Positions 1 to 64,000 of a stretch of 64,000 nucleotides of DNA are shown in pieces. The position numbers were made by a program, and so were the translations under genes. Source of the DNA: Rivularia sp. PCC 7116 (GTDB lineage: Bacteria > Cyanobacteriota > Cyanobacteriia > Cyanobacteriales > Nostocaceae). The notes under the pieces were generated by a model. The model was not told where the DNA came from. It saw nothing but the letters and a program-made list of their open reading frames with translations, and did not search any database. The DNA lies in contig NC_019678.1 in NCBI RefSeq assembly GCF_000316665.1, positions 6,138,001 to 6,202,000 on the forward strand. The letters are read 5' to 3'. Numbering within the stretch: the first letter of the stretch is position 1; each line of letters opens with the position of its first letter.

Positions 1-555
1 TAATTCCTCCGGATGTTGCGGTCTTCCATAGCGTTCTAAATATTCAGGAGTCGCACAAGTAATTAAAGGGTCAAGAAATAACCTTCTGGCAATTAAATTA
101 GCGCTATCAGCTAATTCTCCAACGCGAATTACTACATCAAAACCTTCAGCAGCTAAATCAACGTCTCTATCATCAAGAGAAAGGTCAACGGATATTTGGG
201 GATAATCTCTTCTAAACTGAGCTAATAAAATTGTTCCCCACATTCTCCCATAGGCTGTAGACATACTAACTTTCAGTCGTCCACTCGGTTCTGTTTTCGT
301 ATCTTTTAACTCTTGAACTAAGTCATCCATTTCTTCTAAAAGTCTTTGAGCTACTTCATAAAATCTTTCCCCTTCGTTAGTCAAACTCACGCTGCGGGTA
401 GTTCGGTGTAGTAGTTTAACTCCTAACTCCTCTTCGAGTTTCGCGACTGCTTTACTAGTAGCCGGAGGAGAAAGACTTAATACATTCGCAGCTTCGACGA
501 AGCTTTTGGTTTGGGCAACTCGAACAAAGGTTTTGATATTACTCAGGCTTTTCAT
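1..555 (-). CDS. LysR-type transcriptional regulator (5' part, runs off left edge)
   Basis: The first 185 codons of a LysR-type regulator, read leftward with no stop before the window edge, so the C-terminus is missing. The N-terminal winged helix-turn-helix is clear (KTFVRVAQTKSFVEAAN, then PPATSKAVAKLEEELGVKLL, residues about 9-50). The effector-binding domain starts near residue 91 (SGRLKVSMSTAYGRMW). The ATG was chosen because the HTH starts at the usual distance from it. It is divergent from a SnoaL-like gene about 100 bp away, the classic arrangement in which a LysR protein controls its neighbour. The effector is unknown. Confidence 0.85.
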   Translation of the reverse strand, partial: MKSLSNIKTFVRVAQTKSFVEAANVLSLSPPATSKAVAKLEEELGVKLLHRTTRSVSLTNEGERFYEVAQRLLEEMDDLVQELKDTKTEPSGRLKVSMSTAYGRMWGTILLAQFRRDYPQISVDLSLDDRDVDLAAEGFDVVIRVGELADSANLIARRLFLDPLITCATPEYLERYGRPQHPEEL

Positions 556-604
556 CTCTTATTAGTGAATAAAAGTAAATAATAAAATAACTTTTAGCCT
601 ATTT

Positions 605-624
605 ATCTTACTTTATTTAAAGAT
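605..624. promoter_or_regulatory. possible LysR operator (ATCTT-N10-AAGAT)
   Basis: An interrupted palindrome, ATCTT then 10 bp then AAGAT, in the 105-bp gap between the divergent LysR gene and the SnoaL-like gene. It contains a T-N11-A core, the loose consensus for LysR boxes. In such AT-rich DNA the match could be chance. It is offered only because of its position. Confidence 0.3.
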
Positions 625-660
625 TATTCTGTATTTAGAAACAAAAAAGGAGACAAAACT

Positions 661-1161
661 ATGAATTCACAAGAAGTTGTTGATGCTATTGCTCAATCCG
701 AACGCATCGGTCGTCAAATTTACAAGGGTTTTAACGAGCGCAATCTCGACCTCTGGGATGAAGTAATTGCTTCTGATGTGGAAGTACGTAGCACTGTTGG
801 CACAATGCCATTGATTGGTAGAGAAGCACTCAAAAATTGGGCTGCTCAATTCCAATCTGGATTTCGACCTCGATTGGATTTGGTAGACGAAATTTACGGT
901 GTAAATCGCGCTACCATCGCTGTTAATTTGAATTGGAAGCATGACAAGGAATTTTTTGGATTAGAACCCACTGGGAGAATGGGTACTTCAATTGAGTATT
1001 TTATTCTTTGGATAAATAACGGTCAGGTAACGCGCTTTTGGGTAGCAGACCATACGATGGATTTGACTATGTATTTGATTCGCGAACGGGGAATGCACTA
1101 TCCCCAGAATTTTATCCCAGAACCAATTATTCGCGGTTTGGAAGCTAGCAAATTTGATTAA
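661..1161 (+). CDS. SnoaL/NTF2-like protein
   Basis: A 166-residue protein with the look of the SnoaL/NTF2-like alpha+beta barrel fold: an N-terminal helix (IYKGFNERNLDLWDEVIASD), an early strand with VEVRST, and a FRPRLDLVDEIYG strand pair. The family includes small polyketide cyclases, hydratases and non-catalytic binding proteins, so the substrate cannot be named. AAAGGAGA lies about 7 nt before the ATG and supports the start. It is the first gene of a rightward set with a quinone oxidoreductase and a small NADP-binding oxidoreductase, and is probably controlled by the divergent LysR gene. Confidence 0.75.
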   Translation: MNSQEVVDAIAQSERIGRQIYKGFNERNLDLWDEVIASDVEVRSTVGTMPLIGREALKNWAAQFQSGFRPRLDLVDEIYGVNRATIAVNLNWKHDKEFFGLEPTGRMGTSIEYFILWINNGQVTRFWVADHTMDLTMYLIRERGMHYPQNFIPEPIIRGLEASKFD

Positions 1162-1234
1162 TCAGAAAGTGCAAGCAATTCATTTTTACTGACAAAGAAA
1201 TTTTCAACTATTGAGCTTACAAAGCAATATAACT

Positions 1235-2224
1235 ATGAAAACCATTCAAGTAACCGAACATGGTGCGGCAGATGTTCTTAAATTAATCGAAACAGAAATT
1301 CCCCAACCAAAGCCCGGACAAACTTTAGTTAAAATCCACTATGCAGGAGTAAATTTTATCGATGTAGCGATGCGTCGCGGTTGGTATCCCAATCCACCTG
1401 TTCCTACTCCCTTTATTCCCGGTCCTGAAGGGGCTGGTGAAGTGATTGCTATCGGAGAAGGTGTAACCGAGGTAAAAGTAGGCGACCGCGTTAGCTTTAT
1501 GCAGGAAGAAGAGGCTGGTTTAGACCGTGCATATGCTGAATATATTCCTATTGCGGCTTGGAAACTAATTCCTCTTCCCGATGATATCTCTTTTGAGACG
1601 GCAGCAGCTATGACAGCCCAGGGTTTAACAACCCACTATATGATGAACGATTTTGTGCGGCTTGAGCCTGGAAAGACTGTCTTAATTCATGCAGCAGCAG
1701 GGGGAATGGGTTTAAATCTCGTCCAGTGGGCAAAACATCTGGGTGCATTTGTTATCGGTACTGCGTCTAGCGAGCATAAAGCACAAAGAGCTTTGGCATT
1801 AGGGGCTTCGGAGATTATTAACTATACCCAAGAAAATTTTGTCGAGCGAGTCAAAAAATTTACTGATGGTAAAGGTGCAGATTTAATCATAGACGGAGTA
1901 GGTAAAACAACCTTGTCAGGTGACTTTGAAGCGGTTGCAACACGGGGACATATTGTGACCTACGGAATTGCTGGTGGTATGCCAGACAATATCAATCCTT
2001 TCGATTTACTTTATCGTTCTCGAACTCTTCATGGTGCAGATTTATTTGATTATGTTGCCAATCGTGAAGAAAGAATTATGAGAGCTAATGCAGTTTGGCA
2101 AGCTATTAGGGAAGGATGGCTCAAGCCTCAAATTTCTCAGATATTTCCTCTAGAAGATGCTATAGCAGCCCATCAGCTTATAGAAGACCGTAACAACATG
2201 GGCAAAATTTTACTCAAGATATAG
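1235..2224 (+). CDS. NADPH:quinone oxidoreductase-like (zinc-independent MDR family)
   Basis: A medium-chain dehydrogenase/reductase of 329 residues. The N-terminal GroES-like domain has FIDVAMRRGWYP and PGPEGAGEVIAIGEGV. The Rossmann domain carries HAAAGGMGLNLVQWAKHLGA and the ALGASEIINY segment usual for quinone reductases (QOR). No structural-zinc cysteine cluster is visible, as in QOR rather than alcohol dehydrogenases. Known members reduce quinones or enones with NADPH. The ATG giving MKTIQVTEHGAADVL was preferred over an upstream in-frame TTG because family members start there, although no strong ribosome site precedes it. A C-terminal fragment of a similar gene lies near 4.6 kb. Confidence 0.88.
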   Translation: MKTIQVTEHGAADVLKLIETEIPQPKPGQTLVKIHYAGVNFIDVAMRRGWYPNPPVPTPFIPGPEGAGEVIAIGEGVTEVKVGDRVSFMQEEEAGLDRAYAEYIPIAAWKLIPLPDDISFETAAAMTAQGLTTHYMMNDFVRLEPGKTVLIHAAAGGMGLNLVQWAKHLGAFVIGTASSEHKAQRALALGASEIINYTQENFVERVKKFTDGKGADLIIDGVGKTTLSGDFEAVATRGHIVTYGIAGGMPDNINPFDLLYRSRTLHGADLFDYVANREERIMRANAVWQAIREGWLKPQISQIFPLEDAIAAHQLIEDRNNMGKILLKI

Positions 2225-2270
2225 CGAGCATCCAGTTAATCAATTAATGAAATAAAAAAGGAGATTTAAG

Positions 2271-2900
2271 ATGAAAATCGGTATAATCGGCGCAGGAGCA
2301 ATTGGTAAAAAATACGGAGAATTGTTTAAAAGAGCAGGTCATGAGGTGATGTTATCGTCTCGCAATCCTGAGAATATTGAGGCTGGTAATTATCAAATAG
2401 GTACCGTTACCCAAGCAGCAGCTTTTGGCGAAGTTATCATTCTAGCCGTAAATTACCGCACAGTTAACTCGGCAATTGACCAGATGAAAAATCACTTTGA
2501 CGGTAAACTGGTAATTGATACAACCAACCCGCTTTATAGCGATGAAAATGGCAATTTGAAGCAACTTATTGGAGAAAATGAAGTTGCTGGTGTAGTGATG
2601 CAGCAGAAAATCAATACTGCTCGTGTTGCCAAAGCTTTTACTACGTTATGGACTGGATATGTAGAACAATACAGTAATGTTCTAGAACCAAGCCTTGTTA
2701 TGACCTACGCTGTGGATGAAGAGAGAGATGAGCGGGTAGTCAGACAGCTTATCGAAGATTCGGGCTTAATTCCCTTCAAAGTTGGAACTGTAGCACAATC
2801 AAGTCCTCTTGACCCAGGTAGTCCGCTTTGGAACGTTAAGCTAACACCCGAACAAGCACAAGAAAAGCTTCGCACTTTGAGAACAACTGTTAAAGCATAA
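2271..2900 (+). CDS. NADP-binding oxidoreductase, F420-reductase (NPR)-like
   Basis: A 209-residue protein opening with a Rossmann nucleotide site (MKIGIIGAGAIGKKYGELFK) and SSRNPE after strand 2. This is the signature of the NADPH-dependent F420 reductase/NADP oxidoreductase family. VIDTTNPLYSD and RVAKAFTTLW are the conserved later blocks. Whether it uses F420, a flavin or another acceptor cannot be seen. AAAAGGAG sits at good distance before the ATG. It is the third gene in the row after the SnoaL-like and quinone reductase genes, and a hairpin terminator follows. A related gene occurs near 6.1-6.8 kb. Confidence 0.82.
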   Translation: MKIGIIGAGAIGKKYGELFKRAGHEVMLSSRNPENIEAGNYQIGTVTQAAAFGEVIILAVNYRTVNSAIDQMKNHFDGKLVIDTTNPLYSDENGNLKQLIGENEVAGVVMQQKINTARVAKAFTTLWTGYVEQYSNVLEPSLVMTYAVDEERDERVVRQLIEDSGLIPFKVGTVAQSSPLDPGSPLWNVKLTPEQAQEKLRTLRTTVKA

Positions 2901-2949
2901 TGCAGGTGCTTGAATTATTAGCTTGTTTAACTAATTCTAAAGCTATCAA

Positions 2950-2977
2950 AAGCCCCCGTATTTTATACGTGGGCTAT
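2950..2977 (+). terminator. rho-independent terminator
   Basis: The stem AGCCCCCGTAT / ATACGTGGGCT (one bulged or mismatched base) with a TTT loop is followed by ATTTTA. It sits about 50 bp after the stop of the NADP oxidoreductase gene and closes that rightward unit. Confidence 0.7.
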
Positions 2978-2984
2978 TTTACCC

Positions 2985-3190
2985 TTCGGGTATCTCCCTC
3001 CGGGAGACGCTACGCTAACAACAGTCGCACTCTGCGAGAAAGCTTCGCTTACATGGGGGAGACCACGCCAGTTCCTACAACGGAGCGCCACTTGCTACAA
3101 CCGTCGTGTTCCTCGGCAACGCAGTGGCTTGGGAACCTCCGCAACGGACTGGCTCCCCAAGACCGCGCTGTTTCACGTAGGTGCGCGTAG
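2985..3190. repeat. dispersed palindromic repeat cluster (non-coding)
   Basis: GC-rich patchwork of short inverted repeats (CCCTCCGGGAGACGCTACGC, CTGCGAGAAAGCTTCG and similar) of the kind scattered through Nostocales intergenic DNA. A 96-codon open frame across it has no family features and a composition unlike its neighbours, so it is not called as a gene. A CTCCGGGCACGCTACGCTAAC block near 40.08 kb is a relative of the same motif. Confidence 0.6.
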
Positions 3191-4087
3191 TTACAATGAT
3201 GTTTTGAAATCCGCTACAGCTAAATCAACAAACGCTCTGACTTTGGGTGTCATGTAACGACTGGAGGTAAAAATCGCAGACACGGGTACGGGTACTCTTT
3301 CCCAATCTTTGAGTATTTGAGTCAGTCTACCCTGGGAAACTAATGGTGCTGCCTGAAAATGCGGTAACAAAGCAATACCTAGTCCGTCTGCTGCTAAATC
3401 TCTAGCTGCCAAACTATTGTTAATTATACATAGCGCTTCGCCAGTAATCTCCTGCCTTTGTTTACCCTTCACTAACAACCAGACAGGTTTACCCTTGGGA
3501 GAAAACATAATCAGCGAATGTTCTGATAAAGCTTGTAAAGATTCGGGTTCTCCCCGCGCATGAACGTAGGCACAACTTGCGTACAAACCATAGCGAATGC
3601 AGCCCAAAGGACGAACAGATAACTCCGAATCCACTAACGGTCCTACCCGAATCGCAACATCAATACCTTCGTGAATCACATCTACTATACGATTAGAAAA
3701 ATCTGCTTCCACCTGCACTTGGGGATATCGTTTGAGATATTCCGATATCCAACAATTGACTCGCATTAACCCAAACTCCGTTCCTGCGGTTACTTTAAGC
3801 AGTCCGCGAGGCTCTCCATGAGCTTGAGCAATACAGGCTTCTGTCTCTTCCAATGCATTCAAAATACCACAAGCTCGCTCGTATAAATCGCGACCAATTT
3901 CAGTGATGCTTAAGCTTCGGGTTGAGCGTTTTAAGAGTTGTACACCCAAGCGTTTTTCTAAGCGACTAACGACTCGGCTAACGTGTGCTTTGTCTTTATC
4001 AAGCATTTCACCTGCTGCGGTAAAACTCCCAGCATCAATAACAGCGCGGAAAATTTCGAGGGATTCAAGGTCGATTGTTGATTGCAT
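3191..4087 (-). CDS. LysR-type transcriptional regulator
   Basis: A complete 298-residue LysR regulator. The HTH is at residues about 7-50 (LEIFRAVIDAGSFTAAGEML, then KAHVSRVVSRLEKRLGVQLL), with the effector-binding domain following (GLLKVTAGTEFGLM; later GLGIALLPHF, a hallmark of this domain). An upstream in-frame TTG exists, but the ATG giving MQSTIDLESLEIF matches normal LysR length. It is divergent from the antibiotic-monooxygenase-like gene and probably regulates the rightward row of redox genes there. It is a different paralogue from the LysR at the left edge, and both belong to the group with short RSTRS/RTTRS wings. Confidence 0.9.
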   Translation of the reverse strand: MQSTIDLESLEIFRAVIDAGSFTAAGEMLDKDKAHVSRVVSRLEKRLGVQLLKRSTRSLSITEIGRDLYERACGILNALEETEACIAQAHGEPRGLLKVTAGTEFGLMRVNCWISEYLKRYPQVQVEADFSNRIVDVIHEGIDVAIRVGPLVDSELSVRPLGCIRYGLYASCAYVHARGEPESLQALSEHSLIMFSPKGKPVWLLVKGKQRQEITGEALCIINNSLAARDLAADGLGIALLPHFQAAPLVSQGRLTQILKDWERVPVPVSAIFTSSRYMTPKVRAFVDLAVADFKTSL

Positions 4088-4204
4088 AGTCAACAGTCTA
4101 TTGCAATTTTGGGTATTTATCAATCCAATAAAACTAGATAAAGTTTAGTCATGGATGCAAAAACAACATTCCAATCCAAAGAATTTAAACAAAAAGAGGT
4201 CATT

Positions 4205-4564
4205 ATGAGTGGACAACAAACTCAACAAACTCTCCAACAAAGATTACACTCAACATTAGATAATCCGAATCAGCCCTTTGCTTTACTTACCACCGTTCGT
4301 GTCAAAGACAAAGCAGCAGGTGACCGTTTGGAAGCAGCAATGCAAACCGTTGTAGAGAAATCGCGTCAGGAAGCAGGGAATATTACCTATCACGTCAATC
4401 GCGATGCTAATGACCCAACCATTTTCTACTTTTACGACCGTTGGAATTCAATTGATGCTGTTGATTTCCACGAACAAACCGAATATTTCAAAGCTGGATT
4501 GGTGGTATTGAAGGAAGTCATTGCTGAGCCACCAACAACAACCATTCTGCAAATTGCTTACTAA
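4205..4564 (+). CDS. antibiotic biosynthesis monooxygenase (ABM)-like protein
   Basis: A 119-residue ABM-fold (dimeric alpha+beta barrel) protein. It has a strand FALLTTVRVKDKAAGDRLEA, a helix with TVVEKSRQEAGNITYHVNRD, and FYFYDRWNSIDAVDFHEQTE, the conserved block in which the His faces the active pocket. Members are cofactor-free monooxygenases acting on quinones/polyketides, or of unknown function. The internal ATG was preferred because AAAGAGG lies just upstream and the first 18 codons of the longer frame look non-conserved. It lies divergently from a LysR gene and heads a rightward redox set. Confidence 0.8.
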   Translation: MSGQQTQQTLQQRLHSTLDNPNQPFALLTTVRVKDKAAGDRLEAAMQTVVEKSRQEAGNITYHVNRDANDPTIFYFYDRWNSIDAVDFHEQTEYFKAGLVVLKEVIAEPPTTTILQIAY

Positions 4565-4576
4565 GACAAAGAATAA

Positions 4577-4819
4577 TATCAATACGTACTGTCTTTAGTT
4601 GACCGTTCTCGCATTGTTGCAGGTTTCATGATCTTCGATTTTATTCGCGATCGCCAACAATTATTGGAACGAAGCAACAAAGTATTTGAAGCTTTTAGAG
4701 CAGGAATTATTAATCCCCAAATTGCCAAGACGTTTCCCCTCAAAGACGCAGCACAAGCTCATCAAGAGCAAGAAAACAGCAAGCGAGTTGGTAAACTTCT
4801 GCTCAAGGCTGCTAGTTAA
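4577..4819 (+). pseudogene. C-terminal remnant of a zinc-independent quinone oxidoreductase
   Basis: About 80 codons matching only the end of the MDR/quinone reductase family: QYVLSLVDRSRIVAGFMIFD, then FPLKDAAQAHQ and KRVGKLLLKA, the conserved final segment (compare FPLEDAIAAHQ and MGKILLKI in the complete gene upstream). The in-frame reading extends upstream of the first ATG to a stop, so there is no proper start and the catalytic and nucleotide domains are absent. Best read as a decayed copy left by duplication of the module. Confidence 0.75.
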
Positions 4820-4854
4820 TCAAAACCCGAAATCAGTCTTGTGGAGAAATTGAG

Positions 4855-5283
4855 ATGAAAACATTAACAAAAATTAAAACAGTACAAAAGTTTCTAGAAG
4901 CACAGTATGCAGGTGATTTTGACCGGGCTTTTCAATCCTACGCTCAACCTGATTTTCAATGGATTGTCGGTAGTAGTGATAATGAAATCCTGCGAGAAGC
5001 AATTCCTTGGGCTGGTTACACCCATAAAGGTAAAGAAGGCTATATCAGATTGACGACGCTATTGTTTTCAGAATTTGAAGCACTTGAATTTGAACCAAAA
5101 CGCTATAACGATGCTGGTGAAACCGTTTTTGTCGAAGGTCACTTTACCTTCCGTCATCGTCAAACCGGAAAAATCGCAGATAGTGACTGGATTGCTCGCT
5201 TCGATATGCGAGATGGTCTGATTGCAGGTGGTCAATTTTACGAAAATACCGCTGGTGTTGCATTAGCCCGCAAAGCAGCTTAG
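4855..5283 (+). CDS. SnoaL-like polyketide cyclase family protein
   Basis: A 142-residue SnoaL-like protein: an N-terminal helix (QKFLEAQYAGDFDRAFQSYA), then DFQWIVGSSDNE, the GYTHKGKEGY segment typical of the family, VFVEGHFTFRHRQTGK, and DWIARFDMRDGLIAGGQFYE. The strand-rich cone fold binds small hydrophobic compounds, and the reaction cannot be named. GTGGAGAAATTGAG precedes the ATG. It is the second SnoaL-like gene of the window, supporting the idea of a duplicated small redox module. Confidence 0.8.
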   Translation: MKTLTKIKTVQKFLEAQYAGDFDRAFQSYAQPDFQWIVGSSDNEILREAIPWAGYTHKGKEGYIRLTTLLFSEFEALEFEPKRYNDAGETVFVEGHFTFRHRQTGKIADSDWIARFDMRDGLIAGGQFYENTAGVALARKAA

Positions 5284-5330
5284 AACAAATACCGTACAAG
5301 AGTTACAGAAACTAGAAAAAGGAAAATACC

Positions 5331-6074
5331 ATGAAAAGCATAACAATTGATTTAACGGGTAAAGTTGCATTGGTTACTGGAGGTACGCGAGGTATCGGTC
5401 GAGCCATTGTAGAAGATTTAGCAAATCATGGCGCAACAGTTGCTTTTACCTACGTCAACAGTGTCGATAAAGCAAGGGAATTAGAACAAGAGCTTGCTAG
5501 TAAGTCTAAAGTCAAAGGATTTAAGTCAGATATTTCCGATATAGCCCACTTAGATGAGCTTGTTAATTCGCTAAAAGCTGAATTTGGCTCCATAGATATT
5601 GTAGTAAATAATGCTGGTAGCTTTCTCAGCAAATCCTTTGAAGAGATGACAGAATCTGAATATGATTGGTTGTTTGGAACCAATGTCAAGGGAGCGTTTT
5701 TCCTCACCCAGAAGTTACTTCCGCTATTAAGCGACAATGGACGCATCATCAATATGTCATCAGGTAGCACAAAGCATCACGTACCTCAAACAAGTGTATA
5801 TGCAGCTACTAAAGGAGCAATTGAACAATTTACTCGGATGTGGTCTAAAGAATTAGCTCCCCGCAACATCACGGTAAATAGTATTCTCCCCGGTTATACC
5901 GCTACAGACTGGGTTAGCTATGTACCTTCCGAGCAAAAAGAATCGATGGCAAGTCAAGCAGCATTAGGTCGTCTTGGCTCCGCAGAAGATATCTCGCAAG
6001 CAGTTCTATTTCTCGCATCTGATTTAAGTAGATGGGTTACTGGTCAACAAATTGCTGTTGATGGTGGATTGTAA
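5331..6074 (+). CDS. short-chain dehydrogenase/reductase (SDR)
   Basis: A classical SDR of 247 residues. The cofactor motif TGGTRGIG is at residues 16-23, and VNNAGSF is the structural NNAG motif. A catalytic Ser (INMSSGS) is followed by YAATK, the Tyr-x-x-x-Lys pair. The C-terminus has PGYTATDW and GRLGSAEDISQAVLFLASD, ending WVTGQQIAVDGGL as in FabG-like and glucose dehydrogenase-like members. All catalytic residues are present, so activity on a keto or hydroxyl substrate with NAD(P)H is expected. AAAAGGAAAA precedes the ATG. It lies between the SnoaL-like gene and the second NADP oxidoreductase and is probably co-transcribed. Confidence 0.92.
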   Translation: MKSITIDLTGKVALVTGGTRGIGRAIVEDLANHGATVAFTYVNSVDKARELEQELASKSKVKGFKSDISDIAHLDELVNSLKAEFGSIDIVVNNAGSFLSKSFEEMTESEYDWLFGTNVKGAFFLTQKLLPLLSDNGRIINMSSGSTKHHVPQTSVYAATKGAIEQFTRMWSKELAPRNITVNSILPGYTATDWVSYVPSEQKESMASQAALGRLGSAEDISQAVLFLASDLSRWVTGQQIAVDGGL

Positions 6075-6130
6075 TCCAAAACAATCAGAAATTCAGGTAT
6101 TACTGTCAAAAATTTATAGGAGAAATCAAA

Positions 6131-6808
6131 ATGAAAATTGGCATTATCAACGCAGGAAATATTGGTCGTACATTAGCTCAATCTTGGTTGAAAGCAGGTC
6201 ACGAACTCAAACTAGCAAAAGCTGGAGATCAAACTAAATTAGAGAATTTTCTGAAAACAGTGGAAGGTGGAACTAAAGGTAGTGCTAAAGAAGCTGCTGA
6301 ATTTGGAGATGTAGCTCTATTCTCAGTGTACTGGGGTAATCTAGATGCAACCTTAGCTGAAGTTGGCGAACTTGAGGATAAGATTGTCATCGACACTATG
6401 AACCCGCTTAAAGTCACTCCAGAGTTTGAGCATTATCACGATTTGGAGTTTATGAAATCGAATTCAACTTCTGAAGAATTGCAAAAGCGACTTCCCAAAG
6501 CTCGTGTGGTGAAAGCATTTAGTACAATGCCATCCAATTTACTAGATGCTAGTCAATGGGCTAAAAATCCAGTTTTACCTCCTGTATTCATCGCTGGAGA
6601 TGACCCAGAAGCCAAGAAAATTGTTGCTCAACTTGCGCGAGATGCTGGTTTTCAATCTTTTGATGCTGGAGAACTTGCCAACGGTCGTTATATCGAACAA
6701 ATGGGAGTGTTGTTACACCATGTAGGTACCCATCAGTTTCGAGGTGACTACGGAAGACTTGCTCCAACGTTTTTACAAGCTTCAAAAATAGAAACAAGCG
6801 AAGTTTAG
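6131..6808 (+). CDS. NADP-binding oxidoreductase, F420-reductase (NPR)-like
   Basis: A 225-residue protein of the same family as the gene at 2.3-2.9 kb. It starts with a Rossmann site (MKIGIINAGNIGRTLAQSWL) and has VIDTMNPLKVTPE and RVVKAFSTMPSNLLD, then GDDPEAKKIVAQLARDAGF, which are standard blocks. TATAGGAGAAATC precedes the ATG. The final codons overlap the end of the convergent gene by 4 bp. No terminator lies between them, so transcription probably collides or reads through. Confidence 0.82.
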   Translation: MKIGIINAGNIGRTLAQSWLKAGHELKLAKAGDQTKLENFLKTVEGGTKGSAKEAAEFGDVALFSVYWGNLDATLAEVGELEDKIVIDTMNPLKVTPEFEHYHDLEFMKSNSTSEELQKRLPKARVVKAFSTMPSNLLDASQWAKNPVLPPVFIAGDDPEAKKIVAQLARDAGFQSFDAGELANGRYIEQMGVLLHHVGTHQFRGDYGRLAPTFLQASKIETSEV

Positions 6809-7638
6809 TTAAGCAGAACCTTCTCAACCCTCGTCGGAATATTCTCTTCCGCACAAGCTTTCAAAACCTTAATAGCAGTTTTATTGCTCTTAGTCGCGAA
6901 ATGCTCCCATATTCTGAGCCAATCATTACAACTAAAAGTATGTACTTGTACTACTCCAAGTTCGGTAATAAATCGACATTCGATAGGTTGGTGAGATATC
7001 TTCATTTTAGAAAGCATTCTAGCTTTTTTAGGTGAATTATCCATCAACCAATCATAATTCATTTCAATACACTGCAATCCCTGTGCATATGAAATCCGAT
7101 ATTCTCCAGTTGCTAATACCAAAACTTCTAAATTAATCTCATCGTTAAGTTGAATTTGAATTGGATTTGCTCTTTTTACTAAAGAACTACTTTTAAAAAA
7201 ACAGGGATTTGGTAAAACAAAGTTTTTCTGCGATTTAAAATTTAATCCCTCTATAAAATCTTCCCATTCTTCACGACATAGAGATAATCGATGATGCTTT
7301 AATTTACCTCCTTCGAGAAGATGCTGTAAATAAGTTGCGATTGCAGGTAAAGTAATTGCATTAATAACAACTTTAGAAGGAATTTTGACATCTATTGTTT
7401 CTAAATTATTGGATTGCACAAAATCTATAACATCCGCTTTCGATTGTCCAACTAATCGTGCGGTTTGACGAGCGCTCATTACTTTCGTACCGTCTGGAAG
7501 TCGATAAGTCGTCCAATAATGATGTCTCCATCGCCACCTAGATAAAGTCGTGTTTGGTATTTTTAAATTACGATTTGGATAAACAATTCTTTTTGAACGG
7601 TTACTTTCTACTGGTTTCAGAGTATTAGATAGATTCAT
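6805..7638 (-). CDS. uncharacterised protein, cyanobacterial
   Basis: A 277-residue soluble protein that I do not recognise. The N-terminal part is basic (SRWRWRHHYWTTYRLPDGTK) and is followed by MSARQTARLVGQSKADVIDF, which could be a small helix-turn-helix of an antirepressor/DNA-binding kind. The C-terminus ends KVLKACAEENIPTRVEKVL. The ATG was chosen over an upstream in-frame TTG. There is no signal peptide or membrane segment. It marks the left border of the plasmid-type gene set and is convergent with the redox genes. A role in gene control is only a guess. Confidence 0.55.
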   Translation of the reverse strand: MNLSNTLKPVESNRSKRIVYPNRNLKIPNTTLSRWRWRHHYWTTYRLPDGTKVMSARQTARLVGQSKADVIDFVQSNNLETIDVKIPSKVVINAITLPAIATYLQHLLEGGKLKHHRLSLCREEWEDFIEGLNFKSQKNFVLPNPCFFKSSSLVKRANPIQIQLNDEINLEVLVLATGEYRISYAQGLQCIEMNYDWLMDNSPKKARMLSKMKISHQPIECRFITELGVVQVHTFSCNDWLRIWEHFATKSNKTAIKVLKACAEENIPTRVEKVLLN

Positions 7639-8057
7639 AATTTGTGATAATGAATTTAGAAAAAATGCTTTTAGCGTTCTTCCATCTAACCGTTTTAACA
7701 ATCTCGTATAATAACTAGATTGTTATCTTCTCTTACTGTTTTTGAGTAGATACACCCGTTTATATTATTTCAAATTTTGTTGATTTTATATTTATCGTTC
7801 TCAGCAATACGAATCAGAAATAATTAGCTTTTGATATGCTATTAAACACTGATTTAACTGTAGCTTAAGTTAATATGAATCAACCAATACTACATAAATA
7901 TTTAAATATTACATTTCGATTTATTGTTTATATTTTTACTTTAAAAATAAATATTATTTGACCTATCTTGACACAAATTTGATGTGAGAAAAGACAAAAC
8001 AACGGTCAATAACTATTAATCCCTTCAATAGCTATCGACCGTTAATATAGTAAAAGC
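7639..8057. other. intergenic region, no gene seen
   Basis: About 420 AT-rich bases between two leftward genes. The right end holds the strong hairpin listed separately. The left part probably carries the promoter of the uncharacterised leftward gene. No open frame with protein-like character and no RNA gene was seen on either strand. Confidence 0.5.
8001..8043 (-). terminator. rho-independent terminator of the mobilisation unit
   Basis: A long hairpin. AACGGTC plus AATAACTATT on one side pairs with AATAGCTAT plus GACCGTT on the other, around a short AATCCCTTC loop, and in the leftward direction it is followed by GTTTTGTCTTTTC. It lies just past the stop of the small TPR-like gene, closing the relaxase operon. 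Confidence 0.7.
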
Positions 8058-8537
8058 TTAATTATTAGTGTATTTTAAAATTAAATCTATATTTTTAGCT
8101 TCTTGCTTTTGACCTTGCTGTAAATAAAGGGTTTTAGCATAGCGAAGGGATTTTTTACCTTCCGCTATATTTTTCTGACAAATTAGACTCATACCTTGCC
8201 CTTCATAGCCTAAAGCGATTTTGGAATCAAGAGAAATTGCTGTTTGAAAAGATTTTTGTGCATTCTTGCAATTAGCTTGATGCTTTTTATTCTGATTTTG
8301 TTGAAACGGTGGTATTTCATTCATCAGTTCGTAACCTCGTTCAGCATATTCCTGTGCCGTTTCAGGTTGCTTCTTAACCTCTGGTTTCTGAAAATTCTCC
8401 GTTACCGATTTGAACCAAAGGTCTACACCTATTATCATTCCAAACAAAGCAAACCCTAATATGTACGACAAAGGATTATTACTCATCAAGAATGATAATA
8501 TTGTCATTTCATTGCGTTCTCTATTCCAACGTGGCAT
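8058..8537 (-). CDS. small membrane-anchored TPR-like protein
   Basis: A 159-residue protein with one N-terminal membrane segment (LSYILGFALFGMIIGVDLWF) and then a soluble domain resembling two tetratricopeptide repeats: AQKSFQTAISLDSKIALGYE and AEGKKSLRYAKTLYLQQGQ. The ATG giving MPRWNRERNEM was chosen because CAAGGAG lies about 8 nt upstream. The longer frame would overlap the relaxase heavily. The start overlaps the end of the relaxase by 17 bp, so the two are translationally coupled. It may be an accessory mobilisation protein, but nothing in the sequence proves that. Confidence 0.65.
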   Translation of the reverse strand: MPRWNRERNEMTILSFLMSNNPLSYILGFALFGMIIGVDLWFKSVTENFQKPEVKKQPETAQEYAERGYELMNEIPPFQQNQNKKHQANCKNAQKSFQTAISLDSKIALGYEGQGMSLICQKNIAEGKKSLRYAKTLYLQQGQKQEAKNIDLILKYTNN

Positions 8538-10170
8538 AGTTTTTGACTCCTTGACGATGTTGTAATTCTTTATTCCAGGTGGTTTTCGGCTGTAACTGAA
8601 TTGAATGAGGTAAAAGCTTTTGAATGGCGATCGCACTTTTACCAGGGATGGTGATAGCTATATTTGGTACATTTCGTAGAAATCTTACAGGTGTATGAAT
8701 GTGCTGCTCTACCGAGTCAATAGATAAGTAAAGAGTTCTGTCTGTATGAGGAGCGTTTAATATAGCTAGAGATAACGATTCAATTGGTGAAGCAGTTAAC
8801 ATTGCTGCTGTTATCGGATTATCCGACATTCTTCCCATACTCAGATGAAACCAACCACCAGAACGTTTACTTCCAGGATATAAACTAAAAGTATTCGCGG
8901 TATTTTTCAATGAGTGTAGATAAGCTCCGGTATTTTCAAAAGAAAGGTTTCGGGCTAAAAATACGGCGTTACTATTACTATCTGCATATAGCAAACCACG
9001 CTGATTAAGTGTCTGTGTCAATTTGTGGGGAATACAGTAATGGTTTTGGAAATATTTTTCAACTTCTTTCCAAAGACTTTTGTCGGGTACTGGTGGTACG
9101 AATATTTTTGTCGGATATTGATGTGCAATGCTTAAGGCTTTGCGAGCTACTTGATTAGTCACCGCAGCTAGCATCTGTTCCTCTCCGAATTTATCGCGTA
9201 ACCAGATAAGTGCATCATCAAATTTACACTGATTGACTTGCATCACTAAGTCGATAGCGTTAGTTTTGGACAACCATCGGTTATCTAGATTTATCCCTAA
9301 TTCGTAAGCAACCAAACCTAAAGGCAATTCTTCACGTTCAATAGTTGTTTTGAGTATTCTTAATTCTGACTCTAATTCTTGGCGAAGTTTTTCGTTCTGT
9401 GTTGCAGTTCGCTTCAATTCGGCGAATTGTTTGAGCAAGCGAGAACGTTGATTGAGTTGGTAGTTAATTATTTCAAACTCAGGATTCAAAACTTGAATGA
9501 TTCGCTGTCGGTATTCCTCGCTAGATTCAGACATCCTAGTTTCCGGAAGAAAGCGTTCTAAATTTATAAGTTGTGAATCTTGATTTACGGCAGCATAGTA
9601 TTTTTTGAGCGTGGTATAAGTCGCTTTACTACCTTTAATCCCGCGAGAGATTCCAAGATGTTCGACACCCCTTCCGAAACTATCTTGTAATTCGGATAAT
9701 TTTATTTTTCCACCAAACAATGCCCGACAATTGAGCTTACCTTGCTCGTCCAACGGCACGATATAAGCGTGAATATGAGGTGTAATTTCGTCAAGATGTA
9801 ATTCTGCTCTAACTACTCGTTCTTCCCAAGAAGAATACAACCAATTAACTGTTGCTTCCACGAAGTTATCTAAGCGTTGTTTGTCATAAGTTCCTGCTTC
9901 TTGAGGTGCATTGGGACGGAAATAGGAAGCACTTGCACTGAGCAACATTTCTATTGCAAGAACGGCATTTGAGCGGATTTTCTGCGAACCGATTGCATGT
10001 CTTACTAAAGTTGCTAAATCTAAATTGGAAGAATCACCAATAATTCGTATATTGGTTACTTCTGGGTTTGCATTGGGGGTATCTCTTTCTCGTGCGGTAT
10101 GAGCTTCATTACCCTTGAGCATTCCCCAGCTTTTGATTTTCTGGATTTTACAGACGGCTAGCGGTATCAT
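8521..10170 (-). CDS. MobV-type relaxase fused to a primase-like Toprim region
   Basis: A 549-residue plasmid mobilisation protein. The N-terminal Mob/Pre domain has the family opening (CKIQKIKSWGMLKGNEAHT) and the metal-binding motif HLDEITPHIHAYIVP, the HxDExTPHxH signature of MobV relaxases that nick oriT and stay bound to DNA. After a coiled linker (about residues 230-285) comes a DnaG-like stretch (DLVMQVNQCKFDDALIWL). A DUF3991/Toprim-type domain follows, with ASPIESLSLAIL and LYLSID supplying the expected acidic residues. Relaxase plus primase-like part in one chain suggests nicking and priming of the transferred strand. It is followed by a coupled small gene. Confidence 0.88.
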   Translation of the reverse strand: MIPLAVCKIQKIKSWGMLKGNEAHTARERDTPNANPEVTNIRIIGDSSNLDLATLVRHAIGSQKIRSNAVLAIEMLLSASASYFRPNAPQEAGTYDKQRLDNFVEATVNWLYSSWEERVVRAELHLDEITPHIHAYIVPLDEQGKLNCRALFGGKIKLSELQDSFGRGVEHLGISRGIKGSKATYTTLKKYYAAVNQDSQLINLERFLPETRMSESSEEYRQRIIQVLNPEFEIINYQLNQRSRLLKQFAELKRTATQNEKLRQELESELRILKTTIEREELPLGLVAYELGINLDNRWLSKTNAIDLVMQVNQCKFDDALIWLRDKFGEEQMLAAVTNQVARKALSIAHQYPTKIFVPPVPDKSLWKEVEKYFQNHYCIPHKLTQTLNQRGLLYADSNSNAVFLARNLSFENTGAYLHSLKNTANTFSLYPGSKRSGGWFHLSMGRMSDNPITAAMLTASPIESLSLAILNAPHTDRTLYLSIDSVEQHIHTPVRFLRNVPNIAITIPGKSAIAIQKLLPHSIQLQPKTTWNKELQHRQGVKNYATLE

Positions 10171-11169
10171 CGCTTTTGATTAGTTTTTATCTTCTTATGA
10201 ATTGAATTTGCTATTCGGAAGCAAAGTTTTTGAATTTACGCAGTAAATGCAACTAAATTTTACCCTTAAAACAGGATTTTTACCTTACGTATGAATTTAA
10301 AACTACATTTATAAGTTACATATACTCTATGTATTTCCTTCTAATTAATCTGATTTAACAGCAAAGCTTATGTACTATTTTTAGCATTTACTGTTTTAAA
10401 TTAATGTAATTATACACAAAATATTTTCTGTCTTTGTATGCTTAATATTTAGTCATAGCAATAGCTACAGTCTTTTAGTAAATATTTCTTCTACTTAAAC
10501 CAAAAATAATTTTTAATACGATGAGTTTTTGCTGTAAATTCGAGAAAAAAGAATCTTCCTATTGCTAGATTGCCGCTTCTACTCCTCATTCGTTACTAAA
10601 TAGAAAGATTGTTAAAGTTATCGAGAATTAAAAATGTTGAAAATTAAAACTGCTAACCACAAATCAATCTTGTTTGATTTATTATTTAGAGTGATAAGCA
10701 TTGTTAATACCGATTCTAATAAGACGCTTGAAATAAATTTATTGAACGAAAACTGGGGTTTAATTTCAACGCAATAATTATTCAAGCCGCAAATAAAAAA
10801 ATTGTGTAGTGTGTTTACAAATGAACTTTACAAATGAATTTACAAATGAACTTTACAAATGAACTTATCAACAGGCTGGAATATGTTTGGAGCGAAGTAA
10901 ACCGAGCTAGATGATTTTATTATTTTATTCCAATACAATTACGCTGAATTTAGAGCCAAAAAGACGACCTATTAAAACCTCAAAGCATTGCTATAGGAAT
11001 TTTACAACGAAGTGGTTCTCAAAAACTATGTAATAAGGATTTGGTGAGGAATATAGGAGGTAATTTACTCAAAGAAGGGTATTAGATAAAATTATTAATC
11101 CCTCATTTATCCCTCACAGCTTACTTGTTTACTACTCAATATTTACTCGCAATTTCTTCTTCATAAAAC
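10171..11169. other. 1-kb non-coding region between relaxase and parM
   Basis: About 1 kb of AT-rich DNA with no convincing gene on either strand, between divergent plasmid genes. This is where oriT, a replication origin and the parM centromere/promoter would be expected. The only clear structure seen is the tandem repeat at 10.81-10.86 kb. No canonical iterons or DnaA-box cluster was recognised by eye. Confidence 0.55.
10814..10864. repeat. four tandem 12-13-bp repeats upstream of parM (possible centromere or iterons)
   Basis: Four head-to-tail copies of TTTACAAATGAAC (units of 13, 12, 13 and 13 bp; the second lacks the final C). They lie about 300 bp before the actin-like partition gene. 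ParM systems commonly carry parC as direct repeats upstream of parM, bound by ParR. Iterons of a replication origin are the alternative. The tandem array itself is seen; the function is inferred. Confidence 0.55.
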
Positions 11170-12303
11170 ATGGGTAAAAATAATCGAAAAACAGCACAAA
11201 AAAATAGTACTCCGGTTCAATTAACTCTCGCGGCTGATATTGGTGGTAGCGGTTTGAAAGCAATTTATGCAAGCACTGACGGTAAAATTGGGAGTTTATT
11301 TATGGAACCGGAAGTAATTGCAGTACCCAAAGCTGCTATTGATGACTTATTACAAAATAATTTAGGAGTATGCGAACCTACAAATGCTGCTTGGGTGGGA
11401 TTTGGAGGAAAGTATGCAGCGGTTGGATACTTAGCTGCATCGCGCTTTTATGCTAATGCTGGATTGAAGGAGCTTAAGTACGAACGAGGTTTGTACAAAG
11501 TGTTGGCAACCATTTGGGTGTTGTCGCAAAAGCTGAAGTTGAGCAATTGTTTCAAATTCGATTTGTGTGTATTGCTTCCAGCTAGCGAATATGAATCCAG
11601 AAAGAAATTTGAAAATATTCTGCGCTCCCTTATCAAGAACTTTGAAACCCCTTCAGGAAATATGTCACTGGAGTTGGGACGATTTAATTGTTATCCAGAA
11701 GGTGCGGGAGTATTTTTACTTCATTCCAAGCGAGTAGGAGTAGAAATCGGGCAGCGCAAAAGCGCAATAATCATGATTGGATATCGCAATGCTTCAGTCT
11801 TGGTAAGCTATCGGGGAGCCTTAGACAGCGGTAAAACTTCGGATTTAGGTATGGTGCGGATGATAGAAACCGTTATGACTAAAACCAGTGGATTGTCGGA
11901 ATCAGATTTATGTAAAGCTATAGTTGCGAGCGGGTACGATATCAGCCCTACTCCTTTGTATAAGTTAACTCGCAGCACTACAGTTGCGGCTCGTAATGAG
12001 GAAGTAGCAATACTTGTAAAGGCAATCAAAGAAGCGAAAAATCTTTATATTGCAACACTCATATCCTGGTTAAACAACGTAGTTCCCCGCGATGTTGATG
12101 AAATTGTGTTTTGTGGAGGTACGGCAGATTATTTGAAGAAAGAACTTAATTCTCGTTATTCTGCTACACCTTGCATTTGGCACGGTGGGGTTGTAGTTCC
12201 CGATGCTGTAGATACGTACAAATTAGGAACGAGACTTACAGATGCTTATGGGATGTTTTTGTATTTCATGTCTGGTTCAAATTCTGTTGGTGAGGTAGCG
12301 TAA
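11170..12303 (+). CDS. parM: ParM/StbA-like actin-family partition protein
   Basis: A 377-residue actin-like ATPase. The phosphate-1 loop is LTLAADIGGSGLKAIYAS (residues about 18-35). A second phosphate-type strand is IIMIGYRNASVLVSYRG, and the adenosine motif is EIVFCGGTADYLKKEL. Length and motif order fit plasmid-segregating ParM homologues, which polymerise to push plasmid copies apart. It is followed after 1 bp by a small gene in the ParR position and preceded by a tandem-repeat region. The assignment to the ParM group rests on motifs and context; an archaeal-type actin relative (Alp) is a possible finer class. Confidence 0.82.
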   Translation: MGKNNRKTAQKNSTPVQLTLAADIGGSGLKAIYASTDGKIGSLFMEPEVIAVPKAAIDDLLQNNLGVCEPTNAAWVGFGGKYAAVGYLAASRFYANAGLKELKYERGLYKVLATIWVLSQKLKLSNCFKFDLCVLLPASEYESRKKFENILRSLIKNFETPSGNMSLELGRFNCYPEGAGVFLLHSKRVGVEIGQRKSAIIMIGYRNASVLVSYRGALDSGKTSDLGMVRMIETVMTKTSGLSESDLCKAIVASGYDISPTPLYKLTRSTTVAARNEEVAILVKAIKEAKNLYIATLISWLNNVVPRDVDEIVFCGGTADYLKKELNSRYSATPCIWHGGVVVPDAVDTYKLGTRLTDAYGMFLYFMSGSNSVGEVA

Positions 12304-12304
12304 G

Positions 12305-12745
12305 TTGAAGAAACGGAGAGTTGATTACAGCATCAGATTTCAACCTTTTGTCGGAACTCCAGAAGAAAAAGTCCTAAATTATCTAAGACATCACCAATTG
12401 AATTCTGCTAATGCTTTGATAATGCAGGCAATTCGTCCTTACTGGTTGCCTTTAGTGTTACTTGAAGATGATGTAACTCCTTTGAATGTTAAACAACAAC
12501 TAGGTAGAGATGCAGTTAGAGAGTTGTTGCTTCACGCTGATTATATTTGCTCATCTTTAGGATTGAAGCGGTTTTATAACTTACTTACAAGTGATTGGAA
12601 TTTAGCTCAAACTAATAAATCTAATGAAGTTAAACCAGAAAACAGTTCTAATATTTCTTATAAAAATGAAACAAAGCTTGTCGGACAGTTAGAAGTGGAA
12701 GTAGGGAATGGGGAATGGGGAAGTCTGGGTTCGTTTTCTGAATAA
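12305..12745 (+). CDS. small protein in the ParR position
   Basis: A 146-residue protein whose TTG start lies immediately after the parM stop, with GGTGAGG as ribosome site. The basic N-terminus (KKRRVDYSIRFQPF) and a following helix-rich region (EEKVLNYLRHHQLNSANALI) suit a ribbon-helix-helix-like DNA-binding adaptor, as ParR proteins are. I do not see diagnostic residues, so the call rests mainly on position. The C-terminal 40 residues are low complexity and end in a GGGGAATGGGGAA-type repeat, which may be an extension picked up from intergenic repeat DNA. Confidence 0.55.
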   Translation: MKKRRVDYSIRFQPFVGTPEEKVLNYLRHHQLNSANALIMQAIRPYWLPLVLLEDDVTPLNVKQQLGRDAVRELLLHADYICSSLGLKRFYNLLTSDWNLAQTNKSNEVKPENSSNISYKNETKLVGQLEVEVGNGEWGSLGSFSE

Positions 12746-12775
12746 ATTGTTGTCACTTAAGCAGAGGTTTATCAA

Positions 12776-13831
12776 ATGAGCGATACAGCAGAAAATCAAC
12801 AACCAGAAAAAAGAAAGAGAGGTAGACCTAAGAAAAATACCAATTTCTCGAATGCTTCAAATAATAATTCACAAGGTATATCTATAACCATGCAAGAAAA
12901 ACTTCAAATAGCTGAAAATTCAGATGCTGAGAATGGAATTAACCCATCTGGTGAAGCTTCTGCTCAAGATTGGGCAAAAGAATTGGAAGGTGATTCAAAT
13001 TTACCCCATACAGAATTATTACAATCAAATACAGATGAAGATAAATCAGAAATTTCGTCTCAACATGAACCTGTAACTACTGCTCCAATATCTATTAACA
13101 CTAATAATACTGCTAGCAATCAAGAAAAATTAGTCAAAATTCCCACAACTATTCATATTATAGACGGTGAAAAAGGAGGCGCAGGCAAGTCATTTGTTAG
13201 TAGAGCATTAATAGAATATTGCGCTTCAATAAAGCATAAAGTAGCAATCGTTGATGCAGATAAAAGCAACGAAGATATTTCTCAGATTTATGATAACGTG
13301 CATTCTGCTTTCTTTAGCGATGATGATAAGAAAGCCAATCAAGCCGACCACATTTTTGATTTAGCATTTGAAAAATCAGTGATTGTCAATTTACCCGCTC
13401 AAGTTTACTCAAAGGTGACTGACTGGATAAAGACGAATGATTTGGATGAGATAGGTAAGGAATATCAAATTACTTTTGTGAAATGGTTTGTATGTACGGG
13501 AGGTGTAGATTCTGTTGATTTCTTTATCAAATCTCTGAATGATTTGGGAGATAGAGTAACTCATGTATTTGTGAAAAATTTGGGATTATGCTCGGAGTGG
13601 GATTATGTAGATGAAATGCCAGATTTTCTCACTGCTAAAGAGACTCATAAATTTAAAGAGATGGATTTCCCAAAATTTCCATTCTGGGAACGAAATGTGA
13701 TTGATAGGTTAGGAATTACTTTTAATAGTGCGCTTTCTCATCCTGAAATAAAGGTGATATCGAGACAGCGAGTCAAGAATTTTCTTGCAGAAGTCCATAC
13801 AGCGTTCTCCGAGACGGGATTGGTTAAATGA
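12776..13831 (+). CDS. ParA-like P-loop ATPase with N-terminal AT-hook
   Basis: A 351-residue protein. Residues about 12-21 (KRKRGRPKKN) are an AT-hook DNA-binding motif, followed by about 100 acidic, low-complexity residues. Then comes a P-loop domain with IDGEKGGAGKSFVSRALIEY, a deviant Walker A of the ParA/MinD class, and VAIVDADKSNEDI as the following strand. The usual ParA partner motifs are weak. It could position plasmids, or act in conjugation/mobilisation like MobD-type ATPases. It overlaps the next gene by 4 bp (ATGA), so the two are coupled. Confidence 0.72.
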   Translation: MSDTAENQQPEKRKRGRPKKNTNFSNASNNNSQGISITMQEKLQIAENSDAENGINPSGEASAQDWAKELEGDSNLPHTELLQSNTDEDKSEISSQHEPVTTAPISINTNNTASNQEKLVKIPTTIHIIDGEKGGAGKSFVSRALIEYCASIKHKVAIVDADKSNEDISQIYDNVHSAFFSDDDKKANQADHIFDLAFEKSVIVNLPAQVYSKVTDWIKTNDLDEIGKEYQITFVKWFVCTGGVDSVDFFIKSLNDLGDRVTHVFVKNLGLCSEWDYVDEMPDFLTAKETHKFKEMDFPKFPFWERNVIDRLGITFNSALSHPEIKVISRQRVKNFLAEVHTAFSETGLVK

Positions 13832-14556
13832 CACAGGAAGTTGCTCCTGATGATAAAAACTCAAATCGGGAAGAAAATGATCAAGTTAATAAGTTTCTGG
13901 CTGAAGCTTTGAAAGGTAAAAGCGAAGGGTTTAAAAAGCAGGTATTGAGTTTTGCTGTGAGTTGTGGTTTATCCCAAGATGACCCCTTATTTCTGATTTT
14001 GGTAGCTACCGGACAATTAGAAGTAATGTTAAAAGATGCGCCGGAAGTTCTACAAGTGTTGTTTGAAACTTGGAATCAAGATTTGGCTCGCAATTTACAC
14101 CAAGTGGAAAAAGTTGCGGTAGAACGTCAGAAAGTTGCTATCGATAGAGCTGCTCACGCTTTAATTCGTAAAGCACAGTTTACAGAAAGCAGAAAACTTT
14201 TAACTTCTGTACTTCCGGCAGGTTTATTATTATTTTTCACCCTGGGAGTTGGAGCAATTTTCGGAATTTTAACGCCTCCCTGGATTGCTGGGATGATAAG
14301 CGGTGGATATACAAAGGTGCAATCAAGTACTTTAACCTGGGATGAGTTGGAAGCAATGAAATGGGCGATGTCTAGGGAAGGGAAGTTTGCTAGAAATTTG
14401 ATTGATTGGAACAGGGGTTATTTGGACAATGGAGAATGCATTAAAGATGCTCAGAGATTGGGTGTAATTTTATCTCAGTACGGACGTAAAGCGAAGTCAG
14501 GACATTGTGTTGTTTGGGCTACTCCACCGACAAAGCGTAAGTTTGTAGAACCATAA
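13828..14556 (+). CDS. membrane-associated plasmid protein (possibly DUF6753-like)
   Basis: A 242-residue protein. An N-terminal helical region contains KSEGFKKQVLSFAVSCGLSQ and DDPLFLILVATGQLEVMLKD. A coiled segment follows (VEKVAVERQKVAIDRAAHAL), then one or two hydrophobic segments (VLPAGLLLFFTLGVGAIFGI and adjacent residues to about 155). It resembles cyanobacterial plasmid proteins I remember as DUF6753, but the name is uncertain. It is coupled to the ParA-like gene by an ATGA overlap, suggesting a membrane anchor or partner for that ATPase. Confidence 0.6.
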   Translation: MTQEVAPDDKNSNREENDQVNKFLAEALKGKSEGFKKQVLSFAVSCGLSQDDPLFLILVATGQLEVMLKDAPEVLQVLFETWNQDLARNLHQVEKVAVERQKVAIDRAAHALIRKAQFTESRKLLTSVLPAGLLLFFTLGVGAIFGILTPPWIAGMISGGYTKVQSSTLTWDELEAMKWAMSREGKFARNLIDWNRGYLDNGECIKDAQRLGVILSQYGRKAKSGHCVVWATPPTKRKFVEP

Positions 14557-14600
14557 GAGGCAGGGGGCAGGGGGCAGGGTGCAGGGTGCAGGGGAGAAGC
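14557..14600. repeat. short G-rich tandem repeat (GGGGCAG type)
   Basis: Imperfect tandem copies of GGCAGGG and GTGCAGG between two plasmid genes, a type of short repeat common in Nostocales intergenic DNA. It overlaps no gene and probably has no coding role. Confidence 0.6.
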
Positions 14601-14620
14601 ATTCGTAGGTTTAAGAAATC

Positions 14621-17600
14621 ATGTCAATTGCTCTAGAATATTTCTGTACTAAAACAGGTAAACCGATTGAAGTTGATGATAAACCTTTAATTGAGACTTT
14701 AGAAAATACTGCTGCGGAGTATCTTTATGGTAATGATGTTAAGTGGAGTATTGGTATCGTTTATCCTGGAATTTCAACCGAGGATGATTTGACTAAGCAT
14801 CAAGATAAGTATCTTCAGTTTTCTAAGAAAGACCGACTGTACTTTTCCGATAAACCGGGATTACGGTTACAAATTTTTGACGAACCACATTTTGGTGCTG
14901 CATACGGTTCTTTACTATTTGGCGAATGCGAGTATTTTTCCGAAGTCGAAGATATTAAAGTGTTAATTGTAGATGATGAAACTGGGGAGTGTGGTGGGAT
15001 TTTACCAGAAGAACAGGCTTTGTTACTTGTGGGAGATGGGGATGGACGGATTGACCATAAATTACACGAACAATTGGGCAATATTCCTTCTACTCAGTTC
15101 CAGGTTAGAGGGATTATTAAATCCCAGGAGGGAATCAATGCAAATCAATCCATTAAAGGCACTTTAGCACCAGTTAATCTTTCTAATATTGGAAGCGGTT
15201 ATGATTTAGTGCTTTCTAAATCTCAATTGGGTAAGGGACGCAAAAATAAACTTTATAACGAAAAAACCGGGATAAGAATTAATCGACAAACAGAAGTGGA
15301 ACCTGGAGAATATACTCTTACAATCGGTATTGGTAATCGCGAAAATGCTCGCACCCTAGAAGCTGCAACTGGCGCTCAATATTGGGTAGGATTGCCTGAA
15401 GGTGCAAAAAATGACGCTTTACCCAGGGTACAAGAGCGTTTAGCACAATTAGATAGTATTGCGAATGACCCTCGTAAGGTTGCACTAGATTACATTCAAA
15501 GGGTGGAAAGAAGACTCGCAGGTGATTTTAAAAGAGAAACCGGGACTAAGTTAATCCATGATTTTGATTTAGATGATTTCGGAGATGTGATTAACGAAGC
15601 TTTTGGAGATAACGACACTGAATTAATGTATCAACTTCTGAAAGCTGATTTAGAAGGACATTTGCAAATTATTGAAACACCAAAAGTTATTAACTTTTTA
15701 TCAGAACATCTTCAGGAACAATATAGAGATTGCGCTACTGGAAGAGTTATCAAATTTCAGTCTTCGATGCTGATGACCTGCAACAGTTTGAAAGATTGGG
15801 AGATTTGCGATCGCACTAAACCCGAAGGTGCGAAAGTCTTATATCACCGTCCCCCAGTTGGTAATACAAACGTAATGGCAGTACTTACGAATCGCTTATT
15901 GGAAGGAGAAGAAGTCAATCCCGGTAGTATTCAACTTAATCGTCGCACAGCAGCGGCTCTTAATAGTGACTGCGATGGTGATAAACCTTTAACTGCATTG
16001 GCTCAAGATTTTCCCAGCACCACCCAAGAAATTCAGTTCAAGACTCAACCGGAAAACCGCTATCCAGAAAGTGTTTTACTCCAAAAAGCAGCTTACTGTG
16101 GAAGTTTTGAGAAGATAGCTTTGGAAGCTGCTCATGACAACATTGGGATTGTAGCTAACTTAGCTATGAAAGCAATAGCAATTGAATCGGAGTGCAGTCA
16201 AATTCCTGCCAACGAACAAAGAACATTTTTAGCAAATTTATCAGCTAACCTTGCTCGATGCGCTTCTTATGATTTACCTAAAGAAGCAGAACATTTACGA
16301 GAGTTATTAAATGATTTTAGCGAATATAATCGTCGTCTAAACTTTGAAAATCAAAGTTCAAATAATTCATTTCAAGACTACTTAATACCACTACAGGAAC
16401 CAGAATTAAATAATACTATTACATCCGAACAAGTTTCGGAAGGATTAGCAAAAGCAAGACAGCTATTTCATCATTTATCTGGTGTAATTGACCAACAGTT
16501 AAAAATTGAAGGACAAAGCGGTAAAAGTGCGCTGCGTAGTGACCCAGAAGTCATAAAATTATGTACAGAATTATGTGCTTATCCTCAAGTTTACGCTCTT
16601 GAAGACCGTAATAAAAAATGGGCTTATCTAGATAAGCCGATTAGAAGTAATTTACATACCGCACTTGATTTATTAGTTCAAGAAACTAACCAGCATTTTG
16701 AAAGTAATGTTCTTACCCCTCGTCCGCTATCTCAATTTAGAGATTTATTTAAAGATATTGATTTTAATTCTTCACAGCTTGAGATTGCAACAACTTACAA
16801 GCAAGAATATGAAGGATTAATTAGAGCAGCGCACGATATTAAGCAACAAGTAGAAATAAATCGACATCAACCGAATTTAAGAATGGTAGCCAAATCTAAG
16901 AAGGGGAATCAAATAGAAATTCGATTGAATCAAAAAGATACCAAGCATCACCAAGCTTATTCGCTCAATAAAATGCAAATTTCTCTACTTAAAGATAAGA
17001 ATCACTATAAAACCTTTGCTGTAGTACCGGGAGAAACTACCATAAATAAACGTGGGGAGATTGTACCAGCAAAAAAGCAGTTGGGATTGTTAGCGGAAGC
17101 TTCTATAAGTGAGAATAAAGAGACTTTTCAAACACTACATCAAAAGAACAAAAGTAACTGGATTGAACTTGGTAAACTTGATATTGATATTAACCCTGCT
17201 CTTAATTCTTCTCATGAGAAAGCTGCTTTCAAATTAGCCTATGAATATGCTGCCAAAACTAGAGAAAATATTCCAGAGAAAGAAAGATTAGCCATAGCAG
17301 CAGCGATGTGGAATCTATCATCCAAACGAGTAAAAGAAGAATACGATATTAATAAGCGTGCTGGTGCAGTTTTTGCTATTTTTGGAGAAGAGATTAAAGA
17401 GCAGCTTAATCAACTTCAGTTTACCGAACTTACAGTTGTGGGAACTCACAGAGATGCTTCCGAACACAAAGGGAGAGCTTGGAAAGGGGAGAAAGTCCCG
17501 ATACAAATTGAACTAGCTCCCAGCTATATTGATTCATCATCCCAGGGACGTTGGTTAATCGCAGAAGGGAAAAAACTGGGAATGCTTTCACCTTCCTATG

Positions 17601-18400
17601 CTCAACTTCCAATAAATGCGATCGCCAAAGCTACCATAACCAGTGAAGCAAGTACAGGGGTGATTATTACTACACCAAAAGGCAATTCAATTGATGTGAA
17701 TAAGTTAAAATCGGGAGCTTTTGCTGATGTGGATTGGAATAAACAGGTTTATCAAGCTATTGTAACCATTTCCGTTAAACCTAGTAGAAATCCTCAGAAA
17801 CCAGATATCGGAATTGCAATGATTAAAGACAAGAAGTTAGGAGAATTAAAACCCGAATCATTTGAGAAACTTACAGCAGTATTGAAAGCTCATAATATTC
17901 CGATACAGGGTTACACCGTCAAAGGTAAAATTACCGCTGCTCCACCTTCAGCAGCAAAAGTTGTAGTTGATGCGAGTACGGTAGAGTATCCCCAAGAGTG
18001 GAGTATAATTTCACAGAATGACATAAACGAAAATAAACTTTTATTAGCACAACAAATTCAAGCTAATCGTACATTGGAAGTTGCACCAATTATTCATGCT
18101 TTTCTTTCAACTCAGGACAAAACAACGGTAGCAGGGAAGTTAAATACAGTAAGCTGGAATCCACAAACGCAAGAGATTACTTTATGGACTAATGGTTCAT
18201 CTAATCCGAAAATGCGAGTTAAATATTCCGATGGGGAGTATCAAGCATTGTCAATTGGTAATACTATTGAAGAAATTGAAGCTAATGGTTTAAGCGAAGC
18301 AGATGTTCAACACTTTCAACAGATAGCACCTTCTATTTTCGCGAGAATCGCTGGAAAACAATCGGTAAAAATAGATAATAATATGGAAAATAGTTACTAA
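14621..18400 (+). CDS. giant plasmid protein with double-psi-beta-barrel RNA polymerase signature
   Basis: A 1259-residue protein. Residues 448-454 read NSDCDGD, matching the NADFDGD catalytic loop of RNA polymerase beta-prime with all three metal-binding Asp (450, 452, 454). Upstream, RPPVGN (410-415) and SIQLNRRTAAAL parallel the RNAP blocks NRAPTLHR and AIQLHPLVCPAF. Residues 159-164 (QFQVRG), K179-G180 and DLVLSKSQLGKGRK (195-208) resemble the first barrel of single-chain polymerases of the YonO/QDE-1 kind (FQxRxGxxKG... SxxKF). The rest (about 480-1259) is unrecognised, with a helical middle and a strand-rich end. The family comparison is from memory. The role could be a plasmid transcriptase, a primase or an inactive relative. 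It lies directly downstream of the partition genes. Confidence 0.6.
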   Translation: MSIALEYFCTKTGKPIEVDDKPLIETLENTAAEYLYGNDVKWSIGIVYPGISTEDDLTKHQDKYLQFSKKDRLYFSDKPGLRLQIFDEPHFGAAYGSLLFGECEYFSEVEDIKVLIVDDETGECGGILPEEQALLLVGDGDGRIDHKLHEQLGNIPSTQFQVRGIIKSQEGINANQSIKGTLAPVNLSNIGSGYDLVLSKSQLGKGRKNKLYNEKTGIRINRQTEVEPGEYTLTIGIGNRENARTLEAATGAQYWVGLPEGAKNDALPRVQERLAQLDSIANDPRKVALDYIQRVERRLAGDFKRETGTKLIHDFDLDDFGDVINEAFGDNDTELMYQLLKADLEGHLQIIETPKVINFLSEHLQEQYRDCATGRVIKFQSSMLMTCNSLKDWEICDRTKPEGAKVLYHRPPVGNTNVMAVLTNRLLEGEEVNPGSIQLNRRTAAALNSDCDGDKPLTALAQDFPSTTQEIQFKTQPENRYPESVLLQKAAYCGSFEKIALEAAHDNIGIVANLAMKAIAIESECSQIPANEQRTFLANLSANLARCASYDLPKEAEHLRELLNDFSEYNRRLNFENQSSNNSFQDYLIPLQEPELNNTITSEQVSEGLAKARQLFHHLSGVIDQQLKIEGQSGKSALRSDPEVIKLCTELCAYPQVYALEDRNKKWAYLDKPIRSNLHTALDLLVQETNQHFESNVLTPRPLSQFRDLFKDIDFNSSQLEIATTYKQEYEGLIRAAHDIKQQVEINRHQPNLRMVAKSKKGNQIEIRLNQKDTKHHQAYSLNKMQISLLKDKNHYKTFAVVPGETTINKRGEIVPAKKQLGLLAEASISENKETFQTLHQKNKSNWIELGKLDIDINPALNSSHEKAAFKLAYEYAAKTRENIPEKERLAIAAAMWNLSSKRVKEEYDINKRAGAVFAIFGEEIKEQLNQLQFTELTVVGTHRDASEHKGRAWKGEKVPIQIELAPSYIDSSSQGRWLIAEGKKLGMLSPSYAQLPINAIAKATITSEASTGVIITTPKGNSIDVNKLKSGAFADVDWNKQVYQAIVTISVKPSRNPQKPDIGIAMIKDKKLGELKPESFEKLTAVLKAHNIPIQGYTVKGKITAAPPSAAKVVVDASTVEYPQEWSIISQNDINENKLLLAQQIQANRTLEVAPIIHAFLSTQDKTTVAGKLNTVSWNPQTQEITLWTNGSSNPKMRVKYSDGEYQALSIGNTIEEIEANGLSEADVQHFQQIAPSIFARIAGKQSVKIDNNMENSY

Positions 18401-18447
18401 TATTTTCGCTTAAATTTAATTTATTACTAAAAAGGAGGATTTATAAA

Positions 18448-18693
18448 ATGACTCAAAAGAAAGAATATATTTCGATTCGTAATCCTTATCAAGACAAGAC
18501 ATCAGGGGAATTATTGGCAGAAGGTAAGCTTGATGTTGACCAACTATATTATCCGACCAGTGATGACTTAAAAAAAATGGCAGAACGAGATAAAGAAAAC
18601 GAAGAAACTGAGAAACTTGTTAATTCTGAAGAATTTAATCAAATGATTGAGGAAAATAGAAATAATCAGGATTCTGAAGACATAGAATTTTGA
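18448..18693 (+). CDS. small acidic protein
   Basis: An 81-residue, highly charged and acidic protein (many Glu/Asp, e.g. MAERDKENEETEKLVNSEEF) with no membrane segment or known motif. A strong ribosome site (AAAGGAGGATT) lies 9 nt before the ATG, so it is very probably expressed. It follows the polymerase-like gene by 47 bp on the same strand and is closed by a hairpin terminator. Such acidic proteins can be DNA mimics or partners of the upstream protein, but nothing here decides that. Confidence 0.6.
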   Translation: MTQKKEYISIRNPYQDKTSGELLAEGKLDVDQLYYPTSDDLKKMAERDKENEETEKLVNSEEFNQMIEENRNNQDSEDIEF

Positions 18694-18710
18694 TTTGTTT
18701 ACATTTTAAG

Positions 18711-18741
18711 AGACGCTTATGGAAAGTTACCACAAGCGTCT
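18711..18741. terminator. bidirectional hairpin terminator
   Basis: AGACGCTTATGG pairs with CCACAAGCGTCT around a short loop, between the 3' ends of two convergent genes. It can serve both the rightward plasmid operon and the leftward DUF3768 gene. Confidence 0.7.
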
Positions 18742-18750
18742 TCTGATAAA

Positions 18751-19110
18751 TTAGTATTCGCTTGCAAGCATTATCGTCATTACTCGAAATGTTTTATCAA
18801 CGTTGTATGGTTCCTCTGAACCAATACCTTGTTGATATTTTTGTCGGTCAAAGTAATCTATTTTAAAGAAAAACTTTTCATCAAATAGCTCTATCTTACC
18901 CATATCATGTTCTTTCCAAGGGTCGTTATTTTCATTGAAATCGCTAAATTGCTTTACCGCTTGAAGTAATTTTTGTAGCTGATTTGTATTTAAACAACCG
19001 ACGACCTGCGTAATGACTACTTTTCCTAGCTTGGCATCAAATGTTTGACGAAATTTATCGTTAAGAGCGCAGATTTGAGCAGTTGAGTTTTTCTCGGTTT
19101 GATTTGTCAT
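18751..19110 (-). CDS. DUF3768 family protein
   Basis: A 119-residue protein with the conserved DUF3768 layout: ICALNDKFRQTF at the N-terminus, VVITQVVGCLNTNQLQKLLQ, FNENNDPWKEHDMG (the NDPxxEHDxG core), FFFKIDYFD, and the C-terminal RVMTIMLASEY. The biochemical role of the family is unknown; it is common on plasmids and phages. GGTGAG before the ATG supports this start over an in-frame GTG three codons upstream. Confidence 0.8.
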   Translation of the reverse strand: MTNQTEKNSTAQICALNDKFRQTFDAKLGKVVITQVVGCLNTNQLQKLLQAVKQFSDFNENNDPWKEHDMGKIELFDEKFFFKIDYFDRQKYQQGIGSEEPYNVDKTFRVMTIMLASEY

Positions 19111-19419
19111 TGTTCTCACCGTTATTTTTCAACCCGGCTTGCTCTATATTTAATTTTTAAATAGAAAAAAACCTGTGTCAAATAAGTAAATCCCAGACAC
19201 TAATAAAAATTTTGTCACAGCAATAATTAAAAGATTTTGCTTGCGCTTTTATCATATACAGTTATTATAAAAAATGCATTTAAAATTAGGAGTCAAATTA
19301 GGTGAATAGAATAAAGCTAAACTGCACTTGATAAATGCGTATCACTAGTAAAAAAAGATGACTTGAGTTAGGAAGGCTGACCATAAATTTAAATAAATAG
19401 TCAAAGAATATACATTTCT
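19111..19419. other. intergenic region, no gene seen
   Basis: About 310 AT-rich bases between divergent genes (DUF3768 and the clostripain-like peptidase). It must contain both promoters, but no motif stands out. Confidence 0.5.
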
Positions 19420-20601
19420 ATGTTTAGCATAAAACGAAGAGATTTCTGTCGTCATATGATATTGGGTTCAGCTTTTTTCGCTGGAAGTATAGCTACAAAC
19501 TCTAGTTTTGCAATAGATTCTAATTATTCTCAAAATAAATCGCGTTATAAATGGGTAGTTTTATATTGGATGCCATACGATAACGACCTTGTGCGTTTTG
19601 GTGAACCAATTGTTGAAATGTTAACCCAAGGTACGCAAAACTCGGAAAATTTGGTAGTGGTTCAATCAGATTATTGGGGCGATTCAAACATGCGTCGTCG
19701 CCTATTTAGTAATGGAATTGTAAATGAGATTGATATAGCAGGAGAAGATAGTAGCGATGTATCTGCTTTTCGGGATTATCTTAATTGGGCAAATCTAAAT
19801 TTTGAAGCACAGCATTGGGCAGTTATTATTGTTGGTCATGGTGGAAAAATTAACGAGGTAAGTCCTGACGATCATAAAGCAATTGATAAAAAGCGAACGT
19901 GGATGGGGGTTGATCAATTTGCAGATGCGGTTAGTAGTTTTAATCGGGCTACTAAGGTCGGAGTGGAACTGCTTTTCTTCCAAAACTGCAACAAAGCGAC
20001 ATTAGAAGTTTTATACGAAGTTAGAAATTGTGCTAGATATACTCTTGCTTCTCAGCTTGCACTTGGCGCACCTAATTACTACTACAAAGGATTTCTCAAC
20101 CGTTTAAAAGATCCATCAGTTAAGGGGCGTGAAGCAGCTATAGCAATTATGGATTCTGAGCGAATAGATATGTATCACACGCTTACTTTAGTAGATAATC
20201 AAACTGTTAAACTCATTCCAGAAAAACTTTCACAGGTACTCAAGCGCATTATTAACAAAGGTTTGCCAGCAATCAAGCAATCAGAACTCTCAACTTACCA
20301 CTATTCTGGCGAACGGCATTGCGATGCACTTTTATTGCTCAACTATCTTTCAAGAACTAACAATCGAGTTCAAAATGAACTAAGCGATTTTGCTGAATTT
20401 CTGCTTTCATCAGTTACCGTGTATTATAAAGCAGGAGGAGAACTCTATGGTAGCTTTTATAAAAATACCAATTTAGAAAAACTATGTGGTATGAGTTTAT
20501 ATCTTCCAGAAAATAAGCAGGAATTTTATCGCTATTGTTCACTTGATTTATATCAAGAAGTTGCCTTAGTTGATTTATACAGAAAAATATTTAGCGTCTG
20601 A
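19420..20601 (+). CDS. clostripain-like (C11) cysteine peptidase with Tat signal
   Basis: A 393-residue protein. The N-terminus KRRDFCRHMILGSAFFAGSI is a twin-arginine signal, so export of the folded protein is likely. The peptidase C11/clostripain domain follows, with VLYWMPYDNDL as the first strand. WAVIIVGHGG gives catalytic His (H140), and LLFFQNCNKATLEVLYE gives catalytic Cys (C190), preceded by Asn-Cys rather than the usual Asp-Ala-Cys. C11 enzymes cut after Arg or Lys and often activate themselves. It stands alone on its strand within the plasmid set. Whether it acts against outside proteins or on the cell's own surface is not visible. Confidence 0.78.
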   Translation: MFSIKRRDFCRHMILGSAFFAGSIATNSSFAIDSNYSQNKSRYKWVVLYWMPYDNDLVRFGEPIVEMLTQGTQNSENLVVVQSDYWGDSNMRRRLFSNGIVNEIDIAGEDSSDVSAFRDYLNWANLNFEAQHWAVIIVGHGGKINEVSPDDHKAIDKKRTWMGVDQFADAVSSFNRATKVGVELLFFQNCNKATLEVLYEVRNCARYTLASQLALGAPNYYYKGFLNRLKDPSVKGREAAIAIMDSERIDMYHTLTLVDNQTVKLIPEKLSQVLKRIINKGLPAIKQSELSTYHYSGERHCDALLLLNYLSRTNNRVQNELSDFAEFLLSSVTVYYKAGGELYGSFYKNTNLEKLCGMSLYLPENKQEFYRYCSLDLYQEVALVDLYRKIFSV

Positions 20602-20761
20602 TTGAATTCTTAATTTTTTCTTCTCTTAAGTACTTATTTATCCGTACTTTAGAAGATTTATCTGATTGATTCGGCTGAATTTTATCATCTCTTGCGTACA
20701 TTTTATGAAGTTGACTACACTTGTCTCTTTTTTTTGTATAGCTTAAGGCTGTTGTAAAATA

Positions 20762-21040
20762 TCAAGCATCGCTTGCTATCAACATAATGTTTTCTATCTC
20801 TACAATAGAATCTAGTTCAAAATCATTAGGTAACATCAAAAGCATCCAACTTTTATAACTGTAATTAGTTGATTTTGTTAATGGATGATAATTAAACAAC
20901 TCGGTAACAGCTTCGCAGAAGATATCCATTCCATGAGCTTCTAATATTTCCTCTAATTTATCACTACATTCAGAAATTTGATTTGGATTTAACTCAGAAT
21001 TAACTTTCATGATTTTATGGTATTTAATAATGGTTTTCAT
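20762..21040 (-). CDS. uncharacterised small protein
   Basis: A 92-residue soluble protein of unknown family. The centre (KLEEILEAHGMDIFCEAVTE) is helical and the end (DFELDSIVEIENIML) is strand-like. The start is uncertain: an in-frame GTG lies 30 bp upstream, overlapping the neighbour, and another ATG lies 30 bp downstream. It is the second of two leftward genes that both carry CTAAGGATGA-like sequences at their starts. Confidence 0.45.
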   Translation of the reverse strand: MKTIIKYHKIMKVNSELNPNQISECSDKLEEILEAHGMDIFCEAVTELFNYHPLTKSTNYSYKSWMLLMLPNDFELDSIVEIENIMLIASDA

Positions 21041-21057
21041 CCTTAGCACTGCTTTCG

Positions 21058-21288
21058 TTAAAGAGTACACAATTGAATTTTTATAGGTTTTTCTTGATAA
21101 CCTACTCTTATAATTTTAGCTATCACCCGTCCTTGCTCAATTGTTAGTTCAAGTACTCCTAATAAATTCTCAACTCCATCTTGAACTTCAACTATGGCAA
21201 TATTTTCTTCTATAGTAGTAACTATAAAAACTGTGTCATTACATTCAGCACTTTGTAAAACGAAATTCGCGCAAATAGGAGTTTTCAT
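21058..21288 (-). CDS. uncharacterised small protein
   Basis: A 76-residue protein that is mainly strand-forming (VFIVTTIEENIAIVEVQDGV, then GVLELTIEQGRVIAKIIRV), like a small beta barrel. The ATG was chosen because AAGGATGAG lies just upstream; another ATG lies two codons earlier. No family was recognised. It is probably co-transcribed with the next leftward small gene. Confidence 0.45.
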   Translation of the reverse strand: MKTPICANFVLQSAECNDTVFIVTTIEENIAIVEVQDGVENLLGVLELTIEQGRVIAKIIRVGYQEKPIKIQLCTL

Positions 21289-21329
21289 ACTCATCCTTAG
21301 CTATAAAATTAGAAGCAACACAATTTACT

Positions 21330-21370
21330 GAAAAAAAATAAAGCTGAGTCATAAATTAACCCAGCCTTAT
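21330..21370 (-). terminator. rho-independent terminator
   Basis: Read leftward, AAGGCTGGGT pairs fully (with G-U pairs) with ACTCAGCTTT around a TAATTTATG loop and is followed by ATTTTTTTT. It lies right after the stop of the 298-residue leftward gene. Confidence 0.75.
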
Positions 21371-21384
21371 TATTATTTTTCTAA

Positions 21385-22281
21385 TTAATTAGAACAACAT
21401 TCTGACAAGCTTTGCTCAACAACAGAAACATTTTTGATATCGCTGTCTTTACCGTCCCAATCGTATCCATGTTCTTCAGCCCAAGCTTTCGCTTCCTCCA
21501 GTTTGCTAGTACGAGAACTGACTACTCTTCTCAAATCAACATCACTCAGTTCTTGAGATACCGTATTACGTGCCATTAAGGTTTCAGCGTGCTTGAGATT
21601 AACTTGTTCAAGTTCTTCTTGTTGTTCGAGTCGTTTCATCTCGTTGCGCTTGTTCATGCGTTCCTTATTTAGCACTATTAGTAATTCACTCAAAGCGTAG
21701 ATTATTTTCACCCGAAGTTCATTACGATATTCTTGTTCCTCGGTACTTAAATAATCTTCGGAATCGAGTTCTATCCATTCTTCAATTTCATCAGAAGTAA
21801 GATTACATTTGATTTCGATTAACCGATGCTGATGTTCTGGTTCCAACAGCAAAATATCTAACTGCTCGACTATGTAATTCCGAAGATTCTTATGAATATC
21901 CTGAAGTTGCTTCTCGTCGGGATTTTGTTTATCAATCATGGAGATATCACCGACACCAGATGCAAATATTTCGGTTAAACGCTGATGCTGCCAACCATAA
22001 TAGGCTTTCATATCATACTCTGGTGGAGTATAACCTCGGCGATCGCCTTCGTTATCAGCATAAGGATTTTGATATTCGTTACGGTATCCAGGAGCAATCA
22101 GAAATTGTTGCAATTCTCCTTCTTCTTTAGCTTCTGACCACAGTTGCTTCCAGTCAAGTAGATTTATGGCTTGAGATTTAGTTTCATACCACAAGGCTGC
22201 AACGCGGTAGTAGTATTGAATTGTTTCTTTGCGAGCAGATGTTTGTTGACCTAATTGGCGATTCTTTTTGATGTTAAGCAT
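21385..22281 (-). CDS. uncharacterised plasmid protein
   Basis: A 298-residue charged, helical protein of no family I recognise. It has YYYRVAALWYETKSQAINLL near the start, a coiled-coil-prone stretch (MNKRNEMKRLEQQEELEQVN, about residues 208-240), and a C-terminal piece KAWAEEHGYDWDGKD. It lies with the GIY-YIG gene and the giant helicase in a leftward set, so it may be an accessory protein of DNA processing. It ends at a clear terminator. Confidence 0.6.
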   Translation of the reverse strand: MLNIKKNRQLGQQTSARKETIQYYYRVAALWYETKSQAINLLDWKQLWSEAKEEGELQQFLIAPGYRNEYQNPYADNEGDRRGYTPPEYDMKAYYGWQHQRLTEIFASGVGDISMIDKQNPDEKQLQDIHKNLRNYIVEQLDILLLEPEHQHRLIEIKCNLTSDEIEEWIELDSEDYLSTEEQEYRNELRVKIIYALSELLIVLNKERMNKRNEMKRLEQQEELEQVNLKHAETLMARNTVSQELSDVDLRRVVSSRTSKLEEAKAWAEEHGYDWDGKDSDIKNVSVVEQSLSECCSN

Positions 22282-22391
22282 GATTGAAGTGATATAGTAT
22301 TCAAGATTGTCTGCACCCTTTAATAATTCAATTAAAGAGTTATTTATTCACCTTTTTTAGTGCGAAGCACATTACATTAGGGTTGATTTTT

Positions 22392-22694
22392 TTAGTTTCT
22401 GCAATTAGTTTTTACGGGATTACAGAGCGGACACAAACTAACCGGACTATGGCGTTGTTTAAGTTGTTTTTCTAACTCGCGATTGCATTTTGACCAGTGA
22501 CGAACAAGTTGCAATTTATATTTATAATCTTGCACAACCGCACGAGTTATTTTTGCACCTGTGCCACCGTTATGTTCTTCTAAACGCTTTTTTAAACTTC
22601 TGCTGGTATAGCCCAAATAATGTTGAGCAGTTCCTTTCGGATTTTTCAGATTTCCAATTGGTTGTGAGAAATGTAAAAGATAAACATAGCCCAT
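22392..22694 (-). CDS. GIY-YIG nuclease-like protein
   Basis: A 100-residue single-domain protein with the GIY-YIG layout: GYVYLLHF in place of GIY, HYLGYTSRSLKKRLEEH as the YIG strand and the catalytic Arg helix, then NGGTGAKITRAV. The C-terminus has CPLCNPVKTNC, possibly a small zinc site. The usual catalytic Glu is not clear. Related small proteins are common on cyanobacterial plasmids. It directly precedes other leftward plasmid genes; GGTG before the ATG supports the start. Confidence 0.72.
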   Translation of the reverse strand: MGYVYLLHFSQPIGNLKNPKGTAQHYLGYTSRSLKKRLEEHNGGTGAKITRAVVQDYKYKLQLVRHWSKCNRELEKQLKQRHSPVSLCPLCNPVKTNCRN

Positions 22695-22765
22695 AATATG
22701 CACCGCTTAGATTGTTTTTGCAACCTAAGCAAGTGCTATTTTAGGTAAAATAAATTCTTCTCACA

Positions 22766-25700
22766 TTAAGCTTTATCTACAACTTGAAAATCTTCTTCAA
22801 TTAAACCCAATTCTTTATTCAAAGCGGATTGTTCTTTCATTACTGCTTGTAATTCTGCTGCTTTAGAAAACGGTTGGTCTTTTTGAAGAGATAAATCTTT
22901 TTCTGCTTGTTTTAGTTTTTGAAGTTGATTTTCTGCTTGTTTCAATTCTTTATCAATACCGCTATTTACACAATATTCCAAAGCAGAAATAGTTCCTATC
23001 GGAGTCTTTTTCACAGAAGCTTTGTAAATCGCATTTCCGATTAGTTGAATCGTACAACCTCCAATATCATGTACGATTGATAAATCAAATCCAGCAAACT
23101 GACCAAGTGAAAAAGTACCGTATTCGACTTTGATTTCTAAGTCCCGTACAATAGCGTTAATATGCTCACCTGCGGCTTTACGCTTAATCACTCGCACTTT
23201 CTTACCATCATTCGTATAGAAATTAATACTAAACCTATCTCCAGCAACAGATACAGTACGGTTACTGTCTGCTTTATGATTTTGTAATTTGATGCTAATT
23301 TTCTCAATTCTATCGGGAAGTTTCTCTAAATCTCGATGAATGGTAATTTGCTGATTAATATGGTCGCGCTCTTCTTGGAGTAATTTAGCAACTTCTGAAT
23401 CTAACTCTACTTTACGCATCAACCTGGGGTCGCCGCTAGCGGTTGCCATGACTTCGGCGTAAGATAAGACGATATCGGTACAGTCATCAATGCTACGAGC
23501 GGTATTTCTCCCAGCTAAAGCAGCTTCTATAAATTCGGCTTTGGTTTTAGAAGTTTGATACAAGTAACCATCTGGACTTAACCCTGCAACTTTTTTACCT
23601 TCTGCATCCTGATACGGTTTACCCTGGGTAACGTATCGATATATCTTAACTTTAGAGTTGTAATTACCTTGTCTAACCGAACGTCCTGCTCTTTGTGTAT
23701 GGTCTGTAGGTCGCCAAGGACAATCCAAGTCGTGGGCTGCAATTACGTAATCTTGAACGTTTGTCCCAACACCCATCTTGGCTGTTGAACCAATAAATAC
23801 CCGAATTTTTCGTTGTCGTACCGCTCGGAATAAAGCTGATTTCTGTTCGTCAGTTTTAGCATCGTGGATAAATGCAATTTCTTCAGTTGGTACACCACGT
23901 TCTATCAGTTGGCTTTTTATATAGCTATAAACCGTAAATCTATCTGAGTTGTTTTCCTTCGGGGTTCCCACATCGCAAAATACCAGTTGAGTCAAACGTT
24001 CGGCTTGCGTCGCTTCCCATATTCGGAAGATATTATCGATTGCAATGTCAACTTTGGTGGGAAAATGGCTTAAAGCATCTATTTCTTCCGGTTCGAGAAA
24101 TTCACAAAGCACGTCTTGGCTTAAACAACGTAAATCAACCACCCCTTGACGAATATGGGTTGTAATTCGAGGCATATTATCTTCTGTTGATTCTACCTCT
24201 CTTGCTTTGATTGCTTCAGCTCTTTGAGCAACGTAATCAAAAAACTTGAGTTGTTCTTCTGTCGCTGGTACTTCTTGAGTAACATACTCTTTCTCTGGTT
24301 TGGGTAAATTCAAATCTTCGTCAGTTAGGATATCTGCAACCTGCCAGAATAACTGTCTCCACTCCGGAATATTATTAAACACTGCCAATCTGCTTTTAAC
24401 TTCCAGAGTTCCTTGGGGAGTAATTTCGGCACCTACTTTGATTTCTGCAAAGTTTGACACCCAAGCATCAAAATGTAACAGTCCTAATTGCTGTAAAGTT
24501 TCGTACTGTAGATATATTTGATTGACCCAGGCTTCAGCTAAAGTGTTGGTAATTGGTGTAGCTGTCATTAAGGCAACACCCCGACCTGCACCGTGCTTGT
24601 AACTCATATAGCGAGTTTTCATCAGAAAATCTTTAGCACGGTAAGAAGCACTGCTGGGAACTCCTAAGACTCGATTTATTTTGGTGTTGAGGTCGAGATT
24701 TTTTACCTGTTGCGATTCGTCGTAGAAAATCCAATCAATACCCAACTCATCAAAAAATACGGTATTATCCTTAGTTTCTGCATTAGCTACCGCATTAATA
24801 TTTTCTGATAATCGCGTCAATTTCTTTTCTAAATTCTTCATTACCCGTTTGGTACGTCTACCGTTGCTTTTGGCTGCAAGGTAATCAGTTTCTACCATTT
24901 TTGATTCTTCTTCTAGAAATTGCTTAATCGTATCTGGATGCAAAGGTAATTTACTAAAAGCTGTATGACTCAGAATGATTAAATCCCAATCTCCCGTAGC
25001 AATTCTCGAAGCCAACTCGCGTCGTTTTTTAGCTTCCATTTCGGCACTTCCAGCAATCAACAATCGCATTTGAGGATACATTTGAATTGCTTCACTAGCC
25101 ATTTGTTCTGGTAAATGGTCCATTACTACTAAGCAAGGTTTGTAGCAAATTCCCAGACGTTTGAGTTCTTGAGAAGCTGCGATAGATTCGCTTGTCTTAC
25201 CTGCACCAACTGCATGACCTAGTAAAGTATTTCCAGAAGATATTATTCTCCAAATCGCGTTGAGTTGATGGGAACGTAATTTATTGCGCCATTGTGGGTT
25301 CATTCCTGGTAGCTCCAGATGCGAACCGTCGAAATGTCGCGGCACAAGGCTATTGTACTGCTGGTTGTAAGTTTGAGTAAGTCGTTCCGCACGTTGGAAA
25401 TCGCTCCAAATCCAACGTTTAAATAATTCTTTAAGATTTTCTTGCTTTGTTTGAGCAATTCTTGTCGCTTCTGGATTTTCTACATAGGATTCATCAACTT
25501 TATCTCGAACTATAGGAACCCGAAGATTTAGTGCTAATTCAATTAGTTGATGTGCCATTATCCGCTCTGTGCCATAAATTTGACAGTTATTTTGAGATTG
25601 AAGCAGATTTTTACAAATTTGTACTTCCCAAGTCGCAGTTGCTTTACTGTGATAAACATAGATATCGTCAGCATCTACATTTAAAGTTTCAGCGATAAAA

Positions 25701-27682
25701 TCTGTAATATCTTGAGTTGGAATCCAAGGAGAACCCAAACGCACGTAGATATCTCCTGGAAGCAAGGGAGTTGGTTGGACTTTTTCTAAAGCTTCGACGT
25801 TGACTTTTAATTCTGGATTTGTTTTTACCGCACTTTGAGCAATTTCTAGCTTGTTTCTGACGTTACCCGACAAATATTCATCGCTTGTTACCCATCGTTC
25901 AAGTTTTGGGTCAAAATGAATTAGTTTATCCTTCTGTAATTCACAAATAATATCTTGTGGAGGTTGGGAAAGTAATTTCGTCATGAAATCTATATCAATA
26001 CGTCCCTTCTCGCTCAAACTATAAATTAATGCATCCAATGCTGTATCTGCACTTGTTTTTGGTTCATATTCACGGATGGTGCGTTTGCTAAAAATATCAG
26101 TTTTACTTGCTGTCTTACTATCGGGGTCATAGTTTTCTAGTGCGAGTAATAACGGATACTCTGGGTCTGATGAAAATACTCGACGATTACCTACAGAGTG
26201 TAAATATCCGTAGCTTCTAATAAAACTGTCGTAAGCATGATTGAGACGTTTTTGTGCTTGAGATAATTGTTTGTCAGTACCACCACAAGATTGGATAAAG
26301 AAAACCTCTTTAACTACTTCTCGCAACCGAATCAGCCAGAATAAGCGCAAACGAGGTATACCAATCACGTTTATCCGCTCTAATTTTCCCTCCATAACTT
26401 GCCAAGGATGGTTCTCGTACCAAATCAAGGAAAAAGGTTTGATTTTATTTTGTAAATCTGGAGGAATTAATATTGATTTTGATTTTCTAGTGATTTTATT
26501 CTTTGGTTTTGCATCTTCAGTTTCGAGATAAATTCCTTCTGGTAGACGGGTAAATGCAGTTCTAATCGCTGATATTAAATCTCTTCCATCGCTTGCTAAC
26601 CCCAGACGATTAGCTCCACCATAAAGTTTGTCTACGGTTAGTTTTCCTAGAAGCATTTCTGGATTATTTTTATAGTAGCAAGGCATCAATAACGGCGAAC
26701 CATCGGAAGATGTTAATCCGCTATCGCAAACTTCAAGCCATTGAGTTGAAGATGGTTCTTGTTCGGGTTGACGCTTTTGTAAAATAATTAAATCGGTGGT
26801 GACTTGAGTATTAGTGAATGCCATGAAAGCATTACTGGGTAAGCGCATTGCTCCTACTAAGTCAGCGCTTTTTGCAAGTAATTCCCGTACTCCCCTACTA
26901 CGACGAGATTGTAGTGTTCCAACAGAAGTAATAAAAGCAATTAATCCACCAGGACGAATCAAGTCAAGGGATTTGATAAAGAAGTAGTCGTGTAGATTGT
27001 AAATTGGTAGTTTATTGTATTTTGGGTCGTTAGGGGTGATATTGCTAAAAGGTACGTTACCGATGGCTAAATCAAAGTAATTTCGTGGTAGCATCACATC
27101 TTCAAAACCCTTGATATAAATATCGGCTTCCGGGTAAAGTTGTTGAGCAATGCGACCTGTGATTGAATCAAGTTCGATACCAGTCCATTTAGCACGACGA
27201 TTCCAAGGTGTGGGTGCGAGTCCCAGGAATAAACCACAACCCATACTCGGTTCTAGAATACGACTTCCGCTAAAACCAAGATGTTTTAGTCCTTGATAAA
27301 TTTCTTGGATGATTTCTGGTGTGGTGTAGTATGCATTAATAATGCTTTTTCTAGCTGCTTGATACTCTGTTGGTGTGAGTAATGCTTTTAGTTGATTACC
27401 AAGATGTTCCCAACTAGGTTTAAGAGGTTCTTCAAATATTTCTGGTGCAATTCCCCAACCTAGATATTCGGCAAGGATTTGTTGTTCAGTAGGTGTGGGA
27501 TAACGGTTTTCTTGGTCAAGTTTTTTGCTTAATTTGATTGCTTCAATATTCTTAGCAGCTTTAGTTTTTATTCCTCCTTTACCTATAGTGTGAGTGAGTC
27601 GGAAATTTTTAGGTAGAGTAGTTTGAGTGTTTTGATAATTGATGGTTTGCTCGAATAAAGATAGTTGATAGGCTTGTGTCAT
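22766..27682 (-). CDS. giant DNA methylase-SNF2 helicase fusion (DarB-like)
   Basis: A 1638-residue protein. An N-terminal N6-adenine methyltransferase has motif I SRILEPSMGCGLFLG (about residue 145) and motif IV AIGNVPFSN (about 205). A large superfamily 2 helicase follows, with Walker A LLGHAVGAGKT (about 820), DEAH-box variant FYDESQQV, STAKMGVGTNVQDY and motif VI QRAGRSVRQG (about 1330). The tail is coiled coil. This arrangement is known from phage P1 DarB and plasmid proteins that protect incoming DNA from restriction, and from some methylase-helicases of defence islands. With ArdA directly upstream, an anti-restriction role is the best reading. All motifs look intact. Confidence 0.85.
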   Translation of the reverse strand: MTQAYQLSLFEQTINYQNTQTTLPKNFRLTHTIGKGGIKTKAAKNIEAIKLSKKLDQENRYPTPTEQQILAEYLGWGIAPEIFEEPLKPSWEHLGNQLKALLTPTEYQAARKSIINAYYTTPEIIQEIYQGLKHLGFSGSRILEPSMGCGLFLGLAPTPWNRRAKWTGIELDSITGRIAQQLYPEADIYIKGFEDVMLPRNYFDLAIGNVPFSNITPNDPKYNKLPIYNLHDYFFIKSLDLIRPGGLIAFITSVGTLQSRRSRGVRELLAKSADLVGAMRLPSNAFMAFTNTQVTTDLIILQKRQPEQEPSSTQWLEVCDSGLTSSDGSPLLMPCYYKNNPEMLLGKLTVDKLYGGANRLGLASDGRDLISAIRTAFTRLPEGIYLETEDAKPKNKITRKSKSILIPPDLQNKIKPFSLIWYENHPWQVMEGKLERINVIGIPRLRLFWLIRLREVVKEVFFIQSCGGTDKQLSQAQKRLNHAYDSFIRSYGYLHSVGNRRVFSSDPEYPLLLALENYDPDSKTASKTDIFSKRTIREYEPKTSADTALDALIYSLSEKGRIDIDFMTKLLSQPPQDIICELQKDKLIHFDPKLERWVTSDEYLSGNVRNKLEIAQSAVKTNPELKVNVEALEKVQPTPLLPGDIYVRLGSPWIPTQDITDFIAETLNVDADDIYVYHSKATATWEVQICKNLLQSQNNCQIYGTERIMAHQLIELALNLRVPIVRDKVDESYVENPEATRIAQTKQENLKELFKRWIWSDFQRAERLTQTYNQQYNSLVPRHFDGSHLELPGMNPQWRNKLRSHQLNAIWRIISSGNTLLGHAVGAGKTSESIAASQELKRLGICYKPCLVVMDHLPEQMASEAIQMYPQMRLLIAGSAEMEAKKRRELASRIATGDWDLIILSHTAFSKLPLHPDTIKQFLEEESKMVETDYLAAKSNGRRTKRVMKNLEKKLTRLSENINAVANAETKDNTVFFDELGIDWIFYDESQQVKNLDLNTKINRVLGVPSSASYRAKDFLMKTRYMSYKHGAGRGVALMTATPITNTLAEAWVNQIYLQYETLQQLGLLHFDAWVSNFAEIKVGAEITPQGTLEVKSRLAVFNNIPEWRQLFWQVADILTDEDLNLPKPEKEYVTQEVPATEEQLKFFDYVAQRAEAIKAREVESTEDNMPRITTHIRQGVVDLRCLSQDVLCEFLEPEEIDALSHFPTKVDIAIDNIFRIWEATQAERLTQLVFCDVGTPKENNSDRFTVYSYIKSQLIERGVPTEEIAFIHDAKTDEQKSALFRAVRQRKIRVFIGSTAKMGVGTNVQDYVIAAHDLDCPWRPTDHTQRAGRSVRQGNYNSKVKIYRYVTQGKPYQDAEGKKVAGLSPDGYLYQTSKTKAEFIEAALAGRNTARSIDDCTDIVLSYAEVMATASGDPRLMRKVELDSEVAKLLQEERDHINQQITIHRDLEKLPDRIEKISIKLQNHKADSNRTVSVAGDRFSINFYTNDGKKVRVIKRKAAGEHINAIVRDLEIKVEYGTFSLGQFAGFDLSIVHDIGGCTIQLIGNAIYKASVKKTPIGTISALEYCVNSGIDKELKQAENQLQKLKQAEKDLSLQKDQPFSKAAELQAVMKEQSALNKELGLIEEDFQVVDKA

Positions 27683-27838
27683 TAGAGTGAATATGATTTA
27701 TTTTCACCCCAGCGTCAGCAATGATTATTTTAATTAATAGAAAAACTTTAGCTATTATTTGTAAATATCGAACGCTATTTCTAGATAATTATTATTTTCG
27801 GTAAAATGTAATCCTTTAATTAATAGTAAACGCTTTTA

Positions 27839-28579
27839 CTATCGATTAAAAATGTAGATTTCTCTAAGTCCGACTTCAATTGAGAAATAGGAGTCAATAA
27901 ACCAATCTTGTGCAATTGCTTTCCAATCAATATAAAATGCGGGAATATTTAATTCTTCAAGCTGTTGAATCTTTCCGCACTCTTCCCACATCTGGTGAAC
28001 AAAATCTTTTTCGTCTTCGTATTCACCTAAATAACGGTCTTTAAAATCTTCTTCTGTTGCATAATTGCTACCGTAGTGTTGGTAGTAAACAGCATAAGCT
28101 TTACCATGTTCTTCAAGGAGTTGCGCTAATTCAGAGACTGTTTCTATATCTTCGTATTCACTAAGCTGTATTCCTTGCCAGCATTCGTAATCATGTATTG
28201 CCCATTCGTCGCAAGATTCTGTATCTGCAACTGGCGACCATGAAAGCATCCATTTAATATCGTCTTCGATATCTTCTGGTTGTTGAGTGCCATCAATCCA
28301 CAAGCCATGTAAATACCCAGCATTATAAGCACTAAGACAGGCTACATAAATTTTGGGCGTTTCTTCATCTGTACATTCCCTTTCTTCATCAGGAAATGGC
28401 AACATACATCTTAAACTAGCATTTCTTTTAACAACTTTTACTTGAACTAAAGCAATAGCTAAATTTAAAGCTCTCAAATCAATATTTTGAATAAATAAAA
28501 TATTATCCAAACGTTCAACATTGTAAAGCTGTTCTGCTACAGATACAGCATCTTGTTCTGAATCAAATATTATATTCAT
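27839..28579 (-). CDS. ardA: ArdA-like anti-restriction protein
   Basis: A 246-residue protein. After about 85 N-terminal residues of unknown type come the ArdA hallmarks: KIYVACLSAYNAGYLHG, WIDGTQQPEDI, WAIHDYECWQGIQLSEYEDI, and near the end IPAFYIDWKAIAQDW. ArdA is an acidic DNA mimic that blocks type I restriction enzymes as a plasmid enters a new cell, and this protein is strongly acidic. The N-terminal extension is unusual compared with the 165-residue classical ArdA. ATG was chosen over an in-frame TTG two codons upstream. It lies beside the methylase-helicase, forming an anti-restriction pair. Confidence 0.85.
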   Translation of the reverse strand: MNIIFDSEQDAVSVAEQLYNVERLDNILFIQNIDLRALNLAIALVQVKVVKRNASLRCMLPFPDEERECTDEETPKIYVACLSAYNAGYLHGLWIDGTQQPEDIEDDIKWMLSWSPVADTESCDEWAIHDYECWQGIQLSEYEDIETVSELAQLLEEHGKAYAVYYQHYGSNYATEEDFKDRYLGEYEDEKDFVHQMWEECGKIQQLEELNIPAFYIDWKAIAQDWFIDSYFSIEVGLREIYIFNR

Positions 28580-28654
28580 TGTCAAAGATTTTTGTTTAAT
28601 GAAGTGAAGGGGCAGTTTTAAAACTTACCCCATGTGTTAAAAATTAGCTATTAG

Positions 28655-28969
28655 TTATTGTTTTACACCGTTACCGTTTTGCAAAAATTCTGATACTTGG
28701 ATTTGACAATCACAACTTTTAATTTCTTCTAGTTCCCATTGTAAAGTTTCTATTTTTTGATTAATTTGTTGTTCCGTAACGCTGCGAAGATTGTTCAACA
28801 ACTTTTCTAAAATAGGTATCTGGTTGGGATGAAATTCAATTGTAAATTTTTCGTTGTCAGCATAACAAATAACAAGTTCAACGAAACCAGACAGAATAAA
28901 GGTATTTAAGTAAGTACTATCTAATAGTTTGATGGTCGTTGAACGATAAATTTCTATGTTGCTTTCCAT
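28655..28969 (-). CDS. uncharacterised small protein
   Basis: A 104-residue soluble protein: strand-rich first half (STYLNTFILSGFVELVICYA) and a long helix at the end (SVTEQQINQKIETLQWELEE). No family was recognised. The ATG giving MESNIEIYRS was preferred to an in-frame TTG 13 codons upstream. It is probably the first gene of the leftward anti-restriction set. Confidence 0.45.
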   Translation of the reverse strand: MESNIEIYRSTTIKLLDSTYLNTFILSGFVELVICYADNEKFTIEFHPNQIPILEKLLNNLRSVTEQQINQKIETLQWELEEIKSCDCQIQVSEFLQNGNGVKQ

Positions 28970-29112
28970 TGTTTTAAATTCATAATTTTTCAACCCCTGC
29001 AACAGCAAATTCCATATTGATTTTAAATAGGTACTTTTAGAATATTTTCTATATTTAGTAATGTGTATTATCTTGATTTTGTAACGAAGCTTTTAGTTAA
29101 TTAATTTGGATT

Positions 29113-30015
29113 TCAACAAGCTTTCACCAACCTCTGTTTCAACTGCGTATATCGCTCCTGAGATTTCCTAGAACGAACGCACATACCGATCGCTTTCTTA
29201 CTACCAATAATAATCGCCAACTTCTTTGCACGAGTTAAGCCGGTATACAATAAATTCCTGCTCAACATTACGAAATGTTGCGAATATAGTGGCAAAAATA
29301 CAACCGGATATTCCGAACCCTGCGACTTATGAATACTGACGCTCCAAGCTAAAGCCAGTTCATTCAAATCAGCATAATCATAAATCACATCACGCTCTTG
29401 GAACTGTACGATAACTTCCTGTTCCTCAGTGTCAATATGAATAATAAAACCCATATCCCCATTAAAAACTTCCCGCTGGTAATCGTTAGTTAATTGAATA
29501 ACGCGATCGCCAACTCGAAAAATTATCCCACCCCTTGTTACTTCTACCTTCTGGGGACTAGGAGGATTAATTAATTTTTGCAGTACGTTATTAAGGTTGC
29601 GCGTACCCACTAAACCTCTAGTCATTGGTGCGAGTACCTGTACATCAGTAACTGGATTAAAACCAAGTTTGGGAATCAAATCTGTAATCAACTCGCTAAT
29701 TGCTTGTACTCCATGTTCCGGTTGAAATCCTCCTCCATGCCACAAACAATCCGATTCTGGGGAATCGGAAATTGTTTCAATCAAAGGATATTGTCCGCGA
29801 TTTATTTGGTGAGATGCGGTAATAATTTTACTACTAGCAGCTTGACGAAAGACTTGGGTGAGTCGCACTACCGGAACTTTACCCGAATGAATTAAATCTG
29901 CCAAAACGTTACCAGCACCGACTGACGGCAGCTGATCTATATCCCCAACAAGAAGAAGTTGGGTATCATCCGCTACTGCTTCAAATAACGAATATGCCAA
30001 AAATAAATCAAGCAT
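29113..30015 (-). pseudogene. recD2: recD2 helicase, C-terminal part (broken gene)
   Basis: 300 codons covering the C-terminal half of a RecD2-type superfamily 1B helicase. They begin inside motif II (MLDLFLAYSLF, normally preceded by DEAS), then LLVGDIDQLPSVGAGNVLAD (motif III region), VRLTQVFRQ (motif IV) and the SH3-UvrD end with SIHKSQGSEYPVVFLPL and LLYTGLTRAKK (motifs V-VI). The DEA half of the Walker B motif is gone. The N-terminal half lies on the other side of a 0.48-kb insert. By comparison with remembered RecD2 sequence about 50-60 residues are missing, so the helicase cannot be active. Confidence 0.85.
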
Positions 30016-30021
30016 ACCAAA

Positions 30022-30502
30022 ATAATTCGTAATTCGTAATTCGTAATTATTTCTGTTTAAGTTTTTTAGTAGAAGAAACTAATATCTTGCCAATTTCATT
30101 AGCTTCTTGAAGCAAAGAATCAAACTTAGATTTCTCTACTAACTCAGATTCAATTATAATTTCCAACCAGTATTGAGTTTCTCTTGCTTCTTTCAATGCA
30201 ATTTCTAATTTACTAATAAAATCTTTGTCAGACTGTGCCGATTGTGCCTCCCGAACATTGGCTCCAATAGATGTTCCAGAACGAAGTAATTGGCTTGATA
30301 TTATTCGATTAACTCCTGGTTTTTCATCTAGGAAGCAACAAGCTTTTATAATTCTAACTGCAAACTTTTTAGTTCTGTCAGTTATACTAATATTATTAAT
30401 CATCTTTATAATGTCAACTAACTATTAATAATTATCTCATATTCAGTTTTTAAATGTAATCTTAATTAATTACGAATTACGAATTACGAATTACGAATTA
30501 TT
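30022..30502 (-). mobile_element. IVS-like insert with inverted TACGAAT-repeat ends in recD2
   Basis: A 0.48-kb insert carrying one gene and bounded by perfect inverted repeats. The left end is AATAATTCGTAATTCG continuing in 7-bp steps for about 29 bp; the right end is its reverse complement plus one extra 7-bp unit. In a transcript the ends would pair into a long stem. This layout, with a four-helix-bundle gene inside, copies that of 23S rRNA intervening sequences, here lodged in a protein gene. No target duplication can be judged because recD2 sequence is also lost. Confidence 0.6.
30047..30403 (-). CDS. four-helix-bundle protein (23S rRNA IVS protein family)
   Basis: A 118-residue all-helical protein with the family signature: RTKKFAVRIIKAC, QLLRSGTSIGANVREAQSAQ (the most conserved block), SDKDFISKLEIALKEARET, and YWLEIIIES. 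This is the TIGR02436/S23 family, found inside 23S rRNA intervening sequences and as free genes, related to Avd of diversity-generating retroelements. Its biochemical role is unknown, perhaps nucleic-acid binding. It is the only gene of the insert that breaks recD2 and lies in the same orientation as that gene. Confidence 0.85.
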   Translation of the reverse strand: MINNISITDRTKKFAVRIIKACCFLDEKPGVNRIISSQLLRSGTSIGANVREAQSAQSDKDFISKLEIALKEARETQYWLEIIIESELVEKSKFDSLLQEANEIGKILVSSTKKLKQK

Positions 30503-31592
30503 CTACCCATCGCTTTCCATAATGAAACAATAGTCCGGGTGCAAAAGGTTTTACCAACACCGGGACCACCTGTAATAATCATGATTTTTGAGTAAGCTGC
30601 CGTTTCAACTGCTTGTAGCTGCTCCGTTGATAATGAAACTTTGCGGCTTTGGCTAAAACGCTCCAACCAATTATGGACGCGGGGTATGTCTGTATTTATT
30701 GCTTGATGCAACCGAGAAAGTATCAGTTGAGCTAGGTTTTGTTCGGTATGGAAGAAGGTTGGTTTGTAGCAAAGTAATGTTTTATCAGTATCTCTTTCTC
30801 TAACTAGTTCATCACTGAGGGACATATCGCAGATAACTTTTGTTAGAGCATCTTCTTGTGGTTGATGTTCGTCAGTTTTTAACTTTTCACAAAGCTGTTG
30901 TATTAATTCCGGCTGGGGTAAATAACAATGTCCCGAATCTGCTGCTTCGCTTAAAACGTGAATAATACCAGCTTTATATCGAAATTCCGAATCTGGAGGA
31001 ACACCCAAATTACGAGCAATTTTATCCGCAGTAAGAAACCCAATTCCATAAATATCGGTTGCTAGCTGGTATGGGTTTTCGTTAACTTTATTGATTGCTA
31101 AATCACCGTAATTTTTGTAAATCTTTACCGCGTAGGTTGTTGAAACACCATGACTTTGAAGAAATACCATCACTTCTTTTATGGCTCGTTGCTCCTTCCA
31201 AGCTTTCTGAATCATGGCAATACGTTTCTTTGCAATGCCATTCACTTCTTGCAACCGTTCAATTTGGTTATCAATAATATCGAGGGTTTCTGTACCAAAA
31301 CAAGCGACGATGCGTTTTGCTGTTACAGGTCCAACACCCTTGATTAAACCGCTACCTAAATACTTTTCGATTCCGGTGATTGTTGCTGGTTTGGTTTCTT
31401 TATAGTTAGTAACTTGAAATTGCAAACCATATTGCGGATGTTCTCGCCAGAAACCATTTAATTGAAGAGTTTGTCCGGGCTGAATACCTGCAAAGCTGCC
31501 CGTAATTGTAGTTAATTCCGATACCCTTGGACGCTGCAACCGCGCTACCGTATAACCCGATTCTTCGGAGTGATAGGTTAAGCGCTCAACCT
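30484..31592 (-). pseudogene. recD2: recD2 helicase, N-terminal part (broken gene)
   Basis: N-terminal half of RecD2. An OB-like start is readable from about 31592 (VERLTYHSEESGYTVARLQR, without a start codon), then tandem helix-hairpin-helix region (GLIKGVGPVTAKRIVACFG), a second HhH (YQLATDIYGIGFLTADKIA), and Walker A IMIITGGPGVGKTFCTRTIV. It stops at LWKAMGR, after which IIRNS comes from the inserted element. Upstream, the first 20 or so residues are missing where sequence of the neighbouring NACHT gene begins. The gene is therefore broken at both sides. Confidence 0.85.
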
Positions 31593-34019
31593 GTGATTAA
31601 AGAAAAGGTTCAGCGTAATGAGACTGTAATTAAGTTACTTAAGCAGTTTAAAATTGACCCAGAGCATCCACCGGGAGATTTTAGTGGGGTATATGCTTAT
31701 ACTCTTGTAGAATATGGTGTTGGTAAGCCACAGCCCATTCTTGAGTTGTTTCGTCAGCAAGAAATTAAAGCAGCGTTTCGCAAAGCATTTGACCATAACA
31801 ACCCTTCAATATTGCTATCTGAGATAGATGCTTTTGTCGATGCTTATGCTTTGGGTGATGAAATCAAAAGTTTGAGAGTTGATATCAAGCGGGAAATTGC
31901 AGCGTTTTACATCGTGTTTTCGCAAGTCGCGAAACTTACCCGCAATCCAGCAGATACGATGATGAGCCAGCAAATTGGCTCTTTACATACAAATATCAAA
32001 AATATTCAAGAGCAGCTTGATAGAATGCCGACTCTTGAAGGTATTCGTACAGAAATTGCGCGGTTAGCAGCACAGAATTATCCAGCATTACCCGACAATA
32101 ATGTAGAGACGTTGTATACAACGTCTTTGCAAGATGAAAATCAATGCAGAGCCATAGCATTAGCTCAACAAATGCGTGGTTGGTTTGAAACTTTGGGTTA
32201 CAGCTTTGAAAATCATGAAGTTTGGGCGGAAGAATATTTTGAATTTATCATTAATATTCCTGTAAGACGTAGTTTTGACCGCATCCTAGTACGGGGAATT
32301 GCTGGAGAAATCGGACTTAGCGATGTAATGGCTTTGCGCTCTTCGGTGCAGGAACAAAAAACTGATGAAGGTTGGTTGGTAACTACTCGTCGAATTTCTA
32401 GAGCTGCGCGGGATGAGGTTAAGAAGGAAGACAACCGTTTTCTCGATTGCTACACTTTTGACGAACTGATTGACCTTGATGCTGATTTTAGCGGTTATGT
32501 TAATTGGTTGGAAGCGGAAATTAAACGGCGAAAGGTTGATACGTCGTATGTACCTTTAGCCTGTACCAAGGAAGAACTTGACCCAGTTACTAGACAACGT
32601 ATAGGTGTTAGCCATTACGAGGAAGAAGACGGTTGGATTGATGGCTACATTGATTTATGGTTGGATGACCCCGCAAAAGAGCATATTTCTATACTGGGTG
32701 AATTCGGTACTGGTAAAACTTGGTTTGCTTTTCACTATGCTTGGACTGCATTACAACGTTACAAAGATGCTCAAAGACGCGGTTTAGAGCGCCCCCGCTT
32801 ACCTGTAGTAATTACTTTACGGGATTTTGCTAAAGCTTTGAATGTAGAAAATGTTTTAGCGGGGTTCTTTTTTACCCAGCATAATATCCGCATCAATAGC
32901 GATGTCTTTGACCAGCTGAACCGCATGGGTAAGCTGCTGTTAATTTTTGACGGTTTTGACGAGATGGCTGCAAAAGTTGACCGTCAGCAGATGATTAATA
33001 ATTTCTGGGAACTGGCTAAGGTTGTGGTTCCCGGTGCCAAGGTGATTTTAACTTGTCGCACGGAACATTTTCCCGAAGCTCAAGAAGGACGCGCTTTACT
33101 GAATGCAGAGTTACAAGCTTCTACTAAGAACTTAACCGGAGAAACACCCCAGTTTGAAGTGTTGGAACTGGAAAAATTCAACGACGAGCAAATAAGACAA
33201 GTATTGTTACATCAAGCGGAAGCCGCAACTGTTGACCAAGTGATGGGCAATCCGCAATTATTAGACTTGGCACGTCGTCCGGTAATGACCGATTTAATTT
33301 TAGAAGCATTACCAGATATTGAAGCGGGTAAACCTGTGGATATGTCACGGGTTTATTTGTATGCTGTGCGACGAAAGATGGAGCGGGATATCAAAGCCGA
33401 ACGCACGTTTACTTCTTTGGCAGATAAGCTGTATTTTTTGTGCGAACTATCTTGGGAAATGCTTTCCACCGACCAAATGAGCATTAATTATAAGTTGTTT
33501 CCCGATAGGATTCGGCGCTTATTTGGTTCTATAGTGCAAGAACAAAACGACTTGGATCACTGGCACTACGATATGATGGGGCAGACAATGCTGATTCGTA
33601 ATGCTAATGGGGATTATACTCCCGCCCATCGTTCCTTATTGGAGTTTTTTGTAGCGTATAAATTTGCGGCTGAATTGGGAGCTTTGGCTGATGATTTTAC
33701 GGAATTAGCACAAGCACAATCTTGTTTGGATTTGAATGCTGCACCCGTTGAATATACTTGGTCTGGTTATTTTGAGCGGCAGTTAGATAATTCCGGAAAT
33801 TGTATTGCGATTCCTCCGTTAAAGGGATTTGTTAAAGAATCTTTGGAGAAATTAAGGGAAAGTTTTGGAAAAGCTCCATTAACGAAAGCGGTATTGGATT
33901 TGATGTTGGGAATGGTAAGCGATAATGAAGCGCTGGTTAAGGTTATTGAGATGACGCGGGGGAGAGGTGAGGAGGAGGTTGGTTATGTTGGGGGGGGAAT
34001 GCGGCGACTTTGGCTGTGA
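31593..34019 (+). CDS. NACHT-type STAND NTPase, N-terminal part of a split NACHT-WD40 protein
   Basis: 808 codons from a GTG. An N-terminal helical region (ETVIKLLKQFKIDPEHPP on) precedes a segment around residues 190-270 with YSFENHEVWAEEYFEFIINI that recalls nuclease-type effector domains, though no catalytic set was confirmed. The NACHT domain has Walker A GEFGTGKTWF and Walker B LLLIFDGFDEMA. After AHRSLLEFFVAYKFAAEL the frame ends just past a G8 tract, while the normal continuation (NAATLAVKV..., pentapeptides, WD40 repeats) lies in another frame. Such STAND proteins sense invaders and trigger cell suicide or immunity. The true start is unclear because the upstream sequence belongs to recD2 on the other strand. 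Confidence 0.75.
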   Translation: MIKEKVQRNETVIKLLKQFKIDPEHPPGDFSGVYAYTLVEYGVGKPQPILELFRQQEIKAAFRKAFDHNNPSILLSEIDAFVDAYALGDEIKSLRVDIKREIAAFYIVFSQVAKLTRNPADTMMSQQIGSLHTNIKNIQEQLDRMPTLEGIRTEIARLAAQNYPALPDNNVETLYTTSLQDENQCRAIALAQQMRGWFETLGYSFENHEVWAEEYFEFIINIPVRRSFDRILVRGIAGEIGLSDVMALRSSVQEQKTDEGWLVTTRRISRAARDEVKKEDNRFLDCYTFDELIDLDADFSGYVNWLEAEIKRRKVDTSYVPLACTKEELDPVTRQRIGVSHYEEEDGWIDGYIDLWLDDPAKEHISILGEFGTGKTWFAFHYAWTALQRYKDAQRRGLERPRLPVVITLRDFAKALNVENVLAGFFFTQHNIRINSDVFDQLNRMGKLLLIFDGFDEMAAKVDRQQMINNFWELAKVVVPGAKVILTCRTEHFPEAQEGRALLNAELQASTKNLTGETPQFEVLELEKFNDEQIRQVLLHQAEAATVDQVMGNPQLLDLARRPVMTDLILEALPDIEAGKPVDMSRVYLYAVRRKMERDIKAERTFTSLADKLYFLCELSWEMLSTDQMSINYKLFPDRIRRLFGSIVQEQNDLDHWHYDMMGQTMLIRNANGDYTPAHRSLLEFFVAYKFAAELGALADDFTELAQAQSCLDLNAAPVEYTWSGYFERQLDNSGNCIAIPPLKGFVKESLEKLRESFGKAPLTKAVLDLMLGMVSDNEALVKVIEMTRGRGEEEVGYVGGGMRRLWL

Positions 34020-35053
34020 AGGTTGATAAAACTGCTTTGGAGGGGAGAGATTTTTCGGGTGCTGTGGTTAAGGGAGCGAATTTTTCTGATATCAGTTTGC
34101 GCGATGTTAATTTTGCAGATGCAAAGTTAATTGAAAGTTTTTTTACTAAAATCTTTGGCACAATCTTCTCAATTGCTTATAGTTTTGATGGTCAATTAAT
34201 AGCTACTGGTGATGGTGATGGTGTTGTTCGTATATGGGAAGTTGCTAGTAATAAAGAAATATTAACTTGCAATGGACATACTGGCGGAATACTTTCGGTT
34301 GACTTTAGTTCTGATAGTTATAAATTAGCTAGCAGTAGTTACGATGGAAAAATTAGATTATGGGATACTTGCACTGGTAAATGCTTAGTAGCTTTGCAGG
34401 GACATAGCAGTTCTGTATACTCAGTTGTATTCTGTTCTGAAGATAAAATTATTGCTAGTGGCAGTTCTGACGGCACAGTGAGATTATGGAATATTAACAC
34501 TGGTCAATGCTTACAAATTCTACAGAGTAATACTAATTCAGTACACTCGATTGTATTTAATCCCAATAATAAGATGCTGGCTAGTTGCGGTAATCATAAC
34601 ACCATAGAACTATGGGATATTCAAACTTACCAATGTTTAAAAACTTTACAAGGACACACAAATTTTGTAGCTTCAGTTGCTTTTAGTCCTGACGGTAAGA
34701 CACTTGCGAGTGGAGGTTACGATCAAACTGTAAAATTGTGGAATGTGAACACAGGCAAATGTGAATCAACATTGCAAGCCCATAATGTGTCAGTATTAGC
34801 AGTTGCTTTTAGCCCTGATGGAAAGATATTAGCTAGTGGGCATGACAAAACTATCCAATTATGGCATTTAGAAACAGGTGAATGTCTTAAAACATTAAAG
34901 GGACACTTCCATTTAGTACGTTCAATTGCTTTTAGCCCAGATGGAGAAACACTTGCTAGTGGTAGTTATGACAAGACAGTGAGATTCTGGAGTATTGCTA
35001 CAGCAGAATGCCAAAAAGTTTTACAGGGTCATAGCACTTGGGTAAATCTGTAA
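34010..35053 (+). pseudogene. pentapeptide + seven WD40 repeats (middle part of the split NACHT-WD40 gene)
   Basis: Continuation of the NACHT gene in a different frame. It is joined if the G8 tract at 33990-33997 is read as G6 or G9. It starts with pentapeptide repeats (LEGRDFSGAVVKGANF, then SLRDVNFADAKL) and continues with seven WD40 blades such as VRIWEVASNKEILTCNGHTG and VKLWNVNTGKC. WD40 propellers in STAND proteins are usually the sensor. The frame ends at [10 protein letters not shown] where a further shift occurs. Without the upstream frame there is no good ribosome site, so it is treated as a fragment. Confidence 0.75.
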
Positions 35054-35919
35054 AAATTTTACAAGGTCACACTAATTGGGTTCAATCAGTTGCTTTTAGT
35101 AGGAATGGTGAAATAGTTGCTAGTGGTAGTGCTGACAAAACATTAAGAATATGGAATTTCCGCACAGGAGAATGCCTGAACATTTTACAAGGATACAGCG
35201 ACTGGGTGCAATCAATCGCTTTTTCTGCAAACAATCAAATACTTGCCAGTGGTAGTGTTGACGGAAGTGTAAGATTATGGAACATCAAACTTGGAAAATG
35301 CTGGAAAATTTTTCAAGAGAATTACGGAATACGCTCAGTTGCTTTTAGTCCGGATGGTCAAACATTAGGTATTAGTGATTCATCTGGAAAGATAAAGCTG
35401 TGGAATATCCATACGAGCCAATGCCTTAAAATATTACAATTGGGAAGTGGTTCTTGGACACGTTCAATTGCTTTCAGTTCGGATGGCAAATTTTTAGCTA
35501 GTGGAACTCCTAATGCAGGTGTTGGTTTATGGCATCTCTCCACTGGTGAATGTTGGAAAAATTTACAAGCTCATAGCAGTACAGTATCAGCAGTAGCTTT
35601 TAGTCCAGATGGCAAAAGTTTCGCAAGTGGTGCAGACGACCAAACTGTAATACTCTGGGATATAAATGCTGGTAAATGTCTAAAAATTTTACGGGGTCAT
35701 TCCCTTTGGATTCGTTCAGTTGCTTTCAGTCCGGATAGTAAACTGCTTGCTAGTTGTAGCTGTGATGGCACAATCAAGATTTGGGAAACTGACACAGGCG
35801 AATGTCTCAAAACCCTAAAGAGCGATCGCCCTTACGAACGCATGAATATCACAGGTGTCAAAGGCTTAACCGAAGCCGAAATCTCTACGCTAAAAGCATT
35901 AGGTGCAGTGGAAAACTAA
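35038..35919 (+). pseudogene. six WD40 repeats (C-terminal part of the split NACHT-WD40 gene)
   Basis: The third frame of the same gene: [20 protein letters not shown] and five more blades, closing with [20 protein letters not shown], the usual tail of cyanobacterial NACHT-WD40 proteins. The junction with the middle part joins the start of one blade (GHSTWVN) directly to the last strand of another (KSVKILQGH). About one repeat was therefore lost by an out-of-frame deletion, a typical accident between near-identical WD repeats. This is a deletion, not a simple homopolymer change. Confidence 0.75.
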
Positions 35920-35938
35920 ATAAACCTTTCACATCCAG

Positions 35939-36184
35939 TTAAAACCAAGCCGATTCATCGCAATCTCCCATCAAGTCTTCAATTTCACAATAATGCTGGT
36001 AATCAAATTCCAATTGTTTCAAATCGGTATCCAATACTAAATTTTTTAATTCTTGGACTATTTCTTGAACATGATTTTCATCGCTAACACCTGAGTAATA
36101 TGTTTTGATAAATTTGTCAGCTTTACTGATGAATTGTTCTAAGTTTGAAACAAATATCTGTTCTGAATCGATTGCTTGAATCAT
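35939..36184 (-). CDS. uncharacterised small acidic protein
   Basis: An 81-residue acidic helical protein (EQFISKADKFIKTYYSGVSD; HVQEIVQELKNLVLDTDLKQ). No family was recognised. It starts at an ATG with weak upstream signal and is tail-to-tail with the WD40 fragment. It could be a small regulatory or antitoxin-like protein, but nothing specific supports this. Confidence 0.45.
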   Translation of the reverse strand: MIQAIDSEQIFVSNLEQFISKADKFIKTYYSGVSDENHVQEIVQELKNLVLDTDLKQLEFDYQHYCEIEDLMGDCDESAWF

Positions 36185-36283
36185 TATTTTTTCCCAATTA
36201 TTATGGTTGTTTGATTAAATCAACACTTGTTTATAAGCATTAATTCCTTTTCAACCAAACATAGATTTAAATTGAGTAAAATA

Positions 36284-36718
36284 CTATTCTTCTCCTGTCT
36301 TTGCTAATTCCTTATATATCTGAACTTTATACTCGGGACAATATGAGTTAACAGCAGCGGTTCTGATATATACGTGGCTTGCGTTTATATCGTTCATAAC
36401 TCTATTTGATAATTTCTTTTCTCGTTTCAAATCAGACATTTTATCCCAATGAGCTTTTATATCTTTTTGAAATGTGGAGTTTTTAATACTTTTACAGATA
36501 CCATTACCGATTTTTTTAGCTTCACTTTTTCCTATATATTTATCGAATACTTCTCTTATTTTTGGAGTCGAACCACGTCTTGATTCAATTTGTTGATTTA
36601 GCAGTTGTTCAAATTCTGCATCTAGTTTTGCTTGTGATTTTTTGGGAGCAGAACAGCTATTAGTAAATAGGAGTAAAGTAATTAAGACTAAATATTTATG
36701 GTTAAATTTAAAAGGCAT
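36284..36718 (-). CDS. predicted small lipoprotein
   Basis: A 144-residue protein with a lipoprotein signal: KYLVLITLLLFTNSCSAPKK has a hydrophobic core and a lipobox-like TNSC with the lipid-modified Cys near residue 23. The mature part is basic and helical (EFEQLLNQQIESRRGSTPKI; WDKMSDLKREKKLSNRVMND). No family was recognised. It stands alone and leftward. Confidence 0.6.
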   Translation of the reverse strand: MPFKFNHKYLVLITLLLFTNSCSAPKKSQAKLDAEFEQLLNQQIESRRGSTPKIREVFDKYIGKSEAKKIGNGICKSIKNSTFQKDIKAHWDKMSDLKREKKLSNRVMNDINASHVYIRTAAVNSYCPEYKVQIYKELAKTGEE

Positions 36719-36874
36719 TGCACTACTGTTTTTAATTTATTTTTTACTTCTCTATATCATTGTTCCCAAAATAAAGTTAAATATCTCACTAATTCCAAAT
36801 TATTTTACAGACAACTACATATGATATCAAGTTAATTGCGATTGGGGGATTTTATCGAATAATGAAGTCATATT

Positions 36875-36942
36875 GGTGCGTGACGGTAAGAATCTAATTA
36901 TCATTTTCACAATTGAAAATTTCTGTAACCGTCACAGCACCC
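36875..36942. repeat. palindromic intergenic element, copy 1
   Basis: About 68 bp bounded by inverted repeats: GGTGCGTGACGGTAAG on the left and TAACCGTCACAGCACC on the right. The following CTACAAGTTTATTACTTTT is shared with the copy near 39.96-40.16 kb. A third copy in opposite orientation lies near 60.17 kb. This is a non-coding REP/MITE-type element. Confidence 0.7.
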
Positions 36943-36985
36943 TACAAGTTTATTACTTTTTATATCTTACTTCCGCGTAGCGGTA

Positions 36986-37342
36986 CTAGCCCACAACTTC
37001 CCCACCGCAACCGCATTTTTTACGACTGCAACGATAGCAAAAAAGATTATCGCATTCTACACAAATAGATAGGTTCTCTAATCTATATGTTTCTCCACAA
37101 CGACAGCAATAATCTCTTGTACGAAGTAATTGACTATAATTTGAATCTCCAAGAGCTTTTATATTTGTCCTCCCAAATTCTTTAATTTCTGCAATATTTT
37201 CCTCAGACTTTCTAGCTTCACTACAAGCCCATAGATAAGCAAGCATTCTTTCGTATTCTGTAGTAAAAAGCTTGGTGATACTCTTATCGCTATCGTACCA
37301 TTCTTTCATTTTTGCATTGAATCGTTCTTGAAATCTGCTCAT
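36986..37342 (-). CDS. zinc-ribbon protein
   Basis: A 118-residue protein with a helical N-terminus (FQERFNAKMKEWYDSDKSIT) and a cysteine-rich C-terminus: CCRCGETYRLENLSICVECD then LFCYRCSRKKCGCGG, enough Cys for two zinc sites. It probably binds nucleic acid or protein; the family was not recognised. It is divergent from the WYL-domain gene of the CRISPR locus, across about 150 bp. Confidence 0.6.
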   Translation of the reverse strand: MSRFQERFNAKMKEWYDSDKSITKLFTTEYERMLAYLWACSEARKSEENIAEIKEFGRTNIKALGDSNYSQLLRTRDYCCRCGETYRLENLSICVECDNLFCYRCSRKKCGCGGEVVG

Positions 37343-37492
37343 GATAATATTTCCGTAATGAATAAAATACTAATTACTTGCGGGAGCAATATAAAAAGCA
37401 AAGCTATTATTATTTAAGCGACAAGATGGAAATAGCGTATTCCAGGTACTGTTAAAGTAGAGACATCTACCAAAAGTAAAAATAAAAACAGA

Positions 37493-39022
37493 ATGAAGAG
37501 AGAAGTTTTTAACTATCCTCCTAGTGTTGAAGTTCTCAAGATATTAACAGCAGGTTCTCTAAAGCAAAATTTAGCAAAAGCAGTCAGAATATGGGTTATT
37601 TTACGGTCAATTTATGGAGACGAAAGCGATGAAGTAAAATTAGAATTGAAAGAAGAGTTTAGTTTTTTGGAATGGCGCGATTTATTTTTCATTGATGCTA
37701 AAAAATATCATCAACGCGATTGCATACCAAATTTACATTATGTAAATCAGTTAAATCAAAATTTTATCAAAGAAGAATGTCGATGTGCTATCAAACTAAA
37801 ACAATGGTTGTTTGAATCAAGTTTAAGAATTGATGAAAACCACTGGTGTCAATCGCTAAAAAAATATTATTCCTTTGAAGGTGATGAACTAAATAATCTG
37901 CTTCAAGGTGGAATAGCGAAAAATAAATCTCAACACATACAATCAGAAGTAAAATCGTTAACTGTTAATAAAAAATTTTCCAAATCCTTACCAGAAGGAC
38001 GTTTGTTTGCAGTTACTGGTCGTAATTTAAAAGACAACGATTTTCAATCTTTAGTAAATTTAGGTTGGTTAAATATCAAAAAATATAGTGGCAAAGTTAT
38101 ATATACAAAAGTAAATCGGTTCCCGGAAGTTTTCTTAAGTTCTCTGAAGAACAAAGAAATTACCTCAGAACAATTCACAAATCATGAATTATCAGCTTTT
38201 AATAATTCTCTTTCACAACCTATTAACGGTATACAAAGATTTTTTATTCATGCAGAATATATAGTTCATTCAAGTTTAAACGAACATATAGAGCTATTGC
38301 AGCAGAAAATAAAAAGTCTTTGGAAAAGGGACAAAGTACCATTAGTTAAATTAAACTATCGTAGCGCTAAACTATATCAAGAAACAATTGATTGTATTGT
38401 TTATCCAGTCTGTATTTATTACTATAAACGCGCACCTTATTTATTTGCTTATGGTCAAATTCCTCAGTCAAACAGGAAGAATCCTTGGAGTAAAATAGAT
38501 TGGTATGACTATCGACTTGATAAAATTATTAATTTAGATGAATTAAATAAATTAGATTCTAATGCAGATAACCTTGATATACCCAAACACTTTTTAGATA
38601 AATGTTACGGTAAATATCCACCAAATCCAGATGAAATTAAAGATAAAATGTCAGCAGTTTGGGGATTTGATATTCATAAACCCCAAGCATTATTAATACT
38701 AAGATTTGACCAATATTTTTACGGTAATTATATCGAAGGAACAGAAAGAGATGATATGTTTCATAAAATTACCCGTAAACAGGTAGAAAAACTGATTAAA
38801 TCTTACACACCAAAAGCATCTTTAGAACAGAAACAATTGATTTCTACAGTACAATCTCGTTCCGAATACGATATTTATTGCAAAATTGATTATCGAGTTG
38901 ACGACAATAATATTGTCATGCGTTTACGAGCTTGGTGTCCAAATGTTGAAGTGATTTTTCCTTTGGATTTAAGAGACAGAATGAGAAGAGAAATGCAAGA
39001 AGCATATTTTATGCATAGGTAA
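37493..39022 (+). CDS. WYL-domain protein, TIGR03985-like CRISPR-associated regulator
   Basis: A 509-residue protein. The C-terminal third has WYL-type features (IDCIVYPVCIYYYKRAPYLF; AYGQIPQS... KIDWYDYRLDKI). RDDMFHKITRKQV and the final VIFPLDLRDRMRREMQEAYF follow, which I associate with the cyanobacterial CRISPR-associated family TIGR03985. WYL proteins are ligand-sensing regulators of CRISPR-Cas loci. The N-terminal 150 residues are helical and may bind DNA. It is the first gene of the rightward CRISPR locus, about 2.9 kb before the reverse transcriptase. The family name is from memory; the WYL character is seen. Confidence 0.7.
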   Translation: MKREVFNYPPSVEVLKILTAGSLKQNLAKAVRIWVILRSIYGDESDEVKLELKEEFSFLEWRDLFFIDAKKYHQRDCIPNLHYVNQLNQNFIKEECRCAIKLKQWLFESSLRIDENHWCQSLKKYYSFEGDELNNLLQGGIAKNKSQHIQSEVKSLTVNKKFSKSLPEGRLFAVTGRNLKDNDFQSLVNLGWLNIKKYSGKVIYTKVNRFPEVFLSSLKNKEITSEQFTNHELSAFNNSLSQPINGIQRFFIHAEYIVHSSLNEHIELLQQKIKSLWKRDKVPLVKLNYRSAKLYQETIDCIVYPVCIYYYKRAPYLFAYGQIPQSNRKNPWSKIDWYDYRLDKIINLDELNKLDSNADNLDIPKHFLDKCYGKYPPNPDEIKDKMSAVWGFDIHKPQALLILRFDQYFYGNYIEGTERDDMFHKITRKQVEKLIKSYTPKASLEQKQLISTVQSRSEYDIYCKIDYRVDDNNIVMRLRAWCPNVEVIFPLDLRDRMRREMQEAYFMHR

Positions 39023-39291
39023 GAAGTAAGAAGTAAGAAGTAATAAGCAGATAAACACTTATTATTTATTATTTGTCGATTAAAATTAGCTCTGAAAGAA
39101 GCGAATTAAACTCTTTACTGGATAAGAATAGTGATTAAATCCAAACTAGTACCGAAATATAAATCCCAAAATATAATACAATAAAATGATGAAAATATTA
39201 TAATATTAGTATCTTTGATTAATAAACTAAAAGAAAAATAAACTACTCTTTACTTCTTACTTTTTACTTTTTACTTCTTACTTAAATCGAC
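39023..39291. repeat. intergenic heptamer repeats (AAGAAGT type)
   Basis: Short tandem AAGAAGT copies directly after the WYL gene (near 39025-39045) and the inverse ACTTCTT/ACTTTTT copies before the HD gene (near 39245-39285), which could pair with each other. The AT-rich DNA between them has no gene. Similar heptamers flank the reverse transcriptase and the ubiquitin-like genes. Confidence 0.6.
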
Positions 39292-39882
39292 ATGAATTTA
39301 AACACAACACAAAAATACTTTTTAACAAATCGTTTTGAACAAGCTTTAGTTTACGCTTCAAGATTACATCGCAAACAAATAAGGAAGGGAAGCAATATTC
39401 CGTATATTAGTCATCTTTTAAGCGTTACTGCATTGGTGTTAGAAGATGGTGGTGATGAAGATGAAGCTATTGCTGCATTATTACATGATGCAGTAGAAGA
39501 CCAAGGAGGACAAGCAACTCGTGAAGTAATTTTTGATATGTTTGGATTAAAAGTTGCGGAAATAGTTGATGGTTGCAGCGATACGAATACTATACCAAAG
39601 CCTCCTTGGTTGCAGCGCAAACAGCAATATATTGATAATTTGCGCGGTGCTTCTGCTTCTATTCGTAAGGTATCGCTAGCTGACAAATTGCATAACGCTC
39701 GCAGTATTTTGAGAGATTTATCTAGCAATGGTGAATCTACTTGGGGAAAATTTAAAGGTGGTAAAGAAGGAACATTATGGTACTACCAGACTTTATTGCA
39801 ATTATTTCTGGAAACTAATGCTGATTCATGGATGGTACAAGAATTCAAGCGAATTGTCGAACAGTTTTCAGTGAACAGTTAA
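39292..39882 (+). CDS. HD-domain hydrolase, RelA/SpoT-like (MESH1 type)
   Basis: A 196-residue single-domain HD protein. QALVYASRLHRKQIRKGS and PYISHLLSVTALVLE give the first His. AAIAALLHDAVEDQGG supplies the HD pair and the ED dipeptide of (p)ppGpp hydrolases, and KVSLADKLHNARSIL supplies the last metal-binding Asp. It matches the hydrolase half of SpoT, without a synthetase domain, like small alarmone hydrolases (SAH). It could remove (p)ppGpp or another nucleotide. It sits between the CRISPR regulator and the RT-Cas1 genes, so a link to CRISPR control or signalling is possible but unproven. Confidence 0.8.
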   Translation: MNLNTTQKYFLTNRFEQALVYASRLHRKQIRKGSNIPYISHLLSVTALVLEDGGDEDEAIAALLHDAVEDQGGQATREVIFDMFGLKVAEIVDGCSDTNTIPKPPWLQRKQQYIDNLRGASASIRKVSLADKLHNARSILRDLSSNGESTWGKFKGGKEGTLWYYQTLLQLFLETNADSWMVQEFKRIVEQFSVNS

Positions 39883-39960
39883 CAGTGAACAATGAACAAT
39901 GAACAATGAACAATTACCAATTATTAATTACTTCTTACTTCTTACTTCTAAGTACTGATT

Positions 39961-40164
39961 GGTGCGTGACGGTAAGACGACAATTCATTGTCATACCAAT
40001 TCTGTATGAGGCTGCGCTAAAAGCCCTCACTCTAGAAGAGTGGGGCTAAACAAACGAAGCCCCCTCTATGCCCTCCGGGCACGCTACGCTAACAGGGGCT
40101 AAATTAGGCGCATCTTTATAAAGAAATGGTATCACAATCGACAATTTTATCGTAAGTACAGCAC
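39961..40164. repeat. palindromic intergenic element, copy 2, split by a MITE
   Basis: The left arm GGTGCGTGACGGTAAG matches copy 1 at 36.88 kb, and the right arm AAGTACAGCACC is followed by the same CTACAAGTTTATTACTTTT. Between the arms a second inverted-repeat element has been inserted (listed separately). The nested order shows that the palindromic element came first. Confidence 0.65.
39993..40132. mobile_element. MITE with ATACCA..TTCT ends
   Basis: A 140-bp insert with inverted ends ATACCAATTCT and AGAAATGGTAT and internal hairpins (AAGCCCTCACTC/GAGTGGGGCT; AGCCCCCTC...AGGGGCT). It has no coding capacity. It sits inside the older palindromic element. MITEs with such ends are spread by transposases elsewhere in Nostocales genomes. 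Confidence 0.6.
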
Positions 40165-40190
40165 CCTACAAGTTTATTACTTTTGACTTC

Positions 40191-40367
40191 TTGCACCAGT
40201 TGTGATAACCGCCTTGTAAGCCGGAGGCTTTCTCGAAGAGAAATCAATTTCAAGGCTCACATACAAAGTACGTTGAAACGCACTAAAAGCCTTGCCCAGT
40301 CTGATTTATCAGACTTTGTTTTTAAGCCTGAGAATTTATTCTAAGGCAGTTGTTGAGAATGGTGCAA
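40191..40367. mobile_element. MITE with TTGCACCA ends
   Basis: A 177-bp insert with inverted ends TTGCACCAGTTGTGATAACC and its imperfect inverse (GTTGTTGAGAATGGTGCAA). It has inner palindromes and no gene. TTACTTTTGACTTCTT-type heptamer repeat flanks it on both sides, suggesting insertion into a repeat tract in front of the reverse transcriptase gene. Confidence 0.6.
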
Positions 40368-40419
40368 GATATCAGTTACTTTTGACTTCTTACTTTTTAC
40401 TTCTTACTTCTTACTTATT

Positions 40420-41382
40420 ATGATTTCCAGTCAATTTATCGATATTAATAATTTTCAACGTGCTTGGGAAAAGGTTGCTGATAAACGCGGTTGCGCGGGT
40501 GTTGATGGTGAAACTATTAGTAGTTTTGCTAGCAATCAAACGGTTAATGTTTATCAGTTAATGAACTCTGTTGCTGATGGTAGCTATCAACCTTTTCCTT
40601 GCAAGCAGGTAATTATTCCCAAAAGAAACGGTTCTCAAAGAGAGTTAAAAATTCCTACAATTCGAGACAGAATTGTTCAGCAAGCTCTATTAAATGTAAT
40701 TAGTCCGTTAATGGAAGAGAAATTTTCACCTGTAAGTTTTGCTTATCGTCCTAATTTATCTTATATCAATGCGGTAGAAAAAATAGCTGACTGGCGAGAC
40801 ATGGGTTATGTCTGGGTTTTGGATGCTGATATCGTCAAGTTTTTTGATAATATTGACCATCATCGCTTATTACAACAGGTAAGATTACATATTGACCATC
40901 CAGGTATTTTATGTTTAATTAAAGCTTGGATTTCGGTTGGTGTGGAAACTAGAGAAGGGCTAATCTTACCTCAAAAGGGTATTCCTCAAGGTGCGGTTAT
41001 TTCTCCAATTTTGGCAAATATTTATCTCCATGAATTTGATGAAATTATTAGCGCTAGTGATTTAGAAATTGTGCGTTATGCTGATGATTTTTTGGTTTTA
41101 TCAACTAGTCAAGAACGAATCGCGATCGCAAAATCGCAAGTGATTGATTTATTGGATTCGCTGGGGTTAGAAATAAATACTGATAAAACCCAAATTACTA
41201 GCTTTGAACGCGGTTTTCGTTTTTTAGGTCATGGTTTCTTATCAGATGCTATTTTCCCTGTAGATACAAATAAAGCCAAGTTGAAGTCAGGGATTGAAAC
41301 TAATCGCGAGAAAACGAGAACTAGAAAAACTAGTAAAAAAAAACTTTATCACAACCCATATCGGAACAAGAAAGTAGTTTAG
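40420..41382 (+). CDS. CRISPR-associated reverse transcriptase (RT part of a split RT-Cas1)
   Basis: A 320-residue reverse transcriptase of the group II-intron-like kind used by type III CRISPR adaptation. It has GCAGVDGETISSF near the start, VIIPKRNGSQRELKIPTIRD, VLDADIVKFFDNI (first catalytic Asp), PQGAVISPILANIYLHEFD, and RYADDFLVLS with the YADD pair D222/D223. The RT core is complete. The frame ends after a Lys-rich tail at an A9 tract; one -1 slip there would continue straight into the Cas1 frame, giving the usual RT-Cas1 fusion. Such enzymes copy RNA into new spacers. Heptamer repeats, not a clear ribosome site, precede the ATG. Confidence 0.9.
   Translation: MISSQFIDINNFQRAWEKVADKRGCAGVDGETISSFASNQTVNVYQLMNSVADGSYQPFPCKQVIIPKRNGSQRELKIPTIRDRIVQQALLNVISPLMEEKFSPVSFAYRPNLSYINAVEKIADWRDMGYVWVLDADIVKFFDNIDHHRLLQQVRLHIDHPGILCLIKAWISVGVETREGLILPQKGIPQGAVISPILANIYLHEFDEIISASDLEIVRYADDFLVLSTSQERIAIAKSQVIDLLDSLGLEINTDKTQITSFERGFRFLGHGFLSDAIFPVDTNKAKLKSGIETNREKTRTRKTSKKKLYHNPYRNKKVV
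41335..41343 (+). other. A9 homopolymer at the RT/Cas1 frame junction
   Basis: Nine A in a row read AAA AAA AAA (three Lys) in the RT frame. A -1 slip, or one extra A in the transcript, makes the next codon ACT and continues as TLSQPISEQESSLELAEASN into Cas1. A-rich tracts of this length are classical sites for ribosomal -1 slippage and RNA-polymerase slippage. A recent one-base deletion or a sequencing error is the alternative. Confidence 0.6.
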
Positions 41383-41426
41383 AGTTAGCCGAAGCTTCTA
41401 ACTCAATAACCAACGGTTTTGCTGGT

Positions 41427-42551
41427 TTGGGTTATGAAAATATACGTTATCTACATAAACCATATTTTGCTGAAACAATCACAGAAAAACCTCCGCAAAC
41501 AGAAGAGGATGATAGTCCTTTTCAAAAAAATATTTGGAATGCAGAAATGGCAGCTATTTACCTAATTGAACAAGGAACCAATATATATAAGGATTATCAA
41601 CGGTTTATTATTCATGTCTCAGAAAAACCGAAGCTTGAAGTTCCAATTCGGGATGTACAGCAAATTATAGTATTCGGTAACATTCAACTTTCAACTCCAG
41701 TAATTCAAGCTTGTTTAAAAGAACAAATTCCGGTGGTATTTCTCAGTCAAACTGGTACTTATCACGGTCACTTATGGAGCGAAAAATCTATTCATCTGGA
41801 TAATCAATTAGTACAAGCAGAAAGACGTAATGATGATTTGTTTCGATTTAGCGTATCAAGAGCGGTTGTTTTAGGTAAATTATTGAATTCCAAACAGTTA
41901 TTGATGCGATTTAATCGCAGACGCAAAATAGGAAAAGTAGAAGAAGCTATTTATGGAATTAATCAAGATATTGATGCTTTAAATTATGTTGATAATTTGG
42001 ATACTTTGCGCGGTTATGAAGGAATTGCTGCTGCTAGATATTTTCCAGCTTTTGGGAATTTAATTACTAATCCTAAATTTAGTTTTTCCCAGCGATTTCG
42101 GCAACCTCCCACCGATGAGATAAATTCATTATTGAGTTTTGGCTATACGCTTTTATTTAATAATGTACTCAGCTTTATTATTACCGAAGGACTTTCACCA
42201 TATATCGGTCATTTTCACTATGGAGATAAACAAAAAACATATTTAGCTTTTGATTTAATGGAAGAATTTCGCTCTCCGATAGTTGATAGCTTGGTCTTAA
42301 AAATTATCAATAAATCTTTATTTAAACCACAGGATTTCGATGTGGTAGCGAGTACTGGAGGAGTATACTTAAGTCAAACTTCTAGAAGAGTTTTTCTGAA
42401 ACAGTTTGAAAATCGCATGAATGAAGAAATTTCTCATCCAGATTTAATTTCTCAAGTCACATATAGACACGCAATTCAATTACAAGTTAGGAGATATAAG
42501 CGCTGTTTATTATCTGATAATATTTATGAATCCTTTTTAAGAGCAGATTAG
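41427..42551 (+). CDS. cas1: Cas1 CRISPR integrase (Cas1 part of a split RT-Cas1)
   Basis: 374 codons from a TTG. The same frame is open upstream to the A9 tract, so this start is nominal and the protein is probably made as an RT fusion. It is a complete Cas1. It has an N-terminal beta domain (DYQRFIIHVSEKPKLEVPI; IIVFGNIQLSTPVIQACLKE) and a helical catalytic domain with the metal ligands E198 (RGYEGIAAARYF), H262 (GLSPYIGHFHYG) and D276 (YLAFDLMEEFRSPIVD). Cas1 with Cas2 inserts new spacers at the leader end. There is no ATG near the domain start, which supports frameshift expression. Confidence 0.9.
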   Translation: MGYENIRYLHKPYFAETITEKPPQTEEDDSPFQKNIWNAEMAAIYLIEQGTNIYKDYQRFIIHVSEKPKLEVPIRDVQQIIVFGNIQLSTPVIQACLKEQIPVVFLSQTGTYHGHLWSEKSIHLDNQLVQAERRNDDLFRFSVSRAVVLGKLLNSKQLLMRFNRRRKIGKVEEAIYGINQDIDALNYVDNLDTLRGYEGIAAARYFPAFGNLITNPKFSFSQRFRQPPTDEINSLLSFGYTLLFNNVLSFIITEGLSPYIGHFHYGDKQKTYLAFDLMEEFRSPIVDSLVLKIINKSLFKPQDFDVVASTGGVYLSQTSRRVFLKQFENRMNEEISHPDLISQVTYRHAIQLQVRRYKRCLLSDNIYESFLRAD

Positions 42552-42649
42552 TTTCTGTTTGATTTTCTGTAATTCAGTAGGATGTTTTATTGCTAAATAA
42601 AGGTTTTAAAAATATAATTTTTATTAAGTATTTATACATCCTATTGAAA

Positions 42650-42925
42650 ATGTTAGTGGTTGTTGTATACGATATTCCTAATGATAAAAGACGTACTAAG
42701 TTATCCAACTTTTTAGAAGGTTATGGGCAAAGAGTACAATTTTCTGTATTTGAATGCTTTCTGAATTTGGATGAGATGCGACAACTTTTTGAGAAATCAA
42801 AAAAAATCGTTAAACCATCCGAAGACAACGTGCGATTTTATTGGATTTCTGAGGATGCCGTTTCCAGAGTCCTTACTATTGGTAGCGAACATCCTAACGC
42901 GCCGCCAAACTACTATGTAATATAG
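42650..42925 (+). CDS. cas2: Cas2 CRISPR adaptation protein
   Basis: A 91-residue Cas2: MLVVVVYDIPNDKRRTKLSN holds the first strand and the conserved Asp (YDI), then GYGQRVQFSVFECFLN and the ferredoxin-like second half to RVLTIGSEHP. Length and motifs are those of functional Cas2, the dimer that bridges two Cas1 dimers. The ATG directly before LVVVVYDI was preferred to an upstream frame start. It is the last gene before the leader and array. Confidence 0.92.
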   Translation: MLVVVVYDIPNDKRRTKLSNFLEGYGQRVQFSVFECFLNLDEMRQLFEKSKKIVKPSEDNVRFYWISEDAVSRVLTIGSEHPNAPPNYYVI

Positions 42926-43144
42926 GTTTTAGTTCTACTACGGAGATAAAGTGAACATGAAAATCGACGCATCTCGCCAAATCGCTCAAATGCCTATTAT
43001 TCCGTTGAGATGCGTCGATTGCTTGCTAGGCAAGGGTTTGAGGTCGGTGTTTTGCTTGATTTTCGGGCTCATATATAATGTTTTTCAGAGATGCGTCGAT
43101 TTGGCTCCTGTAACCCTTACTGGGTAAGGGCTGCTGAGCGAACT
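42926..43144 (+). promoter_or_regulatory. CRISPR leader with a thrice-repeated 15-mer
   Basis: 219 bp between cas2 and the first repeat, with no gene. The array's degenerate repeat lies at the far end, so this is the leader side. It carries AAATCGACGCATCTC at 42961-42975. Its inverse GAGATGCGTCGATT lies at 43007-43020 and again as GAGATGCGTCGATTT at 43088-43102. The first two can form a 14-bp stem. They may be operator, anchor or transcription sites. A weaker hairpin (ACCCTTACTGGGTAAGGGCT) lies just before the array. Confidence 0.75.
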
Positions 43145-46100
43145 CCCCACCGATTGGGTTAATTCGGATTAGTTGGAAACTTGGGGGAAGTTTGCATATT
43201 AACTCGTTACCTCCCCACCGATTGGGTTAATTCGGATTAGTTGGAAACTTTTACCAATGAAGTTTCCAGTGATAGCAATTATGTTACCCCACCGATTGGG
43301 TTAATTCGGATTAGTTGGAAACTTCATCGTCTCCACCAGTTTCACGTATAACAGAACTTTCCCCACCGATTGGGTTAATTCGGATTAGTTGGAAACGCTA
43401 AGCATGGCACTTAGCCTATAAACTGCTTGATCCCCCACCGATTGGGTTAATTCGGATTAGTTGGAAACTTGGTTAGACATTTTAGCAATCCTTTAAAAAT
43501 AACCCCACCGATTGGGTTAATTCGGATTAGTTGGAAACGTGTAGTTCGGTAAAAACCTAAAGGTTCTTCACGGTGCCCCACCGATTGGGTTAATTCGGAT
43601 TAGTTGGAAACTCTACGAGCAAGCGGTTTGCTGTTGGGGTAGGCACCCCACCGATTGGGTTAATTCGGATTAGTTGGAAACTGCGGGTGTCAACGGTTTC
43701 ACCACGGACACCATGCCCCACCGATTGGGTTAATTCGGATTAGTTGGAAACTTACTTGCTGGTTTAAACAATAAGCTAAGACAACCCCACCGATTGGGTT
43801 AATTCGGATTAGTTGGAAACTCTCCGTCTGCGTTTTTTGACTTTCCGCAAGCCACAACCCCACCGATTGGGTTAATTCGGATTAGTTGGAAACATTTTTT
43901 AGAAACGCAAAAAATTACTTCCTAAAAGCCCCCACCGATTGGGTTAATTCGGATTAGTTGGAAACTTTTAGGTTATTTTTGTAATAAACCATAGTAGATC
44001 TAGCCCCACCGATTGGGTTAATTCGGATTAGTTGGAAACTGAAGTAAGTCACAAACTAACAACAAATCGTTCCCCACCGATTGGGTTAATTCGGATTAGT
44101 TGGAAACAATTACTTCTCCACAAGCAAGGGCTTGAGAAGGTTGACCCCACCGATTGGGTTAATTCGGATTAGTTGGAAACTCTGTGATATTCTCTTCTTT
44201 CTCTAACCACTTTTACCCCACCGATTGGGTTAATTCGGATTAGTTGGAAACAAATGTGCTTTAAATGCAGTTTCAAGCGATTCAAAAGCATCCCCACCGA
44301 TTGGGTTAATTCGGATTAGTTGGAAACATTAATTGCTTTTAATTTCACTTGTTGTTTCCTTTCCCCACCGATTGGGTTAATTCGGATTAGTTGGAAACCT
44401 TGAAGAGAAAGAATAGTTTTTTCTTTTTGTTCAGCTTCCCCACCGATTGGGTTAATTCGGATTAGTTGGAAACGTTTGGGCGAGTAAGTGAAACTTTTTT
44501 TCCCGCAACCCCACCGATTGGGTTAATTCGGATTAGTTGGAAACATAAGCTAAGACAATAATTGCGCCTTCGTGTCCCCCCCCCAGCGATTGGGTTAATT
44601 CGGATTAGTTGGAAACTATAAACTGTGTTTTCGTTAAAACCCCCAACAGCACCCCACCGATTGGGTTAATTCGGATTAGTTGGAAACAAAAACAGTGTCA
44701 GCATTGACTCTACCAGCTTTCCCCCACCGATTGGGTTAATTCGGATTAGTTGGAAACTTTACATCTTGAATTATTTTCTTTATTCCTAATCCCCACCGAT
44801 TGGGTTAATTCGGATTAGTTGGAAACTGTGTAGTCATGATGACTTACCTCAATTTAAGCCCCACCGATTGGGTTAATTCGGATTAGTTGGAAACTTCCAT
44901 GGTGATGATACCATTACAAGCACGGGCAACACCCCACCGATTGGGTTAATTCGGATTAGTTGGAAACTAACAAGGGATTATGCGATTCAGATCGTAAAAA
45001 AAATACCCCACCGATTGGGTTAATTCGGATTAGTTGGAAACCTGGAACTTTGCGTCCACAGATTAGACCTAGTTCCCCCACCGATTGGGTTAATTCGGAT
45101 TAGTTGGAAACCATACATTGTTGCCCGTGCTTGTAATGGTATCATCCCCCACCGATTGGGTTAATTCGGATTAGTTGGAAACGGAAACCCAAATTCCTGC
45201 TCACCAAGGGGGGCATGACCCCACCGATTGGGTTAATTCGGATTAGTTGGAAACTTTCAAATGACCGAATACGAACAACTTTTGCAGGTGAACCCCACCG
45301 ATTGGGTTAATTCGGATTAGTTGGAAACCATTCCATTACTGGATTAGCGACAGCAGGGTTCACCCCCACCGATTGGGTTAATTCGGATTAGTTGGAAACC
45401 ATAGATACGGCATTAAGAGCTATAATTCTTCCCCACCGATTGGGTTAATTCGGATTAGTTGGAAACGATAGAGCAATAAACCCTAAAGCAACACTGACTA
45501 TCCCCACCGATTGGGTTAATTCGGATTAGTTGGAAACTTATATATTTTGTAGCGGTTTTAAATTCTGAAGCCCCACCGATTGGGTTAATTCGGATTAGTT
45601 GGAAACTTGGCTACATAACTTTGATTTTCTTCTATGTATTCTTCCCCACCGATTGGGTTAATTCGGATTAGTTGGAAACGTTAGTAAATTACTTTACAAG
45701 AAAAATCTTGTAATTGCCCCACCGATTGGGTTAATTCGGATTAGTTGGAAACTCTACTTTGTTAGCGAAACCTGTTGCAAACCTAGCAACCCCACCGATT
45801 GGGTTAATTCGGATTAGTTGGAAACTTTTTCACCAAGCTCTGTTTTCAAAACTTGTTGAACTTTACCCCACCGATTGGGTTAATTCGGATTAGTTGGAAA
45901 CAATGATATGTATCCCAATTGAAGCACGTTTTATTATCCCCACCGATTGGGTTAATTCGGATTAGTTGGAAACTTTAAAATATTCACTATGTAAAAAGAA
46001 ATAAACCTATCCCCACCGATTGGGTTAATTCGGATTAGTTGGAAACCACCATTATTTGTTTGAGTGGTAGGGGGATGACCCCACCGATTGGGTTAATTCG

Positions 46101-49100
46101 GATTAGTTGGAAACGCTAGGGCCCGGCTGGGGAGAGGGCTCCCTATTAGCCCCACCGATTGGGTTAATTCGGATTAGTTGGAAACTTATTACCTTCATGC
46201 TTGGAAAAAATTCTAGACACCCCCACCGATTGGGTTAATTCGGATTAGTTGGAAACACTAACCCACACAATGAGGCTGAATGAATTTTTTCCCCACCGAT
46301 TGGGTTAATTCGGATTAGTTGGAAACAGCTGTAGCAATCTTTAAGTAAATCTTAGAAAACCCCACCGATTGGGTTAATTCGGATTAGTTGGAAACCATCG
46401 GAAACATCTTTATTACCTTCATGCTTGGAAAAACCCCACCGATTGGGTTAATTCGGATTAGTTGGAAACAAGCTTCCAAGAGCGATTTTGAGACTTGCCA
46501 GATGCAACCCCACCGATTGGGTTAATTCGGATTAGTTGGAAACTCGACTGAAAGCGATTGGGCGAAATTTTTTGCTACCCCACCGATTGGGTTAATTCGG
46601 ATTAGTTGGAAACCTGAATGGCATGATGGTAGTTACTTTTGTCAATTCCCCACCGATTGGGTTAATTCGGATTAGTTGGAAACTGTAACAGATCCAAGAG
46701 CAGCAAAACAGGCACCAGCAACCCCACCGATTGGGTTAATTCGGATTAGTTGGAAACTTTAAAAATTAAAATATTACTTAAAATAATTTTCCCCACCGAT
46801 TGGGTTAATTCGGATTAGTTGGAAACGATTGGCATCGCACTTGCAATTTTCTCCGTATAGCCTACCCCACCGATTGGGTTAATTCGGATTAGTTGGAAAC
46901 GATATATAACTCCCACGTTCAGATGAACGTCTCTCCCCACCGATTGGGTTAATTCGGATTAGTTGGAAACTTTGGTTAAAAGAGTCGAAATAAACAAATA
47001 TTACGTTTCCCCACCGATTGGGTTAATTCGGATTAGTTGGAAACTGGCTATAACTATGGTGGTAAGCCACAGGCAATACGCGCCCCACCGATTGGGTTAA
47101 TTCGGATTAGTTGGAAACATTTTTCTCCACAAAATTATAGAAAGAAAAAATCCCCACCGATTGGGTTAATTCGGATTAGTTGGAAACTTGATAAGAGAAA
47201 GCAAGAAGTTGCAACAATAGCAACCCCCACCGATTGGGTTAATTCGGATTAGTTGGAAACAGTAAGTCCACCAATCTCAAAAACTGTAGTTCCATTTCCC
47301 CACCGATTGGGTTAATTCGGATTAGTTGGAAACAAATATCTCCTAATTTGAGAAATTTCGGTTGCGGTTCCCCACCGATTGGGTTAATTCGGATTAGTTG
47401 GAAACTTTAATCATTCGACTACTCATTCTAACCCGAACAAAACCCCACCGATTGGGTTAATTCGGATTAGTTGGAAACAAACTTTACTAGATTGTGGCAT
47501 AATTTTACCTACCTCCCCACCGATTGGGTTAATTCGGATTAGTTGGAAACAACTAGGAGAAAAACTTGTTTCAGCAACTAAAACCCCACCGATTGGGTTA
47601 ATTCGGATTAGTTGGAAACTAGCTATTGCGGATTGCAGCAGATAACTTGATAACTCCCCACCGATTGGGTTAATTCGGATTAGTTGGAAACTTAAAGAAG
47701 TTGTGTAGCTTGCCCGTATATCAACCCCACCGATTGGGTTAATTCGGATTAGTTGGAAACAATTATACTAGCTTCTGAACTACCAGACATTTCACCCCAC
47801 CGATTGGGTTAATTCGGATTAGTTGGAAACAACTTGATTAACGTCAAATTTGTTAAGAGTTTCTTCAATCCCCCCACCGATTGGGTTAATTCGGATTAGT
47901 TGGAAACACCTGCACACTTGCCTTTAGTTCTAACATCAGAAGACCCCACCGATTGGGTTAATTCGGATTAGTTGGAAACACTATTAGAACCATTGTGTTT
48001 TACAAACACAGTGTCTTCCCCACCGATTGGGTTAATTCGGATTAGTTGGAAACTTTAGGAGTTAATCTGATTAGTCTACCAACGTCCCCCACCGATTGGG
48101 TTAATTCGGATTAGTTGGAAACGTTAGTGGTTTTTTGCGAACCTGCAAATCCGCCCCACCGATTGGGTTAATTCGGATTAGTTGGAAACAATGCTGCAAC
48201 TAACGTTAAAACCACAAATACCAAAAAATACCCCACCGATTGGGTTAATTCGGATTAGTTGGAAACGTTCTTCCTCCATCTCGCACTTAGAAGGGTGTGC
48301 CCCACCGATTGGGTTAATTCGGATTAGTTGGAAACCATCTAAATAAGAATAATACAACTACCACATCTCGCACCCCACCGATTGGGTTAATTCGGATTAG
48401 TTGGAAACGATTGATCTTCATAGTCAAAATTTTCTTCTTTCCCCCACCGATTGGGTTAATTCGGATTAGTTGGAAACTTTAATGTATTCTGCAGCAGAAA
48501 GAAAAAACACTCTATCCCCACCGATTGGGTTAATTCGGATTAGTTGGAAACTCTCACTTCTTGCAATCTTTCAACTGCTTGATTATCCCCACCGATTGGG
48601 TTAATTCGGATTAGTTGGAAACAATTCATATCAGTAATCGTTTGATTTCTGATATATCCCCACCGATTGGGTTAATTCGGATTAGTTGGAAACTTTCCAA
48701 TGCTAGAGTTACCAGAATTATTAAGTTCGGATTCCCCACCGATTGGGTTAATTCGGATTAGTTGGAAACAAGAAGGGAAACCATGGTTTCCATGTATTTA
48801 GCGGAATACCCCACCGATTGGGTTAATTCGGATTAGTTGGAAACGCTTCACACTACGTTTCATTTCTAAATCGTATAACCCCACCGATTGGGTTAATTCG
48901 GATTAGTTGGAAACGAGACCTCCGAAGATGCTGTCATTGCCGTTTCCACCCCCACCGATTGGGTTAATTCGGATTAGTTGGAAACCACATCAAATGTGCC
49001 GCCTAGCGCAAGTTCCTGCTGCCACCCCACCGATTGGGTTAATTCGGATTAGTTGGAAACGATTGGTTAGTCAATGCACACAACTTAATGAATGCAATCC

Positions 49101-50350
49101 CCACCGATTGGGTTAATTCGGATTAGTTGGAAACATTCAGATGAATCTACGACTGTGCTTCCTTGACCCCCACCGATTGGGTTAATTCGGATTAGTTGGA
49201 AACTTTAGGAAACAAATAACCCCCCAAAAAAAAAGACCCCACCGATTGGGTTAATTCGGATTAGTTGGAAACACGTATTCTCGGAAATATAGTGACGACC
49301 TGCTAAACCCCACCGATTGGGTTAATTCGGATTAGTTGGAAACCTATGATGAGGAAGATCCACAAAGGATAATCTCCCCCACCGATTGGGTTAATTCGGA
49401 TTAGTTGGAAACACCTGATCCTCCGTGCAGAAGGTCTTCTTGGAAGCCTCCCCACCGATTGGGTTAATTCGGATTAGTTGGAAACCCTTTATCTCATTTG
49501 CAAGAAAATTCTGAACATTTGGACCCCACCGATTGGGTTAATTCGGATTAGTTGGAAACCTACAAAAGTAACCGCAACTAATGTTCCAACAAACCCCACC
49601 GATTGGGTTAATTCGGATTAGTTGGAAACTTTAAGACCATCTAGGAAGAAATCTGGAACGTATCCCCCCACCGATTGGGTTAATTCGGATTAGTTGGAAA
49701 CTTTTTATATATGCAGAAAATGCGGGCTCTCCTACACCCCACCGATTGGGTTAATTCGGATTAGTTGGAAACTCTCAACTCTTGCAAGCCTTTCATCAAG
49801 CTCTTTTCCCCACCGATTGGGTTAATTCGGATTAGTTGGAAACTTTTTGATGGTTGAACACTTTTTAGGAACTTCATATTTATACCCCACCGATTGGGTT
49901 AATTCGGATTAGTTGGAAACCGTATTCATCAGATACAATGTTAAAATTATCAAGACCCCACCGATTGGGTTAATTCGGATTAGTTGGAAACCTTGAGCTT
50001 GCGTGTGATCGTTTCCCATCTTCAGTCCCCACCGATTGGGTTAATTCGGATTAGTTGGAAACTCTGCGGGTGCAGCTGCAAAAAATGTGCCTAAAATCAG
50101 CCCCACCGATTGGGTTAATTCGGATTAGTTGGAAACATTGTATGTTCATTAGAAACTTTCACGTCTCTGTCCCCACCGATTGGGTTAATTCGGATTAGTT
50201 GGAAACAGAATTTGATCATGTCTAACCAAAAGAATGTATTCATCCCCCACCGATTGGGTTAATTCGGATTAGTTGGAAACCTACCCAGTAAGGATAAATG
50301 CCAACGTTCTTCATCCCCCACCGATTGGGTTAATTCGGATTAGTTGGAAA
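43145..50350 (+). CRISPR. main part of the CRISPR array, 101 repeats
   Basis: Counted by eye: 101 copies of a 36-bp repeat starting CCCCACCGATTGGG and ending GGATTAGTTGGAAAC, with unique spacers of about 32-38 bp. Repeats are almost invariant; the one at 44581 reads CCCCAGCG. The leader is at the cas2 side, so transcription is rightward, and crRNAs would carry a TTGGAAAC-type 5' tag. Several spacers overlap one another in sequence (see findings). Short open frames inside the array are artefacts. No cas6 or effector genes are within the window. Confidence 0.98.
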
Positions 50351-50367
50351 CCTTCGTAATCAGGTTC
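50351..50367 (+). other. left stump of the interrupted spacer
   Basis: Seventeen bases following repeat 101 and ending CAGGTTC, before the TGTCACT end of the transposon. The stump on the other side (16 bases, AGATGCTCGGTTGAAA) gives 33 bp in total, a normal spacer length, but no duplicated target bases are visible. Confidence 0.6.
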
Positions 50368-50519
50368 TGTCACTATACCCAAAAGCTGTCAGCCCCTGGA
50401 AGCATAACCAAGTAATTTAAGGGCTGAAACCCTTATTGTTGCGTTAATCGATTGTCAACAAATTCTAACAATGGAAGCATAACTTGTCCTAAGACGCAAA
50501 TTGGAAGGATAAAGCTATA

Positions 50520-50581
50520 TGTGACTTAAAGAAATTGTTTGCCGGAATGGCAAGCTTATACTTTAATTTGACCGCAGTTTC
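50520..50581. repeat. 62-bp subterminal inverted repeat, left copy
   Basis: Begins TGTGACTTAAAG and ends GACCGCAGTTTC. It is the inverse of 56187-56248 with only two differences, and contains the palindrome TTGCCGGAATGGCAA. Much longer and better conserved than the outer ends, so it probably has a function in transposition or arose by recent end conversion. Confidence 0.85.
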
Positions 50582-50914
50582 TTTATAGCTGAAACAGCAG
50601 ATTGGTAACTTAGGAGATGAGAAGGGCGGTATTTCCTATGCTATGTCGTTATTTCAAGCATATTTACTTACAATATTTTTAATTACAAACGGCAAGATTT
50701 CACCTTAATTTTGAACTAAAGGCAAAATTATAGTTTAAATAAAATTCCGGACGGATTTCTGCACGGCAGCTTGCCGCCGCAGATGGTTGGAATTGCCAAT
50801 TGTTATAAAAATGTGATCGTTTCAGTACCGAAATAATTAAATGGTAATCTTACCGAAAGTCCAAAATTTAAGTAAAAGCTTACCACAAGTCCATTCTAGG
50901 TAGATGGGGTTAAT
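50582..50914. other. non-coding left region of the transposon
   Basis: About 330 bp between the subterminal repeat and tnsAB, with no gene. It contains a GC-rich hairpin (GGCAGCTTGCC near 50766) and presumably the promoter of the tns operon. No CRISPR-repeat-like sequence was seen here. Confidence 0.5.
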
Positions 50915-53641
50915 ATGCTTAGCACCCAAGAGTTTGAAGAGTGGTGTCGCCGCCTAAAGTTACCAGAGGTGACCAGAAAAGTCATTTCTCAAATCCGTTC
51001 CACAGAACCAGTGAGGCAAGTAAAATCCCTTGGGGGTAACGTTAGTGGCAATTACTGTAGCCAAAAAATGGGCAAAACGCTCCAATTCGAGTCGCACAAA
51101 GTAGAACTGCCAGGTATTGAAGAGTACGAAACTTGCTCCGATGTCTTGGAATTTTATGACCAGCCTTATCAATTAACCCTAAAATTTATGACCAAAAAGG
51201 GGCGGGAGGTCACAGTCACACACATACCAGATTTTTTCGTCATTAGACAACAATCGGCTGGTTTTGAAGAATGGAAACCTCAAGCTAAATTGGAGAAATT
51301 ATCTCTGTTACAACCGAACCGATATGTTAAAAACCAAGATGGGCAATGGACTAGTCCACCAGCCGAAGAACAGGCCCAACTATATGGTTGCTACTACCGG
51401 ATTCGTTCTGACGCGGAAATTGATTGGATTAAGTATAGAAATCGTCAGTTTCTTAGAAGCTATGCCGAACAAAAATACCAAATTGGAACAGAAATAGCTA
51501 CTTTTATTAAAAGTCTAGTATCATCTCAACCCGGAATTACTTATCTCAAGCTACTCCAATACCAAAATGTCAATCCAGACCATATTAACGCCTTATTAGC
51601 CACTGAAGAATTGTACATTGACTTGAGTGCTGCTCCTCTTGCCGAACCCGAGAAAGTACATATATTTCGCAATCAAGAAATGGCTCTTGCCCATAACCTA
51701 ACGAGCGTTTCTCAAAATTTAACAGTGGCTAATTCCCTACAAATTATTGATGTAGCTGTTGGGACTTCTTTTTGTTGGGATGGTCAGCCGCTAACAGTGT
51801 TACACAATGGAGAAAGTAAAATTGTACTGCGCTCATCTAATTCCCTGATTCATTTAACACATTCTGAATTTGATTTATTGGTGCAGCGAGGTGAAATTGT
51901 TGGTCTAAAAGTTCCGGAACAAATAGGAATTCACCCAGAAGCAATAGAGCGTTTCCTTAAAGCTAGTCCCCAAGCCCTAGCAGAGGCTAATAAACGCTAT
52001 CTAGTCATTGAACCTTATCTGCATGGACAGAAGCGAGAAAATGAAACCGTTTCCTTGCGGACTATTAGGAATTGGAAAGCAAAATTTAAAGCCGCAGAAC
52101 AAAAATATTGTTGGGGCTATATTGGGTTAATAGATAATCACGCTGCTAAAGGTAATCGTCTTCCCAAGATATCAACAGAGGTTTGGGAATTTGTTGATAA
52201 AATTATCGAATCACATTATGAGACTCTTAAACAACGTGGAAAACTAGCAGTCTATGGAGTATTAAGCCAAGAATGGGAGAAAGCTGGTCGAATTGAACAT
52301 CTACCCAGTTATGTTACTTTTTCTTCTAGAATTAAACAGCGTTCTGGCTATCAACAGACCAAAAAACGGCTCGGTTCTCGTGCTGCTTATCAAAAATCAA
52401 ACTTTTACTGGGAATTAGAATTTACCACACCTCGTCATGGTGACCGTCCTTTTGAAATTTGTCATATCGACCATACTCAACTAGATATTGAATTAGTTTG
52501 TTCCCGAACAGGTCGGACTTTGGGAAGACCTTGGGCTACATTGTTAATTGATGCCACAAGCAGACGTATTCTTGCTATTTACCTCACATTTGATGAACCG
52601 TCATACCGGTCATGCATGATGGTATTGCGAATTTGTGTTCAACGCTTTTCTCGTTTTCCGGAAACAATTGTGGTAGATGGCGGAGCGGAATTTGGTAGCA
52701 CCTATTTTGAAACACTTCTGGCTGCCTTTGGATGTACTAAAAAGCAACGACCTGCTGCTAAAGCTAGGTTTGGTTCAGTTATTGAACGTATTTTCGGAAC
52801 TACCAATACAGAGTTTTTTTATAACCTCAGAGGCAACACCCAGATTACTAAAAATGTTCGGGTTGTCACGAAATCAAATAATCCAAAAGGTCAAGCAGTT
52901 TGGACATTAGATGAACTTTATGAACACTTTTGTGCTTATAGTTATGAGTTGTATGACTGTAAGGAACATCCAGCACTCTTGCAGAGCCCACGCCAAGCCT
53001 TTTTATCTGGACTAGCTTTGAGTGGTTCTCGTCCTCATAAAAAGATTTTGTATGACCAGAACTTTAGAATATTTACTCTGCCATCAACACCCAAAGGAAC
53101 AGCAAAAGTTCAGCCAAGTCGGGGAGTAAAAATCAACTATCTATATTATTGGTCAGTAGATGATTCTTTTATCAATCCAGAAGTAGAAGGCACAAATGTA
53201 CCAGTGCGTTACGACCCTTTCGATATGGGAACTGCTTATACTTATGTCAAAGGACAATGGGTGCGCTGCATTTCTGATTATTACAAATCATTTCACAATT
53301 GCTCAGAGCGAGAAGTCAAGTTAGCCAGCCTTGAACTGCACCGTTCGAGACAAAAAGTTTCTCAAGTAATTACGATTTCAGCTAAAGAAAAAGCAGCTTA
53401 TTTAGAATCAGCTGAAGCCAAAGAAGTGTTGTTATTACAACGACTGCATGACCTAGCACGTCTGGATGTTCATTCCATAATTGAAGGTGAACGTTCTGGG
53501 CACAATCATCCCCAAAATATTGCCTTAAATCAAAAAAATCCTGAACTTGATACCAATTTTAACTCTACTAAAGATGAATCAGTTATTTTGGAGCATTTAA
53601 ATACTATTGAACCTTATAAAAATGAGGAGTTGTGGAAATGA
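50915..53641 (+). CDS. tnsAB: TnsA-TnsB fusion transposase
   Basis: A 908-residue fusion. The N-terminal TnsA endonuclease (about 1-210) keeps its active residues: E79 (VLEFYDQPYQL), D106 (IPDFFVI) and K121 (EEWKP). The TnsB part has an HTH region (VSLRTIRNWKAKFKAAEQKY) and an integrase-fold core with the full DDE triad D519 (HIDHTQLDIE), D588 (VVDGGAEFGS) and E624 (VIERIFGT), then a C-terminal region binding TnsC. With both nuclease activities the element should move by cut-and-paste. Fused TnsAB is known from I-B2-type and other cyanobacterial Tn7 relatives. It overlaps tnsC by 4 bp. Confidence 0.93.
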   Translation: MLSTQEFEEWCRRLKLPEVTRKVISQIRSTEPVRQVKSLGGNVSGNYCSQKMGKTLQFESHKVELPGIEEYETCSDVLEFYDQPYQLTLKFMTKKGREVTVTHIPDFFVIRQQSAGFEEWKPQAKLEKLSLLQPNRYVKNQDGQWTSPPAEEQAQLYGCYYRIRSDAEIDWIKYRNRQFLRSYAEQKYQIGTEIATFIKSLVSSQPGITYLKLLQYQNVNPDHINALLATEELYIDLSAAPLAEPEKVHIFRNQEMALAHNLTSVSQNLTVANSLQIIDVAVGTSFCWDGQPLTVLHNGESKIVLRSSNSLIHLTHSEFDLLVQRGEIVGLKVPEQIGIHPEAIERFLKASPQALAEANKRYLVIEPYLHGQKRENETVSLRTIRNWKAKFKAAEQKYCWGYIGLIDNHAAKGNRLPKISTEVWEFVDKIIESHYETLKQRGKLAVYGVLSQEWEKAGRIEHLPSYVTFSSRIKQRSGYQQTKKRLGSRAAYQKSNFYWELEFTTPRHGDRPFEICHIDHTQLDIELVCSRTGRTLGRPWATLLIDATSRRILAIYLTFDEPSYRSCMMVLRICVQRFSRFPETIVVDGGAEFGSTYFETLLAAFGCTKKQRPAAKARFGSVIERIFGTTNTEFFYNLRGNTQITKNVRVVTKSNNPKGQAVWTLDELYEHFCAYSYELYDCKEHPALLQSPRQAFLSGLALSGSRPHKKILYDQNFRIFTLPSTPKGTAKVQPSRGVKINYLYYWSVDDSFINPEVEGTNVPVRYDPFDMGTAYTYVKGQWVRCISDYYKSFHNCSEREVKLASLELHRSRQKVSQVITISAKEKAAYLESAEAKEVLLLQRLHDLARLDVHSIIEGERSGHNHPQNIALNQKNPELDTNFNSTKDESVILEHLNTIEPYKNEELWK

Positions 53642-54771
53642 ATAAGGAGCGACCATTTCCCGAAGAACTCCTTTTACAATCAAGCCAGATAAAAACCAGT
53701 TATTTTAAGAGTATTACTGTTCCTCATAAAAAGCTAAAGAGAGCTTTGGATACTCTATTACTCAATATTTTGGAGCCAGCAGATACATTAGTTTTTCTTG
53801 TCTTCGGTGTGACGGGTGTAGGTAAAACAACATTAAGGCTACGTCTAGAAAAGCTGCTTAGTGAAGAATTTATAGCTGATATACAAAGTAATCCCGGTCA
53901 AATCGCTGTTGCTGGTCTGGAAGCTATCCCGGCAGAACGAGGAAATTTCAGCTACAAAGATTATTATACTCGCGCCTTAGAAGCGCTTAAAGAAGTATTG
54001 GTTGAATACAAAGTTAACTATGGTTTGACTGAACCAGATTCTCAGGAATTGAAACACGATTATCATATTAACGGTAAAGATTCACCTGCCTTGCGTAGAG
54101 CAATGGAGAAAGTTTTTCGTTACCGTCAGATCAAAGCATTCACGGTAGATGAAGCTCAACATTTATTGATGATATCTGGTGGACACCAAATGCTACAACA
54201 AATGAATTGGATTAAGTCAATTGCTAATTTGACTGGTACAATACATATTTTGTTTGGTACTTATGAATTACTCAACTGTCCAACTCTCAACGGACAAGTA
54301 GGAAGACGCAGTGAGGATATTCATCTTTCACCATATTATGCTGACCAGCCAGAAGATGTTGCCGAGTTTATCAGAGTAACTAACACCTTTCAACGTCATC
54401 TTCCCTTACAAAAAGAGCCGGATTTAGAAAAACACTATGAATACCTTTTAGAAGGTTCTGTTGGTTGCGTTGGTATTCTCAAAAACTGGCTAACTCGCTC
54501 ACTTCGAGTTGCTTTAGCTGAGTCGGCTACGACTTTAACAACTTCTCATCTTAAACAGGGTGCTTTTGGAGCTTCTCGTATCAATAAAATTCGCTCGGAA
54601 GCACAGCAGGGTGAACGTCGTCTACTTGAGTCAGAAGGTCTATCTTTTCACTTGGAATCCTCGAACGTTAGCAATAATCAAGCTGTCAACAAATCATCCA
54701 CCAAAAAAGGTCGTGTTGGTCAACGTAATCCCAAGCGAGATGCAGTAGGAATGAAACAGTATGACAGTTAA
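53638..54771 (+). CDS. tnsC: TnsC AAA+ transposition regulator
   Basis: A 377-residue AAA+ ATPase. Walker A is GVTGVGKTTLRLRLEKL (about residue 57), Walker B with the glutamate is IKAFTVDEAQHLL, and a sensor region is IHILFGTYELLN. TnsC forms ATP-bound filaments on target DNA, linking the target selector (TniQ) to the transposase. The ATG overlapping the tnsAB stop (ATGA) was preferred over an in-frame GTG two codons upstream; GAGGAG precedes both. Both catalytic motifs are intact. The C-terminal tail is basic and low in order. Confidence 0.92.
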   Translation: MNKERPFPEELLLQSSQIKTSYFKSITVPHKKLKRALDTLLLNILEPADTLVFLVFGVTGVGKTTLRLRLEKLLSEEFIADIQSNPGQIAVAGLEAIPAERGNFSYKDYYTRALEALKEVLVEYKVNYGLTEPDSQELKHDYHINGKDSPALRRAMEKVFRYRQIKAFTVDEAQHLLMISGGHQMLQQMNWIKSIANLTGTIHILFGTYELLNCPTLNGQVGRRSEDIHLSPYYADQPEDVAEFIRVTNTFQRHLPLQKEPDLEKHYEYLLEGSVGCVGILKNWLTRSLRVALAESATTLTTSHLKQGAFGASRINKIRSEAQQGERRLLESEGLSFHLESSNVSNNQAVNKSSTKKGRVGQRNPKRDAVGMKQYDS

Positions 54772-56158
54772 CCTCGATACAAAAAATGAATTATGGGATT
54801 TGGAACCACCTAGCTTTTTGCCACGAAGCCGTTTGTTCCATCTCTTACCAATTGGTGTGGGTACGCCTTATGTAGAAAGCCTAACTAGCTATGTTTCTCG
54901 TTTAGCTGTTGCTCATAGTGTATCAACAGGAACTTTATTGGCTATTGAAGTAGGTCCATTAATCAAAACAAATTATTCTGCCAATAGGAAGAGCATTGTC
55001 GCGATTTATGGTCAAGAGTCTGTTAGAGCTTTAAATGGCATTCGGTTGGGAGCTTTACAACTAGTTCGGGCTTTAGAAACACTTACTTTACGCACTGACT
55101 TGCAGTTTTTAACTATGCTTCCTTGGACAGAAGTTTTTCCAGCTCTGGGATTGCTTAAACATGAACAAGCTTGGTGTCCTCTGTGCTTAGAGGAGTGGTT
55201 AGAGAATCGAAAGGTAATTTATTTACCACTGCTATGGGCGCTAAATGTTGTCAAAGTTTGTCCATATCATCATCAACCTTTACAATCACAATGTCCCCAC
55301 TGTCACGCCCAATTTCTACCTCTTTGGCGCAGTTCTCGACCTGGATATTGCTTGAAATGCTCTGGTTGGTTGGGTAGTAGTAAAGATGCAAGGGATGTAG
55401 AACCCAATTTTTTTGAAGCAACTGATGAATTTCAGTGGAATATTTGGGCAGCAAATACTTTGGGGAATTTAATCGCTCAAGCTCCTTCCCAACATTCTCC
55501 ATTGCCTAGAGAAACCATTAAAAAAGCTTTAGTCTTTTTCGTGAATAAATTTAGTAATGGTGATGTTTCGGCTTTCGGGCAGTTGATAGGAGTACCATCA
55601 TCAAAGATAACTCAATGGTATTCAGGTAAGACTATTCCCACGTTGGATAAACTTTTGAAAATTTGTTATCGACTACAAATCTCTCTTATCAAGTTTCTTC
55701 AACCTGAGTTAAAGCAGCAAGTTAATACTAACCAAGTTACTTTATGTCCCAGTCCTCAACAAAGACAACTAACTGTTACTTCACAAAGAAATAAGGCACG
55801 AATCCGCTCCTTACTTAAAAGTGTGCTTAATCAAAATGAATATCCTTCACCTTCTGTCAGAGAAGTAGCCCGACGCTATCATATTGGTGGCGCTACTTTA
55901 TACCGCTATGCTCCAGATTTATGTCAGGCAATTTCTGCTCGTTACTGGGATTACAAAAAACTTCTTCAACAACAAACTATTCAGCAGGGTATCAATGAAG
56001 TCAAACGACTGACTCCAGAACTTTATGCACAAGGAATAACTCCCAGTGTTAAAAATTTGGCTAGTGTTATGACTAATCCAGAAGCATTATGGCGTGAAGA
56101 GGTTCTCGAAACTTTAAGTGAGGTACGGCGTTCTCTTGGCGAACTACCTGAAAGATGA
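54761..56158 (+). CDS. tniQ: TniQ/TnsD-family target selector
   Basis: A 465-residue TniQ-family protein, overlapping tnsC by 11 bp. It has the N-terminal LLPIGVGTPYVESLTSYVSR block. Zinc-binding Cys/His clusters follow (WCPLCLEEW; VCPYHHQPLQSQCPHCHAQF; GYCLKCSGW). The C-terminal half has two HTH-like regions: FGQLIGVPSSKITQWYSGKT, and VREVARRYHIGGATLYRYA. The length and DNA-binding tail are nearer to TnsD, which reads a fixed DNA site, than to short TniQ of CRISPR-guided transposons. It is the only target selector in the element, so it probably chose the array site. Confidence 0.88.
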   Translation: MTVNLDTKNELWDLEPPSFLPRSRLFHLLPIGVGTPYVESLTSYVSRLAVAHSVSTGTLLAIEVGPLIKTNYSANRKSIVAIYGQESVRALNGIRLGALQLVRALETLTLRTDLQFLTMLPWTEVFPALGLLKHEQAWCPLCLEEWLENRKVIYLPLLWALNVVKVCPYHHQPLQSQCPHCHAQFLPLWRSSRPGYCLKCSGWLGSSKDARDVEPNFFEATDEFQWNIWAANTLGNLIAQAPSQHSPLPRETIKKALVFFVNKFSNGDVSAFGQLIGVPSSKITQWYSGKTIPTLDKLLKICYRLQISLIKFLQPELKQQVNTNQVTLCPSPQQRQLTVTSQRNKARIRSLLKSVLNQNEYPSPSVREVARRYHIGGATLYRYAPDLCQAISARYWDYKKLLQQQTIQQGINEVKRLTPELYAQGITPSVKNLASVMTNPEALWREEVLETLSEVRRSLGELPER

Positions 56159-56186
56159 CGAAGACGGCGAAGCCTTTACTTTTATG

Positions 56187-56248
56187 GAAACCGCAGTCAA
56201 ATTAAAGTATAAGCTTGCCATTCCGGCAAACAATTTCTTTAAGTCACA
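56187..56248. repeat. 62-bp subterminal inverted repeat, right copy
   Basis: Starts GAAACCGCAGTCAAATTAAA, the inverse of 50520-50581 with two mismatches. It lies directly after the tniQ stop, 130 bp from the right end of the element. Confidence 0.85.
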
Positions 56249-56378
56249 GTCCTTTGCTGCCAAGTTATCCTTCCAGTGACAATTTTATACTTTTAAAGCA
56301 GAAGTGGAAGCACTTTGTGGCAGTACGCTTGTGGAAGTACTTCTTGGCAGTTACTGCCATCTTCTCGTTCAAGTTACA
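56249..56378. other. right terminal region of the transposon
   Basis: 130 bp with an inverse TGGAAGGATAAC site at 56264-56275 and two direct copies of GTGGAAG-N-ACTT-N(3-4)-TGGCAGT, probable TnsB sites in the opposite orientation. It ends in GTTACA. No gene. Confidence 0.6.
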
Positions 56379-56394
56379 AGATGCTCGGTTGAAA

Positions 56395-56645
56395 CCCCAC
56401 CGATTGGGTTAATTCGGATTAGTTGGAAACTTTGGTATGTTGAATTTAAAAATTCAACAACTCACTACCCCACCGATTGGGTTAATTCGGATTAGTTGGA
56501 AACTTCCGTATTTCCAGGGAATATGGTGGCATATATGTAACCCCCACCGATTGGGTTAATTCGGATTAGTTGGAAACGCTGTGTAGTATTGTTTAACATA
56601 TAATGAACTTCCCCACCGATTGGGTTAATTCGGATTAGTTGGAAC
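56395..56645 (+). CRISPR. distal end of the CRISPR array, 4 repeats beyond the transposon
   Basis: Repeats start at 56395, 56468, 56542 and 56611. The last reads TTGGAAC instead of TTGGAAAC (one A lost) and is followed by no further repeat, so this is the old, leader-distal end. Three spacers remain here. The orientation is the same as the main part, showing that the transposon split a single array. Confidence 0.96.
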
Positions 56646-56674
56646 AAGTAAAGAGTTACAATGACTTGCAATAA

Positions 56675-56705
56675 AAAAGCCTACCAATTTAAGCGGTAGG
56701 CTTTT
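56675..56705. terminator. strong hairpin terminator after the array
   Basis: AAAAGCCTACC pairs perfectly with GGTAGGCTTTT around AATTTAAGC. Placed 30 bp after the last repeat, it would end array transcripts, and read leftward it would end the transcript of the secreted-protein gene. Confidence 0.85.
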
Positions 56706-56750
56706 AATATAAAAATTGGATGAAAAATCAAGCTGTAATTAACTTAGTAA

Positions 56751-57404
56751 CTAATAATTCCGATAAAAACCTTTAGCCATAGAAACAACCCAATTAACCG
56801 CAATCTCACCCATACATCCATAGCCAAACTGTTTTCTCATTTCCATAGTTAATTCATTAATAAAAACGTCTCTCGCTACACCACCAAAATCACTTCCTTG
56901 AAGCATTGAAGAAATACCCGTAATAACTCTAGAAGATGTTCTATCGTTAATATTTCGTGCTGAACTACAGAAAGGAATTCCAGCGAATGCAATCAAAAAT
57001 TTAGTCCCAGGATTTACATAATTAGCATAAAGTTTGTATCGAGATGTTCGGGAACCATAATTAAGCACTTTTATATAAGCATATCTATCTCTTCCAACAG
57101 GTTGAGTAATAACTAACTCAGTTTTTGTCCCATAACTCTTTCCTTCAGTTAATAATTTTCCATTGCTAGAATCATAGACATAAATATCAAAATCTGAACG
57201 ACGGCTATGATTTTTGAGAGTGAAAACCCCAAAAGAATTAGCAGGAATTTTGTATTGATAGCGTGCAATTCCTTTTGAGTTCAGCCTTTGGTGATAGTAC
57301 GAATCGTCTTGATGCTTGAACCTAGTAACCTGTTGGGAATTAGCGACACCGGTCGAAACAGTCCATAAAGCGAGTGCTGCGATACCTGCAATTAATTTGT
57401 TCAT
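56751..57404 (-). CDS. secreted protein with pre-peptidase C-terminal (PPC)-like domain
   Basis: A 217-residue protein with a Sec signal peptide (MNKLIAGIAALALWTVSTGV, cut near ANS-QQ). A beta-sandwich of the bacterial pre-peptidase C-terminal kind follows: IPANSFGVFTLKNHSRRSDF, DIYVYDSSNGKLLTEGKS, SRTSRYKLYANY. The last 70 residues (with a Cys pair and GYGCMGEIAVNW) are unassigned. The ATG was chosen because AAGGGAAA precedes it. It lies outside the transposon and is co-directional with the next leftward gene. Confidence 0.65.
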   Translation of the reverse strand: MNKLIAGIAALALWTVSTGVANSQQVTRFKHQDDSYYHQRLNSKGIARYQYKIPANSFGVFTLKNHSRRSDFDIYVYDSSNGKLLTEGKSYGTKTELVITQPVGRDRYAYIKVLNYGSRTSRYKLYANYVNPGTKFLIAFAGIPFCSSARNINDRTSSRVITGISSMLQGSDFGGVARDVFINELTMEMRKQFGYGCMGEIAVNWVVSMAKGFYRNY

Positions 57405-57458
57405 TTCACTATTTCCCTTTTTAGTTAGATAAAGCAAGCGTTATTTTCAAACTCAGAA

Positions 57459-57911
57459 TTATCGAAGCAATAGATTTTCCAATGAACTTAAATCGGGATT
57501 AAAACCTTGATTTAACTGTTCTCTAGTATTTTCAATTAATGAAAGTTGTTTATCGATATGTGTAATCAAGCGACTACCATTCAAAGCATGAACTCGTAAA
57601 AATGTATCGATAATGTCACCAAAAATAGGGACTATTCCTACCACTACATCAACAAAAGTAAGAGCAACAATCATTAATTTATCCTCGTTTTCGGCTCGTA
57701 CCTTGTAGGATTGTAATAGTAGCCAAATACCCATTATTCCCGTATACATTCCACCGACTCCAGGAATCGCTCCAATAAGAGCATCAAGCCCAACTTGGTC
57801 AAACAATAAACCTTCAGACATTTTGATAAACTTCTGAATCTCATGTTTAGTCTGAATTAAATTTGCTTCATGAGCTTGAATCTTCACAGGTAAGGATTTA
57901 TTGATGTCCAT
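57459..57911 (-). CDS. DUF4112 membrane protein
   Basis: A 150-residue protein with the DUF4112 core: GLDALIGAIPGVGGMYTGIM, LLLQSYKVRA, then a second hydrophobic segment VALTFVDVVVGIVPIFGDII and DTFLRVHALNGSRL. Two membrane segments contain Pro-Gly turns. The function of the family is unknown. It lies about 50 bp upstream of the secreted-protein gene and is probably co-transcribed. Confidence 0.82.
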   Translation of the reverse strand: MDINKSLPVKIQAHEANLIQTKHEIQKFIKMSEGLLFDQVGLDALIGAIPGVGGMYTGIMGIWLLLQSYKVRAENEDKLMIVALTFVDVVVGIVPIFGDIIDTFLRVHALNGSRLITHIDKQLSLIENTREQLNQGFNPDLSSLENLLLR

Positions 57912-58256
57912 AATTAGTAGTAAATTTGTTGTGTTTTTTTGATTTCATGTATTTACTTTAATCAGCTAGTGGAAATAACGTTTTCCATTTATTGATAAGA
58001 AACCTTACCCCCCCCGCCAGGGACTGCAAGTCCCTGTCTAATAGCAGAAGTCCTATAAATAGGACTAAATTGATATTATTATGCTTAATTTTTTAGATTA
58101 TTTTTTAGTCGTCTTTAGACGACTTTAGCTATTAGACGGGGGTTTGGAACCCCCGGCTTTTAACAACATAGAAATAATACGGAAAGAGCCTATTCCACCA
58201 ATCAGTTTAAATTGTAATCAAGCAAACAAAAAACCCAAAACAAGGTTAAAAATCCA
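57912..58256. other. intergenic region with a palindromic repeat element
   Basis: 345 bp between divergent genes, mostly occupied by the palindromic element described separately, plus short AT-rich flanks that must hold both promoters. No gene was seen. Confidence 0.55.
58010..58157. repeat. MITE-like palindromic repeat
   Basis: A nested palindrome. The outer arms CTGTCTAATAGC and GCTATTAGACGG are flanked by C-rich and G-rich ends, with inner hairpins AGGGACTGCAAGTCCCT, AGTCCTATAAATAGGACT and AGTCGTCTTTAGACGACT. Non-coding; a common dispersed element type in filamentous cyanobacteria. Confidence 0.7.
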
Positions 58257-58832
58257 ATGGGAAATCTACATCGAGTGATGATTATAGCTGATGGTGATAA
58301 CGCTTTTATGGCAGCACAAAGCTTTAATCGTAAAATAAACTGGCATAAAATGCGGGATTATTTAGCTGACCCGAAAGAAGGTAGAGAACTAATCGAAATG
58401 GTGATTTATTTTGGTCTACCTCCGGCGAAAGATAGATTTGAAGAACAGCGAAAAAGCAAAGAAAAATTTATTTATTGGGCTAAGAGTAATGGATTTTTAA
58501 TTGTTACAAAAGAAGGTAAAGCCAAAGGAGATGGTTATGAAAATAATGTTGATGTGGTAATGGCAATAGATGCAATGGAATTAGCTTTAGAAATTAAACC
58601 AGATATTGTGGTTTTGGTGACGGGTGATTCGGATTTTGCTTATTTAGCACAAAAATTAAGAAGAAGAGGAATAAGAGTTGAGGTTGCTTCAGTCGAACAA
58701 TCTTTAGGAAGCGAGTTAAAAAATTCAGCTAATAGCGTGGTGGATTTGACCGAAGTATTTGATGAATTTGACCCACATAATTCTAATGAGAATTTTCACC
58801 GAATTGGTCATGCAAATGTTTTTGATGCATGA
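58257..58832 (+). CDS. NYN-domain (LabA-like) predicted nuclease
   Basis: A 191-residue NYN/PIN-like protein. MIIADGDNAFMAAQ gives the first acidic residues, then FIYWAKSNGFLIVTKEGKAK, NNVDVVMAIDAMELAL and VVLVTGDSDFAYLAQKLRRR with the conserved Asp cluster. ELKNSANSVVDLTEVF is the usual LabA/DUF88-type ending. All acidic residues of the metal site are present, so RNase activity is likely. It leads the rightward row that holds the Ubl, E2 and JAB-E1 genes, though about 550 bp and a small membrane-protein gene separate it from the Ubl. Confidence 0.85.
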   Translation: MGNLHRVMIIADGDNAFMAAQSFNRKINWHKMRDYLADPKEGRELIEMVIYFGLPPAKDRFEEQRKSKEKFIYWAKSNGFLIVTKEGKAKGDGYENNVDVVMAIDAMELALEIKPDIVVLVTGDSDFAYLAQKLRRRGIRVEVASVEQSLGSELKNSANSVVDLTEVFDEFDPHNSNENFHRIGHANVFDA

Positions 58833-58874
58833 ATCAACATAGTTGAAATAAATAAAAAATCAAGGGAGTTATTT

Positions 58875-59222
58875 ATGGAAACAGTAAATGGGAAGCTAAC
58901 CAATCAAAAACTGAATCAATTTGATGAAATAACGCACAATATTGAGTATATCAATCGACGTTGCGAGTATCTACAATCTCAATTAACTCACATTAGCAGT
59001 CAAGATAACTTACAATATTTGCAAAAACTCGAACAGCGAATAGGTTTTCTTGAAGAATTGACATCAAAACAATCAAAGCAAATATCATTTATTAAGATAG
59101 GCAGCATTATTGCGTTACTTTTTGTATGGTCTATTTCTGGTATGAATAATCAACAAAAAGATGATAATACCCAGCTTCCAAAACAAGTATACTCATATAT
59201 TGCACCATTCTCTACGGACTGA
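58875..59222 (+). CDS. small coiled-coil protein with C-terminal membrane segment
   Basis: A 115-residue protein. A coiled coil covers about residues 18-70 (IEYINRRCEYLQSQLTHISS; YLQKLEQRIGFLEELTSKQS), followed by one membrane segment (FIKIGSIIALLFVWSISGM) and a short tail. AAGGGAG before the ATG is a good ribosome site. No family. It is the second gene of the rightward ubiquitin-like cluster and may anchor a complex at the membrane. Confidence 0.6.
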   Translation: METVNGKLTNQKLNQFDEITHNIEYINRRCEYLQSQLTHISSQDNLQYLQKLEQRIGFLEELTSKQSKQISFIKIGSIIALLFVWSISGMNNQQKDDNTQLPKQVYSYIAPFSTD

Positions 59223-59382
59223 AGGCAGAGCCTTCAAACACTAATTCCCAGCTTCCACCTGGGAACCATAAATTTTCTTAGTCCACGCAGGTGGACTTGG
59301 TTTCTGTAGCCCCAGACTTATAGTCTGAGGGAAATTTAAAATTACATTCAGCCGAATAATTAGAATAAAGCGAGGAAATTTA
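59223..59382. repeat. intergenic palindromic repeats
   Basis: Three short hairpins in a row (GAAGGCAGAGCCTTC; TTCCCAGCTTCCACCTGGGAA; AGTCCACGCAGGTGGACT) and a fourth, CCCCAGACTTATAGTCTGAGGG. This is dispersed repeat DNA between two genes of the cluster and may attenuate or process the transcript. Confidence 0.6.
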
Positions 59383-59601
59383 ATGAGAGCAATTGTTAAC
59401 GGTAAATTAGTCGATTTACCCAAAGGAGCAACTGTTGAAGAATTACGAAAAAAATTACCAGAAATTGGTCAAGATGATGTGATGGAAGAAGGTTTCGGTG
59501 GTACTCGTCCGTTGAAAAGTAATGAAGCATTGAAGGAAGGTTCAAAGGTTTGGACTGTACCGAAGATTGTGAAAGGAAGCGATAAATCAAGTAAGAAGTA
59601 A
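59383..59601 (+). CDS. ubiquitin-like beta-grasp candidate
   Basis: A 72-residue protein starting with a beta-hairpin and helix typical of beta-grasp folds (MRAIVNGKLVDLPKGATVEE, LRKKLPEI), then SNEALKEGSKVWTVPKIV. Length and position next to an E2 and a JAB-E1 fusion point to a ubiquitin-like modifier. It ends GSDKSSKK without the terminal Gly-Gly of known modifiers; an internal FGGTRPL is present but lies mid-domain. It may need trimming by the JAB protease, or be a bound partner and not conjugated. Confidence 0.6.
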   Translation: MRAIVNGKLVDLPKGATVEELRKKLPEIGQDDVMEEGFGGTRPLKSNEALKEGSKVWTVPKIVKGSDKSSKK

Positions 59602-59626
59602 AAAGTAAGAAGTAATGAGGTGAATT

Positions 59627-60112
59627 ATGGCAATTACAATTAGTAAAGATAAATCGGGATTTAAACCTAGTTCGCGAATTATAGAAGAACTTAAGCTATT
59701 AGAAAAAGTTGCTAAAAATATAATCGTTGGTAGCAAGACTGTTGGTGATACTAGATATACCGCTGTTTTGATTAAGGGAATGCCTTTATCTTCTCAAAAA
59801 TTTAAGGTTTCCAATACCGATGTTTTGTTCCTATTACCATCGGATTATCCACGGCTTCCTCCCATTGGCTGCTATCTAAATTATCCTTGGAATACTGTAG
59901 GAGAAGGCGACCATCATTTTACCAGACAAAGCTATTACGGTGCCCCATTTTTAAGCGAACAAGGATGGTATTGGTACTGCGTCGGATTAGGAGGAGGATT
60001 CAATCATGATGTTTGGTTGAATTCTTGGCGACCTAGTAATAATGCGGAAAACGGTCACAATCTCACGACATTGTTTGTGACAGCACGTCATGCGATTAAT
60101 AGTGACGATTAA
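59627..60112 (+). CDS. E2-like ubiquitin-conjugation protein (Prok-E2 family)
   Basis: A 161-residue E2-fold protein. DVLFLLPSDYPRLPPIGCYL is the E2 strand with the Pro-rich turn (YPxxPP). QGWYWYCVGLGGGFN carries the candidate catalytic Cys (C118), and the C-terminal helix contains NLTTLFVTARHAI. HDVWLNSWRPSNN before it matches the W-x-P region of the prokaryotic E2_E-type group. It would take the modifier from the E1 as a thioester. It lies 25 bp after the Ubl candidate with AATGAGG before the ATG, so the two are co-translated. Confidence 0.8.
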   Translation: MAITISKDKSGFKPSSRIIEELKLLEKVAKNIIVGSKTVGDTRYTAVLIKGMPLSSQKFKVSNTDVLFLLPSDYPRLPPIGCYLNYPWNTVGEGDHHFTRQSYYGAPFLSEQGWYWYCVGLGGGFNHDVWLNSWRPSNNAENGHNLTTLFVTARHAINSDD

Positions 60113-60165
60113 TTAAGTAAGAAGTAAGAAGTAATAAGTAATAAGTAGGATATTTATTTTTGTAG

Positions 60166-60230
60166 GGTGTGTGACGGTTACGATAATTTATCACTTATAA
60201 CAAAATCATTTGAAATTACCGTCACGCACC
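60166..60230. repeat. palindromic intergenic element, copy 3 (opposite orientation)
   Basis: GGTGTGTGACGGTTAC on the left and ATTACCGTCACGCACC on the right, about 65 bp. It is preceded by TGTA, the inverse of the CTACA that follows copies 1 and 2, so it is flipped relative to them. It sits in the 190-bp gap between the E2 and JAB-E1 genes, beside AAGAAGT and AACTATC heptamer repeats. Confidence 0.7.
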
Positions 60231-60303
60231 ATAAATCTAAACTATCAATTAACAACTATCAACTAACAACTATCAACTATCAACTATCAACTATCAACCA
60301 ACA

Positions 60304-61731
60304 ATGAATACTAAATTTTCTCTACACATACCACCAAAAATGTGGTCTGATTTTCAAAAATCGATGCTCTCTTCTCGGATGTTTAACGAAGAAGTAATTG
60401 GTTTTCTATTTTGTCAGCGTCATCAGGTTTCAAAACGCAAAGTTAGATATATTCCCAAGACTTGGGTTGTTCCAACTTCTGAATGCTACGAACATCAATC
60501 TACCGATGGTTTGGTTTTAACTCAACGTTTCCATTCTTATCTATTAGAAAATCATCTATTCCCCGGTTTGGATATAGTCCATATTCATACTCATGCTGGT
60601 GTGGGTATTCCTGAGTTTTCTTATGTTGATAACCGCTATGAATCAGAATATGCAAAGTTTATTGCATCTCATTTCCCTGAAAAACCCCGTTTGGTTTCGG
60701 GTGTGTTTGATGAAGGCTTAGATAATTGTAAGTTTCGGATATGGGATAGGAAGGGAAGAGAATTTCAGCAGGTTGATTTTTGTAATTCATTATTTGAAAT
60801 CTCTGATTCTGAAAATATTTTTGACAACCCTAATTTAATGTTCGCTCGTCAAAAAACATTTGGGGAAACCAATCAAAAAACTTTGAATCAATTGAAAGTA
60901 GGATTAATCGGTTGTGGTGGAATTGGTTCTATTTTTGCGGAATTATTAGGTCGTCTGGGTGTCAAAAATTGGGTGCTAGTTGACCCCGATAAACTAGAAC
61001 AAGTCAACTTAAATCGAATGACGGGTGCAACTCAGGAAATGGTTGAACATGGCTGGTATAAAGTCCATTATGTCAAGCATCTGATTAAAAAAATTTACGC
61101 TTGTGGTTCTCATGTCAAAACCATATCGACTGCTATTGAAGCCGAAACAGCCACGCAAGAAATAGCTAATTGCGATTTGATTGTCGTTGCTACAGATAAT
61201 CATCTTTCTCGCAAAACTGCTCAAGAAGTTGCATTAAAGTATATGCGTCCTTTGGTATGTTTGGGGACTCACATCGACGTAAAACCAGATGGCACACCGC
61301 GAATGTACTGTAGAATTACAGTTCCTCCGCTGGGTGGTGATTGGTGTTTGATGTGCGGTAATATCATCAACTTACAACGTGCTGCTTTAGAGTCTGCACC
61401 ATCAGAAATTAATCATATGGCTGAAAATGCGGGTTATTTAGAAGGAGTAAACGACCCCTCAGTATTTTGGTTGAATAGTATTTGTGCAAGTACCGCTGTG
61501 GGAGTGATTCACGGGATAGTAAGCGGTTTTATGAATGTGGATTCCGGGATTGATTGGATTTATGAGTTTCCCGGTAGTGAATGGCGCAAAACTGATACCA
61601 CATATTTACAGACGGATGATTGTTATTTTTGTGGGTTGAATAGTTCGGAAAATTTAGTTCAAGAATCTGATTATGAAAGTCCAGATTTTGAAGAGCAAGA
61701 TTTTGATAATTCGGATTTTATTGTCTGGTAA
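60304..61731 (+). CDS. JAB deubiquitinase-E1 (ThiF) fusion
   Basis: A 475-residue fusion. The N-terminal JAB/JAMM metalloprotease (about 1-150) has E30 (EEVIGFLF) and HTHAGVGIPEFSYVD supplying H95, H97, S106 and D109, a full metal set with one extra residue in the loop. The C-terminal E1-like adenylation domain (about 195-475) has GLIGCGGIGS (200-209), VDPDKLEQVNLNRM (the D..N.R triad) and VVATDNHLSRK, plus WCLMCGN and CYFCG as zinc pairs. It would activate the Ubl and also trim or remove it. Fusion of activator and remover in one chain is unusual outside prokaryotic Ub-like operons. No clear ribosome site. Confidence 0.88.
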   Translation: MNTKFSLHIPPKMWSDFQKSMLSSRMFNEEVIGFLFCQRHQVSKRKVRYIPKTWVVPTSECYEHQSTDGLVLTQRFHSYLLENHLFPGLDIVHIHTHAGVGIPEFSYVDNRYESEYAKFIASHFPEKPRLVSGVFDEGLDNCKFRIWDRKGREFQQVDFCNSLFEISDSENIFDNPNLMFARQKTFGETNQKTLNQLKVGLIGCGGIGSIFAELLGRLGVKNWVLVDPDKLEQVNLNRMTGATQEMVEHGWYKVHYVKHLIKKIYACGSHVKTISTAIEAETATQEIANCDLIVVATDNHLSRKTAQEVALKYMRPLVCLGTHIDVKPDGTPRMYCRITVPPLGGDWCLMCGNIINLQRAALESAPSEINHMAENAGYLEGVNDPSVFWLNSICASTAVGVIHGIVSGFMNVDSGIDWIYEFPGSEWRKTDTTYLQTDDCYFCGLNSSENLVQESDYESPDFEEQDFDNSDFIVW

Positions 61732-61764
61732 AGCGAGTATTTGATATAGAAATCAGGGGAAGTG

Positions 61765-62511
61765 ATGAAATATAGAAATGCCCGAGGTAATCTTGCTGTG
61801 ATTGCCATTATGACGCTGTTTTGTTTGAGCATTTTTAGTTACGGAGTATATGCAAGTTACCACGGATTGCAGTTATTTCAGCAAGGAACTATTAATTTTA
61901 TTGTTGGCTTATTCTTTTTAATCTGTATTGGTATTCCTAGTATTTACTGGGCAGTATCAACAATCTATCGATATTTTACTGCTGTACCTTCTCATATTAA
62001 TCAAAGACAAATACGAGTCATCAATCCACATTTATTGCACGAAAAAGGTTTATATTCCGACACAGAAAAATGGTTATGTACGATAGTAAAAGAATTATCA
62101 TCATCAGAAGGTTTACCAAAAAATCCAGTGGTAGGAATTGAATTATGCGACGACAATCCTAATGCTTACGCTGTTGGTGCAACACGCTCCTATGCAATGG
62201 TAGTTGCCACTACTGGTTTAATTAAGCAATTAAATCAAAGTCAAGTTGCTGCTGTAATGGCGCACGAATTAGGACATATCGCCAATCTAGACACAATGGC
62301 AAAAACATTGCTCTGTGCGGCTCTAGATGGTGTGATGTTAATACTTTTTACGCCTATGATGCTGATTGTATGGTATTTTGGCAGATTCGTGGCTCTATTA
62401 ATGCTAGCTGCGGGATTAATTTACGGACTTTTGGGCAACTGGCAACATGCAACAGGTCTTTTTATAGGTGTATTGGTTTGGATTATCCTATTGAGCCACT
62501 CTCAAATCTAA
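61765..62511 (+). pseudogene. M48 (HtpX-like) membrane metallopeptidase, truncated by an IS605-type element
   Basis: 248 codons. Two N-terminal membrane segments (LAVIAIMTLFCLSIFSYGVY and FIVGLFFLICIGIPSIYWAV) precede the M48 zinc site AAVMAHELGHIANLD (HExxH) and further membrane segments. The third zinc ligand, which in HtpX follows these segments (in E-x-x-A-D), is missing because the frame ends in LLSHSQI, encoded by the IS end. The enzyme is therefore dead unless the IS leaves. ATG preceded by AGGGGAAGTG was chosen over the GTG one codon earlier. It follows the JAB-E1 gene by 33 bp and belonged to the same operon. Confidence 0.75.
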
Positions 62512-64000
62512 AGACGCTGAGATTCAGGCATTGCCTTCTAACTTGTAGTCCTTCTGACTTATCTGGTTAGAGGTTAGCGCTTCGTTAGACATCTGCTCCG
62601 AGGAACTATAACTATTCCTGCTTTCACGCTCGGCTACTCGATTTGCAGATTGAGATTGCTGCCACCCGTCTAACAAGAACGGCTCCGTCCCTGGATACTC
62701 ACATTGAGCATCCCAAAGTGACAACTTATTGTTATACACGCATCGACTCAAAAACGCACTAAATAAGTCCCGATGCATAGGTTGAATACCTGTTACGTCT
62801 CTATGCACTCTTTCTGATAGTTTTTTCTTGATACGAGTGCCATCAAGATGAGTTTGGGACAGTGCAGTAGTTTGAGTAGAAAAAGTTAGAAAATAACCGC
62901 CAGCGTTTTCAGCTTTGCGTTTAAGTTCTGATTGGAAATATCCGGGCGACTTAGCAGAAATTGCCTTACCGTAAATTTTCTGCCAGCCTTTTATACTTAC
63001 TCTCTCAGTTTTAATTTGATTACCATGACGCAAAATTTCATTAACTAATTTACGGTTTTGAGACTTTGCATAACTTGCTTTACGTCTTTCTAGCTCTGCT
63101 TTTCTAACTTGTATCCGACGATAGTTTTTGGTTTTTATCCATTGCTTTTTACCTTTTTTAACTTTACCTTTCTTACGAACAATTCTATTACCAACTTTCT
63201 TGTCAAAGTCAGGTTCAAAATTATCCGGGTTGTGCATTCTTTGAGAACGCTGCATTTTTCTTTGAAGTGCTTTTATCTCGCGTTCAAAAGTTGGTACCTT
63301 CTCCGCAAATGGTAAAAGCCCAGCTTTCTTATCAGCGACAAACGCAACCGCCGCGATGTTAACATCAAGCCCCACAATCCCTTTTATTACGTAGTTTTGA
63401 GGTTTTTGATATGGTAAACCTTCATTAATTAATTGTATAAACCAGCGCTTTTTACCATTAAGATTACGCCATAAAATACGACAATATTTAATAGGTGAAT
63501 TCAAGCCATGAACTATTACTGGGTTATTCCAGTCAATAATCGGATTTAATATTAATTTCTTCCATAAAACTTGATTATTGATAAACCTTATGCCAGTAGC
63601 GTTTGATTGTCCTTCTACTGATTTAAAGCGAGTCGTGACCTTAAATCTAACTTTCTTGGCTTGACCAAATAAGATTCTATCGACAGCTTTAAAAGCCCTT
63701 GTACCTATTGTTTGTTTTTCATGAGCGCCCAGATTGCTGCTTATCCACTTGCTACGGTTTGCAGTTTGAGTAGCAAATGTTTTAAGCGCATAGTCGCTTA
63801 ATCTATGAGTTTCCCTCGCTTTGTTGAACAAATCTTGGCGTTTTTTCTTGTCCCCTCCTCTTAGTTTTTTAGCTTGCTGGTATAGCTCAGAGTTTTTAAC
63901 CAGATTCATCCGAACTAAAGCTTCGTTTAAGCAAGCGTTGTATAGTTGTCTAGCTGCTTGAAAGCGTGACGATAACTCTTTTTCTTGCTTGCTGTCAACT
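62491..64000 (-). mobile_element. IS200/IS605-type element with tnpB (continues past right edge)
   Basis: Right end of an IS605-family element. Read leftward after tnpB comes a hairpin region (TCTCAGCGTCTTTAGATTTGAGA) and then GTGGCTCAA, where M48 gene sequence resumes. This subterminal hairpin is where such elements end and where the guide (omega) RNA of TnpB would be encoded. The other end and any tnpA lie outside the window, so element length and completeness are unknown. Confidence 0.65.
62524..64000 (-). CDS. tnpB: TnpB RNA-guided nuclease (C-terminal 492 codons, runs off right edge)
   Basis: The frame is open to the window edge, reading SKQEKELSSRFQAARQLYNA upstream of the first ATG, so the true start lies outside. 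The RuvC-like parts are readable: IVGLDVNIAAVAFV (first Asp), NEILRHGNQIKTERVSIKGW (with the Glu), and ERVHRDVTGIQPMHRDLFSA (last Asp region). The usual CxxC zinc finger between the last two is replaced by ALSQTHLDGTRIKKK with no Cys. This is a variant seen in some larger cyanobacterial TnpB proteins. The basic linker (KKGKVKKGKKQWIKTKNYRR) fits nucleic-acid binding. It could be active or decayed. Confidence 0.85.
   Translation of the reverse strand, partial: VDSKQEKELSSRFQAARQLYNACLNEALVRMNLVKNSELYQQAKKLRGGDKKKRQDLFNKARETHRLSDYALKTFATQTANRSKWISSNLGAHEKQTIGTRAFKAVDRILFGQAKKVRFKVTTRFKSVEGQSNATGIRFINNQVLWKKLILNPIIDWNNPVIVHGLNSPIKYCRILWRNLNGKKRWFIQLINEGLPYQKPQNYVIKGIVGLDVNIAAVAFVADKKAGLLPFAEKVPTFEREIKALQRKMQRSQRMHNPDNFEPDFDKKVGNRIVRKKGKVKKGKKQWIKTKNYRRIQVRKAELERRKASYAKSQNRKLVNEILRHGNQIKTERVSIKGWQKIYGKAISAKSPGYFQSELKRKAENAGGYFLTFSTQTTALSQTHLDGTRIKKKLSERVHRDVTGIQPMHRDLFSAFLSRCVYNNKLSLWDAQCEYPGTEPFLLDGWQQSQSANRVAERESRNSYSSSEQMSNEALTSNQISQKDYKLEGNA

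Follow-up and report, generated by a model that had tools for sequence, protein, structure and literature searches.

Does the gene without annotation at 14621..18400 encode a single-chain RNA polymerase and, if so, what would such an enzyme do beside genes of plasmid type? The gene lies in the window, that is, the whole stretch of 64,000 nucleotides of Rivularia sp. PCC 7116 that was analyzed, and its frame runs uninterrupted from ATG to stop (1259 aa). Part of the background is available in print: YonO is a proven DNA-dependent RNA polymerase with an essential Asp triad, as set out in sections of PMC5467207; mention has already been made of YonO-like proteins from cyanobacteria and of single-subunit RNA polymerases of plasmids (in passages of PMC5467207 and PMC10770324), and single-chain RNA polymerases of non-phage mobile elements have been named (in parts of PMC7824862; PMC10770324, section 12). 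By description, the present protein resembles these mobile-element enzymes as a probable single-chain RNA polymerase in a non-phage setting; PMC10770324 covers 23 two-barrel families. The data presented below point to a protein that is probably an active single-chain, two-barrel RNA polymerase from the YonO/QDE-1 side, working for its element.

The Gene and Its Motifs

The preliminary description had placed in this frame the catalytic loop of RNA polymerases and, upstream, the motifs of a second barrel; these positions were all recovered (N448-S-D450-C-D452-G-D454, R410-P-P412, SIQLNRRTAAAL, QFQVRG, K179-G180, and D195...K205-G206). The features of the gene are as follows.

14621..18400, + strand: single-chain two-barrel (YonO/QDE-1-type) polymerase homologue, 1259 aa, based on the open reading frame from ATG to stop, conservation, and profile matches
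15095..15112, + strand: QFQVRG, residues 159-164; Q161 and R163 invariant in A1 (the 39-row alignment), aligned with a VR motif of YonO
15155..15160, + strand: K179-G180, predicted first barrel; both residues in 52/52 cores
15203..15238, + strand: DLVLSKSQLGKG, residues 195-206, including D195, the second Lys K205, and G206; aligned with IIFTKSQFK of YonO
15848..15865, + strand: RPPVGN, residues 410-415, an R-x-P motif that lines up with RSP in YonO and with RAP in RpoC1
15962..15982, + strand: NSDCDGD, residues 448-454, whose Asp triad is predicted, from conservation and alignments, to bind metal in the second barrel
16523..16528, + strand: K635-S636 of the conserved D-x-x-K-S element after the barrel, whose Asp position is Q632 in this protein
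16901..18397, + strand: C-terminal part past residue 760, conserved in part among relatives, with no Pfam match at E 0.01

The segment SIQLNRRTAAAL corresponds to residues 436-447, directly before NSDCDGD, and K179 and K205 would be the two basic residues of the other barrel. About 0.011 D.DGD matches are expected from the composition of the protein.

Conservation and Selection in the Polymerase Family

The gene belongs to a large, unannotated and for the most part plasmid-borne polymerase family, found in 78 plasmid records and in 71 of the 291 genomes of the host's order. Chain lengths reach about 3000 aa; in a compact clade of approximately 890 aa, NPMRHWGD, which resembles an RDR motif, stands ahead of DxDGD. 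The D.DGD motif occurs in 84 of 86 family ORFs or fragments and in 1 of the 71 other ORFs of at least 400 aa at the fetched loci, a comparison set from which ORFs containing NADFDGD and the YonO-relative loci L055-L060 had been excluded beforehand; the sole carrier among the 71 has the sequence of YonO. Because the motif is conserved across the family, a chance occurrence was rejected. In a 44-row alignment, obtained after 6 of 50 rows were dropped, K179, K205, R410, D450, and D452 are each present in 43 rows and D454 in all 44, the single exception being L013, a degenerate homologue in which most catalytic residues have been lost; all six residues are invariant in A1, the 39 rows chosen by leaving out L013, L016, L020, L030, and L039. 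Among 52 cores, taken from 57 non-redundant ORFs by omitting L013 and four incomplete ORFs, K179, K205, and D450/D452/D454 are retained in 52/52, and R410 in 45/52. The preliminary description had tied its reading to the persistence of the three Asp in homologues, and they persist in every core, with the degenerate L013 outside the count. The gene is under purifying selection, as shown by the dN/dS against the 91% identical L002, which is 0.11 for the whole gene, 0.06 for residues 400-530, and 0.06 to 0.15 across segments.

Relationship to YonO-Type Proteins

The closest kinship was found with YonO-type proteins. When the family was compared by hhalign with an alignment of seven of them, of which three (L057, L058, and L060) are without D.DGD as read, an E-value of 1.3e-8 over 422 columns was obtained, in register on QxR, KG, S-x-x-K, R-S-P, and DxDGD; as controls, a reversed decoy gave E 0.65, and the lowest value among 40 shuffles was 0.048. 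The two halves also match YonO-type profiles separately (E 9.9e-5 for residues 1-300 and 4e-6 for residues 330-545), and residues 545-760 do not match the YonO alignment significantly (E 0.21), nor does A1 match YonO as a single sequence (probability 0.4). In a profile comparison including 78 "decoys", YonO and its relatives among them, YonO relatives took four of the first five places, the top unrelated match had E 0.0013, and the single sequence of YonO itself lay outside these five. Two of 39 members match phrog_8308, the PHROG of YonO (best E 5e-5), and three match phrog_4291, named RNA-dependent RNA polymerase (best E 5.3e-4); the core of the window protein reaches only phrog_34895 (E 0.065), and the protein alone has no match in Pfam, NCBIfam, or PHROGs. 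With each half matching YonO profiles within one open frame, the earlier proposal of a single chain bearing both halves of a two-barrel active site, nearest to YonO and QDE-1, is supported, the barrel fold itself being predicted from the sequence.

The family thus shares with the YonO-like RNA polymerases (SPbeta YonO, phrog_8308) the single chain and the motif order QxR, KG, S-x-x-K, R-S-P, DxDGD. It differs from them in residing on cyanobacterial plasmids and chromosomes, with the window copy accompanied by relaxase and partition genes, in chain lengths that reach about 3000 aa, and in the RNase H fused to some members. Moreover, whereas YonO is a phage late-gene RNA polymerase, the window gene appears not to be phage-borne, judging from its relaxase and partition setting and from searches of phage records, in which the window protein found no match among 50,697 records and neither the Pseudanabaena paralogue nor L091 found one.

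Relationship to RNAi Polymerases and Multisubunit RNA Polymerases

A link to the eukaryotic RNAi polymerases (RdRP/QDE-1, PF05183) comes from the relative L091, which a tblastn search with the window family brought up (E 7e-11, calculated on candidate stretches only), matches the family profile at E 5.5e-55, and passes the curated Pfam cut-off of 23.8 bits with 38.2 bits (E 9.5e-10). It is the only one of the relatives scanned to do so; four A1 members match PF05183 below the cut-off (best 23.0 bits), the window protein has no match to PF05183, and for the polymerase of L092 Pfam gave no match at all. When the Pfam RdRP family was used as the query in 120 genomes, four matches were obtained, none above the cut-off; three of them (G067, G102, and G119) coincide with places found by the window protein and the fourth (G094) with a place found by the family profile, and nothing was found in the window's own genome. 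The family is distinguished from the eukaryotic enzymes by its bacterial hosts and mobile-element setting. L091 and L092 are contigs of a viral collection, of uncertain identity; they were the two contigs with relatives in the viral-contig scans, each found again, as L094 and L095, respectively.

The R-x-P...DxDGD segment is also in register with the β′ subunit (RpoC1) of the host (E 9.5e-5), although in the multisubunit enzyme the two barrels belong to separate subunits and not to a single chain of 1259 aa; residues 1-300 gave no significant match to RpoB (E 0.33). In a PDB search, the best of three matches was a coiled coil (E 0.33) and the other two were RNA polymerase IV subunit 1 (E 0.49 and 0.5), aligned on the same segment; searches with the A2 and A6 profiles yielded no matches, and no RpoC1 or PDB match was seen to extend beyond about 55 to 80 columns. 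AlphaFold models, made from shallow alignments of 6 and 4 sequences, had low mean pLDDT values of 36.8 and 32.7. When 39 members were scanned against Pfam with E-values as high as 10 accepted, 36 families were matched, and the 25 of these that were listed include RdRP and Rpb1 domain 2.

Genomic Setting

The genes preceding the polymerase gene are those of a plasmid-type maintenance cassette.

8521..10170, - strand: MobV/Pre-type relaxase (PF01076, E 9.3e-26)
11170..12303, + strand: ParM/StbA-like partition protein; itself unmatched in Pfam, it has phmmer relatives with the annotation ParM/StbA
12305..12745, + strand: small gene between the ParM-like and ParA-like genes, an open reading frame with a TTG start
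12776..13831, + strand: ParA-like ATPase; its match to CbiA is weak (25.2 bits, the cut-off being 25.4), and its relatives carry the annotation CobQ
13828..14556, + strand: DUF6753 protein (E 5.8e-98), immediately upstream of the polymerase gene

The DUF6753 gene is also found upstream in five related loci (L001, L002, L004, L005, and L006) and in a second copy in the genome. The partition genes previously noticed beside the polymerase are real, and comparable series of ParM, ParA-like, DUF6753, and polymerase genes are present on free plasmids as well as once more in the Rivularia genome. The designation as a plasmid protein, by contrast, does not apply to Rivularia sp. PCC 7116: the contig accounts for 8,698,463 of the 8,728,773 genome bases and bears rpoB, rpoC1, and rpoC2, and therefore the cassette is of plasmid type but located in the chromosome, on a contig of 8.70 Mb. 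Nostoc sp. C052 shows that not every large plasmid has a polymerase of this family: its plasmids F (223 kb) and G (95 kb) are without a member, and five of its other plasmids carry one.

The DUF3854 domain, which is linked to Rep proteins of the CyRepA1 type, was the Rep type examined. No Rep had been visible in the preliminary description, and this stands for DUF3854-type genes within the window, where the polymerase itself has no such domain (no Pfam match) and the nearest in the genome is about 0.6 Mb away; it does not extend to the family plasmids, 8 of 15 of which carry a DUF3854 gene alongside the polymerase. Plasmid pTCL26-01_B of Nostoc sp. TCL26-01 and the 193-kb plasmid of Tolypothrix sp. 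PCC 7712 are among the family plasmids that lack such a gene. The idea of the polymerase as a replacement for Rep is weakened by this coexistence, and therefore it is not simply the missing Rep. CyRepA1 (Slr7037), which has primase and helicase domains according to a portion of PMC9978351, resembles the polymerase in being a large plasmid-borne cyanobacterial protein tied to plasmid maintenance, but the DUF3854 gene is additional to the polymerase on those 8 plasmids.

RNase H and Other Neighbors of the Relatives

RNase H domains are fused to the polymerase in L026, L093, and L096, the last with two, the second decayed-looking, and RNase H-like genes lie near the polymerase in L091 and L092, although L093 and L096 had been selected for their RNase H annotation; SSB genes are found near L091, L093, and L096. 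The window protein has no fused RNase H, and none was detected in the window by phmmer, a search that also missed the weak one of L091. An HU-like gene is located directly downstream of the polymerase relative in L092, and both YonO and its Psychrobacillus phage homologue are likewise followed downstream by a gene annotated as DNA-binding or HU. The RNase H of some relatives suggests a metabolism of RNA-DNA hybrids or primers, which is why a role of this kind is favored.

Possible Functions

The cassette of relaxase, ParM-like, ParA-like, and DUF6753 genes carries the polymerase, here in the chromosome. In this probable RNA polymerase, K179/K205 (first barrel) and D450/D452/D454 (second barrel) would converge in one two-metal active site, as predicted from the motifs, which would join ribonucleotides, presumably on a DNA template. 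We tentatively give the leading place to a role in which the RNA would be laid on the DNA of the element, serving its replication or maintenance as a primer or an R-loop, and would then be trimmed by RNase H, in some relatives within the same chain. Close behind it, as a possibility still open to considerable doubt, comes a transcriptase dedicated to the element, which would express a plasmid gene set from its own promoters, like YonO, with RNase H merely clearing R-loops. YonO, the closest characterized relative, is a processive late-gene RNA polymerase in the sections of PMC5467207 that deal with it, the HU-like gene in L092 parallels those of YonO and the Psychrobacillus phage homologue, and coexistence with DUF3854 genes is easier if the polymerase is not the initiator; nevertheless, a fused RNase H is hard to square with the release of RNA as mRNA, and the nearest genes in the window are maintenance genes.

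An RNA-dependent RNA polymerase acting on RNA templates in regulation or defense, similar to QDE-1 or RDR, is improbable, even though PF05183, whose cut-off L091 passes, is the eukaryotic family and three of 39 members match a PHROG named accordingly, because kinship does not fix the template, which for YonO is by strong preference DNA (as stated in part of PMC5467207), and because the setting is one of relaxase and partition genes. The PADLOC matches are scattered and weak (four families, at most 3/39 members each, best E 2.6e-4), and a defense system was rejected. PolD has a motif resembling NCDGD. Archaeal PolD falls within the two-barrel superfamily (a section of PMC7281927); a PolD-like two-barrel DNA polymerase replicating the element is nevertheless very improbable, no PolD family being among the 25 listed of the 36 Pfam families matched. 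Least probable of all is a homologue that has lost catalysis or serves a structural role, or a motif arisen by chance: L013 demonstrates that homologues without most catalytic residues exist, but both Lys and the three Asp stand in all 52 cores (L013 and the four incomplete ORFs excluded), and the dN/dS values are low both overall (0.11) and by segment (0.06 to 0.15).

In summary, returning to the role in primers or R-loops, it is conceivable, although unlikely in its full extent, that the family represents an undescribed replication or maintenance enzyme of large cyanobacterial plasmids, which would lay RNA primers or R-loops, in some members with a fused RNase H for their trimming, and at the same time a reservoir in bacteria, one protein of which passes the Pfam profile of the eukaryotic RNAi RdRP. 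The family adds to the bacterial members of the lineage to which YonO and the RNAi polymerases belong.

Open frame and distribution of the family

The candidate polymerase is encoded by one uninterrupted open frame of 1259 aa, and the motifs that the preliminary description had read in it, including the loop NSDCDGD at residues 448-454, are all present at their positions.

14621-18400 (+): candidate single-chain two-barrel RNA polymerase homologue

Taken by itself, this protein is not matched by any family of Pfam, NCBIfam or PHROGs. With it as tblastn query, relatives are found in 78 of 72,556 plasmid records, 36 of which contain one place spanning at least 80% of the query; among the matches listed (60 rows), every one is cyanobacterial, and the gene is almost always annotated as 'hypothetical protein'. 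A Pseudanabaena paralogue retrieves 82 plasmid records (E ≤0.01), overlapping in part with this set. Matches also occur within the order to which the source organism belongs (71 of 291 genomes) and, with profile A1 (39 chosen family rows), in 32 of the 292 genomes sampled across the phylum. Member open frames are about 700 to 3100 aa long, although contig ends truncate some of them, and in a tree of 54 cores the window protein groups with the members at L019, L021, L022 and L023 (support 1.0). Among 16 plasmid records examined whole, all selected for bearing a member, 11 have a single match; in Nostoc sp. C052, five plasmids bear a member, whereas two others, examined whole, do not. In Trichormus variabilis 0441, the member is split into two consecutive ORFs (L016:6001-9874), the first stopping past the DxDGD motif.

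The presence of YonO-like proteins in cyanobacterial genomes is already stated in a passage of Forrest et al. 2017 (PMC5467207). A search of the open-licence literature found no paper that deals with a polymerase of this kind on cyanobacterial plasmids or with its fusion to RNase H, nor any mention of DUF6753, a neighbour in the window; the kind of polymerase is thus known, but nothing found in that literature describes its plasmid cassette, its range of sizes or the RNase H fusions.

Conservation of the predicted catalytic residues

K179, K205, R410, D450, D452 and D454 are invariant across the 39 chosen rows. In a 44-row alignment, D454 is present in all rows and each of the other five in 43, the sole exception being a Leptolyngbya boryana plasmid protein (L013:6001-8775), which keeps D454 and has the remaining five changed, as a decayed paralogue would; the same plasmid carries a second, longer member. 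The preliminary description had made its reading depend on homologues keeping the three Asp, and these, together with both Lys, are retained in 52 of 52 non-redundant cores, a count that leaves out the L. boryana protein, in which two of the three are changed. R410 is found in 45 of the 52 cores, with Cys in six and Thr in one. Relative to the family locus L002, dN/dS is 0.11 across the gene; by segment it is 0.06 in residues 400-530 and 0.15 in residues 760-1259.

A compact clade (L051, L080-L084, L086 and L087), mostly of about 890 aa, has NPMRHWGD or a near variant ahead of DxDGD, and Cys (6/8), Thr (1/8) or Arg (1/8) at the R410 position; at least one of its members lies on a multi-megabase contig (G154:C1).

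Kinship with two-barrel polymerases

The likeness to the YonO/QDE-1 kind, proposed from motifs, is supported for the family at the profile level. The 52-core profile matches seven YonO-type proteins over 422 columns (probability 95.6, E 1.3e-8), with QxR, KG, S-x-x-K, R-S-P and DxDGD in register, D.DGD being read in four of the seven and absent as read in L057, L058 and L060. With the YonO alignment reversed, E was 0.65, and none of its 40 block-shuffled versions did better than 0.048; by segment, residues 1-300 gave 9.9e-5, residues 330-545 gave 4e-6 and residues 545-760 gave 0.21, all of these E-values referring to single comparisons. The YonO sequence alone has no significant match to profile A1. 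A relative fetched by the family profile from a viral-contig collection (L091) matches the window core by tblastn at E 7e-11, a value that refers to candidate stretches only. Its protein clears the Pfam RdRP cut-off (38.2 vs 23.8 bits, E 9.5e-10), matches the family profile at E 5.5e-55 and, as tblastn query, finds 36 plasmid records, all cyanobacterial; no Pfam family is matched by a second relative from that collection (L092).

Among the 39 members, Pfam RdRP is matched by four (best 3.9e-5, all below cut-off) and Rpb1 domain 2 by two (best 0.083), although most of the 36 Pfam families matched at E ≤10 are surely chance. In PHROGs, two members match phrog_8308, to which YonO itself belongs (best 5e-5), and three the RdRP-named phrog_4291 (best 5.3e-4); for phrog_34895, whose function is unassigned, there are 18 matching members (best 5.9e-50). 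Pfam RdRP as query finds four of 120 genomes, all under its cut-off, overlapping places found with the window protein (G067, G102 and G119) or the family profile (G094); it has no match in the window's own genome. As for cellular RNA polymerase, the DxDGD segment aligns in register with the host's own RpoC1 (E 9.5e-5; best unrelated of 78 proteins compared, 0.0013), and residues 1-300 have no significant match to RpoB. PDB profile searches gave at best a coiled coil (E 0.33) and RNA polymerase IV subunit 1 (E about 0.5) and otherwise nothing, and structure predictions from alignments of only six and four sequences reached mean pLDDT values of 36.8 and 32.7.

A plasmid-type cassette in a chromosome

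Genes beside the polymerase encode a relaxase of the MobV type, a protein resembling ParM, an ATPase resembling ParA, and DUF6753; the partition genes noticed next to it are the ParM-like and ParA-like ones. In L002 and in the free plasmids L004, L005 and L006, the polymerase follows a comparable series, the three plasmids having a small minus-strand gene immediately ahead of it; in L006 a TnpB gene breaks up the series, and the stretch examined showed no relaxase. The whole set is repeated in the Rivularia genome at 2.19 Mb. By phmmer, a ParM relative occurs in seven of the 14 plasmid loci L003-L016 (L004, L005, L006, L008, L014, L015 and L016), on the opposite strand in L008, L014 and L015; L007 is added from its annotation. 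The label 'plasmid protein' holds for kin on free plasmids, but here the gene lies on a contig of 8,698,463 of the genome's 8,728,773 bases that carries rpoB and rpoC, and 'plasmid' therefore describes the element's kin and not its present location.

Other features were observed in the window:

22766-27682 (-): protein of 1638 aa that combines an N6-methylase-like domain and a helicase C-terminal domain
31527-35053: NACHT protein that includes a restriction-endonuclease-like domain, inactive, then a WD40 repeat protein
40420-42551: reverse transcriptase gene, then cas1
about 43138-50370: long CRISPR-like array after cas1, 97 unit copies, spacing mostly 68 to 76 bases
50915-56158: TnsA-TnsB-like fusion (TnsA-like N terminus, integrase core, Mu-type C terminus), then ORFs of 379 and 465 aa

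The position of the last immediately past the array makes a CRISPR-associated transposon possible.

RNase H and the proposed role

Three members carry RNase H in the polymerase chain: L026 (residues 1269-1398 of a 1612-aa frame), found without reference to RNase H, and L093 (2017-2147) and L096 (2182-2314, plus a second, decayed-looking domain at 2414-2501), both picked for the ribonuclease H annotation of their records. L026 and L093 retain the acidic residues that we take to be catalytic. About 130 bases separate the L091 polymerase from the end of an upstream RNase H-like gene (RVT_3, E 3.6e-5; Pfam RNase_H just 0.0084, under cut-off), and one gene stands between the L092 polymerase and an RNase H gene upstream of it. 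SSB genes are close to L091, L093 and L096. When 20 records were scanned whole, matches to Pfam RNase H above the cut-off came from three, two of them selected for RNase H, always within or near the polymerase chain; a fourth match, below cut-off, is distant from the polymerase in the L003 record. By phmmer, no RNase H was found in any other locus scanned, the window included, flanks at most genome-search loci being too short for neighbours to be seen. An HU-like gene lies immediately downstream of the L092 polymerase, and an HU-like or annotated DNA-binding gene is downstream in L092, YonO and a Psychrobacillus phage homologue (L092:7717-8298; L050:35835-36113; L055:3880-4093).

YonO is described in Forrest et al. 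2017 (PMC5467207) as a single-chain, processive DNA-dependent RNA polymerase whose Asp triad is essential. The window protein is probably catalytically active as an RNA polymerase and works for the element. A Rep role is weakened because DUF3854 is present on eight of 15 family plasmids; this domain, which we take to be that of CyRepA1, is encoded in the Rivularia genome at 6.76 and 2.30 Mb and is absent from the window. Dedicated transcription for the element is only slightly less likely than the role proposed here, although mRNA fits the RNase H fusion less well than primers or R-loops do in the fused members, where the fusion suggests that the RNA made on DNA is meant for removal. The polymerase would lay RNA on DNA, and RNase H, in the same chain in some members, would remove it; the role tentatively proposed for the family is thus the provision of RNA that may serve as primer or R-loop on the DNA of the element.
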